Virus record (IMG/VR): IMGVR_UViG_3300032284_001945
Coordinates: 1-51,139 of that record
Origin: a virus
Reading direction: 5' to 3' (one strand)
DNA length: 51,139 nt
Both the position numbers and the translations under genes were made by a program. The notes beneath the pieces were generated by a model. The model was not told the origin of the DNA. It saw nothing but the letters and a program-made list of their open reading frames with translations, and did not search any database. The first letter of the stretch is position 1. Every line of letters starts with the position of its first letter. This document shows, in pieces, positions 1 through 51,139 of this stretch.

Positions 1-85
1 CACTAGTAGCTACTGAAGCTGTAGCTACAGTCATCGACGATGTTTGACTTATCGGAAGATAAGTCGATAACATCGAAGATGTCTG
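1..85 (-). repeat. 85-bp direct repeat, copy A (inside the fibre gene)
   Basis: Identical by eye over 85 bases to 3445-3529 and differing at three positions from 3097-3181. It encodes the SSM..YLPISQTSSMTVATASVATS segment of the fibre. DNA-level identity of this length suggests recent duplication or gene conversion. Confidence 0.85.
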
Positions 86-3000
86 TGCTATAGGTAAATA
101 AGCAGCAGCATAAGAAGCTGTAAGAGCATAAGAAGCGCTTAATACAGTCATCGAAGATGTCTGGCTTATCGGCAAATAAGCGGCGGCATAAGAGGCAGTC
201 AGTGCATAAGACGCACTAGTACTGTTTGTAGAATATGAGGCAGATGTACTATTAAGAGAATAAGAAGAACTTATTGCATTATTAGCCCAAGATGCTGTAG
301 CTATGTAAGAAGCAGTCAGTGCATAAGACGCTGAAGTAGCTATTCCAGAATATGAAGCGGAAGTAGGATTACTATTAATCCACGTTCCTCCACTATAAAC
401 TAAAGCTTGTCCGTTTGAAGGTGAAGAAATGCTTACATCTGATAATTGAGCTAAAGCATTATTGAATATTGTAGCTCCAGAACTACCTACAGTATTTCTA
501 AATAAACCTGCTTGTACAATGGTATTATCATTAGTGTTAGTTAAATCTGTTGTTTGTGATTTTACTAATAAATAACCAACAAATACATACTGATGTGATG
601 TGTAAATCGCTTCAACAAAAGGATCAGATGCTAAGTTAGATACTGCGGTACTTTTATTAGCATACGTCGTTTCTCCATAGTAAACATGCACTTTATTAGT
701 AAACGGATTAAAGAATACTCTTTGTATACTCCAGTTATTATTAGCTACAGCAGTTAATACTCCATTATTATCATACTGAGTAGGGTCTATTGTGGTATAG
801 AAAGAACCGCTGTTATTATCTGTAGTAAAAGCTCCGCTACTACCGCTTCTCCAAACTCTAGCTATTGATGCAGTAGTTACTGTTAAAGTATCTTTATGAG
901 AAATATTTATTGGATCTTGTTGATAAAAACCACCTAATATAAAGGAAGTTCCTGCTCCAACATTTAATCTTAAAGTACCGGTTTGTCCACTAACCGTTAG
1001 TCCGTTTGTTTTTAAAGGACCAAAAGCAGATATAAAATCAAACGCTTGGTTAGTTGTGGCATAAACAGTATAAGAATTATTAGCTACACTAGTGATTAAA
1101 TTTCTACCAGTGTGATTAATCATTCCTAAAGGAATAGCTTGGGCATATTGAGTAGCAGTAAAGAAAGTATCATCTTGTAATCCTAATGTTCCATTAGAAT
1201 TTATATAAACATAAGTAGCTTGAGAAGAAGATATCCTTGTTGCTATGCTTTGAGATAAATTAGCCCAACTAACATAGCTTATAATAGGTCCTACTTCCGA
1301 ACCGGTGCTTGCATTATAGTTTAAAACTATACCAGAACCAGAACTAACAAATATGGTACTACCACTATAAGATAAAACACCACCATATAAAAGACCAGAG
1401 TTTATTTGACCTTCTATCCATTTAAATTTTATTAAATTACCGTCTTGACGATAATATAAATCGTATCCAGTAGCTGTATTAGAAGCGGAAGTAAATAAAT
1501 AAGAAGCGGTAATGTTTACAGACCCCGGATCTAAAGAAGGATCCAATCTTAAATAGCCGCCTAAAGCTATATTAGCACTAGCACTTACAGATCCTGATAT
1601 AATAATGCTTCCAGACAGAGTGGTTGAACCAAACAGATTATTATTACCTATTTGAGTAGTAGAACCCGAAATATTTAAACTTCCTGTAATTGTTACCGTT
1701 TGATTTAAAGGAGTTACATATGAAGCTGTTAAAGAATTGGAAGCACTTACAGCATATAAAGCGTAAGAAGCAGTAGCAACAGAGCCAGATTGGGCTACAG
1801 TTATAGCAAAATTGCTTCCGTCTCCTCTAGTAAAAGTTATAGTAGTATTTGCAACTGAAGCCGTAACTACTCCAAATAAAGGATACGATGCTGTTAACGC
1901 GTAAGAAGCGCTCACAACATTACCCGCCCAAGAAGATGTGGCTACATATGATGCAGTGAGAGCATAAGATGCGCTTGTGCTATTCGCTGCATAAGAGGCA
2001 GATGTGCTACTTAAAGCATAAGAGGCGCTTATAACATTATTAGCCCAAGATGCTGTAGCTATGTAAGAAGCAGTAAGTGCATAAGAAGCACTAGTACTGT
2101 TTAAAGAATATGAAGCACTTACAACGTTATTCGCCCAAGATGCAGTTCCTAACAATGAAGCAGTAACTCCTCCCTGAATGCTCCAAGAACCAGTAGCCAC
2201 AAGAGTCGAACCACTTATTAAAATAGATCCGGTTATAGTTTGCGTGCCCCTTAATATATTAGATCCGGTTGTGGCTAGAGAAGCGGATAAAGAAACAAAT
2301 ATAGGATCGGTTTCTTTAAAGTTAGAAGCCGAAACGGCCCAAGACGATGTATTAGCCCAAGAAGAGCTAGCCACAGTCATCGACGATGTTTGACTTATCG
2401 GAAGATAAGCAGCAGCATAGGAGGCAGTAAGTGCGTAAGATGCGCTTACAACGTTATTTGCCCAGGAAGAGGTAGATACGTATGAGGCTGTAAGGGCGTA
2501 TGATGCGCTTGTACTATTTAACGAATAAGAAGCACTGACCGCGTTATTAGCCCAGGAAGAAGTAGCTACATAAGAAGCGGTAAGCGAGTACGAAGCTGAT
2601 GTACTATTGGCAGAATATGAAGCGCTTATTGCATTGTTAGCCCACGATGCTGTCGCAACATAAGAAGCTGTAGATGCATACGAGGACGATACAGCATTAG
2701 AAACACTACCGCTAAAATAAGATGCAGTTAAAGCTACTAAGGCATACGATGCGCTTGTACTATTTGCTGCATACGACGCACTAGTAGCATTCGATGCGTA
2801 AGAAGAACTTATCACACTGCTGGCCCACGATGCGGTTCCAGATAAGGATCCCGTAAATCCGCCTGTAGTAGTGATGCTTCCAGAAACTAATATAGATCCG
2901 GTTACAGTCTGATTTCCTCTAAAAATATTAGAACCGGTTGTGGCTAAAGAAGCGGATAAAGAAATGAAAACAGGATCTATTTCTTTAAAGTTGGATGCGG

Positions 3001-4738
3001 ATACTGCTAAAGAAGAACTGATTGCATAAGAGGCACTAATAACATTATTAGCCCACGATGCTGTAGCTATATATGATGCAGTAAGCGCATATGAAGCGCT
3101 AGTAGCTACTGAAGCTGTAGCTACAGTCATCGACGATGTTTGACTTATCGGAAGATAAGTCGTCAACATCGAAGATGTCTGCGCTATAGGTAAGTAAGCA
3201 GCAGCGTAAGATGCTGTTAAAGCATAAGAAGCCGATGTAGCATTTAATGCATAAGAAGAACTTATTACATTGCTTGCCCATGATGCTGTTGCTATATATG
3301 ATGCAGTAAGAGCATAGGAAGCACTAGTAGCATTAGAAGAATAAGAAGAGCTAACACTTCTAGAAGAACTGGCTACAGTCATCGACGATGTTTGACTTAT
3401 CGGAAGATAAGCCGCTGCATAAGAAGCAGTTAGTGCATAAGATGCACTAGTAGCTACTGAAGCTGTAGCTACAGTCATCGACGATGTTTGACTTATCGGA
3501 AGATAAGTCGATAACATCGAAGATGTCTGGCTTATAGGAAGATAAGCCGCCGCATATGATGCAGTAAGTGCGTAAGATGAACTTACTGTATTGTTGGCCC
3601 AAGAAGCAGTACCGTATAAGGAAGAGGTTATAGCCCCATATACAGAAAATGATCCCGTCATCTGGTGTTGATTATTACCAAAAAGAATCATTTTAGCATT
3701 AGCTTCTTCGCTTATTCCTCCAGCAAATAAAGTTATTCTAGCTAAACTACTTGAGATACTACCCAAGATGAGATGATGCGAATCTGTGAAAAGATAGGCA
3801 TCTCCGCCTTTTCCAGGATAGAAGGAATTTGTAGCATAATTTGTAGAATTTATGCCCAAATCTACATAACCAAAGGATTGAGATATAGGATCGATATTAT
3901 TGTAAGCTACTATATCAGAGGACGCATTTAACCCCGCATTTTTATTTGCAATAGCAAATTGAGTATAATTATCTATATCAGAAGTCGCCTGAATTATATT
4001 ATACGTAGTTGAATTTATAGGAGCTACAGTTAATGACGCAGGATTTTGTAAATTGTAAGTATTAGTGTTAATACCCATAACGCCATTCTCATGAATGAAA
4101 ATTTTAGCATTATTAGTTGCGTCTAAACCTCCATTGAAAATTACAATTCTTTTCCCCGGAGTAGCATTTCCTATTAATAGGTCGTTTCCTGTAGAATACA
4201 AATAAGCGTCACCGGCAGCTCCTACGTAAGCACTGTTGGTATATTGAGATGAGTTGATACCCATATCAATATATCCAGAAGTATCATTACCTATATCGTT
4301 TGTAGCTACTATATCGGAAGATGCATTTTGTGATCCGCTATAGTTTTGTATGTTTATTTGTACAAATCCGTCTTGTTTTCCGTGCGCTGATATTAAATAA
4401 TGTGTATTAATTCCTGCACCATGAACATATAAAACGTCAGGATTGGAAGGATCTTCAGGAGATCCAGAATAATTTATTGCAGTAAAAGATCCCGATTGAA
4501 AAATAGAACTAGTTACTAATGCATTAGAACCGGAAAATATAGATATAAATCCATTGGTTCCGATAATATTTGTAGATGTTCCTTTTCCTATTGTTACTAT
4601 TTCTTCACCAGCAGATCCGCTTTTCTTAATGAAAGCTAGGCCGTCATACGTATTTATAGCAATTTCTCCATAGTCTAATGAAGAAGTGCTAGGTATGCGA
4701 CCAGGAACAGAACTTCTTCTTAAACGTATTTGTTGCAT
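1..4738 (-). CDS. Giant repetitive tail fibre protein (3' end beyond window)
   Basis: One frame stays open from the ATG at 4738 to the left edge, giving at least 1579 codons without a stop. Residues about 5-39 (LRRSSVPGRIP, then GEIAINTYDG) resemble N-termini of phage fibres. Two tandem copies of a module with ASSDIVA, DMGINS or DLGINS and GDAYL follow, at about residues 138-213 and 271-350. A long field of SASYALTASY and TASWANNVVSASY repeats with LPISQTSSM inserts covers about 373-960. A non-repetitive module at about 960-1437 (with TGYDLYYRQDGNLIKFKW and later FDFISAFGPLK) resembles a receptor-binding-type module I recall from phage fibres. Repeats then resume to the edge. Role: host-binding or long spacer fibre of the tail. 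Family assignment is from memory of similar proteins; the open frame and the repeats are seen directly. Confidence 0.85.
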   Translation of the reverse strand, partial: MQQIRLRRSSVPGRIPSTSSLDYGEIAINTYDGLAFIKKSGSAGEEIVTIGKGTSTNIIGTNGFISIFSGSNALVTSSIFQSGSFTAINYSGSPEDPSNPDVLYVHGAGINTHYLISAHGKQDGFVQINIQNYSGSQNASSDIVATNDIGNDTSGYIDMGINSSQYTNSAYVGAAGDAYLYSTGNDLLIGNATPGKRIVIFNGGLDATNNAKIFIHENGVMGINTNTYNLQNPASLTVAPINSTTYNIIQATSDIDNYTQFAIANKNAGLNASSDIVAYNNIDPISQSFGYVDLGINSTNYATNSFYPGKGGDAYLFTDSHHLILGSISSSLARITLFAGGISEEANAKMILFGNNQHQMTGSFSVYGAITSSLYGTASWANNTVSSSYALTASYAAAYLPISQTSSMLSTYLPISQTSSMTVATASVATSASYALTASYAAAYLPISQTSSMTVASSSRSVSSSYSSNATSASYALTASYIATASWASNVISSSYALNATSASYALTASYAAAYLPIAQTSSMLTTYLPISQTSSMTVATASVATSASYALTASYIATASWANNVISASYAISSSLAVSASNFKEIDPVFISLSASLATTGSNIFRGNQTVTGSILVSGSITTTGGFTGSLSGTASWASSVISSSYASNATSASYAANSTSASYALVALTASYFSGSVSNAVSSSYASTASYVATASWANNAISASYSANSTSASYSLTASYVATSSWANNAVSASYSLNSTSASYALTASYVSTSSWANNVVSASYALTASYAAAYLPISQTSSMTVASSSWANTSSWAVSASNFKETDPIFVSLSASLATTGSNILRGTQTITGSILISGSTLVATGSWSIQGGVTASLLGTASWANNVVSASYSLNSTSASYALTASYIATASWANNVISASYALSSTSASYAANSTSASYALTASYVATSSWAGNVVSASYALTASYPLFGVVTASVANTTITFTRGDGSNFAITVAQSGSVATASYALYAVSASNSLTASYVTPLNQTVTITGSLNISGSTTQIGNNNLFGSTTLSGSIIISGSVSASANIALGGYLRLDPSLDPGSVNITASYLFTSASNTATGYDLYYRQDGNLIKFKWIEGQINSGLLYGGVLSYSGSTIFVSSGSGIVLNYNASTGSEVGPIISYVSWANLSQSIATRISSSQATYVYINSNGTLGLQDDTFFTATQYAQAIPLGMINHTGRNLITSVANNSYTVYATTNQAFDFISAFGPLKTNGLTVSGQTGTLRLNVGAGTSFILGGFYQQDPINISHKDTLTVTTASIARVWRSGSSGAFTTDNNSGSFYTTIDPTQYDNNGVLTAVANNNWSIQRVFFNPFTNKVHVYYGETTYANKSTAVSNLASDPFVEAIYTSHQYVFVGYLLVKSQTTDLTNTNDNTIVQAGLFRNTVGSSGATIFNNALAQLSDVSISSPSNGQALVYSGGTWINSNPTSASYSGIATSASYALTASYIATASWANNAISSSYSLNSTSASYSTNSTSASYALTASYAAAYLPISQTSSMTVLSASYALTASYAAAYLPIAQTSSMLSTYLPISQTSSMTVATASVATS
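2368..2410 (-). repeat. Short copy of the LPISQTSSMTV repeat
   Basis: A roughly 40-base block covering the cagtcatcgacgatgtttga core. It is nearly identical to 3372-3411 and to the inner part of the 85-bp repeats, and encodes the LPISQTSSMTV unit of the fibre. Confidence 0.8.
3097..3181 (-). repeat. 85-bp direct repeat, copy B (inside the fibre gene)
   Basis: About 82 of 85 bases match copies A (1-85) and C (3445-3529). The three differences are at the second base and in the cgtcaac versus cgataac block. Confidence 0.85.
3372..3411 (-). repeat. Short copy of the LPISQTSSMTV repeat
   Basis: A 40-base unit matching 2368-2410 and the centre of the 85-bp repeats. It lies only about 35 bases from copy C, so the repeat field is locally dense. 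Confidence 0.8.
3445..3529 (-). repeat. 85-bp direct repeat, copy C (inside the fibre gene)
   Basis: Identical by eye to bases 1-85 although the two copies lie about 3.4 kb apart in the same gene. Recombination between them would keep the reading frame, because the spacing (3444) is a multiple of three. Confidence 0.85.
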
Positions 4739-4773
4739 ATGCGTTGCTATTATTAAGTATGTACTAAGCTATA

Positions 4774-4789
4774 AAGGCTATTTAGCCTT
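4774..4789 (-). promoter_or_regulatory. Short hairpin in the leader of the giant fibre gene
   Basis: A perfect 7-bp inverted repeat (aaggcta / tagcctt) with a 2-base loop, between the AT-rich motif at 4791 and the fibre ATG at 4738. There is no U-tract on the coding strand, so I do not call it a terminator. It may shape or protect the mRNA leader. Confidence 0.45.
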
Positions 4790-4790
4790 C

Positions 4791-4799
4791 TATAAATAT
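4791..4799 (-). promoter_or_regulatory. Recurrent AT-rich motif (AATATTTATA on coding strand)
   Basis: Copy of the motif found upstream of many genes here. It lies 52 bases before the fibre start, far enough to act as a promoter -10 element. The role is inferred from recurrence only. Confidence 0.45.
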
Positions 4800-4816
4800 T
4801 ATATATATTCTAAAAA

Positions 4817-5461
4817 TTACATAAGATTCACATAAACTTTAACCGTCCAATTCCCTGAGGAGGAAACATTCAAGTTTATAAAAGATCCCGATATTGTTGG
4901 AATTAAAGATACTTTCGATGTATTACCTATATCTAGAGTGGATACTTCTGAATATTGTATCGTATTATTTAACCAAACAGCTATAACTTGACCGGCTCTA
5001 GCATTAGATGAAGAAATCAAGGTGTAATTATAAAAAGCCGACGTATAAGATCCTGTGCTAATACTAGATATAGAAGTTGTACCAGCTGAAGTAATTGAAG
5101 AAGTATTGTTTAATTTTGCACCACTTAATATGACAGAATTAGTAGAATAATCAAAGATAAAATTAGCACTAGAACTAAGATACCCATTATTATTATAAAT
5201 AATTTGTTTATCAGAACCTCCTAAATTTATATATGATGCAGTTAAAGAATACGATGAAGATATGGCATTAGAAATGCTGCCGCTAAAATAAGAAGCTGTT
5301 AAAGCTAATAGAGCATAAGAAGAAGTTACTGCATAAGTTGACCACGAAGAAGTACCATAGAAAGACCCACTAAAAACCGGTGCAGAAGCGGTATAGTATA
5401 CTTCTAGATAAGTAACACTTGTAGCTGATCCTCCAGGTTTTGAAAGTTTTATCCATTGCAT
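4817..5461 (-). CDS. Short tail-fibre-like protein with SSYALTASY repeats
   Basis: 214 residues starting MQWIKLSKPGG. Residues about 24-80 carry the same SSYAL/TASYFSGS repeat type as the giant fibre downstream, including an ALTASYFSGS(I/V)SNA(I/V)SSSY block that also occurs in it. The C-terminal half is a Ser/Thr-rich region predicted to be beta-structured (SGSFINLNVSSSGNWTVKVY). It sits 12 bases after the preceding gene and 78 bases before the giant fibre. Probable fibre or fibre-connector protein; no enzymatic motif. The shared block suggests the two genes exchanged sequence. Function is inferred from composition and neighbours. Confidence 0.75.
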   Translation of the reverse strand: MQWIKLSKPGGSATSVTYLEVYYTASAPVFSGSFYGTSSWSTYAVTSSYALLALTASYFSGSISNAISSSYSLTASYINLGGSDKQIIYNNNGYLSSSANFIFDYSTNSVILSGAKLNNTSSITSAGTTSISSISTGSYTSAFYNYTLISSSNARAGQVIAVWLNNTIQYSEVSTLDIGNTSKVSLIPTISGSFINLNVSSSGNWTVKVYVNLM

Positions 5462-5473
5462 TTATGGTACTAT

Positions 5474-5734
5474 TTAAAACGAATTGTCTCCCAGATCTAC
5501 TATACCGTTACTTCCAGTATCTGCAAAAGTTCCAAGATTTTGTATAGAAAGAGAGGCACTATATGTGGAAGGTATTGTATCTGATTTAACAATCACTTCA
5601 GATCCGGATATTATTAAAGCCGGAATAGATGAAGTTTGAATAAAAGTAACATTACCAGCAACGGTAAGAGATCCGGTTATGGATAAATTGCCTGGTAAAC
5701 TTTTTTCTATTTGTTTAAATCTTATTAATGCCAT
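5474..5734 (-). CDS. Small fibre-associated protein
   Basis: 86 residues starting MALIRFKQIEKSLPGNLSITGSL, ending in LVDLGDNSF-like acidic residues. The GNLSITGSLTVAGNVTF stretch is the beta-strand pattern seen in phage fibre shafts, and related short stretches (TVTGSI, SITGSL) recur inside the giant fibre. It begins 1 base after the upstream structural gene and is followed closely by the 214-residue fibre gene, so it is surely co-transcribed. It could be a trimeric fibre cap or adaptor. No better assignment is possible from sequence alone. Confidence 0.65.
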   Translation of the reverse strand: MALIRFKQIEKSLPGNLSITGSLTVAGNVTFIQTSSIPALIISGSEVIVKSDTIPSTYSASLSIQNLGTFADTGSNGIVDLGDNSF

Positions 5735-5735
5735 T

Positions 5736-6983
5736 TTAACTAAATTTACCTACTCCTATTACTTCATCTATTTGATCTAATCCATATCCTAATCCGACTG
5801 TATCTAGATTTAGAACTAAAGCGCTTCCAGAAGGAGCAAATGTTGTTGTATATAAAGAAGGTACGTATACACCATTTACAAAAAATTTAAAATCCGCTAT
5901 AGAAGTGTCAGGTAAACCTATTCCGCTCGGAGCAGGTAGCATAGAAGAATTATAAAATGCCGCATAACTACCGCTCACATAATCTGCTTTTTTAGCTTTA
6001 TTTGTATTAATATAATTTACTATATTGCTAGATATGCTAACTATAGTTTCATTATAAACAGTAACGCCTTCAGGTATAAAAGCAGTAGCTGCCAGGGAAA
6101 CATTCTTCTTCATAGGTACTGTTGTTTGAGAAACATCGCTATTAGTTGCTTCTAATGTAAATATCAATTTAGATTTGGATCTAGATTTGAAAGCGTTTGC
6201 AGCAAGTTGTTTATCTATGTTATTTGGAGTTAAATAACCATTTAGAGTTAATGTAAAAACACTAACAATTTTCCTATCTTCTCCATCTGTTATCTGATTA
6301 GTTATAGGAAAATTATCTATAGTAGATTTAAATAAGAACCTATTAGGTAATCCCCAATAAGAACCTTCTCTAAATCCTATAGATTCAATTATTTTATTCA
6401 AATCTTGAATAAAGGAAACGTACACTGCGCAAGAATAAGTTATAGTATAATAATCAGGTACTACAACATTATAAAATTCTTTTACTGGTACAGAATTAGT
6501 TAAAATAGAAAAATTATCATATTGATTTTTCTTACTATATCTTTTTTCATATACCTGATATACGTTTACGGCATTACCGTCAAGCTTATTAGAGATATTT
6601 CTATTTCTTTCTAAGTTTTCTCTTTTTACTGTTATAATAGGAAATTGAATTCTTCCTTCTTTGTCTCTTATTCCGCCATCTTTTTGTGCCGATTTCCATC
6701 TTTCAGGATCAGCATATACTACAGGAATGCTGTATGTAGTACCGTCATTAATAACATAGGGCTTTATGACTTCATTGAAATAATATAAAACAGCTTCATC
6801 TATATCTTCTATACCTACAGATATACTTTTAAGATCTTCACCTCTTAACGAAGTATCTTCTGCTCTCTTATAAGAACGAATATCTGGTTTACTAGCTCCA
6901 TCAGTAAAAACAGGAACAGCTTCATTTAGGTTTTCGGCCTCTGTTCTAGGTATATTTTTTATTACTGTCTTTTTTGAAGCCAC
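5736..6983 (-). CDS. Conserved virion structural protein of the neck/tail locus
   Basis: 415 residues. The start codon is GTG at 6983, one base after the stop of the gp14-like gene. Recognisable conserved-looking stretches are IDEAVLYYFNEVIKPYVI (about 61-78), ADPERWKSAQKDGGIRDK, ITVKRENLERNRNISNK and PDYYTITYSCAVYVSF. I recall this combination from T4-like marine and Bacteroidota phages, where it is annotated only as a structural protein beside the neck genes. The C-terminus (SFFVNGVYVPS-like, LNLDTVGLGYGLD) may be an added beta domain. No catalytic motif. Likely part of the head-tail connector or of a fibre attached there. Confidence 0.7.
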   Translation of the reverse strand: MASKKTVIKNIPRTEAENLNEAVPVFTDGASKPDIRSYKRAEDTSLRGEDLKSISVGIEDIDEAVLYYFNEVIKPYVINDGTTYSIPVVYADPERWKSAQKDGGIRDKEGRIQFPIITVKRENLERNRNISNKLDGNAVNVYQVYEKRYSKKNQYDNFSILTNSVPVKEFYNVVVPDYYTITYSCAVYVSFIQDLNKIIESIGFREGSYWGLPNRFLFKSTIDNFPITNQITDGEDRKIVSVFTLTLNGYLTPNNIDKQLAANAFKSRSKSKLIFTLEATNSDVSQTTVPMKKNVSLAATAFIPEGVTVYNETIVSISSNIVNYINTNKAKKADYVSGSYAAFYNSSMLPAPSGIGLPDTSIADFKFFVNGVYVPSLYTTTFAPSGSALVLNLDTVGLGYGLDQIDEVIGVGKFS

Positions 6984-6984
6984 G

Positions 6985-7473
6985 TTATACCGATTTTATC
7001 AAATTAAGTTTATTAACATTAGTCAAATGGCTTCTACATATCATAGACCAAGATTCACCATACTTTTGTAAATCAGATTCTAAAGAATATTCAGGGTTTT
7101 TTCCCATTACTCTTTGGTTTTCTGTAATAAGGTCCACTTCGTAATATGATTCTTGCCAGGAAATTATATCACCTGCTTCTGGGAGTAGGTTTAAAACTAC
7201 CATATCATCTCTAAGAAATCTGAAATTTACTAATTGCGCTCTACTTTTACCAAATTCAGCGTCTTCAGAAGTCTGATCCATTACTTCATAGAAACAAGTA
7301 ATAAGTATTGGCTGCTGATACATCTTTTTCTTAGATTCGCCATATAAATTATGAGTCGTTTCTTTTAAAGATAGTTTATAGTATAATACTTCTTCACCAA
7401 CTATTCTATTTAACAGTTGCCGACTATGTCTTCTAAAGAAACTTCTAGCTCTAGGGCCACCAAATAATGCCAA
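6985..7473 (-). CDS. 14: Neck protein, gp14-like
   Basis: 162 residues starting at a TTG codon directly after the TAA stop of the preceding gene. The next in-frame Met would remove the first third. The order gp13-like, small protein, then this gene matches the neck cluster of T4-like phages. Features that fit gp14: VGEEVLYYKL near the N-terminus, LLPEAGDIISWQ (about 117-128, like the EGDLIYFP stretch of T4 gp14), and an EVDLITE strand after it. It is shorter than T4 gp14 (256 residues), which is common outside the enterobacterial T4 group. Role: closure of the DNA-filled head and joining of the tail. Assignment rests mainly on context. Confidence 0.65.
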   Translation of the reverse strand: MALFGGPRARSFFRRHSRQLLNRIVGEEVLYYKLSLKETTHNLYGESKKKMYQQPILITCFYEVMDQTSEDAEFGKSRAQLVNFRFLRDDMVVLNLLPEAGDIISWQESYYEVDLITENQRVMGKNPEYSLESDLQKYGESWSMICRSHLTNVNKLNLIKSV

Positions 7474-7869
7474 TTAATCTATTTTTTTTAATGTTTCTAA
7501 TTTAGCTTTAGCCGCAACTATACCAATAATTTTATGATCGCCTTTTTTAAGATCGGATTTAATCATTGCTATCTTAATATCCTCAATTTCTTTTTCTGGG
7601 GGCTTATTAGTGATAAATTTTACTTCTACAGAACTATATTCATATTCTACTAGAGATTGGTTTATCTTATCAAGCATCTTATCTCCTCTCAAATCCACTA
7701 TTGTTACAGATTTGATAGCCCTAATTCTTTCCACCGCCTGTACTCTATTTATTTTCTTTTTAAACTTGACAATAAAATAACAAGAATAAGTATGAAAGGT
7801 CTTTTTAATTGATTCTTTCTTACTTCTATCTTGTGATTTTTCCATAAGCAAGTCTATAAATAATATCAT
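7474..7869 (-). CDS. Small conserved protein between neck genes, possible ferredoxin-like fold
   Basis: 131 residues. The ATG at 7869 overlaps the stop of the gp13-like gene in an ATGA arrangement, implying translational coupling. The N-terminus MILFIDLLMEKSQD has the short hydrophobic stretch plus Leu-x-Glu seen in many proteins of this window. The body alternates beta strands and helices (YSCYFIVKFKK, VERIRAIKSVTIVDLR, VEVKFITNK, EDIKIAMIKSDLKKG, KIIGIVAAKAK), compatible with a ferredoxin-like alpha/beta sandwich. Similar small proteins accompany gp13 in cyanophage-type T4 relatives, as far as I recall. Possible chaperone or minor neck component; function unknown. Confidence 0.65.
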   Translation of the reverse strand: MILFIDLLMEKSQDRSKKESIKKTFHTYSCYFIVKFKKKINRVQAVERIRAIKSVTIVDLRGDKMLDKINQSLVEYEYSSVEVKFITNKPPEKEIEDIKIAMIKSDLKKGDHKIIGIVAAKAKLETLKKID

Positions 7870-9032
7870 AATATATAAATCGGCATTGGTATGTTAATAA
7901 AAGTGTCTCTCATCATTGCAGCTTCATTAGCTTTCTTCTCTAACTGTTTTTGACGAGAAGTATCATCGAGAGTGCCTCTCAATTGTTCGATTAAATTCTG
8001 TTTTTCGGTACTAGCTTGATCAATTAACATCTGGCCGTTAAGAGTAGTTTCCGCTCCTGGTACAGGTATTGACTGATATACTCCTCTAATGTTACCTAAG
8101 GTCTCTTTTACCAATGCTAATGCGTAATCATATACCCATTTTCTAAATACTGCGTTGATTTGAGAATAAACAGGAACCGTAAAAGGAACATTACTAATAT
8201 TAGTGATCAAATTAGTTCTCGGATCTCTGGTAAGAGTACTTCTTTCGGACTTTACAATATAATTAAAAAATAGAGGTCTATCAAAAGTAGGTACAGGGAA
8301 AATTCTAAGTACATTGTTTTGTATTTCGAACGTATAAGCCGATTTTCTTATCTGATCATTAAATTCAATAGCTTGTATTTTAAGCACATCAAAGTATACA
8401 GGCATTAACATAAAGTTTATTCCTGGAGAAAATTGACCAAATCCGAAGGTTTCCATTAACGATTGAAGTCCAGTACCAGTACCAGCATAAGGATCAAAAT
8501 ATCTAACAATAGCAGGAGGGGCTTCATAGAACACTCTCTTTACTTCTATGCCGTCTCCAGGCTGCAAATTAAGCGATTGGCTGGCCCAATCATTTAAATC
8601 GTATACTTGTTGATTCATACTCATTGAGATCGATCCTGTGTGGTATGTGACGTTACCACCGCTACCTGCTTCTGATCCATAATCAGAGGCTAAACGTATA
8701 AGATTACCAAAATTCGGTTGAATTAAAGCATTATTAAGGTTACTTCCGGTAACATTTCCTTCCATAGAAAGGAAATTTTCTCTTATTTTATACTCATACA
8801 ACTCTTTACCATAAACAGTAACCGCATCTTCTAAAGCAGCATAAAAATTTATATCTTGCAATTCCACTTCCATGATAGGATAACCCAATCTTTGTGCAGC
8901 AAACTTCACAAATTTTTGTGCGTCTGATACAAAAAGAGGATCATTATCATAATATCCAAAAGGAGTATTGCCTGAAACAGGCAAAAGAGGTACGGATGCG
9001 TCGTAATATGGTATAGTTATTTGACCTGACAT
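7866..9032 (-). CDS. 13: Neck protein, gp13-like head completion protein
   Basis: 388 residues. FVKFAAQRLGYPIMEVELQDINFYAALEDAVTVYG (about 41-75) is the sequence type I associate with the N-terminal helical region of gp13-family neck proteins. The C-terminal part (LNGQMLIDQASTEKQNLIEQLRGTL, about 329-353) is a long amphipathic helix. Length is somewhat above T4 gp13 (309). It is followed by an overlapping small gene and a gp14-like gene, as expected for the neck cluster. Role: ring that closes the portal after packaging and receives the tail. A recurrent AT-rich motif lies 17 bases upstream of the start. Confidence 0.75.
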   Translation of the reverse strand: MSGQITIPYYDASVPLLPVSGNTPFGYYDNDPLFVSDAQKFVKFAAQRLGYPIMEVELQDINFYAALEDAVTVYGKELYEYKIRENFLSMEGNVTGSNLNNALIQPNFGNLIRLASDYGSEAGSGGNVTYHTGSISMSMNQQVYDLNDWASQSLNLQPGDGIEVKRVFYEAPPAIVRYFDPYAGTGTGLQSLMETFGFGQFSPGINFMLMPVYFDVLKIQAIEFNDQIRKSAYTFEIQNNVLRIFPVPTFDRPLFFNYIVKSERSTLTRDPRTNLITNISNVPFTVPVYSQINAVFRKWVYDYALALVKETLGNIRGVYQSIPVPGAETTLNGQMLIDQASTEKQNLIEQLRGTLDDTSRQKQLEKKANEAAMMRDTFINIPMPIYIL

Positions 9033-9049
9033 GTTACAGTTTTACTAAA

Positions 9050-9060
9050 TATAAATATCA
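9050..9060 (-). promoter_or_regulatory. Recurrent AT-rich motif (TGATATTTATA)
   Basis: Full-length copy 17 bases before the gp13-like ATG. It overlaps the stop codon of the upstream homing endonuclease gene, so head-neck genes could be transcribed independently of that gene. Promoter role is inferred. Confidence 0.5.
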
Positions 9061-9651
9061 TTTAAACTTGCATTTATCAAAATGTAACCTATACATAGTT
9101 AAAACTTTATCTTCTTTACCGCAATGAGGACAAATTAATGTTTTATTCAATCTTTCTTTTGCGTCGGATCTTTTTTTTCCTAGGGCTGGGTGATTTTTTT
9201 TATTTCTTTCAGACACGTCTGGTCTTGGATTTCTTTTTTTAAAGGGTCTTTTTTGTCCTTTTCTTGATTTATTTAATTCTATTAATTGAAGATTAGGTTT
9301 TTTATAATTAGAATTTTTTTCTCCTATTTTTGCCTCTCTCTGCTTTCTTTTCCATTCCTCGGAACGAAAAGGATTTGAATTCCCTTCACCACCTTCTGTC
9401 AAATTAATTAAAATACCAGTATTTAAATCTAATCTGCCATAAAATTTAATTAATTCTTTTTCTATTTTACATGCTTGTTCCCACGTAATGTCTTTATGTA
9501 TTATTTCTATTATTAAACCGTGTTTTTTTACAACATTTTCCCAATGTTTTGTTCTAGAATCTTTTCTATAAGCACGTTTTTCTTCTTTTCCTATACCTAC
9601 ATAAAAAATCTCACCAGTATCATTTTTTTTATGAATATAAACTACAGCCAT
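9058..9651 (-). CDS. GIY-YIG homing endonuclease, free-standing, with C-terminal zinc finger
   Basis: 197 residues. The GIY-YIG core is at the N-terminus: VVYIHKKNDTGEIFYVGIG (about 3-21), then KRAYRKDSRTKHWENV with the catalytic-type Arg, and WEQACKIEKELIKFYGR with the metal-binding-type Glu. LTEGGEGNSNPF and the Lys-rich repeats after it (SRKGQKRPF, ALGKKRSDAKERL) look like NUMOD3-type DNA-binding elements. The C-terminus has CPHCGKEDKVLTMYRLHFDKC, a C2HC-like zinc finger. It sits between phoH and the neck genes, is paralogous to 20263-21123, and is probably a selfish insertion that cuts a cognate site in related phages lacking it. Confidence 0.9.
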   Translation of the reverse strand: MAVVYIHKKNDTGEIFYVGIGKEEKRAYRKDSRTKHWENVVKKHGLIIEIIHKDITWEQACKIEKELIKFYGRLDLNTGILINLTEGGEGNSNPFRSEEWKRKQREAKIGEKNSNYKKPNLQLIELNKSRKGQKRPFKKRNPRPDVSERNKKNHPALGKKRSDAKERLNKTLICPHCGKEDKVLTMYRLHFDKCKFK

Positions 9652-9654
9652 ATA

Positions 9655-10350
9655 TTAATCTTTATAATTATCATATATTTTAGATATCTGTTCAACCAAA
9701 TCGTGTCTGTGATTTCCTACAAGAGTTATAATTTTTAATCCCGGAATATTTTCAGTTTCAAGTTTTTTGAAAAAATCAAACCCGCTATCTTTTTTATTTT
9801 TGAGGTCACATTGAGCCATATCACCAGTAACAATAATTTTAGAACCTTTACCCAATCTACTTAATGCCGTATAAGTCTGCGATAAAGTAGCATTTTGAAA
9901 TTCGTCTAAAATCATTATTGAATTATTTATAGTTAACCCTCTCATGAATGCTACAGGTAAAATATTAATAATTCCTTCTGAAATAAGTTTATCTATTTTA
10001 TCTTTCCCTGTTAACATATACATATTTTCTATAATAGGAGTAGTTATTCCTATTAATTTGTCTTGAACACCTCCAGGTAATATGCCTATGGATTCATTTT
10101 CAGCATAAATAAAAGGTCTGGCGATAAATATTCTTTCTATTTCTTTTTTAAATAACAGATCTAAAGCAACATTACAAGCTAACAATGTTTTTGAGGAGCC
10201 AGCTTTTCCTTTTAAAACGGTTATAGTATTATTTAAAATTACATTTTTTGCTTCTTTCTGTTCTTCATTAAGTTGAATATTGAATTTTATAGGGTTTTTA
10301 GGAATTCTTTTCTGCTTGTAAACCGGATCGTTGTAATTCTTAGAACTCAT
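9655..10350 (-). CDS. phoH: PhoH-like P-loop ATPase
   Basis: 231 residues. Walker A GKAGSSKT at residues 48-55, Walker B IMILDEFQN with D149/E150, and the family stretch IARPFIYAENESIGILPGG (about 76-94). VTGDMAQCDL later matches the sensor region (GD.aQ.D). This is the single-domain PhoH form common in T4-like phages; its role in infection is unknown (proposed phosphate stress or RNA metabolism function, possibly helicase-like). It is placed between the capsid gene terminator and the homing endonuclease, with an AT-rich motif 12 bases before its ATG, so it may be its own transcription unit. Confidence 0.93.
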   Translation of the reverse strand: MSSKNYNDPVYKQKRIPKNPIKFNIQLNEEQKEAKNVILNNTITVLKGKAGSSKTLLACNVALDLLFKKEIERIFIARPFIYAENESIGILPGGVQDKLIGITTPIIENMYMLTGKDKIDKLISEGIINILPVAFMRGLTINNSIMILDEFQNATLSQTYTALSRLGKGSKIIVTGDMAQCDLKNKKDSGFDFFKKLETENIPGLKIITLVGNHRHDLVEQISKIYDNYKD

Positions 10351-10362
10351 GATAAGATTTTA

Positions 10363-10373
10363 TATAAATATCA
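10363..10373 (-). promoter_or_regulatory. Recurrent AT-rich motif (TGATATTTATA)
   Basis: Perfect copy of the motif, 12 bases before the phoH start and just downstream of the capsid gene terminator. This is where a new promoter would be needed, which is the best positional argument for a promoter role. Confidence 0.55.
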
Positions 10374-10394
10374 ATTAAAATTGACCTATGTAAA

Positions 10395-10421
10395 ATAAAA
10401 AAGCCGGGAAAAATCCCGGCT
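10395..10421 (-). terminator. Intrinsic terminator after the major capsid gene
   Basis: Perfect 8-bp GC-rich stem AGCCGGGA / TCCCGGCT (10402-10409 with 10414-10421) and a 4-base loop. On the minus strand it is followed by TTTTTATTTTA. It lies about 23 bases after the capsid gene stop. It is the only clear intrinsic terminator I found in the window. Confidence 0.92.
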
Positions 10422-10443
10422 CTTTTATTAATTTAGGTTACTA

Positions 10444-12084
10444 TTAGTAAGCCTTGTCAAGGTCAGCGACTTCGATCTTGCCGAAGAATTCCGGACGGAG
10501 CATCTTCTTAGCGTATCTAGACATAAGGCCTTTACGAGGAGTGAAGGTCTCAGGATCATAGAGGAGCGGAGTCATGATCAGGGGAATATAGGGGCAGAAA
10601 GCAGCACCGGTTTCCAGGAACTGGCTACCCTTATAGGCCAGGAGAACAATGTTTTCGTTCATATACGGGTTAACGTATACTTTATAACGGCTATTCAGTT
10701 GACCAGCCTTATGCGAACCCATTGCAAATTCTTCCTTGCTACCATCAGTATCAGCAGCATATCCGGGGATAGACTCGATGATAGTTGCGATAGTAGGTCC
10801 AACCATGATTACGTTAGCCTGACCACGAAGAGTCTTCTTGTGGATGGTACGAGCAACGCTCTGGATCTTGGTGCCGAGAGTGGCAAACCACTGACCCTGG
10901 GTGTTGTAGTATCCACCTGCGCCAGCAGCAGCTTGCGACCAAGTGTTGGTAGTCCTGTTCCAGAATACGTTGGACTGTGCAGACCAAGCATCGGTAGTGT
11001 TAGCATTTTCAATCAGCATGTCGATGATCTCGAGGTCGATTTCGAGAGAAACATACTCAGAGAGAGTGGAGGTCAGTTCGGCCTCAGCATCCAGAGACTG
11101 GTATGCATTGAGGTCCTGGCTGAATTCAGGGGTCCACTTAGCTTTCAGTTTTTTGGTTTTAGCAACGAGGGCTTCAGAACGAAGTTCCACGTTAACTTCA
11201 GGGATAGCAGCAGATCCGGTCAGAGGACGGGTTGCAGTATCTTCGAAATCACCACGGTCATTGTCCTTAGGCTGCTTACCATAGTAAACAGTACCACCAA
11301 GGCTTGCGCTAGCATTGACACCGGCACCACCGGATACAATGAAGTTCAGAATATCGTTTACGGGGTCGTAAGAAGTAAGTTCTGCGTATACGTTCGATTC
11401 GTTGAAACCGCTACCGGTAATAACGAAGGAACGAACACCATTGGTATCCATGTTAGTGAATACTGTAGAAGCACCAGTTACGCTAAATTTACGCAGTTTG
11501 TTAGCAGTAGCAGATGCACTATAAAGACCGCTAAAGTTAACGTCGGCATAAGAAGCAGTAGTGATGTTAAAAGTTGCAGTAGCGGTAAATTCGTTAGTCG
11601 AATATCCGAATTTGCCAGCACCATAAAGACCACCATAAGGATCAGTATCTTTCTGGTTAGTAACACCATACATGCTACCAGAGAAACGACCAAAAGTGTT
11701 CATTCCATCAGGAGAGTTAGTGCCATATTTGAATTCCAGGAAGAATACCAGACCGGCAGGAAGAGTCATCGGCTGTACGCTGACGAATTCTTTGGAGGAA
11801 ATTTCAGCGAAGATCTTACGAACCAGGGGAAGAGCTACGCCAGCCCACTGTTCGCCTTGACCAGACGTAAAAGTACCACCAGTACCGGTTTGAGAACCTT
11901 CAATAACAAGCTGTTTAGCTTGGTTTTCAAGGATGATAGCCATCCTTTCTTTACCGTAAGCGGTTTTTGCGAGGTCTTCACCTTCAAGCAGACCGGTCTT
12001 ATCCCACTTCTTGACAAGGCGCTGAGCCTCGGTCATCATAGAAGCGTACGGATTTGCGGATTCTAATAGAGATTGTACGTTCAT
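10444..12084 (-). CDS. 23: Major capsid protein, gp23-like
   Basis: 546 residues (T4 gp23 is 521). The N-terminal region MNVQSLLESANPYASMMTEAQ through QLVIEGSQTGTGG has the T4 pattern of a cleaved 60-odd residue propeptide. LVIE|G near residue 62 is a plausible gp21 cut site (T4 cuts after Glu65). WAGVALPLVRKIFAEI and MTLPAGLVFFLEFKYGT match the gp23 core, and YVNPYMNENIVLLAYKG and PLLYDPETFTPRKGLMSRYAKKM the C-terminal part. It follows the scaffold gene by 25 bases, with an A-rich leader and no Shine-Dalgarno. Its GC content and codon choice are strikingly higher than its neighbours, fitting very high expression. A strong terminator follows. Confidence 0.96.
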   Translation of the reverse strand: MNVQSLLESANPYASMMTEAQRLVKKWDKTGLLEGEDLAKTAYGKERMAIILENQAKQLVIEGSQTGTGGTFTSGQGEQWAGVALPLVRKIFAEISSKEFVSVQPMTLPAGLVFFLEFKYGTNSPDGMNTFGRFSGSMYGVTNQKDTDPYGGLYGAGKFGYSTNEFTATATFNITTASYADVNFSGLYSASATANKLRKFSVTGASTVFTNMDTNGVRSFVITGSGFNESNVYAELTSYDPVNDILNFIVSGGAGVNASASLGGTVYYGKQPKDNDRGDFEDTATRPLTGSAAIPEVNVELRSEALVAKTKKLKAKWTPEFSQDLNAYQSLDAEAELTSTLSEYVSLEIDLEIIDMLIENANTTDAWSAQSNVFWNRTTNTWSQAAAGAGGYYNTQGQWFATLGTKIQSVARTIHKKTLRGQANVIMVGPTIATIIESIPGYAADTDGSKEEFAMGSHKAGQLNSRYKVYVNPYMNENIVLLAYKGSQFLETGAAFCPYIPLIMTPLLYDPETFTPRKGLMSRYAKKMLRPEFFGKIEVADLDKAY

Positions 12085-12109
12085 TTGTTTTTTGTTTTTT
12101 TATTTTTGT

Positions 12110-13498
12110 TTACTTTTTAACTTTAATACCAGCTAACTTCTGCCATCTTGCGACCTGCTGATCAGCTTCTGTGATGATATCACCACGCTTAGTGGAACCA
12201 CCAACAGCTTTAGAAGCAAATCCCATAGATTCTTTCAAATTAGTTTTAGTTTTATCGTTCTTAACTCCGATTGCACCATTTAAGGATTCATAAACAATCT
12301 TTGCTTCTTTAACGCTAGCAGCTTTATCGAAAGCAGCGATTACTTTAAGTTTCTGTCCTTCAGACAGATTATGTTTGTGAAGGATCTTATTCAGATACAG
12401 AAGTTTGGCGTTGATAAGATTGGTTTCGTTTACTTTCTTAACAAGTTTTTGCATTTGTTCGGAAAGTTCTTGAACTTTAGTTTCATCAACATCAGCCTGA
12501 GTACGCATATCTTTTGCAGCAGATGCGGTCCGTTTCATTGCAGAGCTAACTTTTTTAAGAAGGGATTTAAACCAAGGATCTTCTTCTTTTTCAGCTTTTT
12601 GAATTGCTTGATCTATAGAGGTAACACCCTTAGCTTTCATATTTTTAAGCGTATCTCTAATAAATCCAATTAAAATAGCAGCACCTGCACCACCTGCTCC
12701 GATAGCACCAGCGATAGCATTAGGATCAACAACAGCTTCATCTTCTTCTTCATCCTCTTCTTCGCCTTCTTTCATTTTTCTTTTTCCGCCAGCAGGATTC
12801 TTTTGGAACCAGTTGACTTCTTCATCTTCGTCTTCTTCGTCTTCTTCTTTCATTTCGGCTAAAAGCGCGTCGATGTTAATTTCTTCGTCAACACCTTCGT
12901 CTTCATCTTCGTCTTCTTCTTTAGAAGTTTCTTTTACTTTTTTGCCCTTTTTATTATACCAGTTGACTTCTTCGTCTTCGTCTTCCTCTTCGGAATAAGC
13001 TTCGTCTTCAGAATCTTCTTCTTCCTCTTCTTCGTCTTCTTCGTCTTCTTCAGCTTTTTTAGCCTCGTCTTCAGAATCTTCTTCGCCGTCTTCTTCCTCT
13101 TCTTCCTCTTCTTCCTCTTCTTCAGACTTTTTAGCTTCATCTTCATCTTCATCTTCATCTTCGTCTTCTTCGCCTTCCATTTCGGCTAAGATAGCATCGA
13201 TATCAAAAGACTCATCTTCGTCTTCGTCTTCTTTGTTATCAGCATCATGATCCGATTTGCCACCCATATTGTCAGCATCCGGTTCTTTATGCATTTTAGC
13301 TTTCTTCTTTTTAGAGATAGCTGCTTCGTCTTCATCTTCGTCTTCTTCTTCTGCTTCTTCTTGGAGTTTAGCAGCAAGAATGGATTTGATCTTGGAATCA
13401 AAAGCTTCGTTTAAACTAGCTTTTGCATTTTCTACGGCTAACTTCTTGATAGCATCAGCATCAGCCATAGCATCTTTTAATAGATTCTTGTTCTTCAT
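12110..13498 (-). CDS. 22: Prohead core scaffold protein, gp22-like, polyacidic
   Basis: 462 residues. It lies between protease and capsid genes, the gp22 position. N-terminus MKNKNLLKDAMADADAIKKL, then a roughly 200-residue centre made almost entirely of Glu/Asp runs broken by a repeated unit ((S/N)(F/I)(D/N)IDA(I/L)LAEM, then EEVNWYNKKG or EEVNWFQKNP). A Gly/Ala hydrophobic stretch follows (IAGAIGAGGAGAAILIGFI, about 265-283), then a helical C-terminus with VDETKVQELSEQMQKLVKKVNETNLINAKLLYLNKIL. It forms the removable core on which the capsid assembles and is degraded by gp21 at Leu-x-Glu sites. It is longer than T4 gp22 (269) because of the acidic expansion. Function from position and composition. 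Confidence 0.85.
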   Translation of the reverse strand: MKNKNLLKDAMADADAIKKLAVENAKASLNEAFDSKIKSILAAKLQEEAEEEDEDEDEAAISKKKKAKMHKEPDADNMGGKSDHDADNKEDEDEDESFDIDAILAEMEGEEDEDEDEDEDEAKKSEEEEEEEEEEEDGEEDSEDEAKKAEEDEEDEEEEEEDSEDEAYSEEEDEDEEVNWYNKKGKKVKETSKEEDEDEDEGVDEEINIDALLAEMKEEDEEDEDEEVNWFQKNPAGGKRKMKEGEEEDEEEDEAVVDPNAIAGAIGAGGAGAAILIGFIRDTLKNMKAKGVTSIDQAIQKAEKEEDPWFKSLLKKVSSAMKRTASAAKDMRTQADVDETKVQELSEQMQKLVKKVNETNLINAKLLYLNKILHKHNLSEGQKLKVIAAFDKAASVKEAKIVYESLNGAIGVKNDKTKTNLKESMGFASKAVGGSTKRGDIITEADQQVARWQKLAGIKVKK

Positions 13499-13531
13499 TT
13501 TGTTTTACCTTAAAATTGTTTTTTGGATTTA

Positions 13532-13599
13532 CGCCTATTAGAGAGGTGTAATAAGTTTTATTAAGCGACTCTTTAAAAGAAATAAAAGAGTATTAGGCG
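13532..13599 (-). promoter_or_regulatory. Structured 5' leader of the scaffold-capsid transcript
   Basis: Nested inverted repeats: outer cgccta / taggcg (13532-13537 with 13594-13599) and inner actcttt / aaagagt (13568-13574 with 13585-13591). They lie in the 113 bases between the AT-rich motif and the scaffold start. No U-tract follows. Leaders elsewhere in the window are short, so a stabilising or translational role for the most abundant late mRNA is plausible. Confidence 0.45.
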
Positions 13600-13611
13600 C
13601 GTAATTCAACA

Positions 13612-13621
13612 ATAAATATCA
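13612..13621 (-). promoter_or_regulatory. Recurrent AT-rich motif (TGATATTTAT) before scaffold-capsid genes
   Basis: Copy of the motif 113 bases before the scaffold ATG, preceded on the coding strand by long T-tracts (13631-13671). It is a candidate promoter for the scaffold and capsid genes. Confidence 0.5.
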
Positions 13622-13671
13622 ATGCTTTAGAAAAAAATTAATAAAACCTCAAAAAAATTAAAAAAAATTTA

Positions 13672-14292
13672 TTAATCGCAGGGACAATAGCCAGCATTAT
13701 TGCAAATAATGTCCCTTATAACATCATCAAGCCTCTTATACGATTCTATTAAATTAGAGGAATGTCCTTCATTGAGAGACAGATTAGCACCTTGAGTGCT
13801 TTCAAAAGAAACTAAATCGAAGGTTAGAAGATTAAAATCATCATTTACTGTAAGAGTACCATCTCTACTTTCATCCACACTACCCATACCCCTAGAACTA
13901 ATACCTACAGGAATGCCTCTTTTTAAAAGACCAGCAGCAATTCTTCCAGCAGGAAATTCGGGACTATCAAGAATTTCAATATCTCCCATAACGTCATCTC
14001 CATCCCAATAAATTTTTTTTATATTGTGAGATACGTTCTTTAAATTGACCACATTATCCTGGCTATGATCTAATTCTCCAAGGCCTCTATTTTGATTTAC
14101 CATGTTCTCAACAAATTTATCCACTTCACGTTTTAAAACTTCTTTAGGATAAATCCTACCATTTCTATTTTTAGCATTACAACGCTGAATGATAATCCCT
14201 TTGAGAATCATAGGTCCTCCGGGATTACCATTTACAGCTTCGTTTAATTGCTTATTATCTAATTTAATCTGGTAGTATTCTGTTAAAAGCAT
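13672..14292 (-). CDS. 21: Prohead core maturation protease, gp21-like
   Basis: 206 residues (T4 gp21 is 212). KGIIIQRCNAKNRNGRIYPKEVL (about 31-53) and LGELDHSQ with candidate catalytic His76 match the phage prohead serine protease family. GIPVGISSRGMGSV (about 126-139) carries the candidate nucleophile Ser (S132 or S133), and the following strands give FDLVSFES. Role: self-activated cleavage of scaffold, capsid and internal proteins at Leu/Ile-x-Glu sites. The N-terminus itself contains QLNEAV, a possible autocleavage site. The CPCD C-terminus is unusual and could bind metal. Sits immediately downstream of the 981-residue internal protein gene. Confidence 0.93.
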   Translation of the reverse strand: MLLTEYYQIKLDNKQLNEAVNGNPGGPMILKGIIIQRCNAKNRNGRIYPKEVLKREVDKFVENMVNQNRGLGELDHSQDNVVNLKNVSHNIKKIYWDGDDVMGDIEILDSPEFPAGRIAAGLLKRGIPVGISSRGMGSVDESRDGTLTVNDDFNLLTFDLVSFESTQGANLSLNEGHSSNLIESYKRLDDVIRDIICNNAGYCPCD

Positions 14293-14299
14293 TGTTAAA

Positions 14300-17245
14300 T
14301 TATTTATCTAAATCGCTCATTTGTTTTATAGCATCTAAAATTTCTTTTGGAATGTCTTTTTCTTTATATTTAGCTACTAAAGCTTGTAAAGCAGCTTTAG
14401 CGGACTTAAACTCCTGGGAGTTGGGATCATTCCACCTTTTAGCATTTTTTACAATATCTTGCTCTTCAGGAGATAATGATTCTCTCATTGTAAGAGCATT
14501 AGGATTGAAAGCTCTGTCTTGAGGAAGACCGGATTTAGTCTGCGCATCACCGCCTAAATCATCTACATTTGAAATTTGATATCCGTCAGGAGCATAAGAA
14601 TTAAAAATTTTTATTCCGTCTTCTCCTAATTCATAGATATATCTAGCCACGTCCCTATTATATTGTTGACCTCTGTCTCTTACGGCAGGATCATCGCTAG
14701 TTTGATACCCCCATTCATATCTTTTCATGAGGTCATCTAACTTCTTTTTTTTTACTTCGGGACCAATATATCCCATATATGCTCCTAAGTCGCTGTAATC
14801 TTCAGATAAAGCTTTTTGGATTCTTTTTCTAATATATTGTTCAAGTACTGTATCCTCGGCGGTTTCTTCTTCACCTTTGTTTTTAAAAACTTTACTAACC
14901 ATTGTAGTTAAAGGAGGAAGGATATCAAGTACTTTATAGCTTTTACCATCTCCTTTGAAAAATACTCCAACAGGAACTCCCCTAGGATCAAGTGAGAAAG
15001 AAAGTTTACCGCCATTAGAAGTAGAAATATTAAATTGCTGCTTCTTTTTATTGAAAGATGCAGATTTAACATCAGTAGAAACTTCTTCTTTAGTATCAGG
15101 ATTTTCAGAACTAGGAATTATAAAATTTACCTTCTTATTAAGAATGAGAGATTTATCTTTACTGGAAAAATCTTCTTTAATATATCCCATACCTTTAGCC
15201 TGTACTCGACTGATAATTCTATAATTTTTTTGTCTATTTTTATCTACTAACTCTTTAGCTCTATTAAGATCATTAAATCCGTATACTTGCTTTTTATTTT
15301 TGTCTTCTACATAAAAATTATAATTAGCTGAAGCATCGTCTTTATTTGTTGTTTTTTTATCTTTTGGAGCATCAGTAGCAGTTTTCTTTTCAGGAGCTTT
15401 AGCACCAACTTCTTTACCTGTAGGATCAGTAGTTTTAACTAAAGTTTTAGAACCGGTTTTACCAATAGGTGTATCTGAAAGTTTTTTTACTTCATATCCT
15501 TTCTTTTTTCTATTTTCTATTTCAGTATCAGTTAAAATAGAATCTACCCACTTATCACCGATTTTAACTTGAACACGATATTGATCACCTTCAGGTTTGC
15601 TAACAGCACTACCTTTAGTTATATTAGCAACCGAGCTTTGAGGCGCTTTTTTACCGGCCCAAACAGTTTTTTTAGTTGTGCTGGGGGCAGGGGAACTTGC
15701 AGCTTTTTCTTTGTCAAAATCGGATTTTAATCCTATAAATTCTACATTAGGATCTGCCTCTAATTTTTTAAATTCATCGTCAGATAATGTACCAGAGCTA
15801 GTATTAGTATCGTTTTTCTTTTTCCAAATATATTCTTTGTCTTTAGTATTTTTTTCTTTATCTTCGGATGCTAATACTACTTTAGTAACTCCATATTGTT
15901 TTTTGAGTTTACTAACTTGCTGATCAGAAAGTTTTACTCCTTTTTTAACTTTTTCTACTCCTCCGGCAAGAGTCATGTAAACATTGTACTCATTTTCTTT
16001 TCTATTAGAAATTTTAGGCTCCTCAGCTTCATTCATTCTTCTCTTTACTTCTTCAAGAAGATCTTTAAAAGCAGGAGAAGGCATAGGTCTCATATCAAGA
16101 CCTAAAACAATATCTTCAATAGGAACTTTTTCTAATACTAATGCTTCTTTAATATCTTCAGGAATATTCTTATATTCTTCAGCACTGAGGTTGGTCCTAT
16201 ATTTAAACAAATCACCACCTCTTTTACCATAGGAATTTTTCCTAGGAGCTTCAAAAATATAAACGTCCTGATAAGATTCGCTTTTATCAGAAGGTACTAT
16301 AGATGCATTAATTTTATGACTAGATTTTAGCATTTTATACTCATGCTCATCTAATTTTCTGTATATAGTAAGTCTTTGTTTCTTTATATCTTTGATACTA
16401 GCAGTATCAAACATAATTTCGTGAATAGCCCCTTCTTTAAAAGCTGATTTTTTAATATCATCAGCTGATGCAGTTCTATGTTTTCCATATTCGCCGTGTC
16501 CGGCAGGTGTTCTATCTGTTCCGACTTTACCTGTTAATCCGTAATTAACAGTTTTTTGTCTGCCGGGACCTTTGCCTGAAGCATAAGGATTTTCCGCTTC
16601 ATCAACAGATTCATTAACAGCTTTCATCTGAGCATAACCGCCCTTCATTTTTTTGACACCGCCAGATTTGCTACGTGCTTTTTCCTTTTTTCCCTGGTTG
16701 TCAGCTACGTTTGGTTTTACTTTTTTTTTATCAGCAGGAACCATTTGATTGTTGGGATCTTTCTTAGGAGAGTTCTTTTTGCTGATATCTATAGGAAGAT
16801 CGGTCCTATTCTTTTTCTTGGCTTGAAATTCGATCATGTCCAGCCTAGTATAATAATTAGGGTCTTCAGCGAGGTGATCTAAAGCAATTTCTTTAGCTTT
16901 ATCAATATCATCTGTATGCTCTAATTCATGTTTCCAACCTTTAGTGAACTCATGATAATTCACTTGATCGGGTGTAAGATTATCTCCTTTACCACCCTTC
17001 AATTTTTGTTTTTTAGCACCTTCATTTAAAGATTTCATAGTGCCAATAAAATCAAAAGATTTAACTTCAGACTCTTTATTATCCCAGATAAATCCTTTAT
17101 TCTTTAAAGTCTTTACAGTATCTTCAAAGGTCATAGTATTGGTAAGGATACCGGAATAATTAGGATCTCTACGAACAGTCCACAAGAAATCGGATTGTGT
17201 CATCTGTTCATTTAATGTCTTTTGATATAAGGTTTGAGTTGTCAT
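14300..17245 (-). CDS. Large putative internal head protein with several possible protease sites
   Basis: 981 residues from the ATG at 17245; a longer frame runs upstream to 17332 but would overlap the preceding gene. Lies between portal and protease, where T4 has the small core genes 67 and 68. N-terminus MTTQTLYQKTLNEQMTQ resembles a capsid-targeting peptide. Residues about 85-130 (WKHELEHTDDIDKAKEIALDHL, then EDPNYYTRLDMIEF) match a small phage domain I recall as DUF5661. The middle is low-complexity, Lys-, Thr- and Pro-rich. Candidate gp21 cut motifs recur (NESVDEAENP, DLLEEV, RMNEAEEP, ALSED). The C-terminal about 130 residues are a compact helical domain (LDDLMKRYEWGYQ). Probably a prohead core or injected protein, possibly cut into several pieces. 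Function inferred. Confidence 0.75.
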   Translation of the reverse strand: MTTQTLYQKTLNEQMTQSDFLWTVRRDPNYSGILTNTMTFEDTVKTLKNKGFIWDNKESEVKSFDFIGTMKSLNEGAKKQKLKGGKGDNLTPDQVNYHEFTKGWKHELEHTDDIDKAKEIALDHLAEDPNYYTRLDMIEFQAKKKNRTDLPIDISKKNSPKKDPNNQMVPADKKKVKPNVADNQGKKEKARSKSGGVKKMKGGYAQMKAVNESVDEAENPYASGKGPGRQKTVNYGLTGKVGTDRTPAGHGEYGKHRTASADDIKKSAFKEGAIHEIMFDTASIKDIKKQRLTIYRKLDEHEYKMLKSSHKINASIVPSDKSESYQDVYIFEAPRKNSYGKRGGDLFKYRTNLSAEEYKNIPEDIKEALVLEKVPIEDIVLGLDMRPMPSPAFKDLLEEVKRRMNEAEEPKISNRKENEYNVYMTLAGGVEKVKKGVKLSDQQVSKLKKQYGVTKVVLASEDKEKNTKDKEYIWKKKNDTNTSSGTLSDDEFKKLEADPNVEFIGLKSDFDKEKAASSPAPSTTKKTVWAGKKAPQSSVANITKGSAVSKPEGDQYRVQVKIGDKWVDSILTDTEIENRKKKGYEVKKLSDTPIGKTGSKTLVKTTDPTGKEVGAKAPEKKTATDAPKDKKTTNKDDASANYNFYVEDKNKKQVYGFNDLNRAKELVDKNRQKNYRIISRVQAKGMGYIKEDFSSKDKSLILNKKVNFIIPSSENPDTKEEVSTDVKSASFNKKKQQFNISTSNGGKLSFSLDPRGVPVGVFFKGDGKSYKVLDILPPLTTMVSKVFKNKGEEETAEDTVLEQYIRKRIQKALSEDYSDLGAYMGYIGPEVKKKKLDDLMKRYEWGYQTSDDPAVRDRGQQYNRDVARYIYELGEDGIKIFNSYAPDGYQISNVDDLGGDAQTKSGLPQDRAFNPNALTMRESLSPEEQDIVKNAKRWNDPNSQEFKSAKAALQALVAKYKEKDIPKEILDAIKQMSDLDK

Positions 17246-17248
17246 GAT

Positions 17249-17258
17249 TATAAATATA
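17249..17258 (-). promoter_or_regulatory. Recurrent AT-rich motif (TATATTTATA), very close to a start codon
   Basis: Copy only 3 bases before the ATG at 17245. That is too close for a -10 promoter element serving this start, so here it may instead be an unstructured AU-rich ribosome landing site. Confidence 0.35.
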
Positions 17259-17264
17259 TTATAC

Positions 17265-17540
17265 TTATTTATTTTTTGATATCGATTTAATAGCTGAGGA
17301 TACAAAACTGTTATATAAATTTTGAGAGTCATTTAAATTCTCTAAACACTCCCTAATTTTCTTTTTGTAAAGAAGAATTCCTTTTTTTCTTTTAGATTTA
17401 GTACCTCCGGCACCACCAAAAGCATATTTAGTAGCGACGCCTTCGCCGGATCCGGGTGTTACTGATGCTCCAGTTCCAGGAGCTGCACCTCCACCGGTTG
17501 CTGACATTTCTTTTATCTTCTTAGATTTTTTCAAACGCAT
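17265..17540 (-). CDS. Small conserved head-locus protein with TGGGA/TPG motif
   Basis: 91 residues from 17540, overlapping the preceding stop by 20 bases; an internal ATG at 17507 (MSATGGG) is an alternative start. The EMSATGGGAAPGTGASVTPG stretch, then GVATKYAFGG, resembles a motif (EMxxTGGGAG..TPGTG..YA) that recurs in T4-like phages of cyanobacteria and marine hosts, as far as I recall. The second half is basic and helical (KSKRKKGILLYKKKIRECLENL). Located in the gp67 position between portal and protease, so a minor prohead core role is plausible. Function unknown. Confidence 0.65.
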   Translation of the reverse strand: MRLKKSKKIKEMSATGGGAAPGTGASVTPGSGEGVATKYAFGGAGGTKSKRKKGILLYKKKIRECLENLNDSQNLYNSFVSSAIKSISKNK

Positions 17541-18372
17541 TGAATTCTTTTTGTAATTCGTAGTAATAAAGAAGATTTTCTACATCTTTGTCACAAACCG
17601 GTTTATTTTCAGGAATTTCTTGAATGAAGTTCATCACCTCATTCATTTTGATTTTTCTGACTTCATCTTTTAATTTGGAAGTTTTCTTTTTGAGGTCAGC
17701 TTTTACTCTAACCATCTCAAGATTTATATATTCCCTTAATTTATCGGAAGAAGAATTATTATTAATATATTCCTTTAAAAGATTCTTTTGATTGATATCA
17801 AGATCAGAATATTTTTCATTAAATTTCTGAACGAGGAGTTTGTATACCAATACTTTTGTGCCTTTATCAAGAGTTTTATACTCTTCTATCACCTCATCTT
17901 TTTGTTCGACGTGAGGTTTTAAGCACATATTTTCCAAGATAGTATATCGGTATTGTGCTTCTTTCTGCGGTTCTATTATGTCGGAAGAGCTGATTTCGAA
18001 AAGCAAATAAATAGAAGCTAATGTCTTGTAATTTTCAATTTTTGTTTTGAAAAACTCATCAAGATCGTAATTCTCCTTTATAGAAGAAATAAGATCGTAT
18101 TTTTGCTTTTTTAAAGCCGATTTATTGAGTTTTCTATGAGCTTCAATAGCAATATTTAAAAGAACATTAGCCTTTGCTTCAGACATTTCTTTAGCTTCAG
18201 CCAATGTTTGATAAATTTTATACTCTTTAGCTATTTGCGTGTTTTTATAATGCTTTTTAATTATATCGACAGAAGCAGAATCCTTATTTTTAAAGGTATC
18301 TGAACTTATCTGGCGAACAAGCAGTTCAAACAGGATAGCAGGATTTCTGAGTTTATTATGTTTTAACTTCAT
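17521..18372 (-). CDS. Conserved helical protein downstream of portal, possible head assembly factor
   Basis: 283 residues, almost entirely alpha-helical and Lys/Glu-rich. The N-terminus MKLKHNKLRNPAILFELLVRQ resembles the start of a protein found next to the portal gene in other T4-like phages, sometimes annotated as a head vertex assembly chaperone. That name is from memory and not proven here. Coiled-coil tendency in the C-terminal third (LEMVRVKADLKKKTSKLKDE). It is followed, with a 20-base overlap, by the small TGGGA protein gene. Likely role in prohead initiation or core assembly, inferred from position. Confidence 0.65.
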   Translation of the reverse strand: MKLKHNKLRNPAILFELLVRQISSDTFKNKDSASVDIIKKHYKNTQIAKEYKIYQTLAEAKEMSEAKANVLLNIAIEAHRKLNKSALKKQKYDLISSIKENYDLDEFFKTKIENYKTLASIYLLFEISSSDIIEPQKEAQYRYTILENMCLKPHVEQKDEVIEEYKTLDKGTKVLVYKLLVQKFNEKYSDLDINQKNLLKEYINNNSSSDKLREYINLEMVRVKADLKKKTSKLKDEVRKIKMNEVMNFIQEIPENKPVCDKDVENLLYYYELQKEFNAFEKI

Positions 18373-18390
18373 TTTGAGATCCGGATCTAT

Positions 18391-18399
18391 TATAAATAT
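18391..18399 (-). promoter_or_regulatory. Recurrent AT-rich motif (AATATTTATA)
   Basis: Copy 18 bases before the ATG at 18372, directly after the portal gene. Possible internal promoter for the head core genes. Confidence 0.4.
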
Positions 18400-20246
18400 T
18401 ATTCATCCTCATCATTCATTAGATTTTTTTCATCTAATAGACTAGGTTCTTCAATTTTTTGTTCGTAAAGAATAATTTTCTTCTTTCTTTTGCTTTCTAA
18501 ACCTTTCATGGATTCTAAAGCGAAAGGTCTTAGTTGCCTAGATACATTTTGATTATCCGGTTTTATGTCTTTCATGCCACTAGATCCCATAGGATCCCGA
18601 CCAAAAGCAGACTTGTCGGTTTTATATATAGAAGATTTTTCTTTAGGTCTACCTACTACAGGAGTTTCTTCAAATTCATCATATCCATCAGGAACATCTT
18701 CTCCTCTATTCTTCTTGTTGTAAACCGTAGCAAGATCATGAGGCGTACCATAGGATTCGCCAGAAAGAGCAGGATCATTACCTTCATTTTCTATTTGATT
18801 GTACCTGAAAGTTCTCTTAACATCTTCTACAATAAGATCTCTCTGTTCAGAAATTTGGTCTTCGCTCATTTGGAAAATTTTATCTCCGATCCAATCAGAA
18901 GAGAATATCTTCTTTTCTATGATATTAGAAGCCAGATCAACCTTCTCCTTAAGAAGAGCAATTTTTTCTTGCTCGTAAATAATAGAAGGATTATTAAGGC
19001 CTAACTTAAAATTCACCAAATCTGCATCTTCAAATCCTTGAACATAAAGATGGACTAATGCTATCTTTTCAAGTTCACTGATAACAATTCTTTGAATTCT
19101 TTCGATAGTCCTGGAAAATCTAACATCAAGAGCTGATATAGTAGATTTACCGTTGAGTTCATCAGAATAGTTTAAAAAGGATTTGGGAACTTTCAAAGAA
19201 CCTAACATAAGGTCTCTTAAAAATTCTACGTCTTCGATACCGGCATATTCAAGACCTTTAGCTGTATCGATTTTTGTGGTATTATCTCCAGGTCTTACGG
19301 GAATATAGAAATCCTCAAGCATGTTTTGAACATTAAACTTAAGGTTGTAATCTCCGGTTTGCTGATCCAAAAACGGAGTTTTTTTCATTGTAGCCACTGT
19401 TTTTTGAACAAAAGCGTCTACTTCATTCGGAGGAATATTACCAACATTTATATAAAAAACTCTTTTTTCAGGCGCTCTCATGATTCTATGAAGAAGCATA
19501 GCGTCGAGCATAAGAGTATATTGTTTGAAATATTTTCTGGCGGGTTCTATGTAGCTCCTACCAAAAGGCAAGTAGTTAGTATCTGTAAGTAATCTAAAGT
19601 GAGCTATCTCAAAATTTTCAAATGTTTCCTTATTTTTAGTAGCTGTTGTACCACCAGCAACTGCTACTGGATCATAGATAAACCTGATATAAGAAGGATT
19701 GTTCGGATCCTGGCCCTCTTCTCTGAGCATATCGTATACCGATAAAGGGCGTACAGAATACACACCGAATTTTTCAGCAATATCCATTTTAAGGAAAAAG
19801 TCTCCATATTTGCACATGGATCTAATCCACATCGGGAGACTAAATTCTATGTTTAATACATCATAGAAGAGATTGTATAATATTCTTTGAATATTCTCAT
19901 TTGAACTTCTTATAGTCAACACTTCGTTAGTGTCTCCTTTTAAAGTTGCTTCTTCACATATGATATCTAATACAGAAGAAATGATACCGTCCGTATCCAT
20001 AGCTTCATAATCGGCATAAAGTTGAAGTCTTAAAGTCTGGTAGTTTAATGTCGGATTAAACTGCATTCTTTGACCTGCCTTATGAAGGCGCGTAAAGCGG
20101 TCTACGAGACTATTAGTCTGAAGTTGGCCGAACGACTGTATGCGTTCAACGTCCATAACGCGCAGTTGCTTGCCGCCCACATTGCGAATAACAACGTCCG
20201 TAGAGAACAATCTTTTCAAACGAGGAAATAGGCTACGGTCTACCAT
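18399..20246 (-). CDS. 20: Portal vertex protein, gp20-like
   Basis: 615 residues (T4 gp20 is 524). Central stretch RLQLYADYEAMDTDGIISSVLDIICEEATLKG (about 69-100) and the wing/stem parts LMLDAMLLHRIMRAPEKRVFYINVGNIPPNEVDAFV, LKFNVQNMLEDFYIPVRPGDNTTKIDTAKG and LKVPKSFLNYSDELNGKSTISALDVRFSRTIERIQR are typical of gp20. The C-terminal 100 residues are an extra charged extension (ESMKGLESKRKKKIILYEQ, then acidic end). Role: dodecameric ring for DNA entry, nucleation of prohead assembly and docking of the terminase. A homing endonuclease gene separates it from the terminase gene. Confidence 0.95.
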   Translation of the reverse strand: MVDRSLFPRLKRLFSTDVVIRNVGGKQLRVMDVERIQSFGQLQTNSLVDRFTRLHKAGQRMQFNPTLNYQTLRLQLYADYEAMDTDGIISSVLDIICEEATLKGDTNEVLTIRSSNENIQRILYNLFYDVLNIEFSLPMWIRSMCKYGDFFLKMDIAEKFGVYSVRPLSVYDMLREEGQDPNNPSYIRFIYDPVAVAGGTTATKNKETFENFEIAHFRLLTDTNYLPFGRSYIEPARKYFKQYTLMLDAMLLHRIMRAPEKRVFYINVGNIPPNEVDAFVQKTVATMKKTPFLDQQTGDYNLKFNVQNMLEDFYIPVRPGDNTTKIDTAKGLEYAGIEDVEFLRDLMLGSLKVPKSFLNYSDELNGKSTISALDVRFSRTIERIQRIVISELEKIALVHLYVQGFEDADLVNFKLGLNNPSIIYEQEKIALLKEKVDLASNIIEKKIFSSDWIGDKIFQMSEDQISEQRDLIVEDVKRTFRYNQIENEGNDPALSGESYGTPHDLATVYNKKNRGEDVPDGYDEFEETPVVGRPKEKSSIYKTDKSAFGRDPMGSSGMKDIKPDNQNVSRQLRPFALESMKGLESKRKKKIILYEQKIEEPSLLDEKNLMNDEDE

Positions 20247-20262
20247 CTTGATAATCAGTTAT

Positions 20263-21123
20263 TTAATTATTATTTATTTTAGCAAATCTCCAAATATATC
20301 CTCCTGCCTTTTTACATTTTTTATTGCAACAAGCAGTGATGTTTGCTTTTGGAACATTTGATTTTATAGAAGCTTCTCTTACAGATTCGTATTTACATAT
20401 AAAATGCATATTGATATCATACTTAAAAACTTCTTTTTTTATTGTTCTATATGGTTTTACCTTAAATGCTATATTATTATCAACATATTTCCAAATAAAT
20501 TCACCAGCAATATTTCTTAATCCTTTACAACATTTAGTTATATTAGGAGATGCTATATTTAAAATTCGACCAGCTTCTGTAATAGATTTCCATTCTCTAA
20601 TAAAATTTCCTTTTAAATCGTACTGCAATACTGCCTTTTGAGAGGCTTCTCTTATTTTATTATAGTCGGTCTTTAACAATCTTTTTCTTGTTATTTCTTT
20701 ATAATCTCTATTAGCGGTAGCTTTTGCTATAGCCTCCGGAGTTATCATTTTTTTATAGTTCTCCATACAAATGACCATTTTTTCTGGTCTTTTGTTATCT
20801 TCACTTAATTTCTTTTTGGTTTCATCGCTATGCCTCATTCCTATAACACCTTCTCCACCTTCTGTCAAATTACAAAGAGATCCTAAACCCAAATCCGACC
20901 TACCATATAACTTAATAAACTCGATTTCCTTTTCACAGGCCTGTTCCCAGGTCAAATCATCTAACATGATCTCGACGAGATATTCTGTCTTATTAGTTAT
21001 ATTCCTCCAATGCTTATTTCTATTGGACTTTTCATACGCCCTCTTAAAATCATCATCGGATCCTATCCCTACATAAAACACATTTTCAGTGTCTAATCTT
21101 ATATGTCTATACAAATATGGCAT
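20263..21123 (-). CDS. GIY-YIG homing endonuclease with duplicated NUMOD-type repeats
   Basis: 286 residues. N-terminal GIY-YIG domain: YLYRHIRLDTENVFYVGIG (about 3-21), KRAYEKSNRNKHWRNI, WEQACEKEIEFIKLYGRSDLG, then LTEGGEG. The C-terminal half holds two related DNA-binding-type repeats, YDLKGNFIREWKSITEAGRIL and YDINMHFICKYESVREASIK, each followed by ..NI..CC....K.AGG(E/Y)(F/I)W(K/R), which is the NUMOD1-like helix-turn-helix pattern. The N-terminal 90 residues are clearly paralogous to the protein at 9058-9651 while the C-termini differ, so the two probably recognise different sites. Inserted between terminase and portal genes, a typical conserved target. Confidence 0.92.
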   Translation of the reverse strand: MPYLYRHIRLDTENVFYVGIGSDDDFKRAYEKSNRNKHWRNITNKTEYLVEIMLDDLTWEQACEKEIEFIKLYGRSDLGLGSLCNLTEGGEGVIGMRHSDETKKKLSEDNKRPEKMVICMENYKKMITPEAIAKATANRDYKEITRKRLLKTDYNKIREASQKAVLQYDLKGNFIREWKSITEAGRILNIASPNITKCCKGLRNIAGEFIWKYVDNNIAFKVKPYRTIKKEVFKYDINMHFICKYESVREASIKSNVPKANITACCNKKCKKAGGYIWRFAKINNN

Positions 21124-21129
21124 AGTATA

Positions 21130-21139
21130 TATAAATATA
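21130..21139 (-). promoter_or_regulatory. Recurrent AT-rich motif (TATATTTATA)
   Basis: Copy 6 bases before the homing endonuclease ATG and just after the terminase stop. Close spacing again argues against a simple -10 role for this copy. Confidence 0.35.
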
Positions 21140-21143
21140 TAGT

Positions 21144-22745
21144 TTAACGCACCAACCAGCTAATATCCTCATTCTGACCATTAATATTCAGATGGTAGGG
21201 ATTATTTTTTATCGGAGATACATTATCATTATTTACATATGATGTTTGCCTGGATATGTTATTTAACACCGCTCTTTGCATTTCTACACCTTGAGATTTG
21301 TATTGTATGGCACTATCTCTTAGATATAAACCTATTGCATATGGTATAACCAGATCATCATTATATCCAGTTTGAGCCTGAGGTTTGCTATTTTTCCAAA
21401 CAAACGTATTCATTTCATTTACGGTACGTATAGAATTTATTTTTACCGAATGTTCTTTGACATAATTTCTCATAGCCAAGAGAACTTCCGGCCTTGTTTT
21501 GGTAGATGTAGTAAATCCAGCAGTCATTTTTGAAATGTCATAGTCATAATACTTGACCATATATTGAGAGGTATTTAATGTATCCCCCTTAGGAGAATAA
21601 TAGATATTATTATACCCCAATTCTAATACATCAGTCATAGTAGAATGACCTAATCCAGTATTTTCAATGATAAGAAGCGCATTATTGTATTCCAATGCTA
21701 CACCTACAGCAAATTTGGAAAGCATTTTTGTTTCCATATTTCCTTTATATTCAGCTACTTGCGCTCCAGAAAAAATATCTAATACTTGAACTGTGGAATA
21801 ATCGGATCCGTCACCCTTTGCAGTATCTACAATAACCATATAATTCCTAGTGAAATCAGGATATTCCCAAATCCAATAATCTTTCTGGAATCCTCTCATT
21901 TCTATGGGATCCATAACGTTTTGAGAATAATATTCTAGATCTTCTGAGTCAAAATAGGTATCCCCGGAAGATAAAAATGAACAGTCGCATTCTTGCGAGG
22001 CCATTCTTTTACCCAATTCTTTATCTTGATCTTCTCTCCAAGATTTAGTCCTACTAGGATGAACATCCCATCTTAGTTTAATAGGAACAAAGTTATTATC
22101 GCCAACTTCCGCATTGGCCCACATTTGATGGAAAAAGCCGCCTATACCATTAGGGGTGGATAAAATGATAGCTTTACCACCAGTAGCCAGGGTTTGCTGT
22201 GCAGATCCCCAAAGTTCTTCAGCATTATCTATAAAAGCAGCCTCATCTAGAATAAGAACATTTGCAGTATAGCCTCTGGCGCTTTCTGAGGCTCCAGAAG
22301 CGGCTTTAATTTTAGAACCATTTACTAGTATTAGGCTTAATTTGTTGTTCTCTAATGAGGCTACTTTAAGCCAGGAAGGTAATTCGTCGTAAGAGAACCT
22401 AACCTTATCAACAATATTTCTGGCTTTTTCTTGAGTAGGAGCCAAAGCGAGGATCGATTGATCTTTTTTAAAGATCATCAACCACAATGCGTAAGCGGCA
22501 GAAAGAGTAGTAATACCCAACTGCCTTGATTTTAATATAATAGTACGATCGTGTTTGCTTAAAAGGAAAAGAAGTTTTTCTTGAAACAAATACGGATTAA
22601 ATAACATTCTACCTTCTGAAGTCTGTATATATACATACTTTTTTAGAAAGTAAATTGGATCTTTAGCGCATTTTACATATTCTTCTCTTATAATTTCTTT
22701 GAGCGATTTCTGATTTTCTGACATAGAATCATTTATATTGATCAT
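21144..22745 (-). CDS. 17: Terminase large subunit, gp17-like
   Basis: 533 residues. ATPase domain: Walker A-type SRQLGITT (73-80), Walker B VLILDEAAF with D167/E168, and coupling motif STPNG (186-190). Nuclease domain: YMVIVDTAKGDGSDYS with acidic D307 and D315, and LLIIENTG with E351, as in the RNase H-like fold of gp17. Role: ATP-driven DNA packaging through the portal and headful cutting. The first 16 bases overlap the metallopeptidase gene; an ATG at 22724 (MSENQ) is an alternative start that avoids the overlap. T4 gp17 is longer (610). Confidence 0.96.
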   Translation of the reverse strand: MININDSMSENQKSLKEIIREEYVKCAKDPIYFLKKYVYIQTSEGRMLFNPYLFQEKLLFLLSKHDRTIILKSRQLGITTLSAAYALWLMIFKKDQSILALAPTQEKARNIVDKVRFSYDELPSWLKVASLENNKLSLILVNGSKIKAASGASESARGYTANVLILDEAAFIDNAEELWGSAQQTLATGGKAIILSTPNGIGGFFHQMWANAEVGDNNFVPIKLRWDVHPSRTKSWREDQDKELGKRMASQECDCSFLSSGDTYFDSEDLEYYSQNVMDPIEMRGFQKDYWIWEYPDFTRNYMVIVDTAKGDGSDYSTVQVLDIFSGAQVAEYKGNMETKMLSKFAVGVALEYNNALLIIENTGLGHSTMTDVLELGYNNIYYSPKGDTLNTSQYMVKYYDYDISKMTAGFTTSTKTRPEVLLAMRNYVKEHSVKINSIRTVNEMNTFVWKNSKPQAQTGYNDDLVIPYAIGLYLRDSAIQYKSQGVEMQRAVLNNISRQTSYVNNDNVSPIKNNPYHLNINGQNEDISWLVR

Positions 22746-23160
22746 CCCATGTCCTAAAAAGCATGTTTCCTCTCAAATATGCATCCGCTTCCATCTTAGC
22801 GAGATGTTCATCGTGTTCGGCATACCTGGGATCTGATAACCCGTGATGATGTTCTTTGGAGAACATACCAGTTATATTCTGATTATGATGAATCATTTCG
22901 TGAGCAAAGCTTCTCAGAACATCTTTAATGTGCCTACCGGCAGTATATAATACAATAAGTTTTCTTTCTGGGTCGTAAAAAGCCGTTTTTCCAAAAGGAT
23001 CTTTTTCATATCTAGCATCCGAAGAAAAAATTAAATTAGGATAAGGTTTAAGTTCAACCTTTCCAGACATATATTCCGACAAATCCATTATATAAGGGAT
23101 AATATTTTGTTCAGATACCCTTACGTCTTTATGTACATTTTGGTATTTAGATAATTCCAT
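22729..23160 (-). CDS. Small zinc metallopeptidase-like protein (HExxH)
   Basis: 143 residues. FAHEMIHHNQN has the zincin signature HExxH (H87, E88, H91), and a downstream EADAY (E124) could give the third ligand, as in gluzincin-like families. A His-rich loop (EHHHGLSD) lies between. No signal peptide. Starts in TAATG overlap with the upstream gene and overlaps the terminase gene. Similar short HExxH proteins occur in other T4-like phages, as I recall, without known substrate. It could act in virion maturation or on host proteins; the motif supports a protease, the substrate is unknown. Confidence 0.75.
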   Translation of the reverse strand: MELSKYQNVHKDVRVSEQNIIPYIMDLSEYMSGKVELKPYPNLIFSSDARYEKDPFGKTAFYDPERKLIVLYTAGRHIKDVLRSFAHEMIHHNQNITGMFSKEHHHGLSDPRYAEHDEHLAKMEADAYLRGNMLFRTWDDQYK

Positions 23161-23702
23161 TATTTTGTAGGATTTTCTTCGGGTGTTTCTTCAGGATTCT
23201 TTTCTTCGGGTTCTTCTGCCGGTTTTTCTTCTGGGCTTTCTTCCTCAGGAGTTTCCGGTTCGGGTTCCTTAGAAATGGGGCCGTTTTTCAAAAGATTATT
23301 TATATAATCTAAACATTGTTCATATTCAGATTTATTAGCTATATTATATTTTTTACCACTAACAATTATTGTAAAAGAATCGCTAGGTTCAAAATCTTCC
23401 GGGTATTCTGTTTCTAATGGAGTAGGATCATACTTCATATCGAAAAAATTACCATTCGGTATCATAATTCTAAAAGTAGTAGGCTTATAAGAAATACAAC
23501 GAATATCAGAGACTACTTCTCTGATTTGTTTTTCTGCCTCTTTATTATATCGATCTTGAGTAGTCAGTAGTTTAGTTAAAACTGAAGTGATTTTTTTAGA
23601 TTTACCTAAAATTTTATCTAAATCAGACTCATTGTCTATTTTAGAGATCTCTTCAGCTTCAGCCAATTTATATCTAAAAACTTGAAAATAATTGGGTTTC
23701 AT
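23160..23702 (-). CDS. Putative internal head protein with acidic Pro/Glu tail
   Basis: 180 residues. N-terminus MKPNYFQVFRYKLAEAEEIS contains a hydrophobic helix plus LAE|A, matching the capsid-targeting/cleavage pattern of neighbours. Middle part has beta strands (FRIMIPNGNFFDMKYD, SFTIIVSGKKYNIANKSEY). The last about 45 residues are Pro/Glu repeats (EPETPEEESPEEKPAEEP), a disordered acidic tail. Coupled to the next gene by TAATG. Might be a core protein or packaged protein; not recognised as a named family. Confidence 0.6.
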   Translation of the reverse strand: MKPNYFQVFRYKLAEAEEISKIDNESDLDKILGKSKKITSVLTKLLTTQDRYNKEAEKQIREVVSDIRCISYKPTTFRIMIPNGNFFDMKYDPTPLETEYPEDFEPSDSFTIIVSGKKYNIANKSEYEQCLDYINNLLKNGPISKEPEPETPEEESPEEKPAEEPEEKNPEETPEENPTK

Positions 23703-23703
23703 A

Positions 23704-23713
23704 TATATAAATA
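23704..23713 (-). promoter_or_regulatory. Recurrent AT-rich motif, 1 base before a start codon
   Basis: TATATTTATA lies 1 base upstream of the ATG at 23702. A -10 element here would start transcription inside the gene, so this copy is evidence against a pure promoter explanation. Confidence 0.3.
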
Positions 23714-23719
23714 TAGCTT

Positions 23720-23971
23720 TTAATCTTTCTTAGGTTCCCACCAATCACTACAATATTGTAAGGGATGATAAGGAATAGATTTTACCCCACTCCATTTTTC
23801 ATAGTAGTCATTACCACAATATCCTTCTTTATCTTTTGTGCCTTCATGCCAATATTTGCAATTAGCACAACATGCACCGCCTTTTGGAACTTTCATACCG
23901 GCTTTATGATTTTCAGGCAATACATATTCTTTACCACCGTATTCTTCTAATAAATCTATAAACTTAATCAT
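23720..23971 (-). CDS. Small four-cysteine protein, possible iron-sulfur or zinc binder
   Basis: 83 residues. N-terminus MIKFIDLLEEYGG matches the amphipathic tag of neighbours. The body is VPKGGACCANCKYW, then GYCGNDYYEKW and YCSDWWE: CxxC followed by two single Cys with aromatic residues, reminiscent of high-potential iron-sulfur or rubredoxin-like knuckles. Such small VPKGG..CANC..Y proteins recur in T4-like phages, as I recall. Its ATG overlaps the stop of the GAF-like gene. If it is cut after LLE or LEE, the mature protein would be a 70-odd residue metal-binding domain inside the capsid. Function unknown. Confidence 0.6.
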   Translation of the reverse strand: MIKFIDLLEEYGGKEYVLPENHKAGMKVPKGGACCANCKYWHEGTKDKEGYCGNDYYEKWSGVKSIPYHPLQYCSDWWEPKKD

Positions 23972-24585
23972 GATGCTAAATAGTTATTTATTACGCCTCC
24001 TATTGTAGAAAGCTCTAAAGCTATATCCGTTATTTTTTCCTCAGACAATTCTGTTTTTTTATTAACATAGTCAATACCTACTATACCAATAAACGCGCTT
24101 TTTATATTGTACAAAGGAAAAAGATAAGTGCTTTTAACATGAGACCCGCTTACTATAGAAGTAAAACCTTCGTGTTTTTTATCTTCTAAATCAGTATCAG
24201 AAATAGCTATTATTTCACCTTTATGTAAATAATTTATGGTATTAGTAAAAAGGCTAACTGGGATGTTTTGAAATTGGTTTTGACAAGGGATTACTCCAGT
24301 ATTTAAAACTTCATAGACTATACTGAATTTTTGTATTGATTTGCCGGTAGGATAAAAATGTCCCCCGTTATGAAATTGAATGAGCCAAACACGATCAGCG
24401 TTATTATCGACTTTAATTTCTTCTAATTTTTCTGTTATCGTTTTACTTGTAGCTATAGATTCAGATAAAGTATCTTTTTTCTTTTTTTCGCTGAACAATT
24501 TAATATAGTGTACAGCTATTGGACCTATTACAGCGGTCATTAATGAACTTATTACGGCGACTATTAAATTGCTTTCGTTATGCAT
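23968..24585 (-). CDS. Membrane-anchored GAF-like domain protein
   Basis: 205 residues. Residues about 7-29 (LIVAVISSLMTAVIGPIAVHYI) form one hydrophobic transmembrane-type segment, followed by a charged linker (KLFSEKKKKDTL). The rest looks like a GAF-type sensor fold: ADRVWLIQFHNGGHFYPTGK, FPLYNIKSAFIGIVGIDYVNKK and a long C-terminal helix. I recall similar RV(W/Y)L(I/F)QFHNGGHF proteins in other phages without function. It lacks the tag seen in flanking genes, so it is less likely to be packaged and may act in the host membrane (signal sensing, lysis timing or superinfection exclusion). All roles are inference. Confidence 0.6.
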   Translation of the reverse strand: MHNESNLIVAVISSLMTAVIGPIAVHYIKLFSEKKKKDTLSESIATSKTITEKLEEIKVDNNADRVWLIQFHNGGHFYPTGKSIQKFSIVYEVLNTGVIPCQNQFQNIPVSLFTNTINYLHKGEIIAISDTDLEDKKHEGFTSIVSGSHVKSTYLFPLYNIKSAFIGIVGIDYVNKKTELSEEKITDIALELSTIGGVINNYLAS

Positions 24586-24589
24586 TTTA

Positions 24590-25144
24590 CTACTTTCGTT
24601 TTTTAACTTTTTTCCATAATTTAGCGTCGGCTTTTCTAGCTCCTCCCTTTCCCGTTATAAAACTGTTTAATCTACCCATAGCCCATTGTTGTTGCGCTAC
24701 ACCTGGGCGGTGACCGCTTTTCCAGGCACGTGCGCCTTTAGAATATACCTGTTTTAATATGCTTTTAGATATGCCAGAAGCCTTAGCTTTCTTAGATAAG
24801 GCTTTATCTACCGCGCTTTCTTCTAATGGCGTACTCCCAGGTTTAGATTTTGCATCAAAAATTTTTATAGCTGCATTTACTATATTTTCACCAAATAGAT
24901 TTTTAGAATCTTTAAAATCGTTTTTCATGTTTTCATCATCTCTGATTTGCTCTAACGCAGAGATTACTGAATCGTTATCTAAAGAACTAGTATGTACTAA
25001 ATTTCTATATTGATCGCCGAATAAACCTTTAATATCATCAACATTATTTATTAAAACTTCTCTAAAATTTTCTATTTCAGCCGGTGAATATTCTAATTGC
25101 CAATCAGATTCAGCCAGTTGTTTAATTATCTTTAAAAACTTCAT
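24590..25144 (-). CDS. Tagged basic protein with HRPG module (DUF5824-like)
   Basis: 184 residues. Tag: MKFLKIIKQLAES, giving LAE|S as a candidate gp21 site. Helical middle part. C-terminal about 70 residues form a compact basic module: SKKAKASGISKSILKQVYSKG, then ARAWKSGHRPGVAQQQWAMG, RLNSFITGKGGARKADAKLW. I associate this with DUF5824, found in phages and giant viruses. Charge of the end (KLWKKVKKRK) suggests nucleic acid contact. The start overlaps the preceding stop in ATGA. Candidate packaged DNA-binding protein. Confidence 0.65.
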   Translation of the reverse strand: MKFLKIIKQLAESDWQLEYSPAEIENFREVLINNVDDIKGLFGDQYRNLVHTSSLDNDSVISALEQIRDDENMKNDFKDSKNLFGENIVNAAIKIFDAKSKPGSTPLEESAVDKALSKKAKASGISKSILKQVYSKGARAWKSGHRPGVAQQQWAMGRLNSFITGKGGARKADAKLWKKVKKRK

Positions 25145-25797
25145 TTTTCTTTATTTTTGAACATTTTTTCATAAGCAACGGTAGCTTTAGATTTTTTAGT
25201 CTTATAAGCTTTCTTTTTGGATTTATCAGCATAATCAGCTTTCCATTTACCATAGGCTGAAGGATCATTAGCTTTTAGTTTTTTAACTCTTTCGATCTCA
25301 TCCTTCATATCCTTTTTGTTCTTAGTAAGATATTTACCAGGAACTTTTCTACCGGATTTGGTTCTTTCTGATTTTACCTCTTTTAAAAGATCTAGAAAAC
25401 TAAAATTCTCTTCTTGAGTGTCTTTTCTATAAGGATTCATAAATGTAAAAACATCATTTTTAGACCTATGTCCAAATAAAACATGATATTTTTTACCTTT
25501 AATATTTACAGTTTGATTAGTTTTTTGCACAGATTTTTTTATAGCAGTCATTATAGTAGAAGCCAGAGTTTCTTCTCCGAAATCAAAAGTTCTATAAAAG
25601 GCATTTTTAAATTTGTTAGCAACGCCTCTGACATTTCTATTTAAGTCTATCCATACTAGATCAGGTATATATAATTCATTTCCACCTGTAGACAAAAAAG
25701 CACCCATTTTTTTAAATAGGTCTATTTGCTCATTTGTTAAAGTGAAAGAATTAGGAGCTTTTTGGTCTTCTATTAATAAATCTAAAAATTTTATCAT
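25141..25797 (-). CDS. Tagged two-part protein with basic C-terminal module (DUF5872-like)
   Basis: 218 residues. Tag: MIKFLDLLIEDQ. Residues about 15-120 are an unrecognised alpha/beta domain (FKKMGAFLSTGGNELYIPDLVWI, GKKYHVLFGHRSKNDVFTFM). A second tag-like stretch NFSFLDLLKEVKSE occurs near 131-144. It is followed by a Lys-rich module (KVPGKYLTKNKKDMKDEIE, then SAYGKWKADY and YKTKKSKATVAYEKMF) that I associate with DUF5872 of phages and large DNA viruses. The internal LLKEV could be a second processing site releasing the basic module. Function unknown. Confidence 0.62.
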   Translation of the reverse strand: MIKFLDLLIEDQKAPNSFTLTNEQIDLFKKMGAFLSTGGNELYIPDLVWIDLNRNVRGVANKFKNAFYRTFDFGEETLASTIMTAIKKSVQKTNQTVNIKGKKYHVLFGHRSKNDVFTFMNPYRKDTQEENFSFLDLLKEVKSERTKSGRKVPGKYLTKNKKDMKDEIERVKKLKANDPSAYGKWKADYADKSKKKAYKTKKSKATVAYEKMFKNKEK

Positions 25798-25806
25798 ATT
25801 TTTATT

Positions 25807-26244
25807 TTATTCGCCTAATTCATGAAAACCTTTAGATGCCTGATCTATATAGTTTTCAGCATTGGTAATATGGTCCTGGATCCATCCGGGGATATCTCTT
25901 TCCTGGTTTCCTATTTTTTGAGAAAGCTCAGCCGCAGACTGCATGATGGATTTAAGACTTTTTTGAGCCATGGAGACTTCGTGATCCATTCCATCATTTT
26001 CTTTAATTCTTTTAATGTTCTTCCACATTGCTGCGGCTGCTACGCGCTTACCGGCTTCTTTGGATCCGTATTGTTTAGCGGCTTTTGCGGCTACTTTTTC
26101 AAAACCTTTTCCTTTTTTACCGATGTCTTTACCAGCTTTAGCTTTTTTAGCTACATCGGATTTCTGTTTTTTAGTGAGACCAGCAGAGGGTTTTTTCTTT
26201 TTTGCTTCAAGCAAAGAGTCTTTAAAGATCTTTATGATTTTCAT
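25807..26244 (-). CDS. Tagged basic protein, Lys/Ala-rich module plus helical tail
   Basis: 145 residues. Tag: MKIIKIFKDSLLEAKKK with LLE|A. Residues about 19-75 are a Lys/Ala/Gly-rich, histone-tail-like module (GLTKKQKSDVAKKAKAGKDI, GKGFEKVAAKAAKQYGSKEA, AAAAMWKN) that I have seen as a short conserved phage element. Residues 85-145 form a helical domain (DHEVSMAQKSLKSIMQSAAEL, RDIPGWIQDHITNAENYIDQA) that also recurs in phage structural proteins. A candidate capsid-internal DNA-compacting protein. Confidence 0.65.
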   Translation of the reverse strand: MKIIKIFKDSLLEAKKKKPSAGLTKKQKSDVAKKAKAGKDIGKKGKGFEKVAAKAAKQYGSKEAGKRVAAAAMWKNIKRIKENDGMDHEVSMAQKSLKSIMQSAAELSQKIGNQERDIPGWIQDHITNAENYIDQASKGFHELGE

Positions 26245-26261
26245 TTTTATTGTTTTATACG

Positions 26262-26270
26262 TATAAATAT
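26262..26270 (-). promoter_or_regulatory. Recurrent AT-rich motif (ATATTTATA)
   Basis: Copy 17 bases before the ATG at 26244, followed by an A-rich leader (AACAATAAAA) without Shine-Dalgarno. Confidence 0.45.
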
Positions 26271-26846
26271 TTACTTTTCCAGGCTATTTTTCAATTCTTG
26301 TAGCCCTTCTTTCCATTCTTTTACTATTTTGTCTTTATCTGCGCCACCATCCCATTCTTCTATGTCTCCTTGTTCGGTCACATATCCTTCTTTTTCAGCA
26401 TTATAGAACTCTTCTATAAACTGTTCGGCCTCTTCTATGTGAGTTATTATATTTTTTGTTATAATATTTCTAGCGTATTCTTCATATTTCCCTTCCAATT
26501 TCAATTTAGACTCCATAACAATCACACAATCAAAACATTTTTTGTGCAAAGGATACATTTTTTTATCTAATCTATTTTTCATTGGTTTATTACACTCTGG
26601 GCAAAGAAGAGGCATTCTTATGGCTTTTTTAACCTCAGTAAGCTTTGTTATTGTTTGCTTAATTCCGTCTTTTATAGTCCAAGTTTTGCCATTCTCTTCC
26701 CAAATGTCTCCTTCTTGATAATCGATCTCTTTTTTAATGTAACCTACTTGCTGGCCTGTAGATTCGCCATATTTTTTGGTTACAATATTTCTCAAACGAT
26801 TAACGTCTCTTTCTCTAAATTCTTTTTTTAATAGGGTTTCGCTCAT
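26271..26846 (-). CDS. Conserved phage protein with zinc ribbon
   Basis: 191 residues. The N-terminal part has REFDVNRLRNIVTKKYGES-like helices and GDIWEENGKTWTIKDGIKQ (about 46-64). The zinc ribbon is CPECNKPMKNRLDKKMYPLH with a second CFDC knuckle (about 82-107). The C-terminal third is helical and acidic. I recall homologues in large T4-like phages, of unknown function. The ATG overlaps the stop of the cupin-like gene. The ribbon suggests nucleic acid or protein binding, for example in transcription, but this is inference. It has no capsid tag. Confidence 0.65.
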   Translation of the reverse strand: MSETLLKKEFRERDVNRLRNIVTKKYGESTGQQVGYIKKEIDYQEGDIWEENGKTWTIKDGIKQTITKLTEVKKAIRMPLLCPECNKPMKNRLDKKMYPLHKKCFDCVIVMESKLKLEGKYEEYARNIITKNIITHIEEAEQFIEEFYNAEKEGYVTEQGDIEEWDGGADKDKIVKEWKEGLQELKNSLEK

Positions 26847-27100
26847 AACTTTTTTATTTTAATCTTTAAATCTCCTGTACCTTTTATGGCTCTATGCCAT
26901 TGCCCTTTTGGTACAAATATTTGACCTTCTATTTTAATTGGCAATTCGTTTTCTCTTTGAAATAACCAATCTGTAGTTTCTAATGGCTCTACTATTCGAT
27001 CTTCTTGATCTCTATGCCATCTCATTTCTCCAGATTCTACTTCTGTTTTAAAAATCCTTTCAAACCATCCATCATTAAATTTTTCAGTATATGGTAACAT
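26843..27100 (-). CDS. Small cupin-like protein
   Basis: 85 residues from the ATG at 27100, which follows the upstream stop by one base; in-frame ATGs at 27124 and 27154 would overlap that gene. Contains MRWHRDQEDRIVEPLETTDW, then FQRENELPIKI and FVPKGQWHRAIKG. This His/Glu pattern (WHRD..., PKGxWHR) and beta-rich order suggest a single cupin barrel with a possible metal site. Similar short WHRD/HR.IKG proteins occur in T4-like phages, to my recollection, with no known function. The DLKIKIKKL ending is a final beta strand. Confidence 0.6.
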   Translation of the reverse strand: MLPYTEKFNDGWFERIFKTEVESGEMRWHRDQEDRIVEPLETTDWLFQRENELPIKIEGQIFVPKGQWHRAIKGTGDLKIKIKKL

Positions 27101-27101
27101 G

Positions 27102-29423
27102 TTATTTAGAAACTTTATTATCATGCATATATTTGAAAAGCTTAAGCGCGTCACGAAGGAAATTCAATAAGTTAGATTTAAATATATATTTAGACGTAGA
27201 ATCTTTTTGCTGTTCTTTAGTCGCTTCTAAAATATCCGCAATTCTTTTTGTAAAAGAACTTTCGCCATCTTTTCCAGAGTAAACTGACGAATAAACATCA
27301 TCAATTAAAGATTTTAAATATTTAATATCTTCTGTATCAAAGAAATTTGTAAAATCTACATCCATTATGTAGTTGTCTTCAAATTTATTTAACAACTTAT
27401 TGAACCTATCGTCCTTTGTTCTTTTCTCTTTTTTAAGTTTCTTTTTTACATTTTCTATAAGTTTCAACAGATCTTCAAAAAAAGATAAGTTTACTTTTGA
27501 ACCCGCAGAGGTAAGTTCTTTTTTAACTTCTATGTTTTTTATAAAAGCCTCAGATAAACCGGATTTTTTTAATTCTTTTGCTTTTTTAATTCCTTTTAAT
27601 AAAGCTTTTTTCATTATGAAAGGATTTTTAGATTTTACTCCGTCAGTCCTTTCTATTTGTATCATACCTTCTTCTTTATCAATATTCTTTACTTTTATTT
27701 GAAAAGGTTTTCCTGACCTATTAATTAAGGTATATACAGCTCCTTTTTTAATTACAGGTTCTTCTGTAGAAATATCTTTAGGAGTTTCTTTAGGAACTTC
27801 TTTTGTTTTCTTTTTTGAAATTTTTTCTTCAGGAGATGTTTTTTCTTTTTTAGGAGAAGCGGATAATTTAGATTTATTATCGGAGATATATTTAAAAAGT
27901 TTTTTTAATGACGCATACAAATCATCTTGTTCTGATGGAACGATTTCTTTTTCTTTTTCTTTTTTAATTTTAGTTGTATCAACAGGCGCTTCCTTATTTA
28001 CAGGACCGGGATTTATTTCAGAAGGGGATATTTTAACATTCGTATCAACTTCACCCTTAGTTTTAATAACAGTACCTCCGGGTATATTTCTCAGAGATTG
28101 ATATAAAGAGTTTAAAGTAGCAGCTCTTGAAGTTCTGAGACCTTTCATTCTCATCGCTTTTACTGTAGCTCCTGCTACCAGAGCCGCAATACCTACACCA
28201 TGTAAAATACTAGCAGCACCTGCCACTTTTGCTGCCGCAGCTGCTCCTCCCACTTTAGTAGTTGTAGTTATACCTTTTTTAATTAAAATACGACTAACAA
28301 GAGAAGCTGCTTTAGATATACCAAAAAGATTTTGACCGTGTTTCATGCTACCGTAAGTCACATTTTTCTCAGTAAAAATTTGACCTACGGGTTTAGAAGC
28401 ATTTTCTCCTCCTACTACTTGTTGTAATTGTTTTATTTGTTCATCCGGTGTTCCTCCCCCATTACCATCAAACATATGTTTTACATTATCGGCTCCATAT
28501 TTACCAATAAATTTTTGAACATCTGCACCGGTTTTCATTTCATGTCCATCTATCTTACCCATCCAATGAAGCATACCTCTAGCATCAGCATGACCTCCTG
28601 AAATATTTTTAAAAATATCTGCGGTTGTGGTAGTTTCAGCATGACTAAATAAATCTTTTATCCAGTTTAAAAACCATTCTGATTTAAACATCCAGGATAA
28701 AGTATTTAATCCGACACTACCGGCAAGAAGATAAGTAGATAATCTATCTTTACTAAGGGTCTTTATTTTAGAACTACCAAAATCGGCGTTATCACCGTCA
28801 CCGGATCTTGCTGCTCTATCTGCTTTAAATTTTGCTCTAATATCAGAAGCTTGGTCTTCTAATAATCCAAAAGCTTCATCTATTTTTTTATATTCTTCTT
28901 CAGTTATATTATCGTTTTCATCTACAGTAGAATAAACGGCTTTTAATTTAGCATCTAGTATGTGTTTAACGTATGCTCTTAAATCATTAATTACACCATT
29001 CGCAGAATCAATAGTAATTTTTTGTTTTTTAGCAGCATCTACTATCGAATCATAACAAGCAGCAATGTCTAATACAATAGATAAAAAATCAGATCCTTTT
29101 AAATTATTAGGGAATTCAGGATTTCTTTCTTGAATGCTATTATCTAATTCTTTTATAAACTCATTACCTTGTTTATCTATAAGTTTTTTTATTTCTTCTT
29201 CAGCAGCTTTAAATTCTTTTCCTTTGCCCCAAAATTTACCATTGACTTTATATCTTCCCGTCATTAGTGACGTGGTATATTTTATTTTTTCCCAAGTACT
29301 AGCTTCCTCGGGTTTATTTTTTTCTTCCCATTCTCCCTCATTTAAATTCTTAATTTCTTCATTAAGAATTTTTTTAATAAGAATTTCTATGTCTTTGTTA
29401 GATTTTGATTTCATATTTTTCAT
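27102..29423 (-). CDS. Large putative internal virion protein with hydrophobic segments
   Basis: 773 residues. The N-terminal 35 residues hold two Leu-Asn-Glu motifs (KILNEEI, NLNEGEW) in an amphipathic helix. Hydrophobic segments lie at about 229-260 (STYLLAGSVGLNTLSWMF) and about 391-430 (GGAAAAAKVAGAASILHGVG, then IAALVAGATVKAM), the second typical of membrane-inserting glycine/alanine helices. Then a Lys/Glu/Pro-rich linker (about 480-570), an SH3-like strand region (GAVYTLINRSGKPFQIKV) and a helical C-terminus. Combination of a cleavable tag and membrane-type segments suggests a packaged protein that could help DNA entry, but a colicin-like or scaffold role is not excluded. Confidence 0.6.
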   Translation of the reverse strand: MKNMKSKSNKDIEILIKKILNEEIKNLNEGEWEEKNKPEEASTWEKIKYTTSLMTGRYKVNGKFWGKGKEFKAAEEEIKKLIDKQGNEFIKELDNSIQERNPEFPNNLKGSDFLSIVLDIAACYDSIVDAAKKQKITIDSANGVINDLRAYVKHILDAKLKAVYSTVDENDNITEEEYKKIDEAFGLLEDQASDIRAKFKADRAARSGDGDNADFGSSKIKTLSKDRLSTYLLAGSVGLNTLSWMFKSEWFLNWIKDLFSHAETTTTADIFKNISGGHADARGMLHWMGKIDGHEMKTGADVQKFIGKYGADNVKHMFDGNGGGTPDEQIKQLQQVVGGENASKPVGQIFTEKNVTYGSMKHGQNLFGISKAASLVSRILIKKGITTTTKVGGAAAAAKVAGAASILHGVGIAALVAGATVKAMRMKGLRTSRAATLNSLYQSLRNIPGGTVIKTKGEVDTNVKISPSEINPGPVNKEAPVDTTKIKKEKEKEIVPSEQDDLYASLKKLFKYISDNKSKLSASPKKEKTSPEEKISKKKTKEVPKETPKDISTEEPVIKKGAVYTLINRSGKPFQIKVKNIDKEEGMIQIERTDGVKSKNPFIMKKALLKGIKKAKELKKSGLSEAFIKNIEVKKELTSAGSKVNLSFFEDLLKLIENVKKKLKKEKRTKDDRFNKLLNKFEDNYIMDVDFTNFFDTEDIKYLKSLIDDVYSSVYSGKDGESSFTKRIADILEATKEQQKDSTSKYIFKSNLLNFLRDALKLFKYMHDNKVSK

Positions 29424-29432
29424 TTTAAAATA

Positions 29433-29930
29433 TTAAGCTGCTGTCGGTTTTTTCTTTGATTTTTTGCTGAGTTTTACAGGAATATTTAATTGTTTTTTTC
29501 TTCTGATAGTTAATGTGCCTTCTGCGCCATCAACATCTAAAAAATATTTGTCTTTTGGAATATTAATATCTAGAAATTTTTTAACTAAATTTAATCTTTT
29601 AGTATTTATAGGGCTTATAAAAACTTCTGTCCAATCTTTATTAGTATTTAAAAAATCTAAAGTAATATCTGTGACAGTAGCATTAACTTTAAAAGCTTTT
29701 CCTTCTCCGGTCATCTCATATCCTATTTTATGAGAAGGCCTATAAATTCTTTCATATTTAGTTTCATCTTCAGTGAAAGGAATAAATTTTACTATATAAT
29801 CTATTCCTTCTTCACCTGTATTAAAAGAATATCGTGTACCCAAAGCAGAAGGTTCTTTCTTCCAAGGGAACACATTTCCTTTTTTAACATCAAATTCTAA
29901 TTCTAATAAGAGATTTATAAAGTTTGTCAT
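29433..29930 (-). CDS. Tagged small protein, putative internal head protein
   Basis: 165 residues. N-terminus MTNFINLLLELEFDVKKGN carries the hydrophobic tag with LLE. Body is mixed alpha/beta (YIVKFIPFTEDETKYERIY, TVTDITLDFLNTNKDW) and ends in a basic tail (KLSKKSKKKPTAA). No family recognised. Stop and start are 9 bases from the large hydrophobic protein gene. Function unknown; the tag plus basic tail place it with the other candidate packaged proteins. Confidence 0.6.
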   Translation of the reverse strand: MTNFINLLLELEFDVKKGNVFPWKKEPSALGTRYSFNTGEEGIDYIVKFIPFTEDETKYERIYRPSHKIGYEMTGEGKAFKVNATVTDITLDFLNTNKDWTEVFISPINTKRLNLVKKFLDINIPKDKYFLDVDGAEGTLTIRRKKQLNIPVKLSKKSKKKPTAA

Positions 29931-29933
29931 ATA

Positions 29934-30530
29934 TTACCAATATCCGGTGAAATTAGATTTGATGCCTAATAATTTTGCATATCTTGGGAGTCGGCACGAC
30001 CAGTAATTAGCCATAGTTTTATCTTTAGCCTGGGCGCATTTATGACGAGCCGCAAAAGATTTTCTGGCTTTAGGATCATTGATTTTAGCTTTTAATCCTG
30101 AGGTATCTCCAAAAGATACTTTCTTTATTCCTCCTCCGGGCTTGCGGACAAAAACATAGAATTTCTTACTGCCGCCGCGATGTGGTTTGTTGAGAGCGGG
30201 CTGTTTTTTAGCAGCTTTTTTAGCTTCCAAAAGTTGCTCATAGCTCATAGGAAAATCTAAAGGAACTTTTATACCTTCATATATTCCAAATTCACCCAGA
30301 TCGGTGTTTATAAGAATACTTTTTTCTACCTCATTGAGTTCTAATTCTCCTTTTTTATGAAGCTCTCTAGCTTCTATAAAGAGTTCGAAATACTTTGCAG
30401 AAGAAGGTCGATAAATGTTTTCTGTTAAAGGCAGATTGTTTTCTATATGATGTAACATACCTTCAGACAAATTGTAACTATCACAATTACACCCCTTGAC
30501 TAAATCCGAAAAAATCGTTAAAAATTTCAT
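29934..30530 (-). CDS. Tagged protein with conserved basic Cys-containing C-terminal module
   Basis: 198 residues. N-terminus MKFLTIFSDLVKGCNCDSYN, then NLSEGM, a Leu-x-Glu site near residue 23. The C-terminal about 75 residues are the conserved part: KKFYVFVRKPGGGIKKVSFG, NDPKARKSFAARHKCAQAKD, ANYWSCRLPRYAKLLG. I recall this as a short module at the ends of phage structural or head proteins, including cyanophages. Basic and probably DNA- or metal-binding. Another member of the tagged series. Confidence 0.68.
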   Translation of the reverse strand: MKFLTIFSDLVKGCNCDSYNLSEGMLHHIENNLPLTENIYRPSSAKYFELFIEARELHKKGELELNEVEKSILINTDLGEFGIYEGIKVPLDFPMSYEQLLEAKKAAKKQPALNKPHRGGSKKFYVFVRKPGGGIKKVSFGDTSGLKAKINDPKARKSFAARHKCAQAKDKTMANYWSCRLPRYAKLLGIKSNFTGYW

Positions 30531-30548
30531 TTTTGGTTCGTATTATTT

Positions 30549-31175
30549 TTATAGACTTAAAGAATTTTTCCAAAAACCATCATCAAAATAACTAGCGTAT
30601 TTATCTCTTATTGTAGGAGATTGTTCGTCCGGAGCTTCCGGGTCATTTTTTTGTTTGAGAATATCTATATAAGCTTTTGTCATATCTTCTGAAAAATCAG
30701 GAGGTAATTCATTCTTGATGACTTTCATATCATCAGAAGCTAAACCTGAAAGAACCCTTTCAGAAGATTTATTAAATTGAGATGGAACTATTTGAATTCC
30801 GTAATGAGGAAATACGTCAAACATTTCCTGGAATTTCTTATTTCTACTAGCTTTTTCATGTAAAGCTATATAAGCTGGCATTTTATTCTTTTTCTCGAAA
30901 AGACTATATATTTCCTTTACAGGACCGCCATTTTTTGCTTTAATTATAGAAACTTGTGGGGCAAATTTAGACTTAAGAAGTATTTCCCACAGAAGAGCTT
31001 TTTGATCCTGAGAGAGAGGGGATGGATTTTTAGGGTCATCAGCACCAATAACGACGTTCACATGGCCTACTTCCGGTTTAGAAAGAAGCCAGTGAACGGC
31101 GTTTAGGTGTAGTTTTGTCGGAGGATTAAAGGTCCCTGGGTAAAAACAGGGGTATTTTTGATTTTGTTCGATCAT
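30549..31175 (-). CDS. Nucleotidyltransferase-like protein (NMNAT/cytidylyltransferase superfamily)
   Basis: 208 residues. The N-terminal Rossmann-type motif YPGTFNPPTKLHLNAVHWL (about 12-30) matches the (H/T)xGH active site region of the superfamily, with T20 and H23 kept but Gly replaced by Leu. VNVVIGADDPKNPSPL follows as in NMNAT-like folds, and KSSERVLSG (about 136-144) resembles the ISSTxxR motif. Predicted reaction: transfer of a nucleotide to a phosphate group, for example NMN to NAD, but the substrate is not determinable. Unusual in a late gene cluster. Its start codon lies in a perfect inverted repeat. Confidence 0.72.
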   Translation of the reverse strand: MIEQNQKYPCFYPGTFNPPTKLHLNAVHWLLSKPEVGHVNVVIGADDPKNPSPLSQDQKALLWEILLKSKFAPQVSIIKAKNGGPVKEIYSLFEKKNKMPAYIALHEKASRNKKFQEMFDVFPHYGIQIVPSQFNKSSERVLSGLASDDMKVIKNELPPDFSEDMTKAYIDILKQKNDPEAPDEQSPTIRDKYASYFDDGFWKNSLSL

Positions 31176-31196
31176 ATAGGTAGTATATACCTATAT
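31174..31196 (-). promoter_or_regulatory. Inverted repeat covering the start codon of the nucleotidyltransferase gene
   Basis: Perfect 9-bp arms atataggta (31174-31182) and tacctatat (31188-31196) around a 5-base loop. On the mRNA the second arm includes AU of the AUG. It could be a translational hairpin or a dimeric repressor operator overlapping the AT-rich motif. Confidence 0.55.
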
Positions 31197-31203
31197 AAAT
31201 ATC
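31194..31203 (-). promoter_or_regulatory. Recurrent AT-rich motif (CGATATTTATA)
   Basis: Copy 18 bases before the ATG at 31175, partly overlapping the inverted repeat, so a regulator bound there could block it. Confidence 0.45.
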
Positions 31204-31208
31204 GAAAA

Positions 31209-31757
31209 CTAACCGTTGATCATAGTCTGTTTAAACGTCGATGTAGAAGTTTTAATAGGAGGATACAATTCAACATTCTCAAATAGCTCCTGAGTATCGG
31301 GATCTATGATGTTTCCAATTTTAGTAGCACCCTTAAGGCTCTTAAGGAAAGACTCTCGCTCCTTAATTTTAGCTTTCATCACTTCAAGCTCCTCATTAAG
31401 ACGATTCCAAATCGGATCTCCACAAGCAGAAAAATCTTGTTTCGTTGCGGATTCAAGAAGTTCGAATTTTGTTCCAAATTTGGTAGTAAAAGATTTACCA
31501 TCATCGGAATTGTTTTTAATCTCTTCTCGGACTAATTCAGTAAAAGTATTTTCACCATTTTCATCAGCAAGTTCTTTAAGTTGCTTAGATGTTTCTTCAA
31601 CAAATTTGAACATTTCGGCTACTTGAACGGCGGAGACATTACCTTCCATAATAGCAGAATACAAATTTGTAGCAGCTTTGGCTGAACCTTTTTTACTAAC
31701 ATCCGGTGTTTTGTAGCTGGTTTGATCCAACTGAATCAAAAATTCTGAATTGTTCAT
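31209..31757 (-). CDS. Uncharacterised helical phage protein
   Basis: 182 residues. Helical, acidic, with the stretch ATNLYSAIMEGNVSAVQVAEMFKF (about 29-52) and a coiled-coil region (LNEELEVMKAKIKERESFL, about 128-146), then a proline-containing tail (VELYPPIKTSTSTFKQTM). This organisation is seen in a family of phage proteins of unknown function that may accompany replication or recombination genes. Its ATG overlaps the primase stop (ATGA), so it is translationally coupled to the primase and could partner it. Function not known. Confidence 0.6.
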   Translation of the reverse strand: MNNSEFLIQLDQTSYKTPDVSKKGSAKAATNLYSAIMEGNVSAVQVAEMFKFVEETSKQLKELADENGENTFTELVREEIKNNSDDGKSFTTKFGTKFELLESATKQDFSACGDPIWNRLNEELEVMKAKIKERESFLKSLKGATKIGNIIDPDTQELFENVELYPPIKTSTSTFKQTMING

Positions 31758-32689
31758 AACATCATTTTATATTTTAATAATCGATCTGAGGTTAACGGGG
31801 GAGTACTTTGAATAAGTTCTAGAAAAGATTCAAAACCCATTTCAGATGCGTCTTTCTTTTCAGTACTTACTAGAAATACTTTTTTGCCCATAGAAAGCAA
31901 TGTATCACAATGTTTTAGTGCCATTTTCATGGCATCATTATCAAGTGCAATATACACCTTTTTAATTTGAGGCTCAATTAATTTTTTCATCAATTTAGGT
32001 GTAATCGATTTGCCTAACAAAGGTATAACATTTCTTTTTATTGCCAGCATGTCAAAAACCCCCTCACATAATACAATAGGAACATCCCAATTTATAAACA
32101 TTTCAAATGCTATAATATCCCTAGATGTTTGAGGAAACTTGTACTTATAAGTTACTTCAGGATCAAAAGATCTGCCTATAAAATAATTAATATTTCCATC
32201 AGCATCAAAAGATGGGACAATAATTCTTTCCGCGTATTTACCCTCATCACAATATCCTATCTGATATTTTTTAATATCATTTTCGGTTATTCCTCTTTTT
32301 TTGAGGTAAAGCATCGCATGTTTAGCAAGAATATCGGTAGGTTTAGCATCAAGCAGATATTTGTATTCCTCCGGTAATACCCCATCAAAAATGGAATTAT
32401 CCGCTTTATCGGTCTCGGATTTGACTACAATAGTAGAAAGACTTTTAAGTGCCTTTTCAGGCGCATTCATCTTTCTAAAAAGATTTCTTATAGTTCTACC
32501 CTTAGCACCACAAGCCCAGCAAGCCCATCTATTATTACCTTCACTATCGGTAACAATATCTACTTCTAATTTTCTTTTTCCTGGGGGGTTGGAAACATGA
32601 AAAGGACAAACATATTTCCGATTAGATTTTGACCCCGGCTCACTAGAGCCTAGTACATGATCTAAAAGGCCGGATAATAAATTTTCCAT
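31754..32689 (-). CDS. 61: DNA primase, DnaG/gp61-type
   Basis: 311 residues (T4 gp61 is 342). Zinc-binding domain: VCPFH with C28/H31 and WACWAC with C57/C60. TOPRIM domain: IVLCEGVFD with E209 and VYIALDNDA with D240/D242, the expected metal-binding acidic residues. Between them RIIVPSFDADGNINYFIGRSF fits the RNA polymerase core. Role: RNA primer synthesis for lagging-strand replication, together with a helicase not encoded here. It is unusual among virion genes; it is flanked by an AT-rich element (GATATTTAA at about 32707) and may be expressed separately. Confidence 0.9.
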   Translation of the reverse strand: MENLLSGLLDHVLGSSEPGSKSNRKYVCPFHVSNPPGKRKLEVDIVTDSEGNNRWACWACGAKGRTIRNLFRKMNAPEKALKSLSTIVVKSETDKADNSIFDGVLPEEYKYLLDAKPTDILAKHAMLYLKKRGITENDIKKYQIGYCDEGKYAERIIVPSFDADGNINYFIGRSFDPEVTYKYKFPQTSRDIIAFEMFINWDVPIVLCEGVFDMLAIKRNVIPLLGKSITPKLMKKLIEPQIKKVYIALDNDAMKMALKHCDTLLSMGKKVFLVSTEKKDASEMGFESFLELIQSTPPLTSDRLLKYKMML

Positions 32690-32705
32690 AGGATAAAGAT
32701 ACGAC

Positions 32706-33146
32706 TTAAATATCTTTTCTCCAAAATTTTCCTAAAAACTGATCGTTATAACAATTATCGGATTCTAAACATCCATGTAATATCTGAAATCTGAGTTCCT
32801 GATAAGTAGTCTGTTTTTTATGAAAGCATACCATCAAAATCTCTCTTTTAAAGGCCTCTGGCCCCATGGCCTTTACGTCGGCCTTCAAAGTACTTTCGGA
32901 GCCAAAATAGGCCTTCCAATCGCTTTCAGAGACCACTTTTTTCTTAGTAGGTTTCCTACCAGGGCCAGTTTGTTCAGAAATTTCTTTTTTAGTGAGTTTT
33001 TTTGATCTTTCTGAATATAAATTCTTCTTACCTATGTAAAATTTACCATCAGAAATCCTAGTAATCTTATAGATAAAAGCGTGTGCCTTTTCAGGAAACT
33101 TGCTTATATCATCCATAACTTCATTTTTAAATAACCAATTAGACAT
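32706..33146 (-). CDS. GIY-YIG-like small protein
   Basis: 146 residues. HAFIYKITRISDGKFYIGKKN (about 22-42) is a GIY-YIG-type first strand pair (here FIY and YIG), followed by SDWKAYFGSESTLKADVK and PEAFKREILMVCFHKK. TTYQELRFQILHGCL supplies a Glu in a helix as in the nuclease family. Similar short proteins are found in T4-like phages without homing behaviour. Possible small DNA endonuclease. Its ATG overlaps the stop of the fibre-module gene by 8 bases. It differs from the two homing endonucleases, lacking NUMOD-type tails and the LTEGGEG motif. Confidence 0.65.
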   Translation of the reverse strand: MSNWLFKNEVMDDISKFPEKAHAFIYKITRISDGKFYIGKKNLYSERSKKLTKKEISEQTGPGRKPTKKKVVSESDWKAYFGSESTLKADVKAMGPEAFKREILMVCFHKKQTTYQELRFQILHGCLESDNCYNDQFLGKFWRKDI

Positions 33147-33438
33147 CTATTCTTATTAAAATATTTGTATCTGTTTCGGGTGAGATAGGTAGAGGTTGAG
33201 AAAATTTAGCTACCATTAACAATTCATTAGCATCGTTATATAAACCAACCATAGAAGCATATGGTGTAAAACTAGATCCGGATGCAAAAGATACCATATT
33301 TTCAATGCTTCCGGTAGTTAACAAAGATGGATTATAACTATAATTCATCTCATATTCTTTTACGCGACATCTGATATTTTTTTCTATAATCAGATGTTCG
33401 TTTTTAAAGCTTAAAGTGAAAGGTTGATATTGGACCAT
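33139..33438 (-). CDS. Short virion protein consisting of a shared fibre module
   Basis: 99 residues. SYNPSLLTTGS, then PYASMVGLYNDANELLMVAK and FSQPLPI closely resemble the C-terminus of the 343-residue protein at 37903-38934 (YTSNPSI, TTIGLYNDTGELLAVAKLSK, PLP). It appears to be a stand-alone copy of that C-terminal module, possibly a duplicated fragment or a fibre-tip subunit. It lies 10 bases downstream of a Pro/Thr-repeat protein gene. No catalytic motif. Confidence 0.7.
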   Translation of the reverse strand: MVQYQPFTLSFKNEHLIIEKNIRCRVKEYEMNYSYNPSLLTTGSIENMVSFASGSSFTPYASMVGLYNDANELLMVAKFSQPLPISPETDTNILIRIDV

Positions 33439-33448
33439 TTATTTAATT

Positions 33449-34321
33449 TTAACAAGCTCCCGCATTACTGCAAGCATAAGTAGCTACTATCTGATCACCA
33501 TTAGATACCGGAGTGCCATTAATTGCGGTAATCTTAAGTAAGCCGCTACCTGCGCTGAAGTTGCTAGCGAGGTTTTGCGTTCTATAATATACCAACATGT
33601 CTATATATCCACTTCCAGGTATCGTTACTGTAGTACTTGTAGTATGACTAATAGAAGAAGGTACTGTAGTAGTATTCTGAGAATCAGTTAAATAAGTAGT
33701 ACCTCCAGGTACAGGACTTACATACGGTAACGTCGTATTATATACTTCACCGCTTATACATACCTTAGTGTAAGGCGACGCTATACCGTTTACAAATTGA
33801 GAAATGGTAAATGATAATGTAACAGTAGATCCGGGTACGGCTGTTAATCTAGAGTATGCAGTGCCTTGGCCTGTACAAGCAGAATTTCCTCCACTATATC
33901 CAGAATCGAAATAAGCATAATATACTACCGTCGGGGTAACTGTCGGAGTAATCGTCGGAGTTATAGAAGGCGTTACTGACGGAGTTATAGTCGGAGTAAT
34001 CGTCGGTGTAGCAGTCGGGCTAGGCGTAGGCGTAGGCGTGGGTGTACTGGTCGGGCTAGGCGTAGGCGTAGGCGTGGGACTGGGAGTAGGTGTGGGTGTC
34101 GGCGTGGGGAAAAAGTAAGACGCAGTTGTTAAACAGTCTGGATCAGTATTATGCATTTCTAATACCGTTGCATTTGTCGGTATTCCAGTTAAAGTATATC
34201 CATTCAAAAGAGATTGCCTGGATACCCCGGTAGCCAATGTTACCATGTTGGATGACGATATATAAAATATATCAAAAGGTCCTTGAGCTAAGCCGGTTTG
34301 TAACTTTATTGTATAATCCAT
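33449..34321 (-). CDS. Pro/Thr-repeat virion protein 1
   Basis: 290 residues. N-terminal domain (1-71) starts [20 protein letters not shown] with [11 protein letters not shown], a sequence type I recall from phage fibre proteins. Residues 72-132 are almost pure PT, TPSPT, ITPT and VTPT repeats, an extended mucin-like stalk. The C-terminal domain (about 133-290) is Ser/Thr-rich and beta-structured with several Cys ([21 protein letters not shown]). No signal peptide. Probable surface fibre or decoration. Adjacent to two glycosyltransferase genes, and the Pro/Thr stretch is a natural O-glycosylation target (inference). Confidence 0.78.
33926..34108 (-). repeat. Pro/Thr coding repeats of protein 1
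   Basis: Low-complexity stretch of repeated ggcgtaggcgtaggc / gtcggagtaatcgtc units on the plus strand, encoding the TPT/TPS/ITP stalk at residues 72-132. Confidence 0.85.
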
Positions 34322-34346
34322 TATTTTTTAAACGCTTTCTATAAAA

Positions 34347-34356
34347 ATAAATATCA
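34347..34356 (-). promoter_or_regulatory. Recurrent AT-rich motif (TGATATTTAT)
   Basis: Copy 25 bases before the ATG at 34321, overlapping the stop codon of the glycosyltransferase gene upstream. Possible promoter for Pro/Thr protein 1. Confidence 0.42.
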
Positions 34357-34995
34357 AACTAAAGTTATTCCTTTAGCCTTTTTAACCTTTTTGAGAGTAT
34401 CTTCTTCATTTTCTTCATTGGTTCTCCATCCCATGTAATGCAAAATATAAACATCATCTCTTGCAATTAAAGGATGGCAATTAAATTCCTGATCGGTTAA
34501 TATGGTAAAATCATCAGAATTTTGTAGATACTCACATATAGGACCTTGATCCCAAGGCCATCCTTCATAAGATCTTTTATCTATCTCTTTCTTTTTAGGA
34601 TCTTCTTTATTCCAAACAGCATTCAAAAAGTCAAATGATCTTTTATCATGTTTTAAGATGAATACACCAGTATTGACATAATGCCATTGACCGTTTTCTC
34701 CATTATATCCTACATCTCTACAAAATGTGCCACATTTACCAAAATAATCTTCTATCTTCTTATCAAAGTTATTAAAAACGCAATCGGCATCTACCCACAT
34801 AACATAATCGTAAAAGGGTAAAAGTCTCATTACTGCTAATATCTTATCCCAGGCAGGATGCCTTTCACTTATTCTACCAAAATGGGCATTATATTGATAA
34901 CCGTGATGGGAACAGTAGGCTCTATGATTTTGTTCTGTTAATGCCCCGATAACTTCAATTTCTTTAGTATATAGTGTTACGACACAAATATTCAT
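34354..34995 (-). CDS. Glycosyltransferase, GMA12/MNN10-like (GT34-type)
   Basis: 213 residues. MNICVVTLYTKEIEVIGALT opens the GT-A fold, HPAWDKILAVMRLL precedes YVMWVDADCVF with the DxD metal motif D69-A-D71, and CGTFCRDVGYNG, YVNTGVFILKHDKRSFDFL and WPWDQGPICEYLQ match the galactosyl/mannosyl-transferase family (GT34/GMA12 type). QEFNCHPL and ILHYMGWRT end the catalytic domain. Predicted to add a hexose from a nucleotide sugar to an acceptor. It lies between a second glycosyltransferase and a Pro/Thr-repeat protein, so a virion protein acceptor is plausible. Acceptor and sugar are not determinable. Confidence 0.87.
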   Translation of the reverse strand: MNICVVTLYTKEIEVIGALTEQNHRAYCSHHGYQYNAHFGRISERHPAWDKILAVMRLLPFYDYVMWVDADCVFNNFDKKIEDYFGKCGTFCRDVGYNGENGQWHYVNTGVFILKHDKRSFDFLNAVWNKEDPKKKEIDKRSYEGWPWDQGPICEYLQNSDDFTILTDQEFNCHPLIARDDVYILHYMGWRTNEENEEDTLKKVKKAKGITLV

Positions 34996-35013
34996 AAAAT
35001 ATAATTTTAAAAT

Positions 35014-36261
35014 TTATAGTTCTCCTATTATTCTATCACACCATTCTTTAGATCTAGAATGAGGCCACACAATCCATCTTTTTGGTTCAACTTCTGTGTT
35101 GAATGTTCTCCAAAGTTTTATGTAACTATCGGAACTATTAAAAAAAGAATTTATTTCATTTTCGTCAGCGTCTTGCCTGTATATAGTTTCTCCCTTTTCG
35201 TTTTCAAAAGCAACACACCAAAAATCATAGTCCTTTTCTGGGACTTGTTGATACGAAATATCTATGCAATGTTTAAATACTTTTAGGAATGAATTTTCAT
35301 ATTCTAACAAATCTTCTATTTTTGGATTTGGAGCATATCTATTTTCTAAAGTATGTCTTTGAACAGATCGATCGTAAAACCTTACTCCGGCATATTGTTC
35401 ATAATCTCTTAAAGATCTCTCGCTACCAAAATCATAATTAGATAGATCGTGATTACATCTACATTCTCCCATACCAAAAAGCGCTCTAAATCTTCTATGC
35501 GAAGAAGCATTTTTTTCTACCCAAGAAGGATCATCATCCCAATGTTTAACCCTATTATTTCTAGTATATTCATGCCACAAAATAACTTTATGGGGGTGAA
35601 AAAGATCGTATCCCCAAGTATACGCTCTAACAGCTATTGATATTTCTTCACCGTGAAAATAATAATTAGGATCGTGTGGAACTTCTTTACAAAATTGGCC
35701 TAATGTAAAACAAAAATGTGCTGAATAAAATCTTGAGGGTATCGGTTCAGTCAAATCCTTCCAATTTTCTATGACTGCTGGTATAAAAAATATAGGACCT
35801 TCAGGTATAAATCTATCAAAGGTCATCCACCAAGGTTCGAGGACTCTACCTCCAGGATCATTGTTAGGATCATAACTAGGAACATAAGATGTTAAAAGAG
35901 GTTTTTTATATCCTTTACTTTGTAATCCCTCAAGCATTTCTATTAAAACCACATCCCAATCTTCAATAAATCTATGATGAGAATCTATCTGTAAAGTATA
36001 TTTTTCATTATTATATAAACTCTGTACAGAATTTCTTGCCCAGCAAACTCCTTTACTTTTTTCATTATCTATATCTAATATAGAAAATCTTTTATCGTCT
36101 TTAAATTCATCGAGGGTATCCCACAAATCATTTTTAGAATGTTGCCAGCAAATACCAAATCTTAAATTCTCTGGGTGTTTTGCTTTCTGTATACAGTCCC
36201 TTAAAGTCGGAAGTAATTCCGGATCTCTATAGCTGGCTATTTGGATAAAAATAGTATTCAT
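35014..36261 (-). CDS. Glycosyltransferase, GlcNAc-type (PF11397-like)
   Basis: 415 residues from the ATG at 36261; an in-frame TTG at 36276 would add five residues. TIFIQIASYRDPELLPTLRD at the start, ARNSVQSLY and LQIDSHHRFIEDWD (DxH-type metal site near D93) are typical of the GlcNAc transferase family (Skp1-type, which in eukaryotes modifies hydroxyproline). YFHGEEISIAVRAYTWGYDL and ILWHEYTR match the second half of that family. Likely transfers an N-acetylhexosamine or related sugar. The last 120 residues are an extra domain. Located directly after a Pro/Thr-repeat protein gene and before another glycosyltransferase. Confidence 0.87.
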   Translation of the reverse strand: MNTIFIQIASYRDPELLPTLRDCIQKAKHPENLRFGICWQHSKNDLWDTLDEFKDDKRFSILDIDNEKSKGVCWARNSVQSLYNNEKYTLQIDSHHRFIEDWDVVLIEMLEGLQSKGYKKPLLTSYVPSYDPNNDPGGRVLEPWWMTFDRFIPEGPIFFIPAVIENWKDLTEPIPSRFYSAHFCFTLGQFCKEVPHDPNYYFHGEEISIAVRAYTWGYDLFHPHKVILWHEYTRNNRVKHWDDDPSWVEKNASSHRRFRALFGMGECRCNHDLSNYDFGSERSLRDYEQYAGVRFYDRSVQRHTLENRYAPNPKIEDLLEYENSFLKVFKHCIDISYQQVPEKDYDFWCVAFENEKGETIYRQDADENEINSFFNSSDSYIKLWRTFNTEVEPKRWIVWPHSRSKEWCDRIIGEL

Positions 36262-36296
36262 AACAAAAAAATTCAAAACAAATTTACAAAATTATT

Positions 36297-37886
36297 TTAG
36301 GTACATGCTAAATCAAATGCTGAATTTCCATATAAATTGACATTTTCTGTTGCTCCTACTACGGTAGACTGTCTGCCAGGACATCCAGAAGGTAGAGTAT
36401 TATAATCATTTGCGGTACTTACTTTAAGAGACATCGCAGTTGTACCGGCAGAGCTAGGTCCAAAAATATCAGAAATCGCAAAGTACAAAGTAGTAGAACC
36501 ATAAACTCCGCTTATAGTACCTACCAACTGTCCTGTAGCAGTAACAGATGTAGCTAACCTATTGTTAGAAGATACGAAATTATCGGTACTCCACCAAACA
36601 TATCTGCCTGTTACTAAACTGGATTGTTTAGCATATACACTAACTGTATACGTCGAAGTTGGGGTAGGAGTGATAGTAGGAGTAGGCGTGGATGTAGGTG
36701 TTATTGAGGGCGTAATAGTAGGAGTAGGTGTAGGTGTCCTAGTAATAGTTGGTGTAATAGTTGGTGTCGGTGTAATAGTCGGAGACGGTGTAAGAGTAGG
36801 CGTAATAGTCGGCGTTACACTAGGCGAAGGCGTAGGTGTAATACTAGAAGTTACAGTAGGTGTAATAGTAGGCGTAATAGTCGGAGTAGGTGACGGTGAA
36901 GGCGTAGGCGTTGGTACAGGCACCTTAGTAAGAGAAAATACAGTAGTATCCGACGGAATAGGCAATGTTGTAGGATATGTTCCTACAATTATCATATTAC
37001 AATAAGGAGTCTTAACTTTAGCAGTTACCTTACCATAATTAGACGATAAAGTGCAAGTTCCATCTTGAGATATAATAGAGTACTTATAAAAAGTAGTATA
37101 TACTCCAGGAGTAGATGTCAGTAAAGTCAAAGAATTATCTGCATTTACTTGGAATAAACTATAATCTGATCCAGATACAGAAACCGAGCTATTTACTATA
37201 CTGAAATAAGGATTTCTTATTTGATCATTAGCCGTGGGATATATAGTTTTTGGAGAAGTAGATTTTCTAAATTCGATATAATCATCTACTGCTAATGGAG
37301 GTATAGGAAAAATATATTGATAATTGGGATTAGTTATTACAACTATACCATGCTCATAAAATATATTCCCAACTAAAACACCATTTCCTGAATTAGAAAC
37401 ATCTAATACATTTCCATATCTATCGTCTACTAAATGATATGTAGAACCCAGCACATCAAAAGATCCTGGGTGTAGTGAAACGCCAAATACTTTTTTAGGT
37501 ATAGATAAAACTTTTATTTCTGCTGTACTTCCAGTAGGAAAATTTTTATACATATAGCCGGTTGGGCTATAATTAAAATAAGAGCCAGAAGGTCTATATA
37601 CACTTGCGCTTTGATATGCGCTTCCTTGTAAGTTAGAAGTATTATCTAGTAAAGAACCTGAATATTCCTGATAAAATAAATGATTTATAGAATCATATAC
37701 CAACCTTTCATATTGGCCGTTTATTCTATATTCACTTGCAGATGTAAAACTTCCAGTTAAATTTTTACCTGTTAAAACCGTAATTCCGTTGTCATTTATA
37801 GTACATCCCGCGTATTGCCAAGATTTGTTGGCAATATAAGGGAGATTTATTACATCAGAATTATTTAAACGTTTGAATGATGACAT
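36297..37886 (-). CDS. Pro/Thr-repeat virion protein 2
   Basis: 529 residues. N-terminal part has NGQYERLVYDSINHLFYQEY and FGVSLHPGSFDVLGSTYHLV, then NIFYEHGIVVITN, which parallel the 343-residue protein next to it (GQYRNLVYGDENSLFNFGG, INPGTWGLTLSSSGYTI). Middle region is beta-rich with a CTLSSNYG and PYCNMIIVG end. Residues about 323-411 are PT, ITPT, TPSPS and VTPT repeats, a long stalk. The C-terminal domain (about 412-529) starts TYTVSVYAKQSS and ends FDLACT. Probably a surface fibre on the tail or baseplate. Like its partner it lies next to the glycosyltransferase pair. Confidence 0.8.
   Translation of the reverse strand: MSSFKRLNNSDVINLPYIANKSWQYAGCTINDNGITVLTGKNLTGSFTSASEYRINGQYERLVYDSINHLFYQEYSGSLLDNTSNLQGSAYQSASVYRPSGSYFNYSPTGYMYKNFPTGSTAEIKVLSIPKKVFGVSLHPGSFDVLGSTYHLVDDRYGNVLDVSNSGNGVLVGNIFYEHGIVVITNPNYQYIFPIPPLAVDDYIEFRKSTSPKTIYPTANDQIRNPYFSIVNSSVSVSGSDYSLFQVNADNSLTLLTSTPGVYTTFYKYSIISQDGTCTLSSNYGKVTAKVKTPYCNMIIVGTYPTTLPIPSDTTVFSLTKVPVPTPTPSPSPTPTITPTITPTVTSSITPTPSPSVTPTITPTLTPSPTITPTPTITPTITRTPTPTPTITPSITPTSTPTPTITPTPTSTYTVSVYAKQSSLVTGRYVWWSTDNFVSSNNRLATSVTATGQLVGTISGVYGSTTLYFAISDIFGPSSAGTTAMSLKVSTANDYNTLPSGCPGRQSTVVGATENVNLYGNSAFDLACT
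36654..36920 (-). repeat. Pro/Thr coding repeats of protein 2
   Basis: Repetitive gtaatagtaggcgt-type DNA encoding the TPT/ITPT stalk (residues about 323-411). Same amino-acid type as the repeats at 33926-34108 but different DNA, so probably not a very recent duplication. Confidence 0.85.
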
Positions 37887-37902
37887 ATCTGATCATAACA
37901 AT

Positions 37903-38934
37903 TTAAAATTCTATTTTAACTCTACAATTTATCTGTTTAGTAAAGTCTTTAGGTAAAGGTTTACTTAACTTGGCTACAGCTAATAATTCACCAGTATCAT
38001 TATAAAGACCTATTGTTGTAGGATATACTTTAGGATTATCGATCAGAGTAGAAAATAAAATATTACCGTTATTATCAATTATAGAAGGATTGCTAGTATA
38101 ATTTAATTGAGAACTTTTTGCAGTGACAAAGAAATATCTAGCAGATATAGTTTCTTGACTTCTTGCAGAAAAAGATTGAGCGTCAGCAATAGACTTATAA
38201 AAAGTAGCATTATTTATATTATAACCATACGAATAAGTCGAAGCTGCTGTTTCATTAACAGTGAACGAAATACCTTTATCCGAATATCCCAAAGATAATG
38301 CCCTAGGATTAAATACAAATATTCCCATATCAGGGAAAAACAATCCATAGCTTCCACTATTTGTTTGAATAGAAGAACTATTATAGCTGTGTCCTAAAGA
38401 TCCGCTAACAATATTATATACTCTATTTCCACCTATAAAGTTAGTTATAGAGCTATCTTTACTATCGTCAGTTAAATTTATAGTATATCCGGAGGAACTA
38501 AGTGTAAGACCCCAAGTTCCAGGATTAATGCTTTCTTTATATCTGGTTCTATTTACGTTTACTACGAAAATATCTCTGGATATGCCGTTACTGCCACCAA
38601 AATTGAACAAACTGTTTTCATCGCCATATACTAAATTTCTATATTGTCCATATACATCTCTAGTGGGACTCTTTTCATCAACAGTGTTGTTGAATAATAA
38701 AGATCCGCTACCAGAAATATGACCATAAGCTATAGCAAATTGTACCTCAGATCCGGAGGCATCATAAGGTATATTAAAAACGTTCAGATAAAATTTACCC
38801 GAAACGGAAGAAACTTGCTGTATGCTAGAAGTATAAGAAGAAGTTATTGTGTAAGAATAACCAGACCAAGCCGGAGCTGTGATAACTTCTGAACTGATGA
38901 CGCTATCGTCTGTTCCAAATTGTATAAAAGACAT
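37903..38934 (-). CDS. Virion structural protein with shared fibre modules
   Basis: 343 residues. N-terminal SYTITSSYTSSIQQVSS is Ser/Thr-rich, then VYGQYRNLVYGDENSLFNFG and a VNVNRTRYKESINPGTW block shared with Pro/Thr protein 2, and SYSLGYSDKGI-like strands. The C-terminus (TTIGLYNDTGELLAVAKLSK, PLP, CRVKIEF) is the same module as the 99-residue protein at 33139-33438. No enzyme motif. Probable baseplate or fibre component, member of a local paralogous set. Confidence 0.75.
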   Translation of the reverse strand: MSFIQFGTDDSVISSEVITAPAWSGYSYTITSSYTSSIQQVSSVSGKFYLNVFNIPYDASGSEVQFAIAYGHISGSGSLLFNNTVDEKSPTRDVYGQYRNLVYGDENSLFNFGGSNGISRDIFVVNVNRTRYKESINPGTWGLTLSSSGYTINLTDDSKDSSITNFIGGNRVYNIVSGSLGHSYNSSSIQTNSGSYGLFFPDMGIFVFNPRALSLGYSDKGISFTVNETAASTYSYGYNINNATFYKSIADAQSFSARSQETISARYFFVTAKSSQLNYTSNPSIIDNNGNILFSTLIDNPKVYPTTIGLYNDTGELLAVAKLSKPLPKDFTKQINCRVKIEF

Positions 38935-38946
38935 TTTTTATATAGT

Positions 38947-39606
38947 TTATTTATTCTTTACTACTGTTAAAGGTATATAGGATCTAGCACCGGAATCTCT
39001 TCCCATAACAACTAAGGTTGTAGTAAGACTTGTTAAAGTGCTTCCGAATAATGTATCTATAGTTGTTCCTATTAAAGTAAATGAAGTTCCTATAACCGTT
39101 TTGCTTATTGCTGTGCCTACAGTGGATTGAATATCTGTCGTATTTAAACCGCTGGTATCTATTCCTATACCGGTAAAAGTAGACAGCAGTCTTCCGTCAC
39201 CAACAGTCACCACATATCCGCTAGGCTCATATGTGCTAGTTGCACCTAAGTAATTTAACGTTTGGGGAGTTATTACTAAAGAAGCTCCCTGTTTAAGGGT
39301 GATACTGCCATATCCAACGTTAATCACGGGTAATTTACTAGTTCCTCTGGGGAGAGTTACTAATTTATACTTCATGATCTGTGTTTCGTCGGGGAAAGCT
39401 TCTAAAAGAGGCATATTTTCAATAGCCTCTCCATAAAATGCCGATCCTGAGGGATGATTGGGGTTATATAAGCTATAATCTATTTCATCGTCGGCCAGCG
39501 CAAATTGTGTAATTCTAAACGATCCGTCATTTCTAGCCAGGAGTTCTCTTCCTTTTTTTGTCAAGACCGCATCGATTGTTACGACTGTATTATCTAAATA
39601 TCCCAT
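38947..39606 (-). CDS. Conserved virion structural protein (DAVLTKKGRELLA type)
   Basis: 219 residues. N-terminus VVTIDAVLTKKGRELLARND, GSFRITQFALADDEIDYSLY and NPNHPSG are the signature of a protein present in many large T4-like phages, where it is called a structural protein. GDGRLLSTFTGIGIDTSGL and a Thr/Ser-rich beta C-terminus follow. Likely part of the tail or baseplate periphery. An AT-rich motif lies 29 bases upstream. Function beyond structural is not known. Confidence 0.75.
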   Translation of the reverse strand: MGYLDNTVVTIDAVLTKKGRELLARNDGSFRITQFALADDEIDYSLYNPNHPSGSAFYGEAIENMPLLEAFPDETQIMKYKLVTLPRGTSKLPVINVGYGSITLKQGASLVITPQTLNYLGATSTYEPSGYVVTVGDGRLLSTFTGIGIDTSGLNTTDIQSTVGTAISKTVIGTSFTLIGTTIDTLFGSTLTSLTTTLVVMGRDSGARSYIPLTVVKNK

Positions 39607-39635
39607 ATATTTAATTAAATTTCTTTTATCTAAAG

Positions 39636-39645
39636 ATAAATATCA
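39636..39645 (-). promoter_or_regulatory. Recurrent AT-rich motif (TGATATTTAT)
   Basis: Copy in a 54-base gap, 29 bases before the ATG at 39606. One of the better placed copies for a promoter role. Confidence 0.45.
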
Positions 39646-39660
39646 GATTTATTGCTTTTA

Positions 39661-41679
39661 TTATGAAATCACTAAAACTTTAGACAGCACGGTATCTTTC
39701 AGAGGAGCTATAATATTAGCTATATCCTTTTTGATATTAGTGTCTAAATTGAAAGGTATAACCAACGCATTTGATGTTTGTCCTTCCGTTTTTTTAAAAT
39801 TTATCAATATAGTAGTCTCGTCTTCTTTTTTCTTTAAAAAAGCAAAGGTTCTAGTGTTAACATTTGCCGGATTGACTTTTCTATCCAATTTAACAGAAAG
39901 AGGTACTAATACTGTACTTGTAGTACCAGATTGATTTATTTTAGGTTCGTTTATTTGTTCTATTATATAAATGTCAGGGTTTATACTATAATAGGAGGTA
40001 AACCTTATAATATCTCCTATTTCAAAATGGAAAGGAGCTTCAACTGGGCTGTAATAATTACTTACAGAAGCGGGATTAGAAGCATCTGGGGCTATAAAAG
40101 AAACGTTATCATATAACAAAGAAGAATCGGTATCAAAAAGCAACGTTTGATTATCGGATCCTAAAGTAAACATTGTTGAAGTACCCTGAATAGTAGCGTT
40201 AGCTACTGGCGTTATCCCAGTATTAATAGCATCCCAAACTTCAAAAAAGGCCTTGGAACTATCACCATTTTGCAGCTCAAAATATATACCTTCAGTCCTA
40301 ATAAAGAAATTTCGCATCTCAGCAAAAAATACCTTCAGTCTAATTTTATCTCCTTGAGCCAGAGTTACCTTATAGTCATTTAAAATGCAAGAAAATTGTA
40401 TGTATTGAAACCCTGTTCCTGGGCTTATATCCATGAAAATAAAACTATTTTGCTCATCTACTCCTACATTCGAAGTTTCAGGCAACCTATTAATTCTCAT
40501 GTTTGTAGCCGTCCTATATTGCCAGGAAGTTGTTCCTGCTGCTTGATATTCTATGATTCCTACTATTTTGATTGTGGAAGCTCCGCTGTCTGGGTTTGTA
40601 GCGAAGGTCATGTTTATAGGAATATTTACATTCACCATATAATCAGAATCTCTTTGAGCCTGATAATATTCATAATATTCACCGCCGAGAACATTTATTT
40701 TTAATGCGGCCACGTCTGTATTTTCATAACCACCATTAGCAGATCCTGATTTGTTAGTAAGAAAGTAATCTAAGGTATAATAATGGCTAGTATAATCATT
40801 TTGACGAAAAACTCCATTATCTATTCCCGGATTCGGATCAGTAAAAGTAGTTCCATCATATCTTTTATACTTTCCTGCTATAGTAAGCGGCAATTGACTA
40901 GAATAAGGCCACTGCGTGGATGCAAATTTATTAAGAGAAAAAGGTTGACTATAAATAATTGTGCCATCTTTTTTAAAAAAAGTATTTGTAGAAGTTACAT
41001 GCGTAAAATCAGTATCGGCATTTCCTATAGTATAAAATACATAATCAGACTCAGCAACGGCTTTAGTACCTATTCTAGTTGTTGTTGTAGATTTAGGTTT
41101 TAAATATAGAAAATTTAACGTTTCATTTGTTTCTCTAAAAATTATAGGAGAATAACTATATCCAGATTCAAAAATGATTTTATCTCCGTCTAAGTTAGCT
41201 TGATTAGTTGGGTTGTATTTATCTGTTAAAGAAATTTGTACATTATCTCCCTTTTTAAAAGTGTTTTGAACTTCAAATAAATTATAATTTTTACGAGATA
41301 ATTCTATAACGGACCCAGTAGCATCGATTAAATATTTTATATTTACTGTGGTCTTGTCGTAAAAATTTAAGTTTTTTTCATTTATATTATTGGACCAAGC
41401 AAATTTTATAGTATTGATATCTATAGCTGCGTTTTTACCATAAGAATTATCACCTTCTGTAAAGAAAGTATATGTTTTACTGGTAGATTTACTACCGTCA
41501 TACCTAGGATAAGTGTATACAGGATCTTGATATTTTCCATCATTTATTTGAACAGGACTTAAAATATTATGGTTGTACTTATCTACTCCTAAAAAAACTT
41601 TAGAATCCGCACTAGAGGAAACAACATTAATCAGAGTATTATAATCCGATCTAACAAACTTTTCATAATCTAGGGCCAT
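39661..41679 (-). CDS. Large virion structural protein
   Basis: 672 residues starting MALDYEKFVRSDYNTLINVV. Beta-rich with YSPIIFRETNETLNFLYLKP, FFAEMRNFFIRTEGIYFEL and FHFEIGDIIRFTSYYSINPD stretches. The C-terminus LVIPFNLDTNIKKDIANIIA, PLKDTVLSKVLVIS ends in a helix and strand. The ATG overlaps the stop of the preceding gene by 10 bases. No catalytic or binding motif recognised. Placed among fibre and baseplate genes, it is most likely a baseplate-associated fibre or tail-surface protein. I cannot name a family. Confidence 0.65.
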   Translation of the reverse strand: MALDYEKFVRSDYNTLINVVSSSADSKVFLGVDKYNHNILSPVQINDGKYQDPVYTYPRYDGSKSTSKTYTFFTEGDNSYGKNAAIDINTIKFAWSNNINEKNLNFYDKTTVNIKYLIDATGSVIELSRKNYNLFEVQNTFKKGDNVQISLTDKYNPTNQANLDGDKIIFESGYSYSPIIFRETNETLNFLYLKPKSTTTTRIGTKAVAESDYVFYTIGNADTDFTHVTSTNTFFKKDGTIIYSQPFSLNKFASTQWPYSSQLPLTIAGKYKRYDGTTFTDPNPGIDNGVFRQNDYTSHYYTLDYFLTNKSGSANGGYENTDVAALKINVLGGEYYEYYQAQRDSDYMVNVNIPINMTFATNPDSGASTIKIVGIIEYQAAGTTSWQYRTATNMRINRLPETSNVGVDEQNSFIFMDISPGTGFQYIQFSCILNDYKVTLAQGDKIRLKVFFAEMRNFFIRTEGIYFELQNGDSSKAFFEVWDAINTGITPVANATIQGTSTMFTLGSDNQTLLFDTDSSLLYDNVSFIAPDASNPASVSNYYSPVEAPFHFEIGDIIRFTSYYSINPDIYIIEQINEPKINQSGTTSTVLVPLSVKLDRKVNPANVNTRTFAFLKKKEDETTILINFKKTEGQTSNALVIPFNLDTNIKKDIANIIAPLKDTVLSKVLVIS

Positions 41680-44600
41680 AAATAATGATTTCTATTTTTT
41701 CTAATAAAAGTAGCATTGACATCTATAAAAGACCCGGATAATTCTCCTAAATAAAAATCAGAACCGTCTCCGTATCCGCTTGTATAAATACTGTCTCCTT
41801 CAGGTTTTGAACCGGTTATTTCAGTTGAATAATCATTATGATGATCTTCACCTTTTCCGATTGGTGTTTTTGCTTTAGGCCTTTCTAAAATGGGGGATTT
41901 TATAGTTATGCCGGTATTGAGATTATCTCTACCAGGAACATAATCCATAATCATTTTAAATAAGGTATTGTCAAAAAACTGAATCAATCTTACATAATCC
42001 TTAAGATTATAATTCCTCAAATACTTTAAATAATATGCCTGATTTAAATTATTTAAATCCGGGTATTTGGTCATATGAGCGTGGCTAGGATTTCCTAAAA
42101 GCTCATCAAGATCTATAGTATTTCCATATTCGGCAATTATATCTTTATTAACCTCATTCTGCGGAGAAAAAGAAACATCCAGGAAATGAATATCTTTTGT
42201 TCTATAGTTAAGACTATTATCTTCTAATCTTAGAAACGGAGAAAGAACACTTCCTGTAATGTAATTGTCTACTATCCTAACTTTTTTATTTACAGGATTA
42301 GAATATACCGAATTTGGAGAATTGGTTATATACTTTTCATAGTTAGGATTATAACTATTATTATTTGGAAAATTATTAAAATATAAAAAGTTATATGTGG
42401 GATAGTTAGTAAAAATTACCGCATTGCCGTTCCTATGTATCGAAACAGCTTCGTAATTAATAAAGTGATTATAAGTTACTAAATCGTTTCCTAAAGGAAA
42501 TCTAGCAGCCAAATAATTCCAGGATGAACCGCTGGTATTACCTTCTATAGATTCAGGATTAAGCGTATGAACCAAAAACTTGGATAAACTTAAAGGTTCG
42601 CCCCAAAATCTAAGTTCTTGGAAATCTCCCAAGAAATATCCATTTTGTTTAAAATTTCTATTATCAGCTAATCCGCTTGCTCCTAAATTAAAAACGTGAG
42701 AGGGAGAAGCCCAAGAATTGTTATATGAAGAAGATATAGTACCACTAACATACATAGAAGCTGAGGCCTGATGTCCTATCCTATCTCCTATTTTATTGGC
42801 AGCTATTAAAGTATAAGTTTCAGGTAAATTTATACTAGCATAATTTCTACTAGTATCTCTAGTAATCATCAGATTCCACCAACTGGTCTCCCCAGTAGAA
42901 CCGGTGTGATATATTGGCAATGATATACTACAACTATTGTAGCCATAGCTTCCGCTCAAACAAAATTCAATTTTGCTATAAGGGAATCCTAATGTCTTAT
43001 CTGGAGACATTACTACTCCAAAAAGCCTATTTGGATTTGTGCTGAATGTAGTACATTCGAGTATAGAGGAAGTATTATAATAGGAAGATTTTACTGGCTT
43101 AAATCTCAATTCTACCGAATCCGGAACATAGTTACCGTTAGGATCCTGGGAATAATATATGTAATCCCATCTAGTTTGAATTTCGACATTATAGCTAGAA
43201 CTTAAACTATAGGAAAATCTATCGTAGGTATATTCTACCGTTTCATTATTCTTATCAGATCCTCCAAACTCATTTGTGCTAAGTATCGTGTCAGGAATAC
43301 CAAATACGCTTATAAGGTCTGCAATACCATCATCAGTACCTTTCTTTTTTAATAATTGAGGTAAATTGTGATATATTCTTTTTAAAAGTTCTTTCTGAAG
43401 ATCTTGTCCTGGAACTATATCACTAGATGCGCTTATTAATGTGCTATGATTATCTGAAACGAGGGAATAACTACCGGAAACAGTTGCACCTATTAAATAT
43501 GAATATAAATCATCGTTAGATCTAGAGTTGTATAATTTTATACCTAAAGATCTTAATGCATGATAAACTAAATCTTTGGATATCCCTTTATTTAAGTTAT
43601 TTCTATTTTTGTAAAGATCAGTTATAGATTTGATATAAAGCCAAACATTATCAAAATGTTGACCAATCATGTCTATAAACTTTTCATACAATCTATTATT
43701 ATCATCTAATCTGAGATACTCTGGAATGCTTTTAACTAAGCCGTCTTGATTGTCATCATCATAATATGATGCTGTAGAGATTTGTCCTCCATAATAAGGA
43801 GAAGTATAATCTAAACTTCCTATCCAATATAAAGCTTGGCTGCTTGTAGAAGGATAAATATAATACGGTTTTGCAGATCCAGATTTAGGCCAAGAAGTGG
43901 ATGCTGATTCGTAATATAAGTAATTTTCATAACCATCAAAATTGGTTACAATGCTATCTATTTTATTTCGATAATCGTATATACTTTGACTAGAATTGGT
44001 GGAATTCTGATAATTAGGAATATTTTGTAAAATCGAAATACTAGAATTATATTGTTCTATTAATTGGATTTTATAAATAAAATTTAATAATCTTCTTTTA
44101 GCAGAAGAAAAATGGATAAAATCAGAATAATCTGAATAATCTACGCTTATTTGTATTCCAGATTCAGATAATTTATTTAAAACTTCTCTATAAGAAAAGA
44201 CTGAATTATTAGAAAGTAAAGTATTTTCGTTTAAATATTCAGAATTTGTATTTGCGTGTTGATCTACTTCTATATTAAAATTCGGACCTTTTATTTTGGG
44301 CGGAGGTAATTCTAATATTTCAGGAAATAATTCTACTTCAAAAGTTATAGGAGAAGATAATTCTTCTACAAACCAAAAACTATCTTTTTCAGAAAAATTT
44401 ACAGGCAGAGGCTTGTATAATTTGACTAAAATAGAATAAGGATCAGTATTTGTATCTAAAGCGATATTTACACAATCTATAAGATCATTATTACCAAAAT
44501 TTAATAAAAAGTCCTTAAAATAAGGAGCAGTTTGCATCTCATTTATGAGATTACCTACTCCATACTGTACATCATTATTCGAAATAAGATTTGTGGAAAT

Positions 44601-44981
44601 TCTAAGTTCTGTTCTATCGGCGGAAATTTCTTTGATGAAAAAAACCTTTTCATTAGTATCAAATACCTTTTTCCTAAAAATATTGTATGTTACCTTATAA
44701 GAACCGGCAACATATCCAGAACTTATAAGAAGTTCTGAAGCTGAAAATTCTAATTGATTTGTAGTAGTTACTTCTTCTCCTTTTAATTTTCCAGGGATAT
44801 TGTATCCTGTAAAATTATTATCGGAAGATATCAACACATTGGTTGAGGTATATATATGAGCTTCTACATAGTCTTCTGGTAATCCAAAATTTCTAATAAG
44901 CTGCTTAGACGATATTAATGACTCGTCAGTAGTTTCATATTTCCCTAAATTTTCATTTATTCTATTCTCCGAAACTATCAT
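41670..44981 (-). CDS. Large virion protein with lectin-like (concanavalin A/LamG) domain
   Basis: 1103 residues. Residues 1-230: ENLGKYETTDESLISSKQLI, FFIKEISADRTELRISTNLI and a VKLYKPLPVNFSEKDSFWFV module also found in abbreviated form in neighbouring fibre proteins. Middle: helical segment with LKKKGTDDGIADLISVFGIP (about 536-555). Residues about 575-800 look like a concanavalin A/LamG jelly roll (FCLSGSYGYNSCSISLPIYH, SSWWNLMITRD, GDFQELRFWGEPLSLSKF), a sugar-binding fold in many fibres. The C-terminus has KDYVRLIQFFDNTLFKMIMD. Probably baseplate-anchored adhesin recognising host polysaccharide (inference from domain). Coupled by ATGA to the upstream small gene. Confidence 0.75.
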   Translation of the reverse strand: MIVSENRINENLGKYETTDESLISSKQLIRNFGLPEDYVEAHIYTSTNVLISSDNNFTGYNIPGKLKGEEVTTTNQLEFSASELLISSGYVAGSYKVTYNIFRKKVFDTNEKVFFIKEISADRTELRISTNLISNNDVQYGVGNLINEMQTAPYFKDFLLNFGNNDLIDCVNIALDTNTDPYSILVKLYKPLPVNFSEKDSFWFVEELSSPITFEVELFPEILELPPPKIKGPNFNIEVDQHANTNSEYLNENTLLSNNSVFSYREVLNKLSESGIQISVDYSDYSDFIHFSSAKRRLLNFIYKIQLIEQYNSSISILQNIPNYQNSTNSSQSIYDYRNKIDSIVTNFDGYENYLYYESASTSWPKSGSAKPYYIYPSTSSQALYWIGSLDYTSPYYGGQISTASYYDDDNQDGLVKSIPEYLRLDDNNRLYEKFIDMIGQHFDNVWLYIKSITDLYKNRNNLNKGISKDLVYHALRSLGIKLYNSRSNDDLYSYLIGATVSGSYSLVSDNHSTLISASSDIVPGQDLQKELLKRIYHNLPQLLKKKGTDDGIADLISVFGIPDTILSTNEFGGSDKNNETVEYTYDRFSYSLSSSYNVEIQTRWDYIYYSQDPNGNYVPDSVELRFKPVKSSYYNTSSILECTTFSTNPNRLFGVVMSPDKTLGFPYSKIEFCLSGSYGYNSCSISLPIYHTGSTGETSWWNLMITRDTSRNYASINLPETYTLIAANKIGDRIGHQASASMYVSGTISSSYNNSWASPSHVFNLGASGLADNRNFKQNGYFLGDFQELRFWGEPLSLSKFLVHTLNPESIEGNTSGSSWNYLAARFPLGNDLVTYNHFINYEAVSIHRNGNAVIFTNYPTYNFLYFNNFPNNNSYNPNYEKYITNSPNSVYSNPVNKKVRIVDNYITGSVLSPFLRLEDNSLNYRTKDIHFLDVSFSPQNEVNKDIIAEYGNTIDLDELLGNPSHAHMTKYPDLNNLNQAYYLKYLRNYNLKDYVRLIQFFDNTLFKMIMDYVPGRDNLNTGITIKSPILERPKAKTPIGKGEDHHNDYSTEITGSKPEGDSIYTSGYGDGSDFYLGELSGSFIDVNATFIRKNRNHYLWP

Positions 44982-45313
44982 TTAGAAGGAGGATTTGTCA
45001 GATTATATAATTGATTTTTTAAAGAAACATTTTCTTCTCTAAGATTTTTGATTTCCTGTTCCATATCTAATATGCTTATTCCGATATATTCACTGCTTCT
45101 ATTTACTAGCTCCAAATGAGAAGTGTTAGAACCACTGGGAGGGATATCATAAAATAAATTATTATAATCGCTGAAAAATGTATCAACTGTCGCGGGATCT
45201 GGGCCTACATTTTTAGGCTCTACCGGTATAAGTTGAGAAAATTTAGTATCTATCACATTAGTTAATGTGTTTTTACCAAAAATTTTCCTTTGTATTGATA
45301 CTGTTTCTCCCAT
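44978..45313 (-). CDS. Small virion-cluster protein with C-terminal coiled coil
   Basis: 111 residues. First part is unrecognised (SIQRKIFGKNTLTNVIDTKF, SQLIPVEPKNVGPD, FFSDYNNLFYDIPPSG). ILDMEQEIKNLREENVSLKN is a heptad-type coiled coil near the C-terminus, suggesting trimerisation or pairing with the following 1103-residue protein. TAATG and ATGA overlaps on both sides imply coupled translation in fixed ratio. Function unknown. Confidence 0.65.
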   Translation of the reverse strand: MGETVSIQRKIFGKNTLTNVIDTKFSQLIPVEPKNVGPDPATVDTFFSDYNNLFYDIPPSGSNTSHLELVNRSSEYIGISILDMEQEIKNLREENVSLKNQLYNLTNPPSK

Positions 45314-46407
45314 TATTCTGTCACTTTAAAAAAGAATCGATCATCAAATATTATAGTAGAACCATTTATAACAGTCTTAATAAGCAGTTTATAATATCTT
45401 TCGGGTTCTAATCCGTACATATAGATATCAAAATAATTTCCATTTTGATCAGCACTTATTTTAGTGTAAGAATTATCAAAATCTACAACATTTATATCAG
45501 ATTTAACATCTTTTATCGCATAATATGAGCTTGTAGGCAGATATTTAGAAGTTGTATATATAGAAGAAGTAGCAAAAACTCTTGTGGGATATTGTTCCCT
45601 AACATTTACTCTAAATCTAGTTATTTCATATTGATTATATTCGCCTTTGTTATTTGCTATTGAAACTTTTATATCGGAATTAGTTACAGTTGTAATAGAA
45701 GATCCAGAAATATTATAAGAAGAATCATCCCATTTAAATTCCAAAACGGGAGGATATACCGTATTTGTATCTCTTGAAAAGAAATTTAAAATATAGTTAT
45801 AGTCAGGATCAAATTCTAATGAGCCTGACGTTTTCAATATAAATCCATTATTGGGCAATGAGCCAGACGCATACATTTTTACTAAAGATGTAACATCTAA
45901 ATCTATATCTTTATTAGTATAAACTCCAAAAGATTGCGTAGATACAGAGGCTGTATACCAAGTGCCTCCACCCTGGTTTAACCCATAATAGCTGCTTACG
46001 GCACCCATTCCAGAATATTCCCATTGATTTTCTTTAGTAGCATTTCTATATTTCCAAGAAGCGCCGTCTTTAGTTATAGGAAGATTTCCGTATTTACCCG
46101 TACCCATATCCCACGTTCCAGAAATAGCATATGCTTCTATTGTATAATCAGTAGGCAGAGCAGTAGAATCGGCTAAAAATAGTTTTAATTCCGCTTTATA
46201 AGAATTTGTTTGGATGTAATTATTTACAACATTAGAAATATCAGTATCAGCAAATTTTATTAATATTCTTGCCGCCGAAGATTGGCTAGCATATAAAAGA
46301 CTTGTATTCTTAGTCAACTCTAAAATAGCATCCATTCCTGTATTCATAGTGTCGTAATCTGAATACAGAGTAGCATCTTTTTCAACAAAAATTTTATATA
46401 CTGCCAT
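45313..46407 (-). CDS. Virion protein with DNRLRE/carbohydrate-binding-like domain
   Basis: 364 residues. The N-terminal 200 residues have the pattern IFVEKDATLYSDYDTMNTGM, ARILIKFADTDISN, YKAELKLFLADSTAL, IDLDVTSLVKMYASGSLPNN and GFILKTSGS, that is, parallel strands as in DNRLRE/CBM-like beta sandwiches that bind glycans or decorate fibres. C-terminal 150 residues form another beta domain (RFRVNVREQYPTRVF). Role: tail or baseplate decoration, possible host surface contact. Assignment by pattern, moderately sure. Confidence 0.65.
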   Translation of the reverse strand: MAVYKIFVEKDATLYSDYDTMNTGMDAILELTKNTSLLYASQSSAARILIKFADTDISNVVNNYIQTNSYKAELKLFLADSTALPTDYTIEAYAISGTWDMGTGKYGNLPITKDGASWKYRNATKENQWEYSGMGAVSSYYGLNQGGGTWYTASVSTQSFGVYTNKDIDLDVTSLVKMYASGSLPNNGFILKTSGSLEFDPDYNYILNFFSRDTNTVYPPVLEFKWDDSSYNISGSSITTVTNSDIKVSIANNKGEYNQYEITRFRVNVREQYPTRVFATSSIYTTSKYLPTSSYYAIKDVKSDINVVDFDNSYTKISADQNGNYFDIYMYGLEPERYYKLLIKTVINGSTIIFDDRFFFKVTE

Positions 46408-46409
46408 TT

Positions 46410-46928
46410 TTAAAGTGTTACGTATTTTGTTCCGGGTATAAATTGACCCGCATTATATTTTGCTAATAGATCTCTCCAATTATGATTAAATCTTTTTTCA
46501 AAATGAGGTTTATCTACTATCGTCCCTTTCCAATCTCCGCCCCATTCCCATCCGTTATCTTTCATTATTTTTACTACTTCCATCCAGTCGGATTTACTGT
46601 CTCCATCAAAGTCTTTAACATCATCCCAAGTTGCGTTTCCGTCAGCTACAAGAACGATATCAAAAGCTAAACCATAATTATGATATGATTGTCCAGGCTT
46701 AGAATTAGTCACTTTTCCTAATTTATTACCTTTACTGTCATAAAGTTTAGTTCTACCCTGAGCATACAAGGCAGCTTGTTCATCGAAGGTTCTATACGTA
46801 TACGCAAACCTGCAATACGCTCTACCCGATAAAGCGGGAACTATTTGTGCTGAATAAATATGCTCAGTCTCATTTCTAAGATCGGGATGCATTAATTTGA
46901 TTCTGTCTAATGTAACTTGATCGACCAT
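46410..46928 (-). CDS. M15-family peptidase (endolysin-like, L-Ala-D-Glu/D-Ala-D-Ala type)
   Basis: 172 residues. SYHNYGLAFDI (81-91) gives the M15 Zn ligands H83 and D90. WEWGGDW (127-133) and PHFE with H142 complete the site, as in the T5 endolysin and VanY group. YCRFAYTYRTFDEQAALYAQ G (about 38-58) is the conserved substrate-binding region. No signal peptide or transmembrane segment. Lies between gp6-like and fibre genes, so it may be a structural cell-wall opener at the baseplate rather than the lysis enzyme, or serve both. Confidence 0.88.
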   Translation of the reverse strand: MVDQVTLDRIKLMHPDLRNETEHIYSAQIVPALSGRAYCRFAYTYRTFDEQAALYAQGRTKLYDSKGNKLGKVTNSKPGQSYHNYGLAFDIVLVADGNATWDDVKDFDGDSKSDWMEVVKIMKDNGWEWGGDWKGTIVDKPHFEKRFNHNWRDLLAKYNAGQFIPGTKYVTL

Positions 46929-46930
46929 TT

Positions 46931-48829
46931 TTAATAATTTACTATTCTACCATATATATCGCTTTCCGGAAATCTAACTTCGAATATAGAAGGATCCAAA
47001 CTCGGATATATTACATTATTTTTTGTTGCGCCTTGAATATCGTATCCATAGGGAGAATATCCTTTATCTACTCCATATTTGTTAACCACCTCTATTTTTA
47101 CAATACTTTGCAGTCCTTTTATATCACAGCTTAATTGATTATATAAATCGGAAATTATGATAGGCTGATTTATTTGCCATTTATCAATATCAAAATATGA
47201 TTTAAGAGCATCTATACATTGGGTTAAAACCTCTCTACTATTAAAAGAAGGTCTTACAACAATATCGAAATTTATTCCAATGTTTATATAATATGCATCT
47301 TTAATATCTACAGCATCTGTAGTTATCTTATATTGACTAATATAATTTCTTAAATTTTCTTTTATTGCGTAACTAGCGTTTGTAAGCTTCTTGTCAGAAT
47401 CATATGAAAGAACATATAAACTTAAAAGCAGCGGATTATTAGAAACAAAATCTTGAACTTTATCTTGTGTTTCAAAAGACATATCTTGTGTCACATAAGC
47501 CTTTGCTATTGTTCCATATTTAGAAGGCATACTAAGAGTTCTTATCATATAATCGTCTTTTGTAACGTTCCTAAGTTGAGTAGGAAAATTTGCTATTGTT
47601 TTTAGACGAATATCTTCTATCGAATCACCAGATCCGCCACCAGAAGCAGGATTGGGATTATTGAACCCTACAGAATTTTTTATGTAGTTTAAAAGATTTT
47701 GATTTAAAGCGTTTTGATTTAAAGATATCGGATTAGCAGAAATTTCATATATCTGAGAAACAGTATTAGAAGGAGAATTAGTCTCTGCTCCTCCTCCGAT
47801 AAGATACCTTACGGTGAGAGTGGTATTAGATGGAGCTAAACCATAATCTTGGGTATAAAGAAAATTTGAAGGATCGTACGCCTTATCAAACTTAGATAAA
47901 GAATATATTGTTCCTAAACCAACATTATCGCTATTAGGAATGATTTCTTCATCAGGTTCTGACGTTATCCCGGATCCGAATTCAAGATACATCATATCAT
48001 TTTGATCGAATCTAGTAACAAACCTTCTAGAAACTTTTTCAAGTTTGAGTAAATACGGAGTTGTATCAGAATATTGAGATAGAAAAGGATCATTCAGCTC
48101 ATTATTCTTAACATCTACAAATATGGTACTTTGAGCTAAATATGGTACTTCATACCATTTATTACCGTCGCCATCAACAACATCTAAGATCTGAATAACA
48201 TTAGGATCTGGTAATGTTACACTATTAAATTTAATGGGGGAGCCAAAATTAAAATCTATACTCTTTATAGTACCGGCAACAGCTTTTACTGATTTCTTTA
48301 AAAGATAATAATCTGGTTGGTTAGTTGTTTGGTTAACTTGATAAATGCTTATAGTAGTAGGATCGGCAGAAGAAGAAAAACTAAAATCGATTAAATTTTG
48401 TGTTATAAAAATAACATTACTAGTACCATAAGAAGATTTAACTTTAGCCTCATTTCCTATACTTAAACAATAATTATAATCTGGATATGCTATTCCACCA
48501 ATTATTGTAGCAGGTAACTGTTGATAAACATCTAAATCCACAATAGCTGTAGAGGTAACTTTAGGTCTATATCCTAAAGCATATGCCATAGAGATTAAAT
48601 TCTCTTTTTCTTGTGCATATAATAAAAGATCTTCTTGAGTCTGTTTGTCTATATAAAAGGATAAAACATCACCCACGTAAGAAGCCATTTCTATAAACAT
48701 ATTCCCAGGAGAAGCTTCGGAAAAATCATTATAGATATCCGGGAAATAGTTTTTAGCATAATCTACAAGAGCTTGTTTGAAGCTAGTAAAATCTTTATTT
48801 ATATATTTTATATCTCTTTGAGTTGCCAT
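46931..48829 (-). CDS. 6: Baseplate wedge protein, gp6-like (J family)
   Basis: 632 residues (T4 gp6 is 660). N-terminus INKDFTSFKQALVDYAKNYF, ASPGNMFIEMASYVGDVLSF, YIDKQTQEDLLLYAQEKENL, ISMAYALGYRPK is typical of gp6. Middle has LIGGGAETNSPSNTVSQIYE and GSGDSIEDIRLKTIANFPTQ, the gp6 signature preceding RNVTKDDYMIRTLSMPSKYG. C-terminus matches the gpJ-type wedge domain (INIGINFDIVVRPSFNSREV, INQPIIISDLYNQL). Role: wedge dimer linking inner baseplate to its periphery. TAATG overlap with the gp25-like gene. Confidence 0.92.
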   Translation of the reverse strand: MATQRDIKYINKDFTSFKQALVDYAKNYFPDIYNDFSEASPGNMFIEMASYVGDVLSFYIDKQTQEDLLLYAQEKENLISMAYALGYRPKVTSTAIVDLDVYQQLPATIIGGIAYPDYNYCLSIGNEAKVKSSYGTSNVIFITQNLIDFSFSSSADPTTISIYQVNQTTNQPDYYLLKKSVKAVAGTIKSIDFNFGSPIKFNSVTLPDPNVIQILDVVDGDGNKWYEVPYLAQSTIFVDVKNNELNDPFLSQYSDTTPYLLKLEKVSRRFVTRFDQNDMMYLEFGSGITSEPDEEIIPNSDNVGLGTIYSLSKFDKAYDPSNFLYTQDYGLAPSNTTLTVRYLIGGGAETNSPSNTVSQIYEISANPISLNQNALNQNLLNYIKNSVGFNNPNPASGGGSGDSIEDIRLKTIANFPTQLRNVTKDDYMIRTLSMPSKYGTIAKAYVTQDMSFETQDKVQDFVSNNPLLLSLYVLSYDSDKKLTNASYAIKENLRNYISQYKITTDAVDIKDAYYINIGINFDIVVRPSFNSREVLTQCIDALKSYFDIDKWQINQPIIISDLYNQLSCDIKGLQSIVKIEVVNKYGVDKGYSPYGYDIQGATKNNVIYPSLDPSIFEVRFPESDIYGRIVNY

Positions 48830-49227
48830 TACGTTATTTGTATTGATATATTATCTTGTTGATTATTTAAAGAATAAAATAACCTAATATATAAAAAATT
48901 TTTATCAAAATTTGGTTCGAAAATAAGGTCTTCTACAACGATCTCTGGGAAGTAATTGCGTATTTTATCAGCTATTAAGCTTCTTTTTTCTTCTAAATTA
49001 CTCATGTTATCAAAGACCATATTTCTCAAGTCTGCTCCAAATTCTGGATTAAAATACCTCTCTCCTGAATTAGTCAACATGAAATTTAATAAATTACTCC
49101 TAACTTGATCTTTTGTAGTATAAGTAGTAGTAAAAATATTAACAGGATTAAAAGGTAAAGCGATTCCTATACCTTTATTAACATCCAGGTCGAGTGTATT
49201 GATTTTATATTGAACTCTATCTAACAT
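48829..49227 (-). CDS. 25: Baseplate wedge protein, gp25-like
   Basis: 132 residues (T4 gp25 is 132). NLLNFMLTNSGERYFNPEFG (about 45-64), with the E-R..P.FG motif, then ADLRNMVFDNMSN, and RNYFPEIVVEDLIFEPNFDK, are the GPW/gp25 family signature. Role: starts sheath assembly at the baseplate and is homologous to type VI secretion TssE. It immediately precedes the gp6-like gene, as in related phages. Very confident from the motif and length. Confidence 0.95.
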   Translation of the reverse strand: MLDRVQYKINTLDLDVNKGIGIALPFNPVNIFTTTYTTKDQVRSNLLNFMLTNSGERYFNPEFGADLRNMVFDNMSNLEEKRSLIADKIRNYFPEIVVEDLIFEPNFDKNFLYIRLFYSLNNQQDNISIQIT

Positions 49228-49228
49228 A

Positions 49229-49645
49229 TTAAGAAGCTACTCTTTCTTTAAATTCTTTCCAGGCCACAGATTTTTTATTTATAACCGGTATCGGAGCATC
49301 GATATCGGGTAAAGTTCCGGTGGCGGATATCTGCAATCCTTGTTCGGCTGAGATTTTAGGCATCACGGGTGCTTTTCTTTCAGGAAGGTTAAAATCGGAT
49401 CCGATAGCTTCCCGTAAACTTTTTTTAAGCTGCTCTTTATTTGAAATAGGAACTTCGGATATATTAGATTGATAATCAACGAAATTACCTTTATTTTCTC
49501 TAGCTTCCTTTATAGATAAAGCCAAAAGTTGTTTTACCTCTTTCAAATCTTTTTTTACCGTTAAAGCGGCTAATTCTTCTTTGATTACGGCCCTTACGGC
49601 TTCCTTAATCAACTCTTTTACAAGTATTAATTCATCTTTATTCAT
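49229..49645 (-). CDS. Uncharacterised baseplate-region protein
   Basis: 138 residues. N-terminal helix MNKDELILVKELIKEAVRAV IKEELAAL, then KKDLKEVKQLLALSIKEARE, both amphipathic with coiled-coil tendency. The second half is Pro-rich and probably extended (LPERKAPVMPKISAEQGL, TGTLPDIDAPIPVINKK), ending VAWKEFKERVAS. Placed directly before gp25. It could be a small baseplate hub or assembly protein. No family recognised. Confidence 0.6.
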   Translation of the reverse strand: MNKDELILVKELIKEAVRAVIKEELAALTVKKDLKEVKQLLALSIKEARENKGNFVDYQSNISEVPISNKEQLKKSLREAIGSDFNLPERKAPVMPKISAEQGLQISATGTLPDIDAPIPVINKKSVAWKEFKERVAS

Positions 49646-49651
49646 GGCTAA

Positions 49652-49661
49652 TATAAATATA
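49652..49661 (-). promoter_or_regulatory. Recurrent AT-rich motif (TATATTTATA)
   Basis: Copy 6 bases before the ATG at 49645 in a 28-base gap. Confidence 0.35.
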
Positions 49662-49673
49662 TGGTTATGGAAT

Positions 49674-50582
49674 TTATATATTTCTATTTAATATGCTTTT
49701 TAATTCGTTCATCAAATCGTCTGGTGTCGAGATATAACTAGGCGCGGTTTCTTCTGCCAGCAAACCCGAAAATTTATCATAAGCCCTTCCGATCAACTGC
49801 TTTTCACCGTATTTTTCAACTTTAAGAAGATACTCTATTTTATTTGCTGCTGTGTAATTATCCGTAACATTGGATAAATCGGTAGTTTGACCGGAATTAA
49901 GTAAATCTTGAGTAATCAAATTTTGAGCTTGATTTTCATTAATATAACTACCTTTTTTGGCTTCGTCATCGATTTTTATGGTTACTTGTAAATTTCTAAA
50001 TTTTTGTTCTAGAGTATTTAAAGTATTCAAATTGGCTGTCAATTGCACTCCTAAAACCTTAGCATATTCTTTAATCATGTCTTTTAAAAAGACTATTTTT
50101 ATAGCTTTTTTAAATACGGTAAAAATAGGACCAGTTGTAGGATTTAAACTTAAAACGGCTTCTTGTATTTCTAATGCGGTTTGCAATAGAGTCATCGCTT
50201 CTTGGATAGCCTTTATCGAATTTAATGTTACACTAAGAGTATTTATGGTACTCTGAATAGAATTAACCTTATTAGTTATTCTGTTTTTTAAAGTCTCGGC
50301 TTGAGCTTGATCTTCCTGGGTTATCGTTATAACTAATGTATTTCCCTGCAATGTTATTCTACCTTTACTGTCAGTAGATTTTACAATGTCTTGAGATAAT
50401 TGATCTATTTTTGTTTCTATATTTACGGTTAAACTGTTTATCTTTGAAAATACTCTGTTAATAACAGCGCCAAAAGGATCTGAAATAGCAGATGTTACAT
50501 TCTGTTGAACATCTTGTATAGGATTTGTTTGTTGGCTAAGTACGCTATTAATAGACTGTACATTTTCTGAAGAAAGTGGCAT
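49674..50582 (-). CDS. Uncharacterised baseplate-region protein, coiled coil
   Basis: 302 residues, mostly helical. SLTVNIETKIDQLSQDIVKS and VNSIQSTINTLSVTLNSIKA, then TLLQTALEIQEAVLSL, are coiled-coil repeats. IKIVFLKDMIKEYAKVLGVQ is more hydrophobic. C-terminus carries NKIEYLLKVEKYGEKQLIGR. The start overlaps the preceding stop (TAATG). Could be a baseplate hub or chaperone-type protein of the tail. No family recognised. Confidence 0.6.
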   Translation of the reverse strand: MPLSSENVQSINSVLSQQTNPIQDVQQNVTSAISDPFGAVINRVFSKINSLTVNIETKIDQLSQDIVKSTDSKGRITLQGNTLVITITQEDQAQAETLKNRITNKVNSIQSTINTLSVTLNSIKAIQEAMTLLQTALEIQEAVLSLNPTTGPIFTVFKKAIKIVFLKDMIKEYAKVLGVQLTANLNTLNTLEQKFRNLQVTIKIDDEAKKGSYINENQAQNLITQDLLNSGQTTDLSNVTDNYTAANKIEYLLKVEKYGEKQLIGRAYDKFSGLLAEETAPSYISTPDDLMNELKSILNRNI

Positions 50583-51049
50583 TATATAGTTTTAGTTATT
50601 TTAGATACGATCGGAGAAGTTTTAGATATACCGTATTTATCGTGAATCCTTTTTAATTCTTGATTCAAAAGATTTGCAGCAGTGTTTATTGCAGGTAAAC
50701 TAGCTGTTCCTACTCCAACCGCAGTAGCAGTAGTCAAAGCAATAGAAAAAGCGGATAAGGCCGATGTTATCTCATTAAAACAATCTATTGTGGATGTAGC
50801 CTTTGCTACCGGCTCATTGATACCATCTTTTGATAATCCAAGTTGTATTAGCGGGGAATTAAAAATGATATAATGTTTTTCAGGATCTCTATTTCCTAAA
50901 GGACCGACATTAAAATGTAATTGTTCAACCGCTGATAGGCCTATTGTTTTATTTGAAGATAAAAAAATAGAATCTACCTTGCTGTTAAATATCAGCCTGT
51001 CAGAATTTAAAATAACATAATTTTTATCGTACTTATTAAAATCTATCAT
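50582..51049 (-). CDS. Baseplate or spike-associated protein with beta-repeat pattern
   Basis: 155 residues. YVILNSDRLIFNSKVDSIFL and SSNKTIGLSAVEQLHFNVGP, then HYIIFNSPLIQLGL, show the N-S-D/I-I-F-N alternation seen in triple-stranded beta-helix tips of tail spikes (gp5 C-terminal type). The second half is helical with an Ala/Thr-rich stretch (TSALSAFSIALTTATAVGVG). Possibly attached to the cell-puncturing device. The ATG overlaps the stop of the upstream gene (ATGA). Confidence 0.6.
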   Translation of the reverse strand: MIDFNKYDKNYVILNSDRLIFNSKVDSIFLSSNKTIGLSAVEQLHFNVGPLGNRDPEKHYIIFNSPLIQLGLSKDGINEPVAKATSTIDCFNEITSALSAFSIALTTATAVGVGTASLPAINTAANLLNQELKRIHDKYGISKTSPIVSKITKTI

Positions 51050-51139
51050 TTGCTATTAATAAGTTTAGTAACGTATATTTTAAAATCTGCTATTGTTAGT
51101 GGTGTTCCTGGTGCTTTTCCAGCGGCTTTAGCGATTGCA
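51046..51139 (-). CDS. C-terminal end of an upstream gene (5' end beyond window)
   Basis: About 30 codons ending GKAPGTPLTIADFKIYVTKL and a TGA that overlaps the next ATG (ATGA). Only the tail is visible; the frame is supported by the overlap and by continuous opening to the edge. Product not recognisable, probably a baseplate or tail protein by position. Confidence 0.6.
   Translation of the reverse strand, partial: AIAKAAGKAPGTPLTIADFKIYVTKLINSK

Follow-up and report, generated by a model that had tools for sequence, protein, structure and literature searches.

A cluster of phage genes with candidate capsid-targeting N-terminal tags in a T4-like phage

Do the genes that lie between the terminase and the primase of this phage encode proteins carried inside the virion, and can such proteins be recognized from a short N-terminal tag? 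In T-even phages, injected proteins that block host restriction enzymes are known; beyond that group, a tag readable from sequence would allow many unannotated phage genes to be ranked as candidates for packaged and probably injected proteins. The window, meaning the whole stretch of DNA analyzed here (51,139 nucleotides), is part of the genome of a T4-like phage and includes genes for a portal, an S77 (gp21-type) prohead protease, a scaffold-like protein and a capsid protein as well as a gp13-like neck gene. Among isolates, Flavobacterium phage immuto is the nearest, and the host is probably a member of the Bacteroidota.

The tag N-termini quoted in the initial annotation, which read the cluster as a battery of T4-type internal proteins, were all found on the minus strand of the window. 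Searching the whole window for [LI]xE at residues 4–24 returned 8 of the 12 genes at 22729–30530 and 7 of the 32 other non-head genes (Fisher p=0.008), with 4.25 of the 12 expected from shuffled N-termini (p=0.021). A strict motif, defined as Phi-x-x-Phi-[LIV]-x-E with the Glu at residue 8–24, was present in 4 of the 12 against 0.65 expected (p=0.004). The significance obtained from the window by itself is modest to moderate (p 0.004–0.02); strong significance comes from the relatives described below. The tag pattern held for the eight genes; in 22729, 23968, 26271 and 26843, no tag was found, nor in the homologues of these four. The tagged or untagged state is the same, gene by gene, across this region in relatives L007, L008, L015, L016 and L021. 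Exact spacing of the T4 IPIII capsid-targeting sequence (CTS; hydrophobic residues at 4, 7 and 8, Glu at 10) was observed for 23720, 25141, 29433 and 7474, and the remaining tagged genes have a spacing shifted relative to it. Of the window genes listed, just half have the strict motif, which T4 IPI likewise lacks. For example, 23160, 24590 and 25807 have the claimed [LI]xE but a K, Q or S at P4 in place of the strict motif; for 23160 and 25807, almost every homologue retains the LxE. The hydrophobic stretch described for 29934 (MKFLTIFSDLVKG) is also there, but no LxE directly follows it. Instead, a conserved site ends at residue 23 (residues 21–23), with S22-E23 invariant in 12 homologues. 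As for the capsid protein, said to open with the same pattern, SLLES is kept by the majority of relatives, yet it merely resembles a cleavage site and is not the targeting helix. The start assigned to the 981-residue protein was borne out by homologues beginning at the same Met, and a 1010-residue start is wrong.

Table 1. Features of the window; a slash marks the predicted cut.
Feature	Position	Strand	Remarks
Scaffold/core protein	12110..13498	-	Putative assignment, from gene position, acidity and a similar C-terminus
S77 prohead protease, gp21 type	13672..14292	-	PF03420 2.5e-28, over cut-off; phrog_207 head maturation protease 1.2e-46
981-aa prohead-operon protein, DUF5661	14300..17245	-	True start 17245; MTTQTLYQKTLNE/Q
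Tag of 7474-7869 (MILFIDLLME)	7840..7869	-	Exact T4 spacing; neck region, outside cluster
Cargo region	22729..30530	-	Between terminase and CTP_transf-like gene/primase
Tag of 23160-23702 (MKPNYFQVFRYKLAE/A)	23658..23702	-	Most of 9 homologues retain K-[LV]-x-E
Tag of 23720-23971 (MIKFIDLLEE)	23942..23971	-	Exact T4 IPIII spacing
Tag of 24590-25144 (MKFLKIIKQLAE/S)	25109..25144	-	LxE at 10-12
Tag of 25141-25797 (MIKFLDLLIE/D)	25768..25797	-	Exact T4 IPIII spacing
Second, internal tag of 25141-25797 (NFSFLDLLKE/V, residues 131-140)	25378..25407	-	Predicted internal cut site
Tag of 25807-26244 (MKIIKIFKDSLLE/A)	26206..26244	-	[IM]FK[ED][AS][LI][LI]EA kept in close homologues
N-terminal region of 27102-29423	29337..29423	-	Strict motif; two LxE sites: ILNE at 22, NLNE/G at 29
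Tag of 29433-29930 (MTNFINLLLE)	29901..29930	-	Exact T4 IPIII spacing
N-terminal propeptide candidate of 29934-30530	30462..30530	-	Predicted cut NLSE/G, residue 23

Several of the tags were found to behave as separable units. In 25141, the internal tag immediately precedes a module that occurs as a tagged protein of its own in a relative (L008:6896-7168), and its place at this gene-fusion joint shows the tag to be a discrete module. The 24590 body ends in a DUF5824 domain (2.3e-14), a module that directly follows a tag in L008:7165, and the L016 homologue of 27102 has an insertion of ∼120 residues between its two LxE sites. A tag-like N-terminus was present in 6/6 homologues of 23720 (strict motif in 5/6), the 29433 homologues in L007 and immuto are tagged, and a distant homologue of 7474 (L032:20367) starts MIKLKDILNE. 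The 25807 body is Lys-rich, and 29934 contains a phrog_7595 module at residues 101–180; its AlphaFold2 (AF2) model has a mean pLDDT of 72, with residues 9–18 below 50. The corresponding model for 23160 (mean pLDDT 69) shows a helix at 5–17, low confidence at 13–25 and a folded domain at 28–139 ahead of an acidic Pro/Glu-rich tail, and its product is either a cargo or a core protein. In the prohead operon, the 981-residue protein is replaced by two ORFs in L008, L014 and other relatives. It, the protease and 23160 are tagged but may be prohead-core components instead of injected cargo.

The functions of the tagged bodies were more difficult to read. Searches of Pfam, PHROGs and PDB sequences gave almost no functional match for the window members, and the moderate AF2 models of 23160 and 29934 had no Foldseek match at E<=0.001. 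Because the bodies have almost no identifiable function, function lends no support to effector delivery. Among relatives, the closest (L007:4-996) encodes a tagged ART-PolyVal-like protein, just under the Pfam cut-off, that is a probable ADP-ribosyltransferase, as is Alt of T4; no ADP-ribosyltransferase was detected in the window. A weak NT5C nucleotidase match was also found among the relatives' tagged proteins. No window member had a Pfam or PHROG match to IPI–III or Alt, but this is not a strict bar to membership of that class because IP1–3 have no homology to each other beyond the leader (PMC12373910).

Taken together, the S77 protease, the IPIII spacing and the unrelated bodies argue for the internal-protein reading of the initial annotation, less some genes of the interval that do not belong to it, and we consider such a T4-like system quite likely. 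A removable N-terminal amphipathic helix of ∼10–15 residues (Phi-x-x-Phi-[LI]-x-E) would bind the growing prohead core and so pull unrelated proteins inside the head. Once the head is assembled, cleavage after [LI]-x-E by the S77 protease that the phage encodes, presumed to be the processing enzyme, would free the cargo; DNA would then be packaged around the freed proteins, most of which probably enter the host together with it. In fused cargo such as 25141, an internal tag may be retained and should provide a further point of cleavage. The cluster has two spots, next to 25807 and next to 29934, that act as slots in which tagged ORFs are gained and lost: different tagged ORFs occupy them in L007, L008, L016, L021 and the window.

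Alternatively, the tagged proteins could be building blocks of the prohead core, accessory scaffolds resembling gp67/gp68 that are cut and mostly cleared without delivery to the host. The 981-residue protein, the protease and the capsid protein, all from the head operon, have similar N-terminal LxE sites, and 23160 is acidic, conserved and adjoins the terminase, as might be expected of such a component. Even so, we judge this explanation unlikely, given that tagged ORFs at the same positions differ among close relatives and that a probable ADP-ribosyltransferase and a nucleotidase-like protein are poor scaffold candidates. Moreover, the motif heads ∼120 unrelated body clusters, counted with a coverage filter after the first 30 residues and the structural markers were removed. 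An earlier single-linkage clustering was dropped when it merged acidic proteins into one group.

A further possibility is that the N-terminal helix has some other job, for instance stability or contacting the membrane or portal, with an incidental LxE; this would fit the short hydrophobic N-termini common in AT-rich genomes, as well as the genes lacking the strict motif. It is very improbable, however, in light of the enrichment seen in relatives. Among pooled genes upstream of the terminase, 142 of 576 had the strict motif, whereas shuffling the N-termini gave an expectation of 19.5, and the maximum in 200 composition-preserving shuffles was 30. Exact IPIII spacing was found in 46 of 1530 pooled proteins (2.9 in shuffles). 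The motif occurred at 16 per 1000 at residues 10–19 versus ∼1–3 per 1000 past residue 30, and internal protein windows carried the strict motif at 2.7%. In immuto, 11/24 cluster genes had the motif compared with 8/150 early genes of the same genome (p=1.3e-6). Tagged immuto proteins include those at record positions 102294, 103806, 109856, 111675, 117631 and 118632. The L-x-E is also conserved position-specifically, and the internal copy in 25141 falls exactly at a module joint. At P1', there was no strong preference beyond that of chance internal matches. As controls, a scan of T4 recovered IPII and IPIII, and crAss001 gave 2/56. Chance or an artefact of AT-rich composition, although compatible with the modest window-only p values, is rejected by the shuffles, internal windows, early genes and crAss001, and is barely conceivable. 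On the other hand, an IMG/VR scan with the 9-residue pattern IKFID[LIMF][LF]xE returned 15 loci with one clear N-terminal match; the others were mostly chance matches in short or unrelated frames (S77 in 2/14 records tested), and therefore the short CTS-type motif by itself is not diagnostic.

Related phages carry several tag types, one of which, KQILSEEFxRMQKLAGIITE, heads 43 body families. The scaffold-like protein of the window, which had no Pfam or PHROG match, ends in IITEADQQVARWQKLAGIKVKK, with RWQKLAGI at 12125–12148 and internal IDAILAE and IDALLAE sites. A C-terminal R-x-QKLAG is common to it and the scaffold-like proteins of 19 relatives (R-x-QKLAGI, 20 C-termini). QKLAGI lay near a possible start codon in 84/91 matches, representing 69 distinct proteins and 56 different DNA spellings, and its matches away from N-termini in the terminase set were scaffold-like C-termini in every case. 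S77 proteases were present on 14/20 QKLAGI contigs, including all six of at least 74 kb. QKLAG was not found on window cargo, being confined there to the scaffold C-terminus, and immuto has QKLAGI at both places. Because this tag matches the scaffold C-terminus, we suggest that it works by scaffold mimicry. More tentatively, at somewhat below an even chance, the phages may use multi-code loading, in which several interchangeable N-terminal tags, one of them a scaffold C-terminal copy with protease sites on either side, bring a wide variety of proteins into the head. These would form an injected counter-defence kit that includes the products of genes tagged in tandem and fused cargo freed by way of internal tags.

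The peptides QKLAGI and LAGIITE were not found in the literature searched; a natural scaffold-mimicking tag, if true, would be an unreported route for protein cargo into a virus head. Since immuto is cultivated and carries every tag type, the packaging idea is directly testable in this phage, for which the literature searched held no virion proteomics.

How does the proposed system compare with known ones? In the T4 CTS, residues 4 and 7 serve targeting and residues 8 and 10 processing (PMC9026906). Like T4 IPI–IPIII and Alt, whose CTS is cut by gp21, the tagged proteins combine a short N-terminal peptide (hydrophobics at 4 and 7, [LI]xE at 8–10) with an S77 protease, unrelated bodies and accessory loci that vary among relatives (PMC9026906, PMC12373910), and the 25807 and 29934 slots resemble T4 ip loci. 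They differ in belonging to another clade, in the clustering of many tagged genes in the primase–terminase interval, in bodies without a Pfam or PHROG match to any known IP, in the internal tag of fused cargo and in the several tag types of relatives. Head-packaged ADP-ribosyltransferases and polyvalent proteins (PMC9503650) recall L007:4-996 and the DUF5661 of the 981-residue protein, but are packaged through MuF or portal fusions, whereas the signal here would be a short cleavable tag. The propeptides of SPN3US and phiKZ are likewise N-terminal and removed by the prohead protease after x-x-E, the short ones being 20 and 24 residues, but their motif is A-x-E and most span 111–254 residues (PMC10052503). 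Finally, in engineered P22 scaffold-cargo fusions, a scaffold sequence also carries cargo into the capsid (PMC9962691); those fusions are man-made and undergo no phage protease cut, while the QKLAGI tag occurs naturally, at the N-terminus, between [IL]xE sites.

The initial annotation had pointed to short N-terminal tags ending in [LI]xE in the cargo cluster (22729-30530, minus strand) and took the cluster for a battery of co-packaged proteins. All N-termini that it quoted are present in the window, and the tags were rightly observed: they are carried by 8 of 12 cluster genes versus 4.25 expected, a moderate excess for the window alone (p = 0.021). For a strict motif (Phi-x-x-Phi-[LIV]-x-E, Glu at residues 8-24), the corresponding figures are 4/12 versus 0.65 (p = 0.004). 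The proteins of genes 23720, 25141, 29433, and 7474 are hydrophobic at positions 4, 7, and 8 and have Glu at position 10. In the capsid-targeting sequence (CTS) of T4 IPIII, compared here from the T4 sequences themselves, these are the key positions, 4 and 7 serving targeting and 8 and 10 processing (PMC9026906). The remaining tagged window proteins have tags longer or looser than this spacing. The co-packaging proposal was well aimed, but it holds for the tagged genes only. Two untagged cluster genes are listed in the table; the N-terminal segment of the second is probably a membrane segment. In the Flavobacterium phage immuto, the domain of the first lies within a 907-aa protein whose annotation is NMN adenylyltransferase.

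Genes of the window, by position
Feature	Position	Strand	Observations
Neck protein	7866	minus	phrog_211
Major capsid protein	10444	minus	phrog_138
Scaffold-like protein, acidic	12110	minus	
S77 prohead protease	13672	minus	PF03420, 2.5e-28
Portal	18399	minus	phrog_213
Terminase	21144	minus	query for gathering relatives
Untagged cluster gene	22729-23160	minus	weak metallopeptidase match (DUF6782, 3.9e-4, below cut-off); HEMIHH present
Untagged cluster gene	23968-24585	minus	well conserved; N-terminal hydrophobic segment; phrog_38864 match

The 51,139-base virus record encodes a T4-type head module on its minus strand. By capsid-protein comparison, the nearest isolates are immuto (53% identity), Microcystis phage Mel-JY01, and Rhodothermus phage RM378. 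Immuto shares the window's gene order (primase, small genes, terminase, portal, protease, scaffold, capsid), as does Mel-JY01 from the CTP_transf-like gene onward; by extension from immuto, our guess for the host would be Bacteroidota. The portal ORFs of two close relatives (L007:7722-10823 and L015:12379-15624) reach 1033 and 1081 aa because ∼400–450-aa insertions, with junctions resembling those of inteins (e.g. GKCIHPDTKI), lie at two different sites, in contrast to the window portal, which has no insertion. Two look-alike minus-strand ORFs (YIH/YRH...FYVGIG), 9058-9651 near the capsid gene and 20263-21123 between portal and terminase (L015 counterpart at 11614), are possibly GIY-YIG-type mobile endonucleases, judged by eye. 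A long fibre-like protein with many SASYALTASY-type repeats (2-4738, minus) continues past the window edge.

At the sequence level, the relatives turn the moderate evidence from the window into strong tag enrichment. Among complete genes upstream of the terminase in IMG/VR terminase relatives and two isolates, 142/576 carry the strict motif versus 19.5 expected with residues 2–26 shuffled; because near-identical relatives are among them, the counts are not wholly independent, and the 120 unrelated clusters of tagged bodies (proteins minus the tag region) are the safer figure. Gene calling relied on a simple script, which leaves some starts approximate. Internal windows of this set contain the motif in 2.7% of cases, and its rate per 1000 residues is 16 at positions 10–19 and ∼1–3 past position 30. 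In immuto, 11/24 equivalent-cluster genes versus 8/150 early genes carry it (p = 1.3e-6), with about 4 of those 8 showing recognisable tag types. The crAss001 control gave 2/56. In T4, the motif recovers IPII and IPIII plus gp2 (L100:26061-26885 of a T4 stretch, start MAIFQIINES), gp61.1 (L099:18966-19130 of another, start MKTFKEFIKED), and some chance matches; gp61.1, a hypothetical protein in the record annotation, has an N-terminus that looks like an IP signal.

Comparison of homologues indicates that the tag is a separable module. Homologues keep the tagged or untagged state of each window gene: 22729, 23968, 26271, 26843, and 30549 have no tag in any close relative, and the [LI]xE site of 23160, 23720, 25807, and 29934 is kept almost throughout. 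At the positions next to 25807 and next to 29934, the tagged ORFs differ among close relatives. A second tag in 25141 (NFSFLDLLKE) lies directly ahead of a module that is a separate tagged protein in the relative L008. In L015, a CTP_transf-like domain precedes the 29433 body in a fusion protein, and the tag region of that body is degenerate; in L016, an insertion of ∼120 residues separates the two LxE sites of the 27102 homologue. In the AF2 models of 23160 and 29934, a short helix at the N-terminus leads into residues of low confidence near the predicted cut site.

Recurring N-termini on otherwise different proteins of the relatives include MKKSEL..IKE, ENFDLKKFLVENKL, and KQILSEEFxRMQKLAGIITE. 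A scan for RMQKLAGIIxE matched 76 stretches, in which RMQKLAG[ILV] occurs 91 times, 84 of them ≤25 residues from a possible start, in 69 distinct proteins; of their bodies, 64 were of sufficient length for comparison and fall into 43 families. The peptide is encoded by 56 different DNA sequences and is thus conserved at the protein level. Five consecutive genes of one stretch (L173:4618-7226) form a tandem array of such tags with different bodies. Non-N-terminal occurrences in the terminase-relative set are only 20 scaffold-like C-termini (e.g. ...ILSEVSEQVSRWQKLAGIIK), which share an upstream [IL]xE with the tags. The window cargo has no QKLAGI-type peptide, the window's only copy being the scaffold C-terminus. 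An S77 protease is present in 14/20 longer contigs with this tag, including 6/6 of ≥74 kb. A search of 50,697 phage records found the 22-residue tag in immuto only.

Few tagged bodies in the window contain a recognised module: 24590 has DUF5824, 29934 matches phrog_7595 in part, and the 981-aa protein has DUF5661. A tagged protein of a relative (L007:4-996) is a probable ADP-ribosyltransferase from its ART-PolyVal match (9e-7, 30.2 bits versus a 31.2 cut-off), another (L002:24857) has a weak NT5C match, and the tagged proteins of Mel-JY01 include a CTP_transf-like protein. T4 Alt, which is head-packaged, is an ADP-ribosyltransferase, and such enzymes are often head-packaged in myoviruses (PMC9503650). 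Since T4 Ip1-3 inhibit type IV restriction enzymes that attack modified DNA (PMC12373910) and immuto has annotated 7-deazaguanine DNA modification genes, a similar role is plausible for some cargo.

Packaging, processing, and injection of the tagged proteins are predicted after T4: while the prohead assembles, the tag would dock onto the core or capsid interior; cleavage by the protease after [LI]xE would then release the protein, which would remain in the head and exit together with the DNA. The scaffold-like tag may target by posing as a scaffold C-terminus; engineered P22 capsids encapsulate scaffold-fused cargo (PMC9962691). The T4 CTS is the already known kind of such a signal, and what is new here is the clade, along with how many genes are tagged, how varied the tags are, and the scaffold-like tag.
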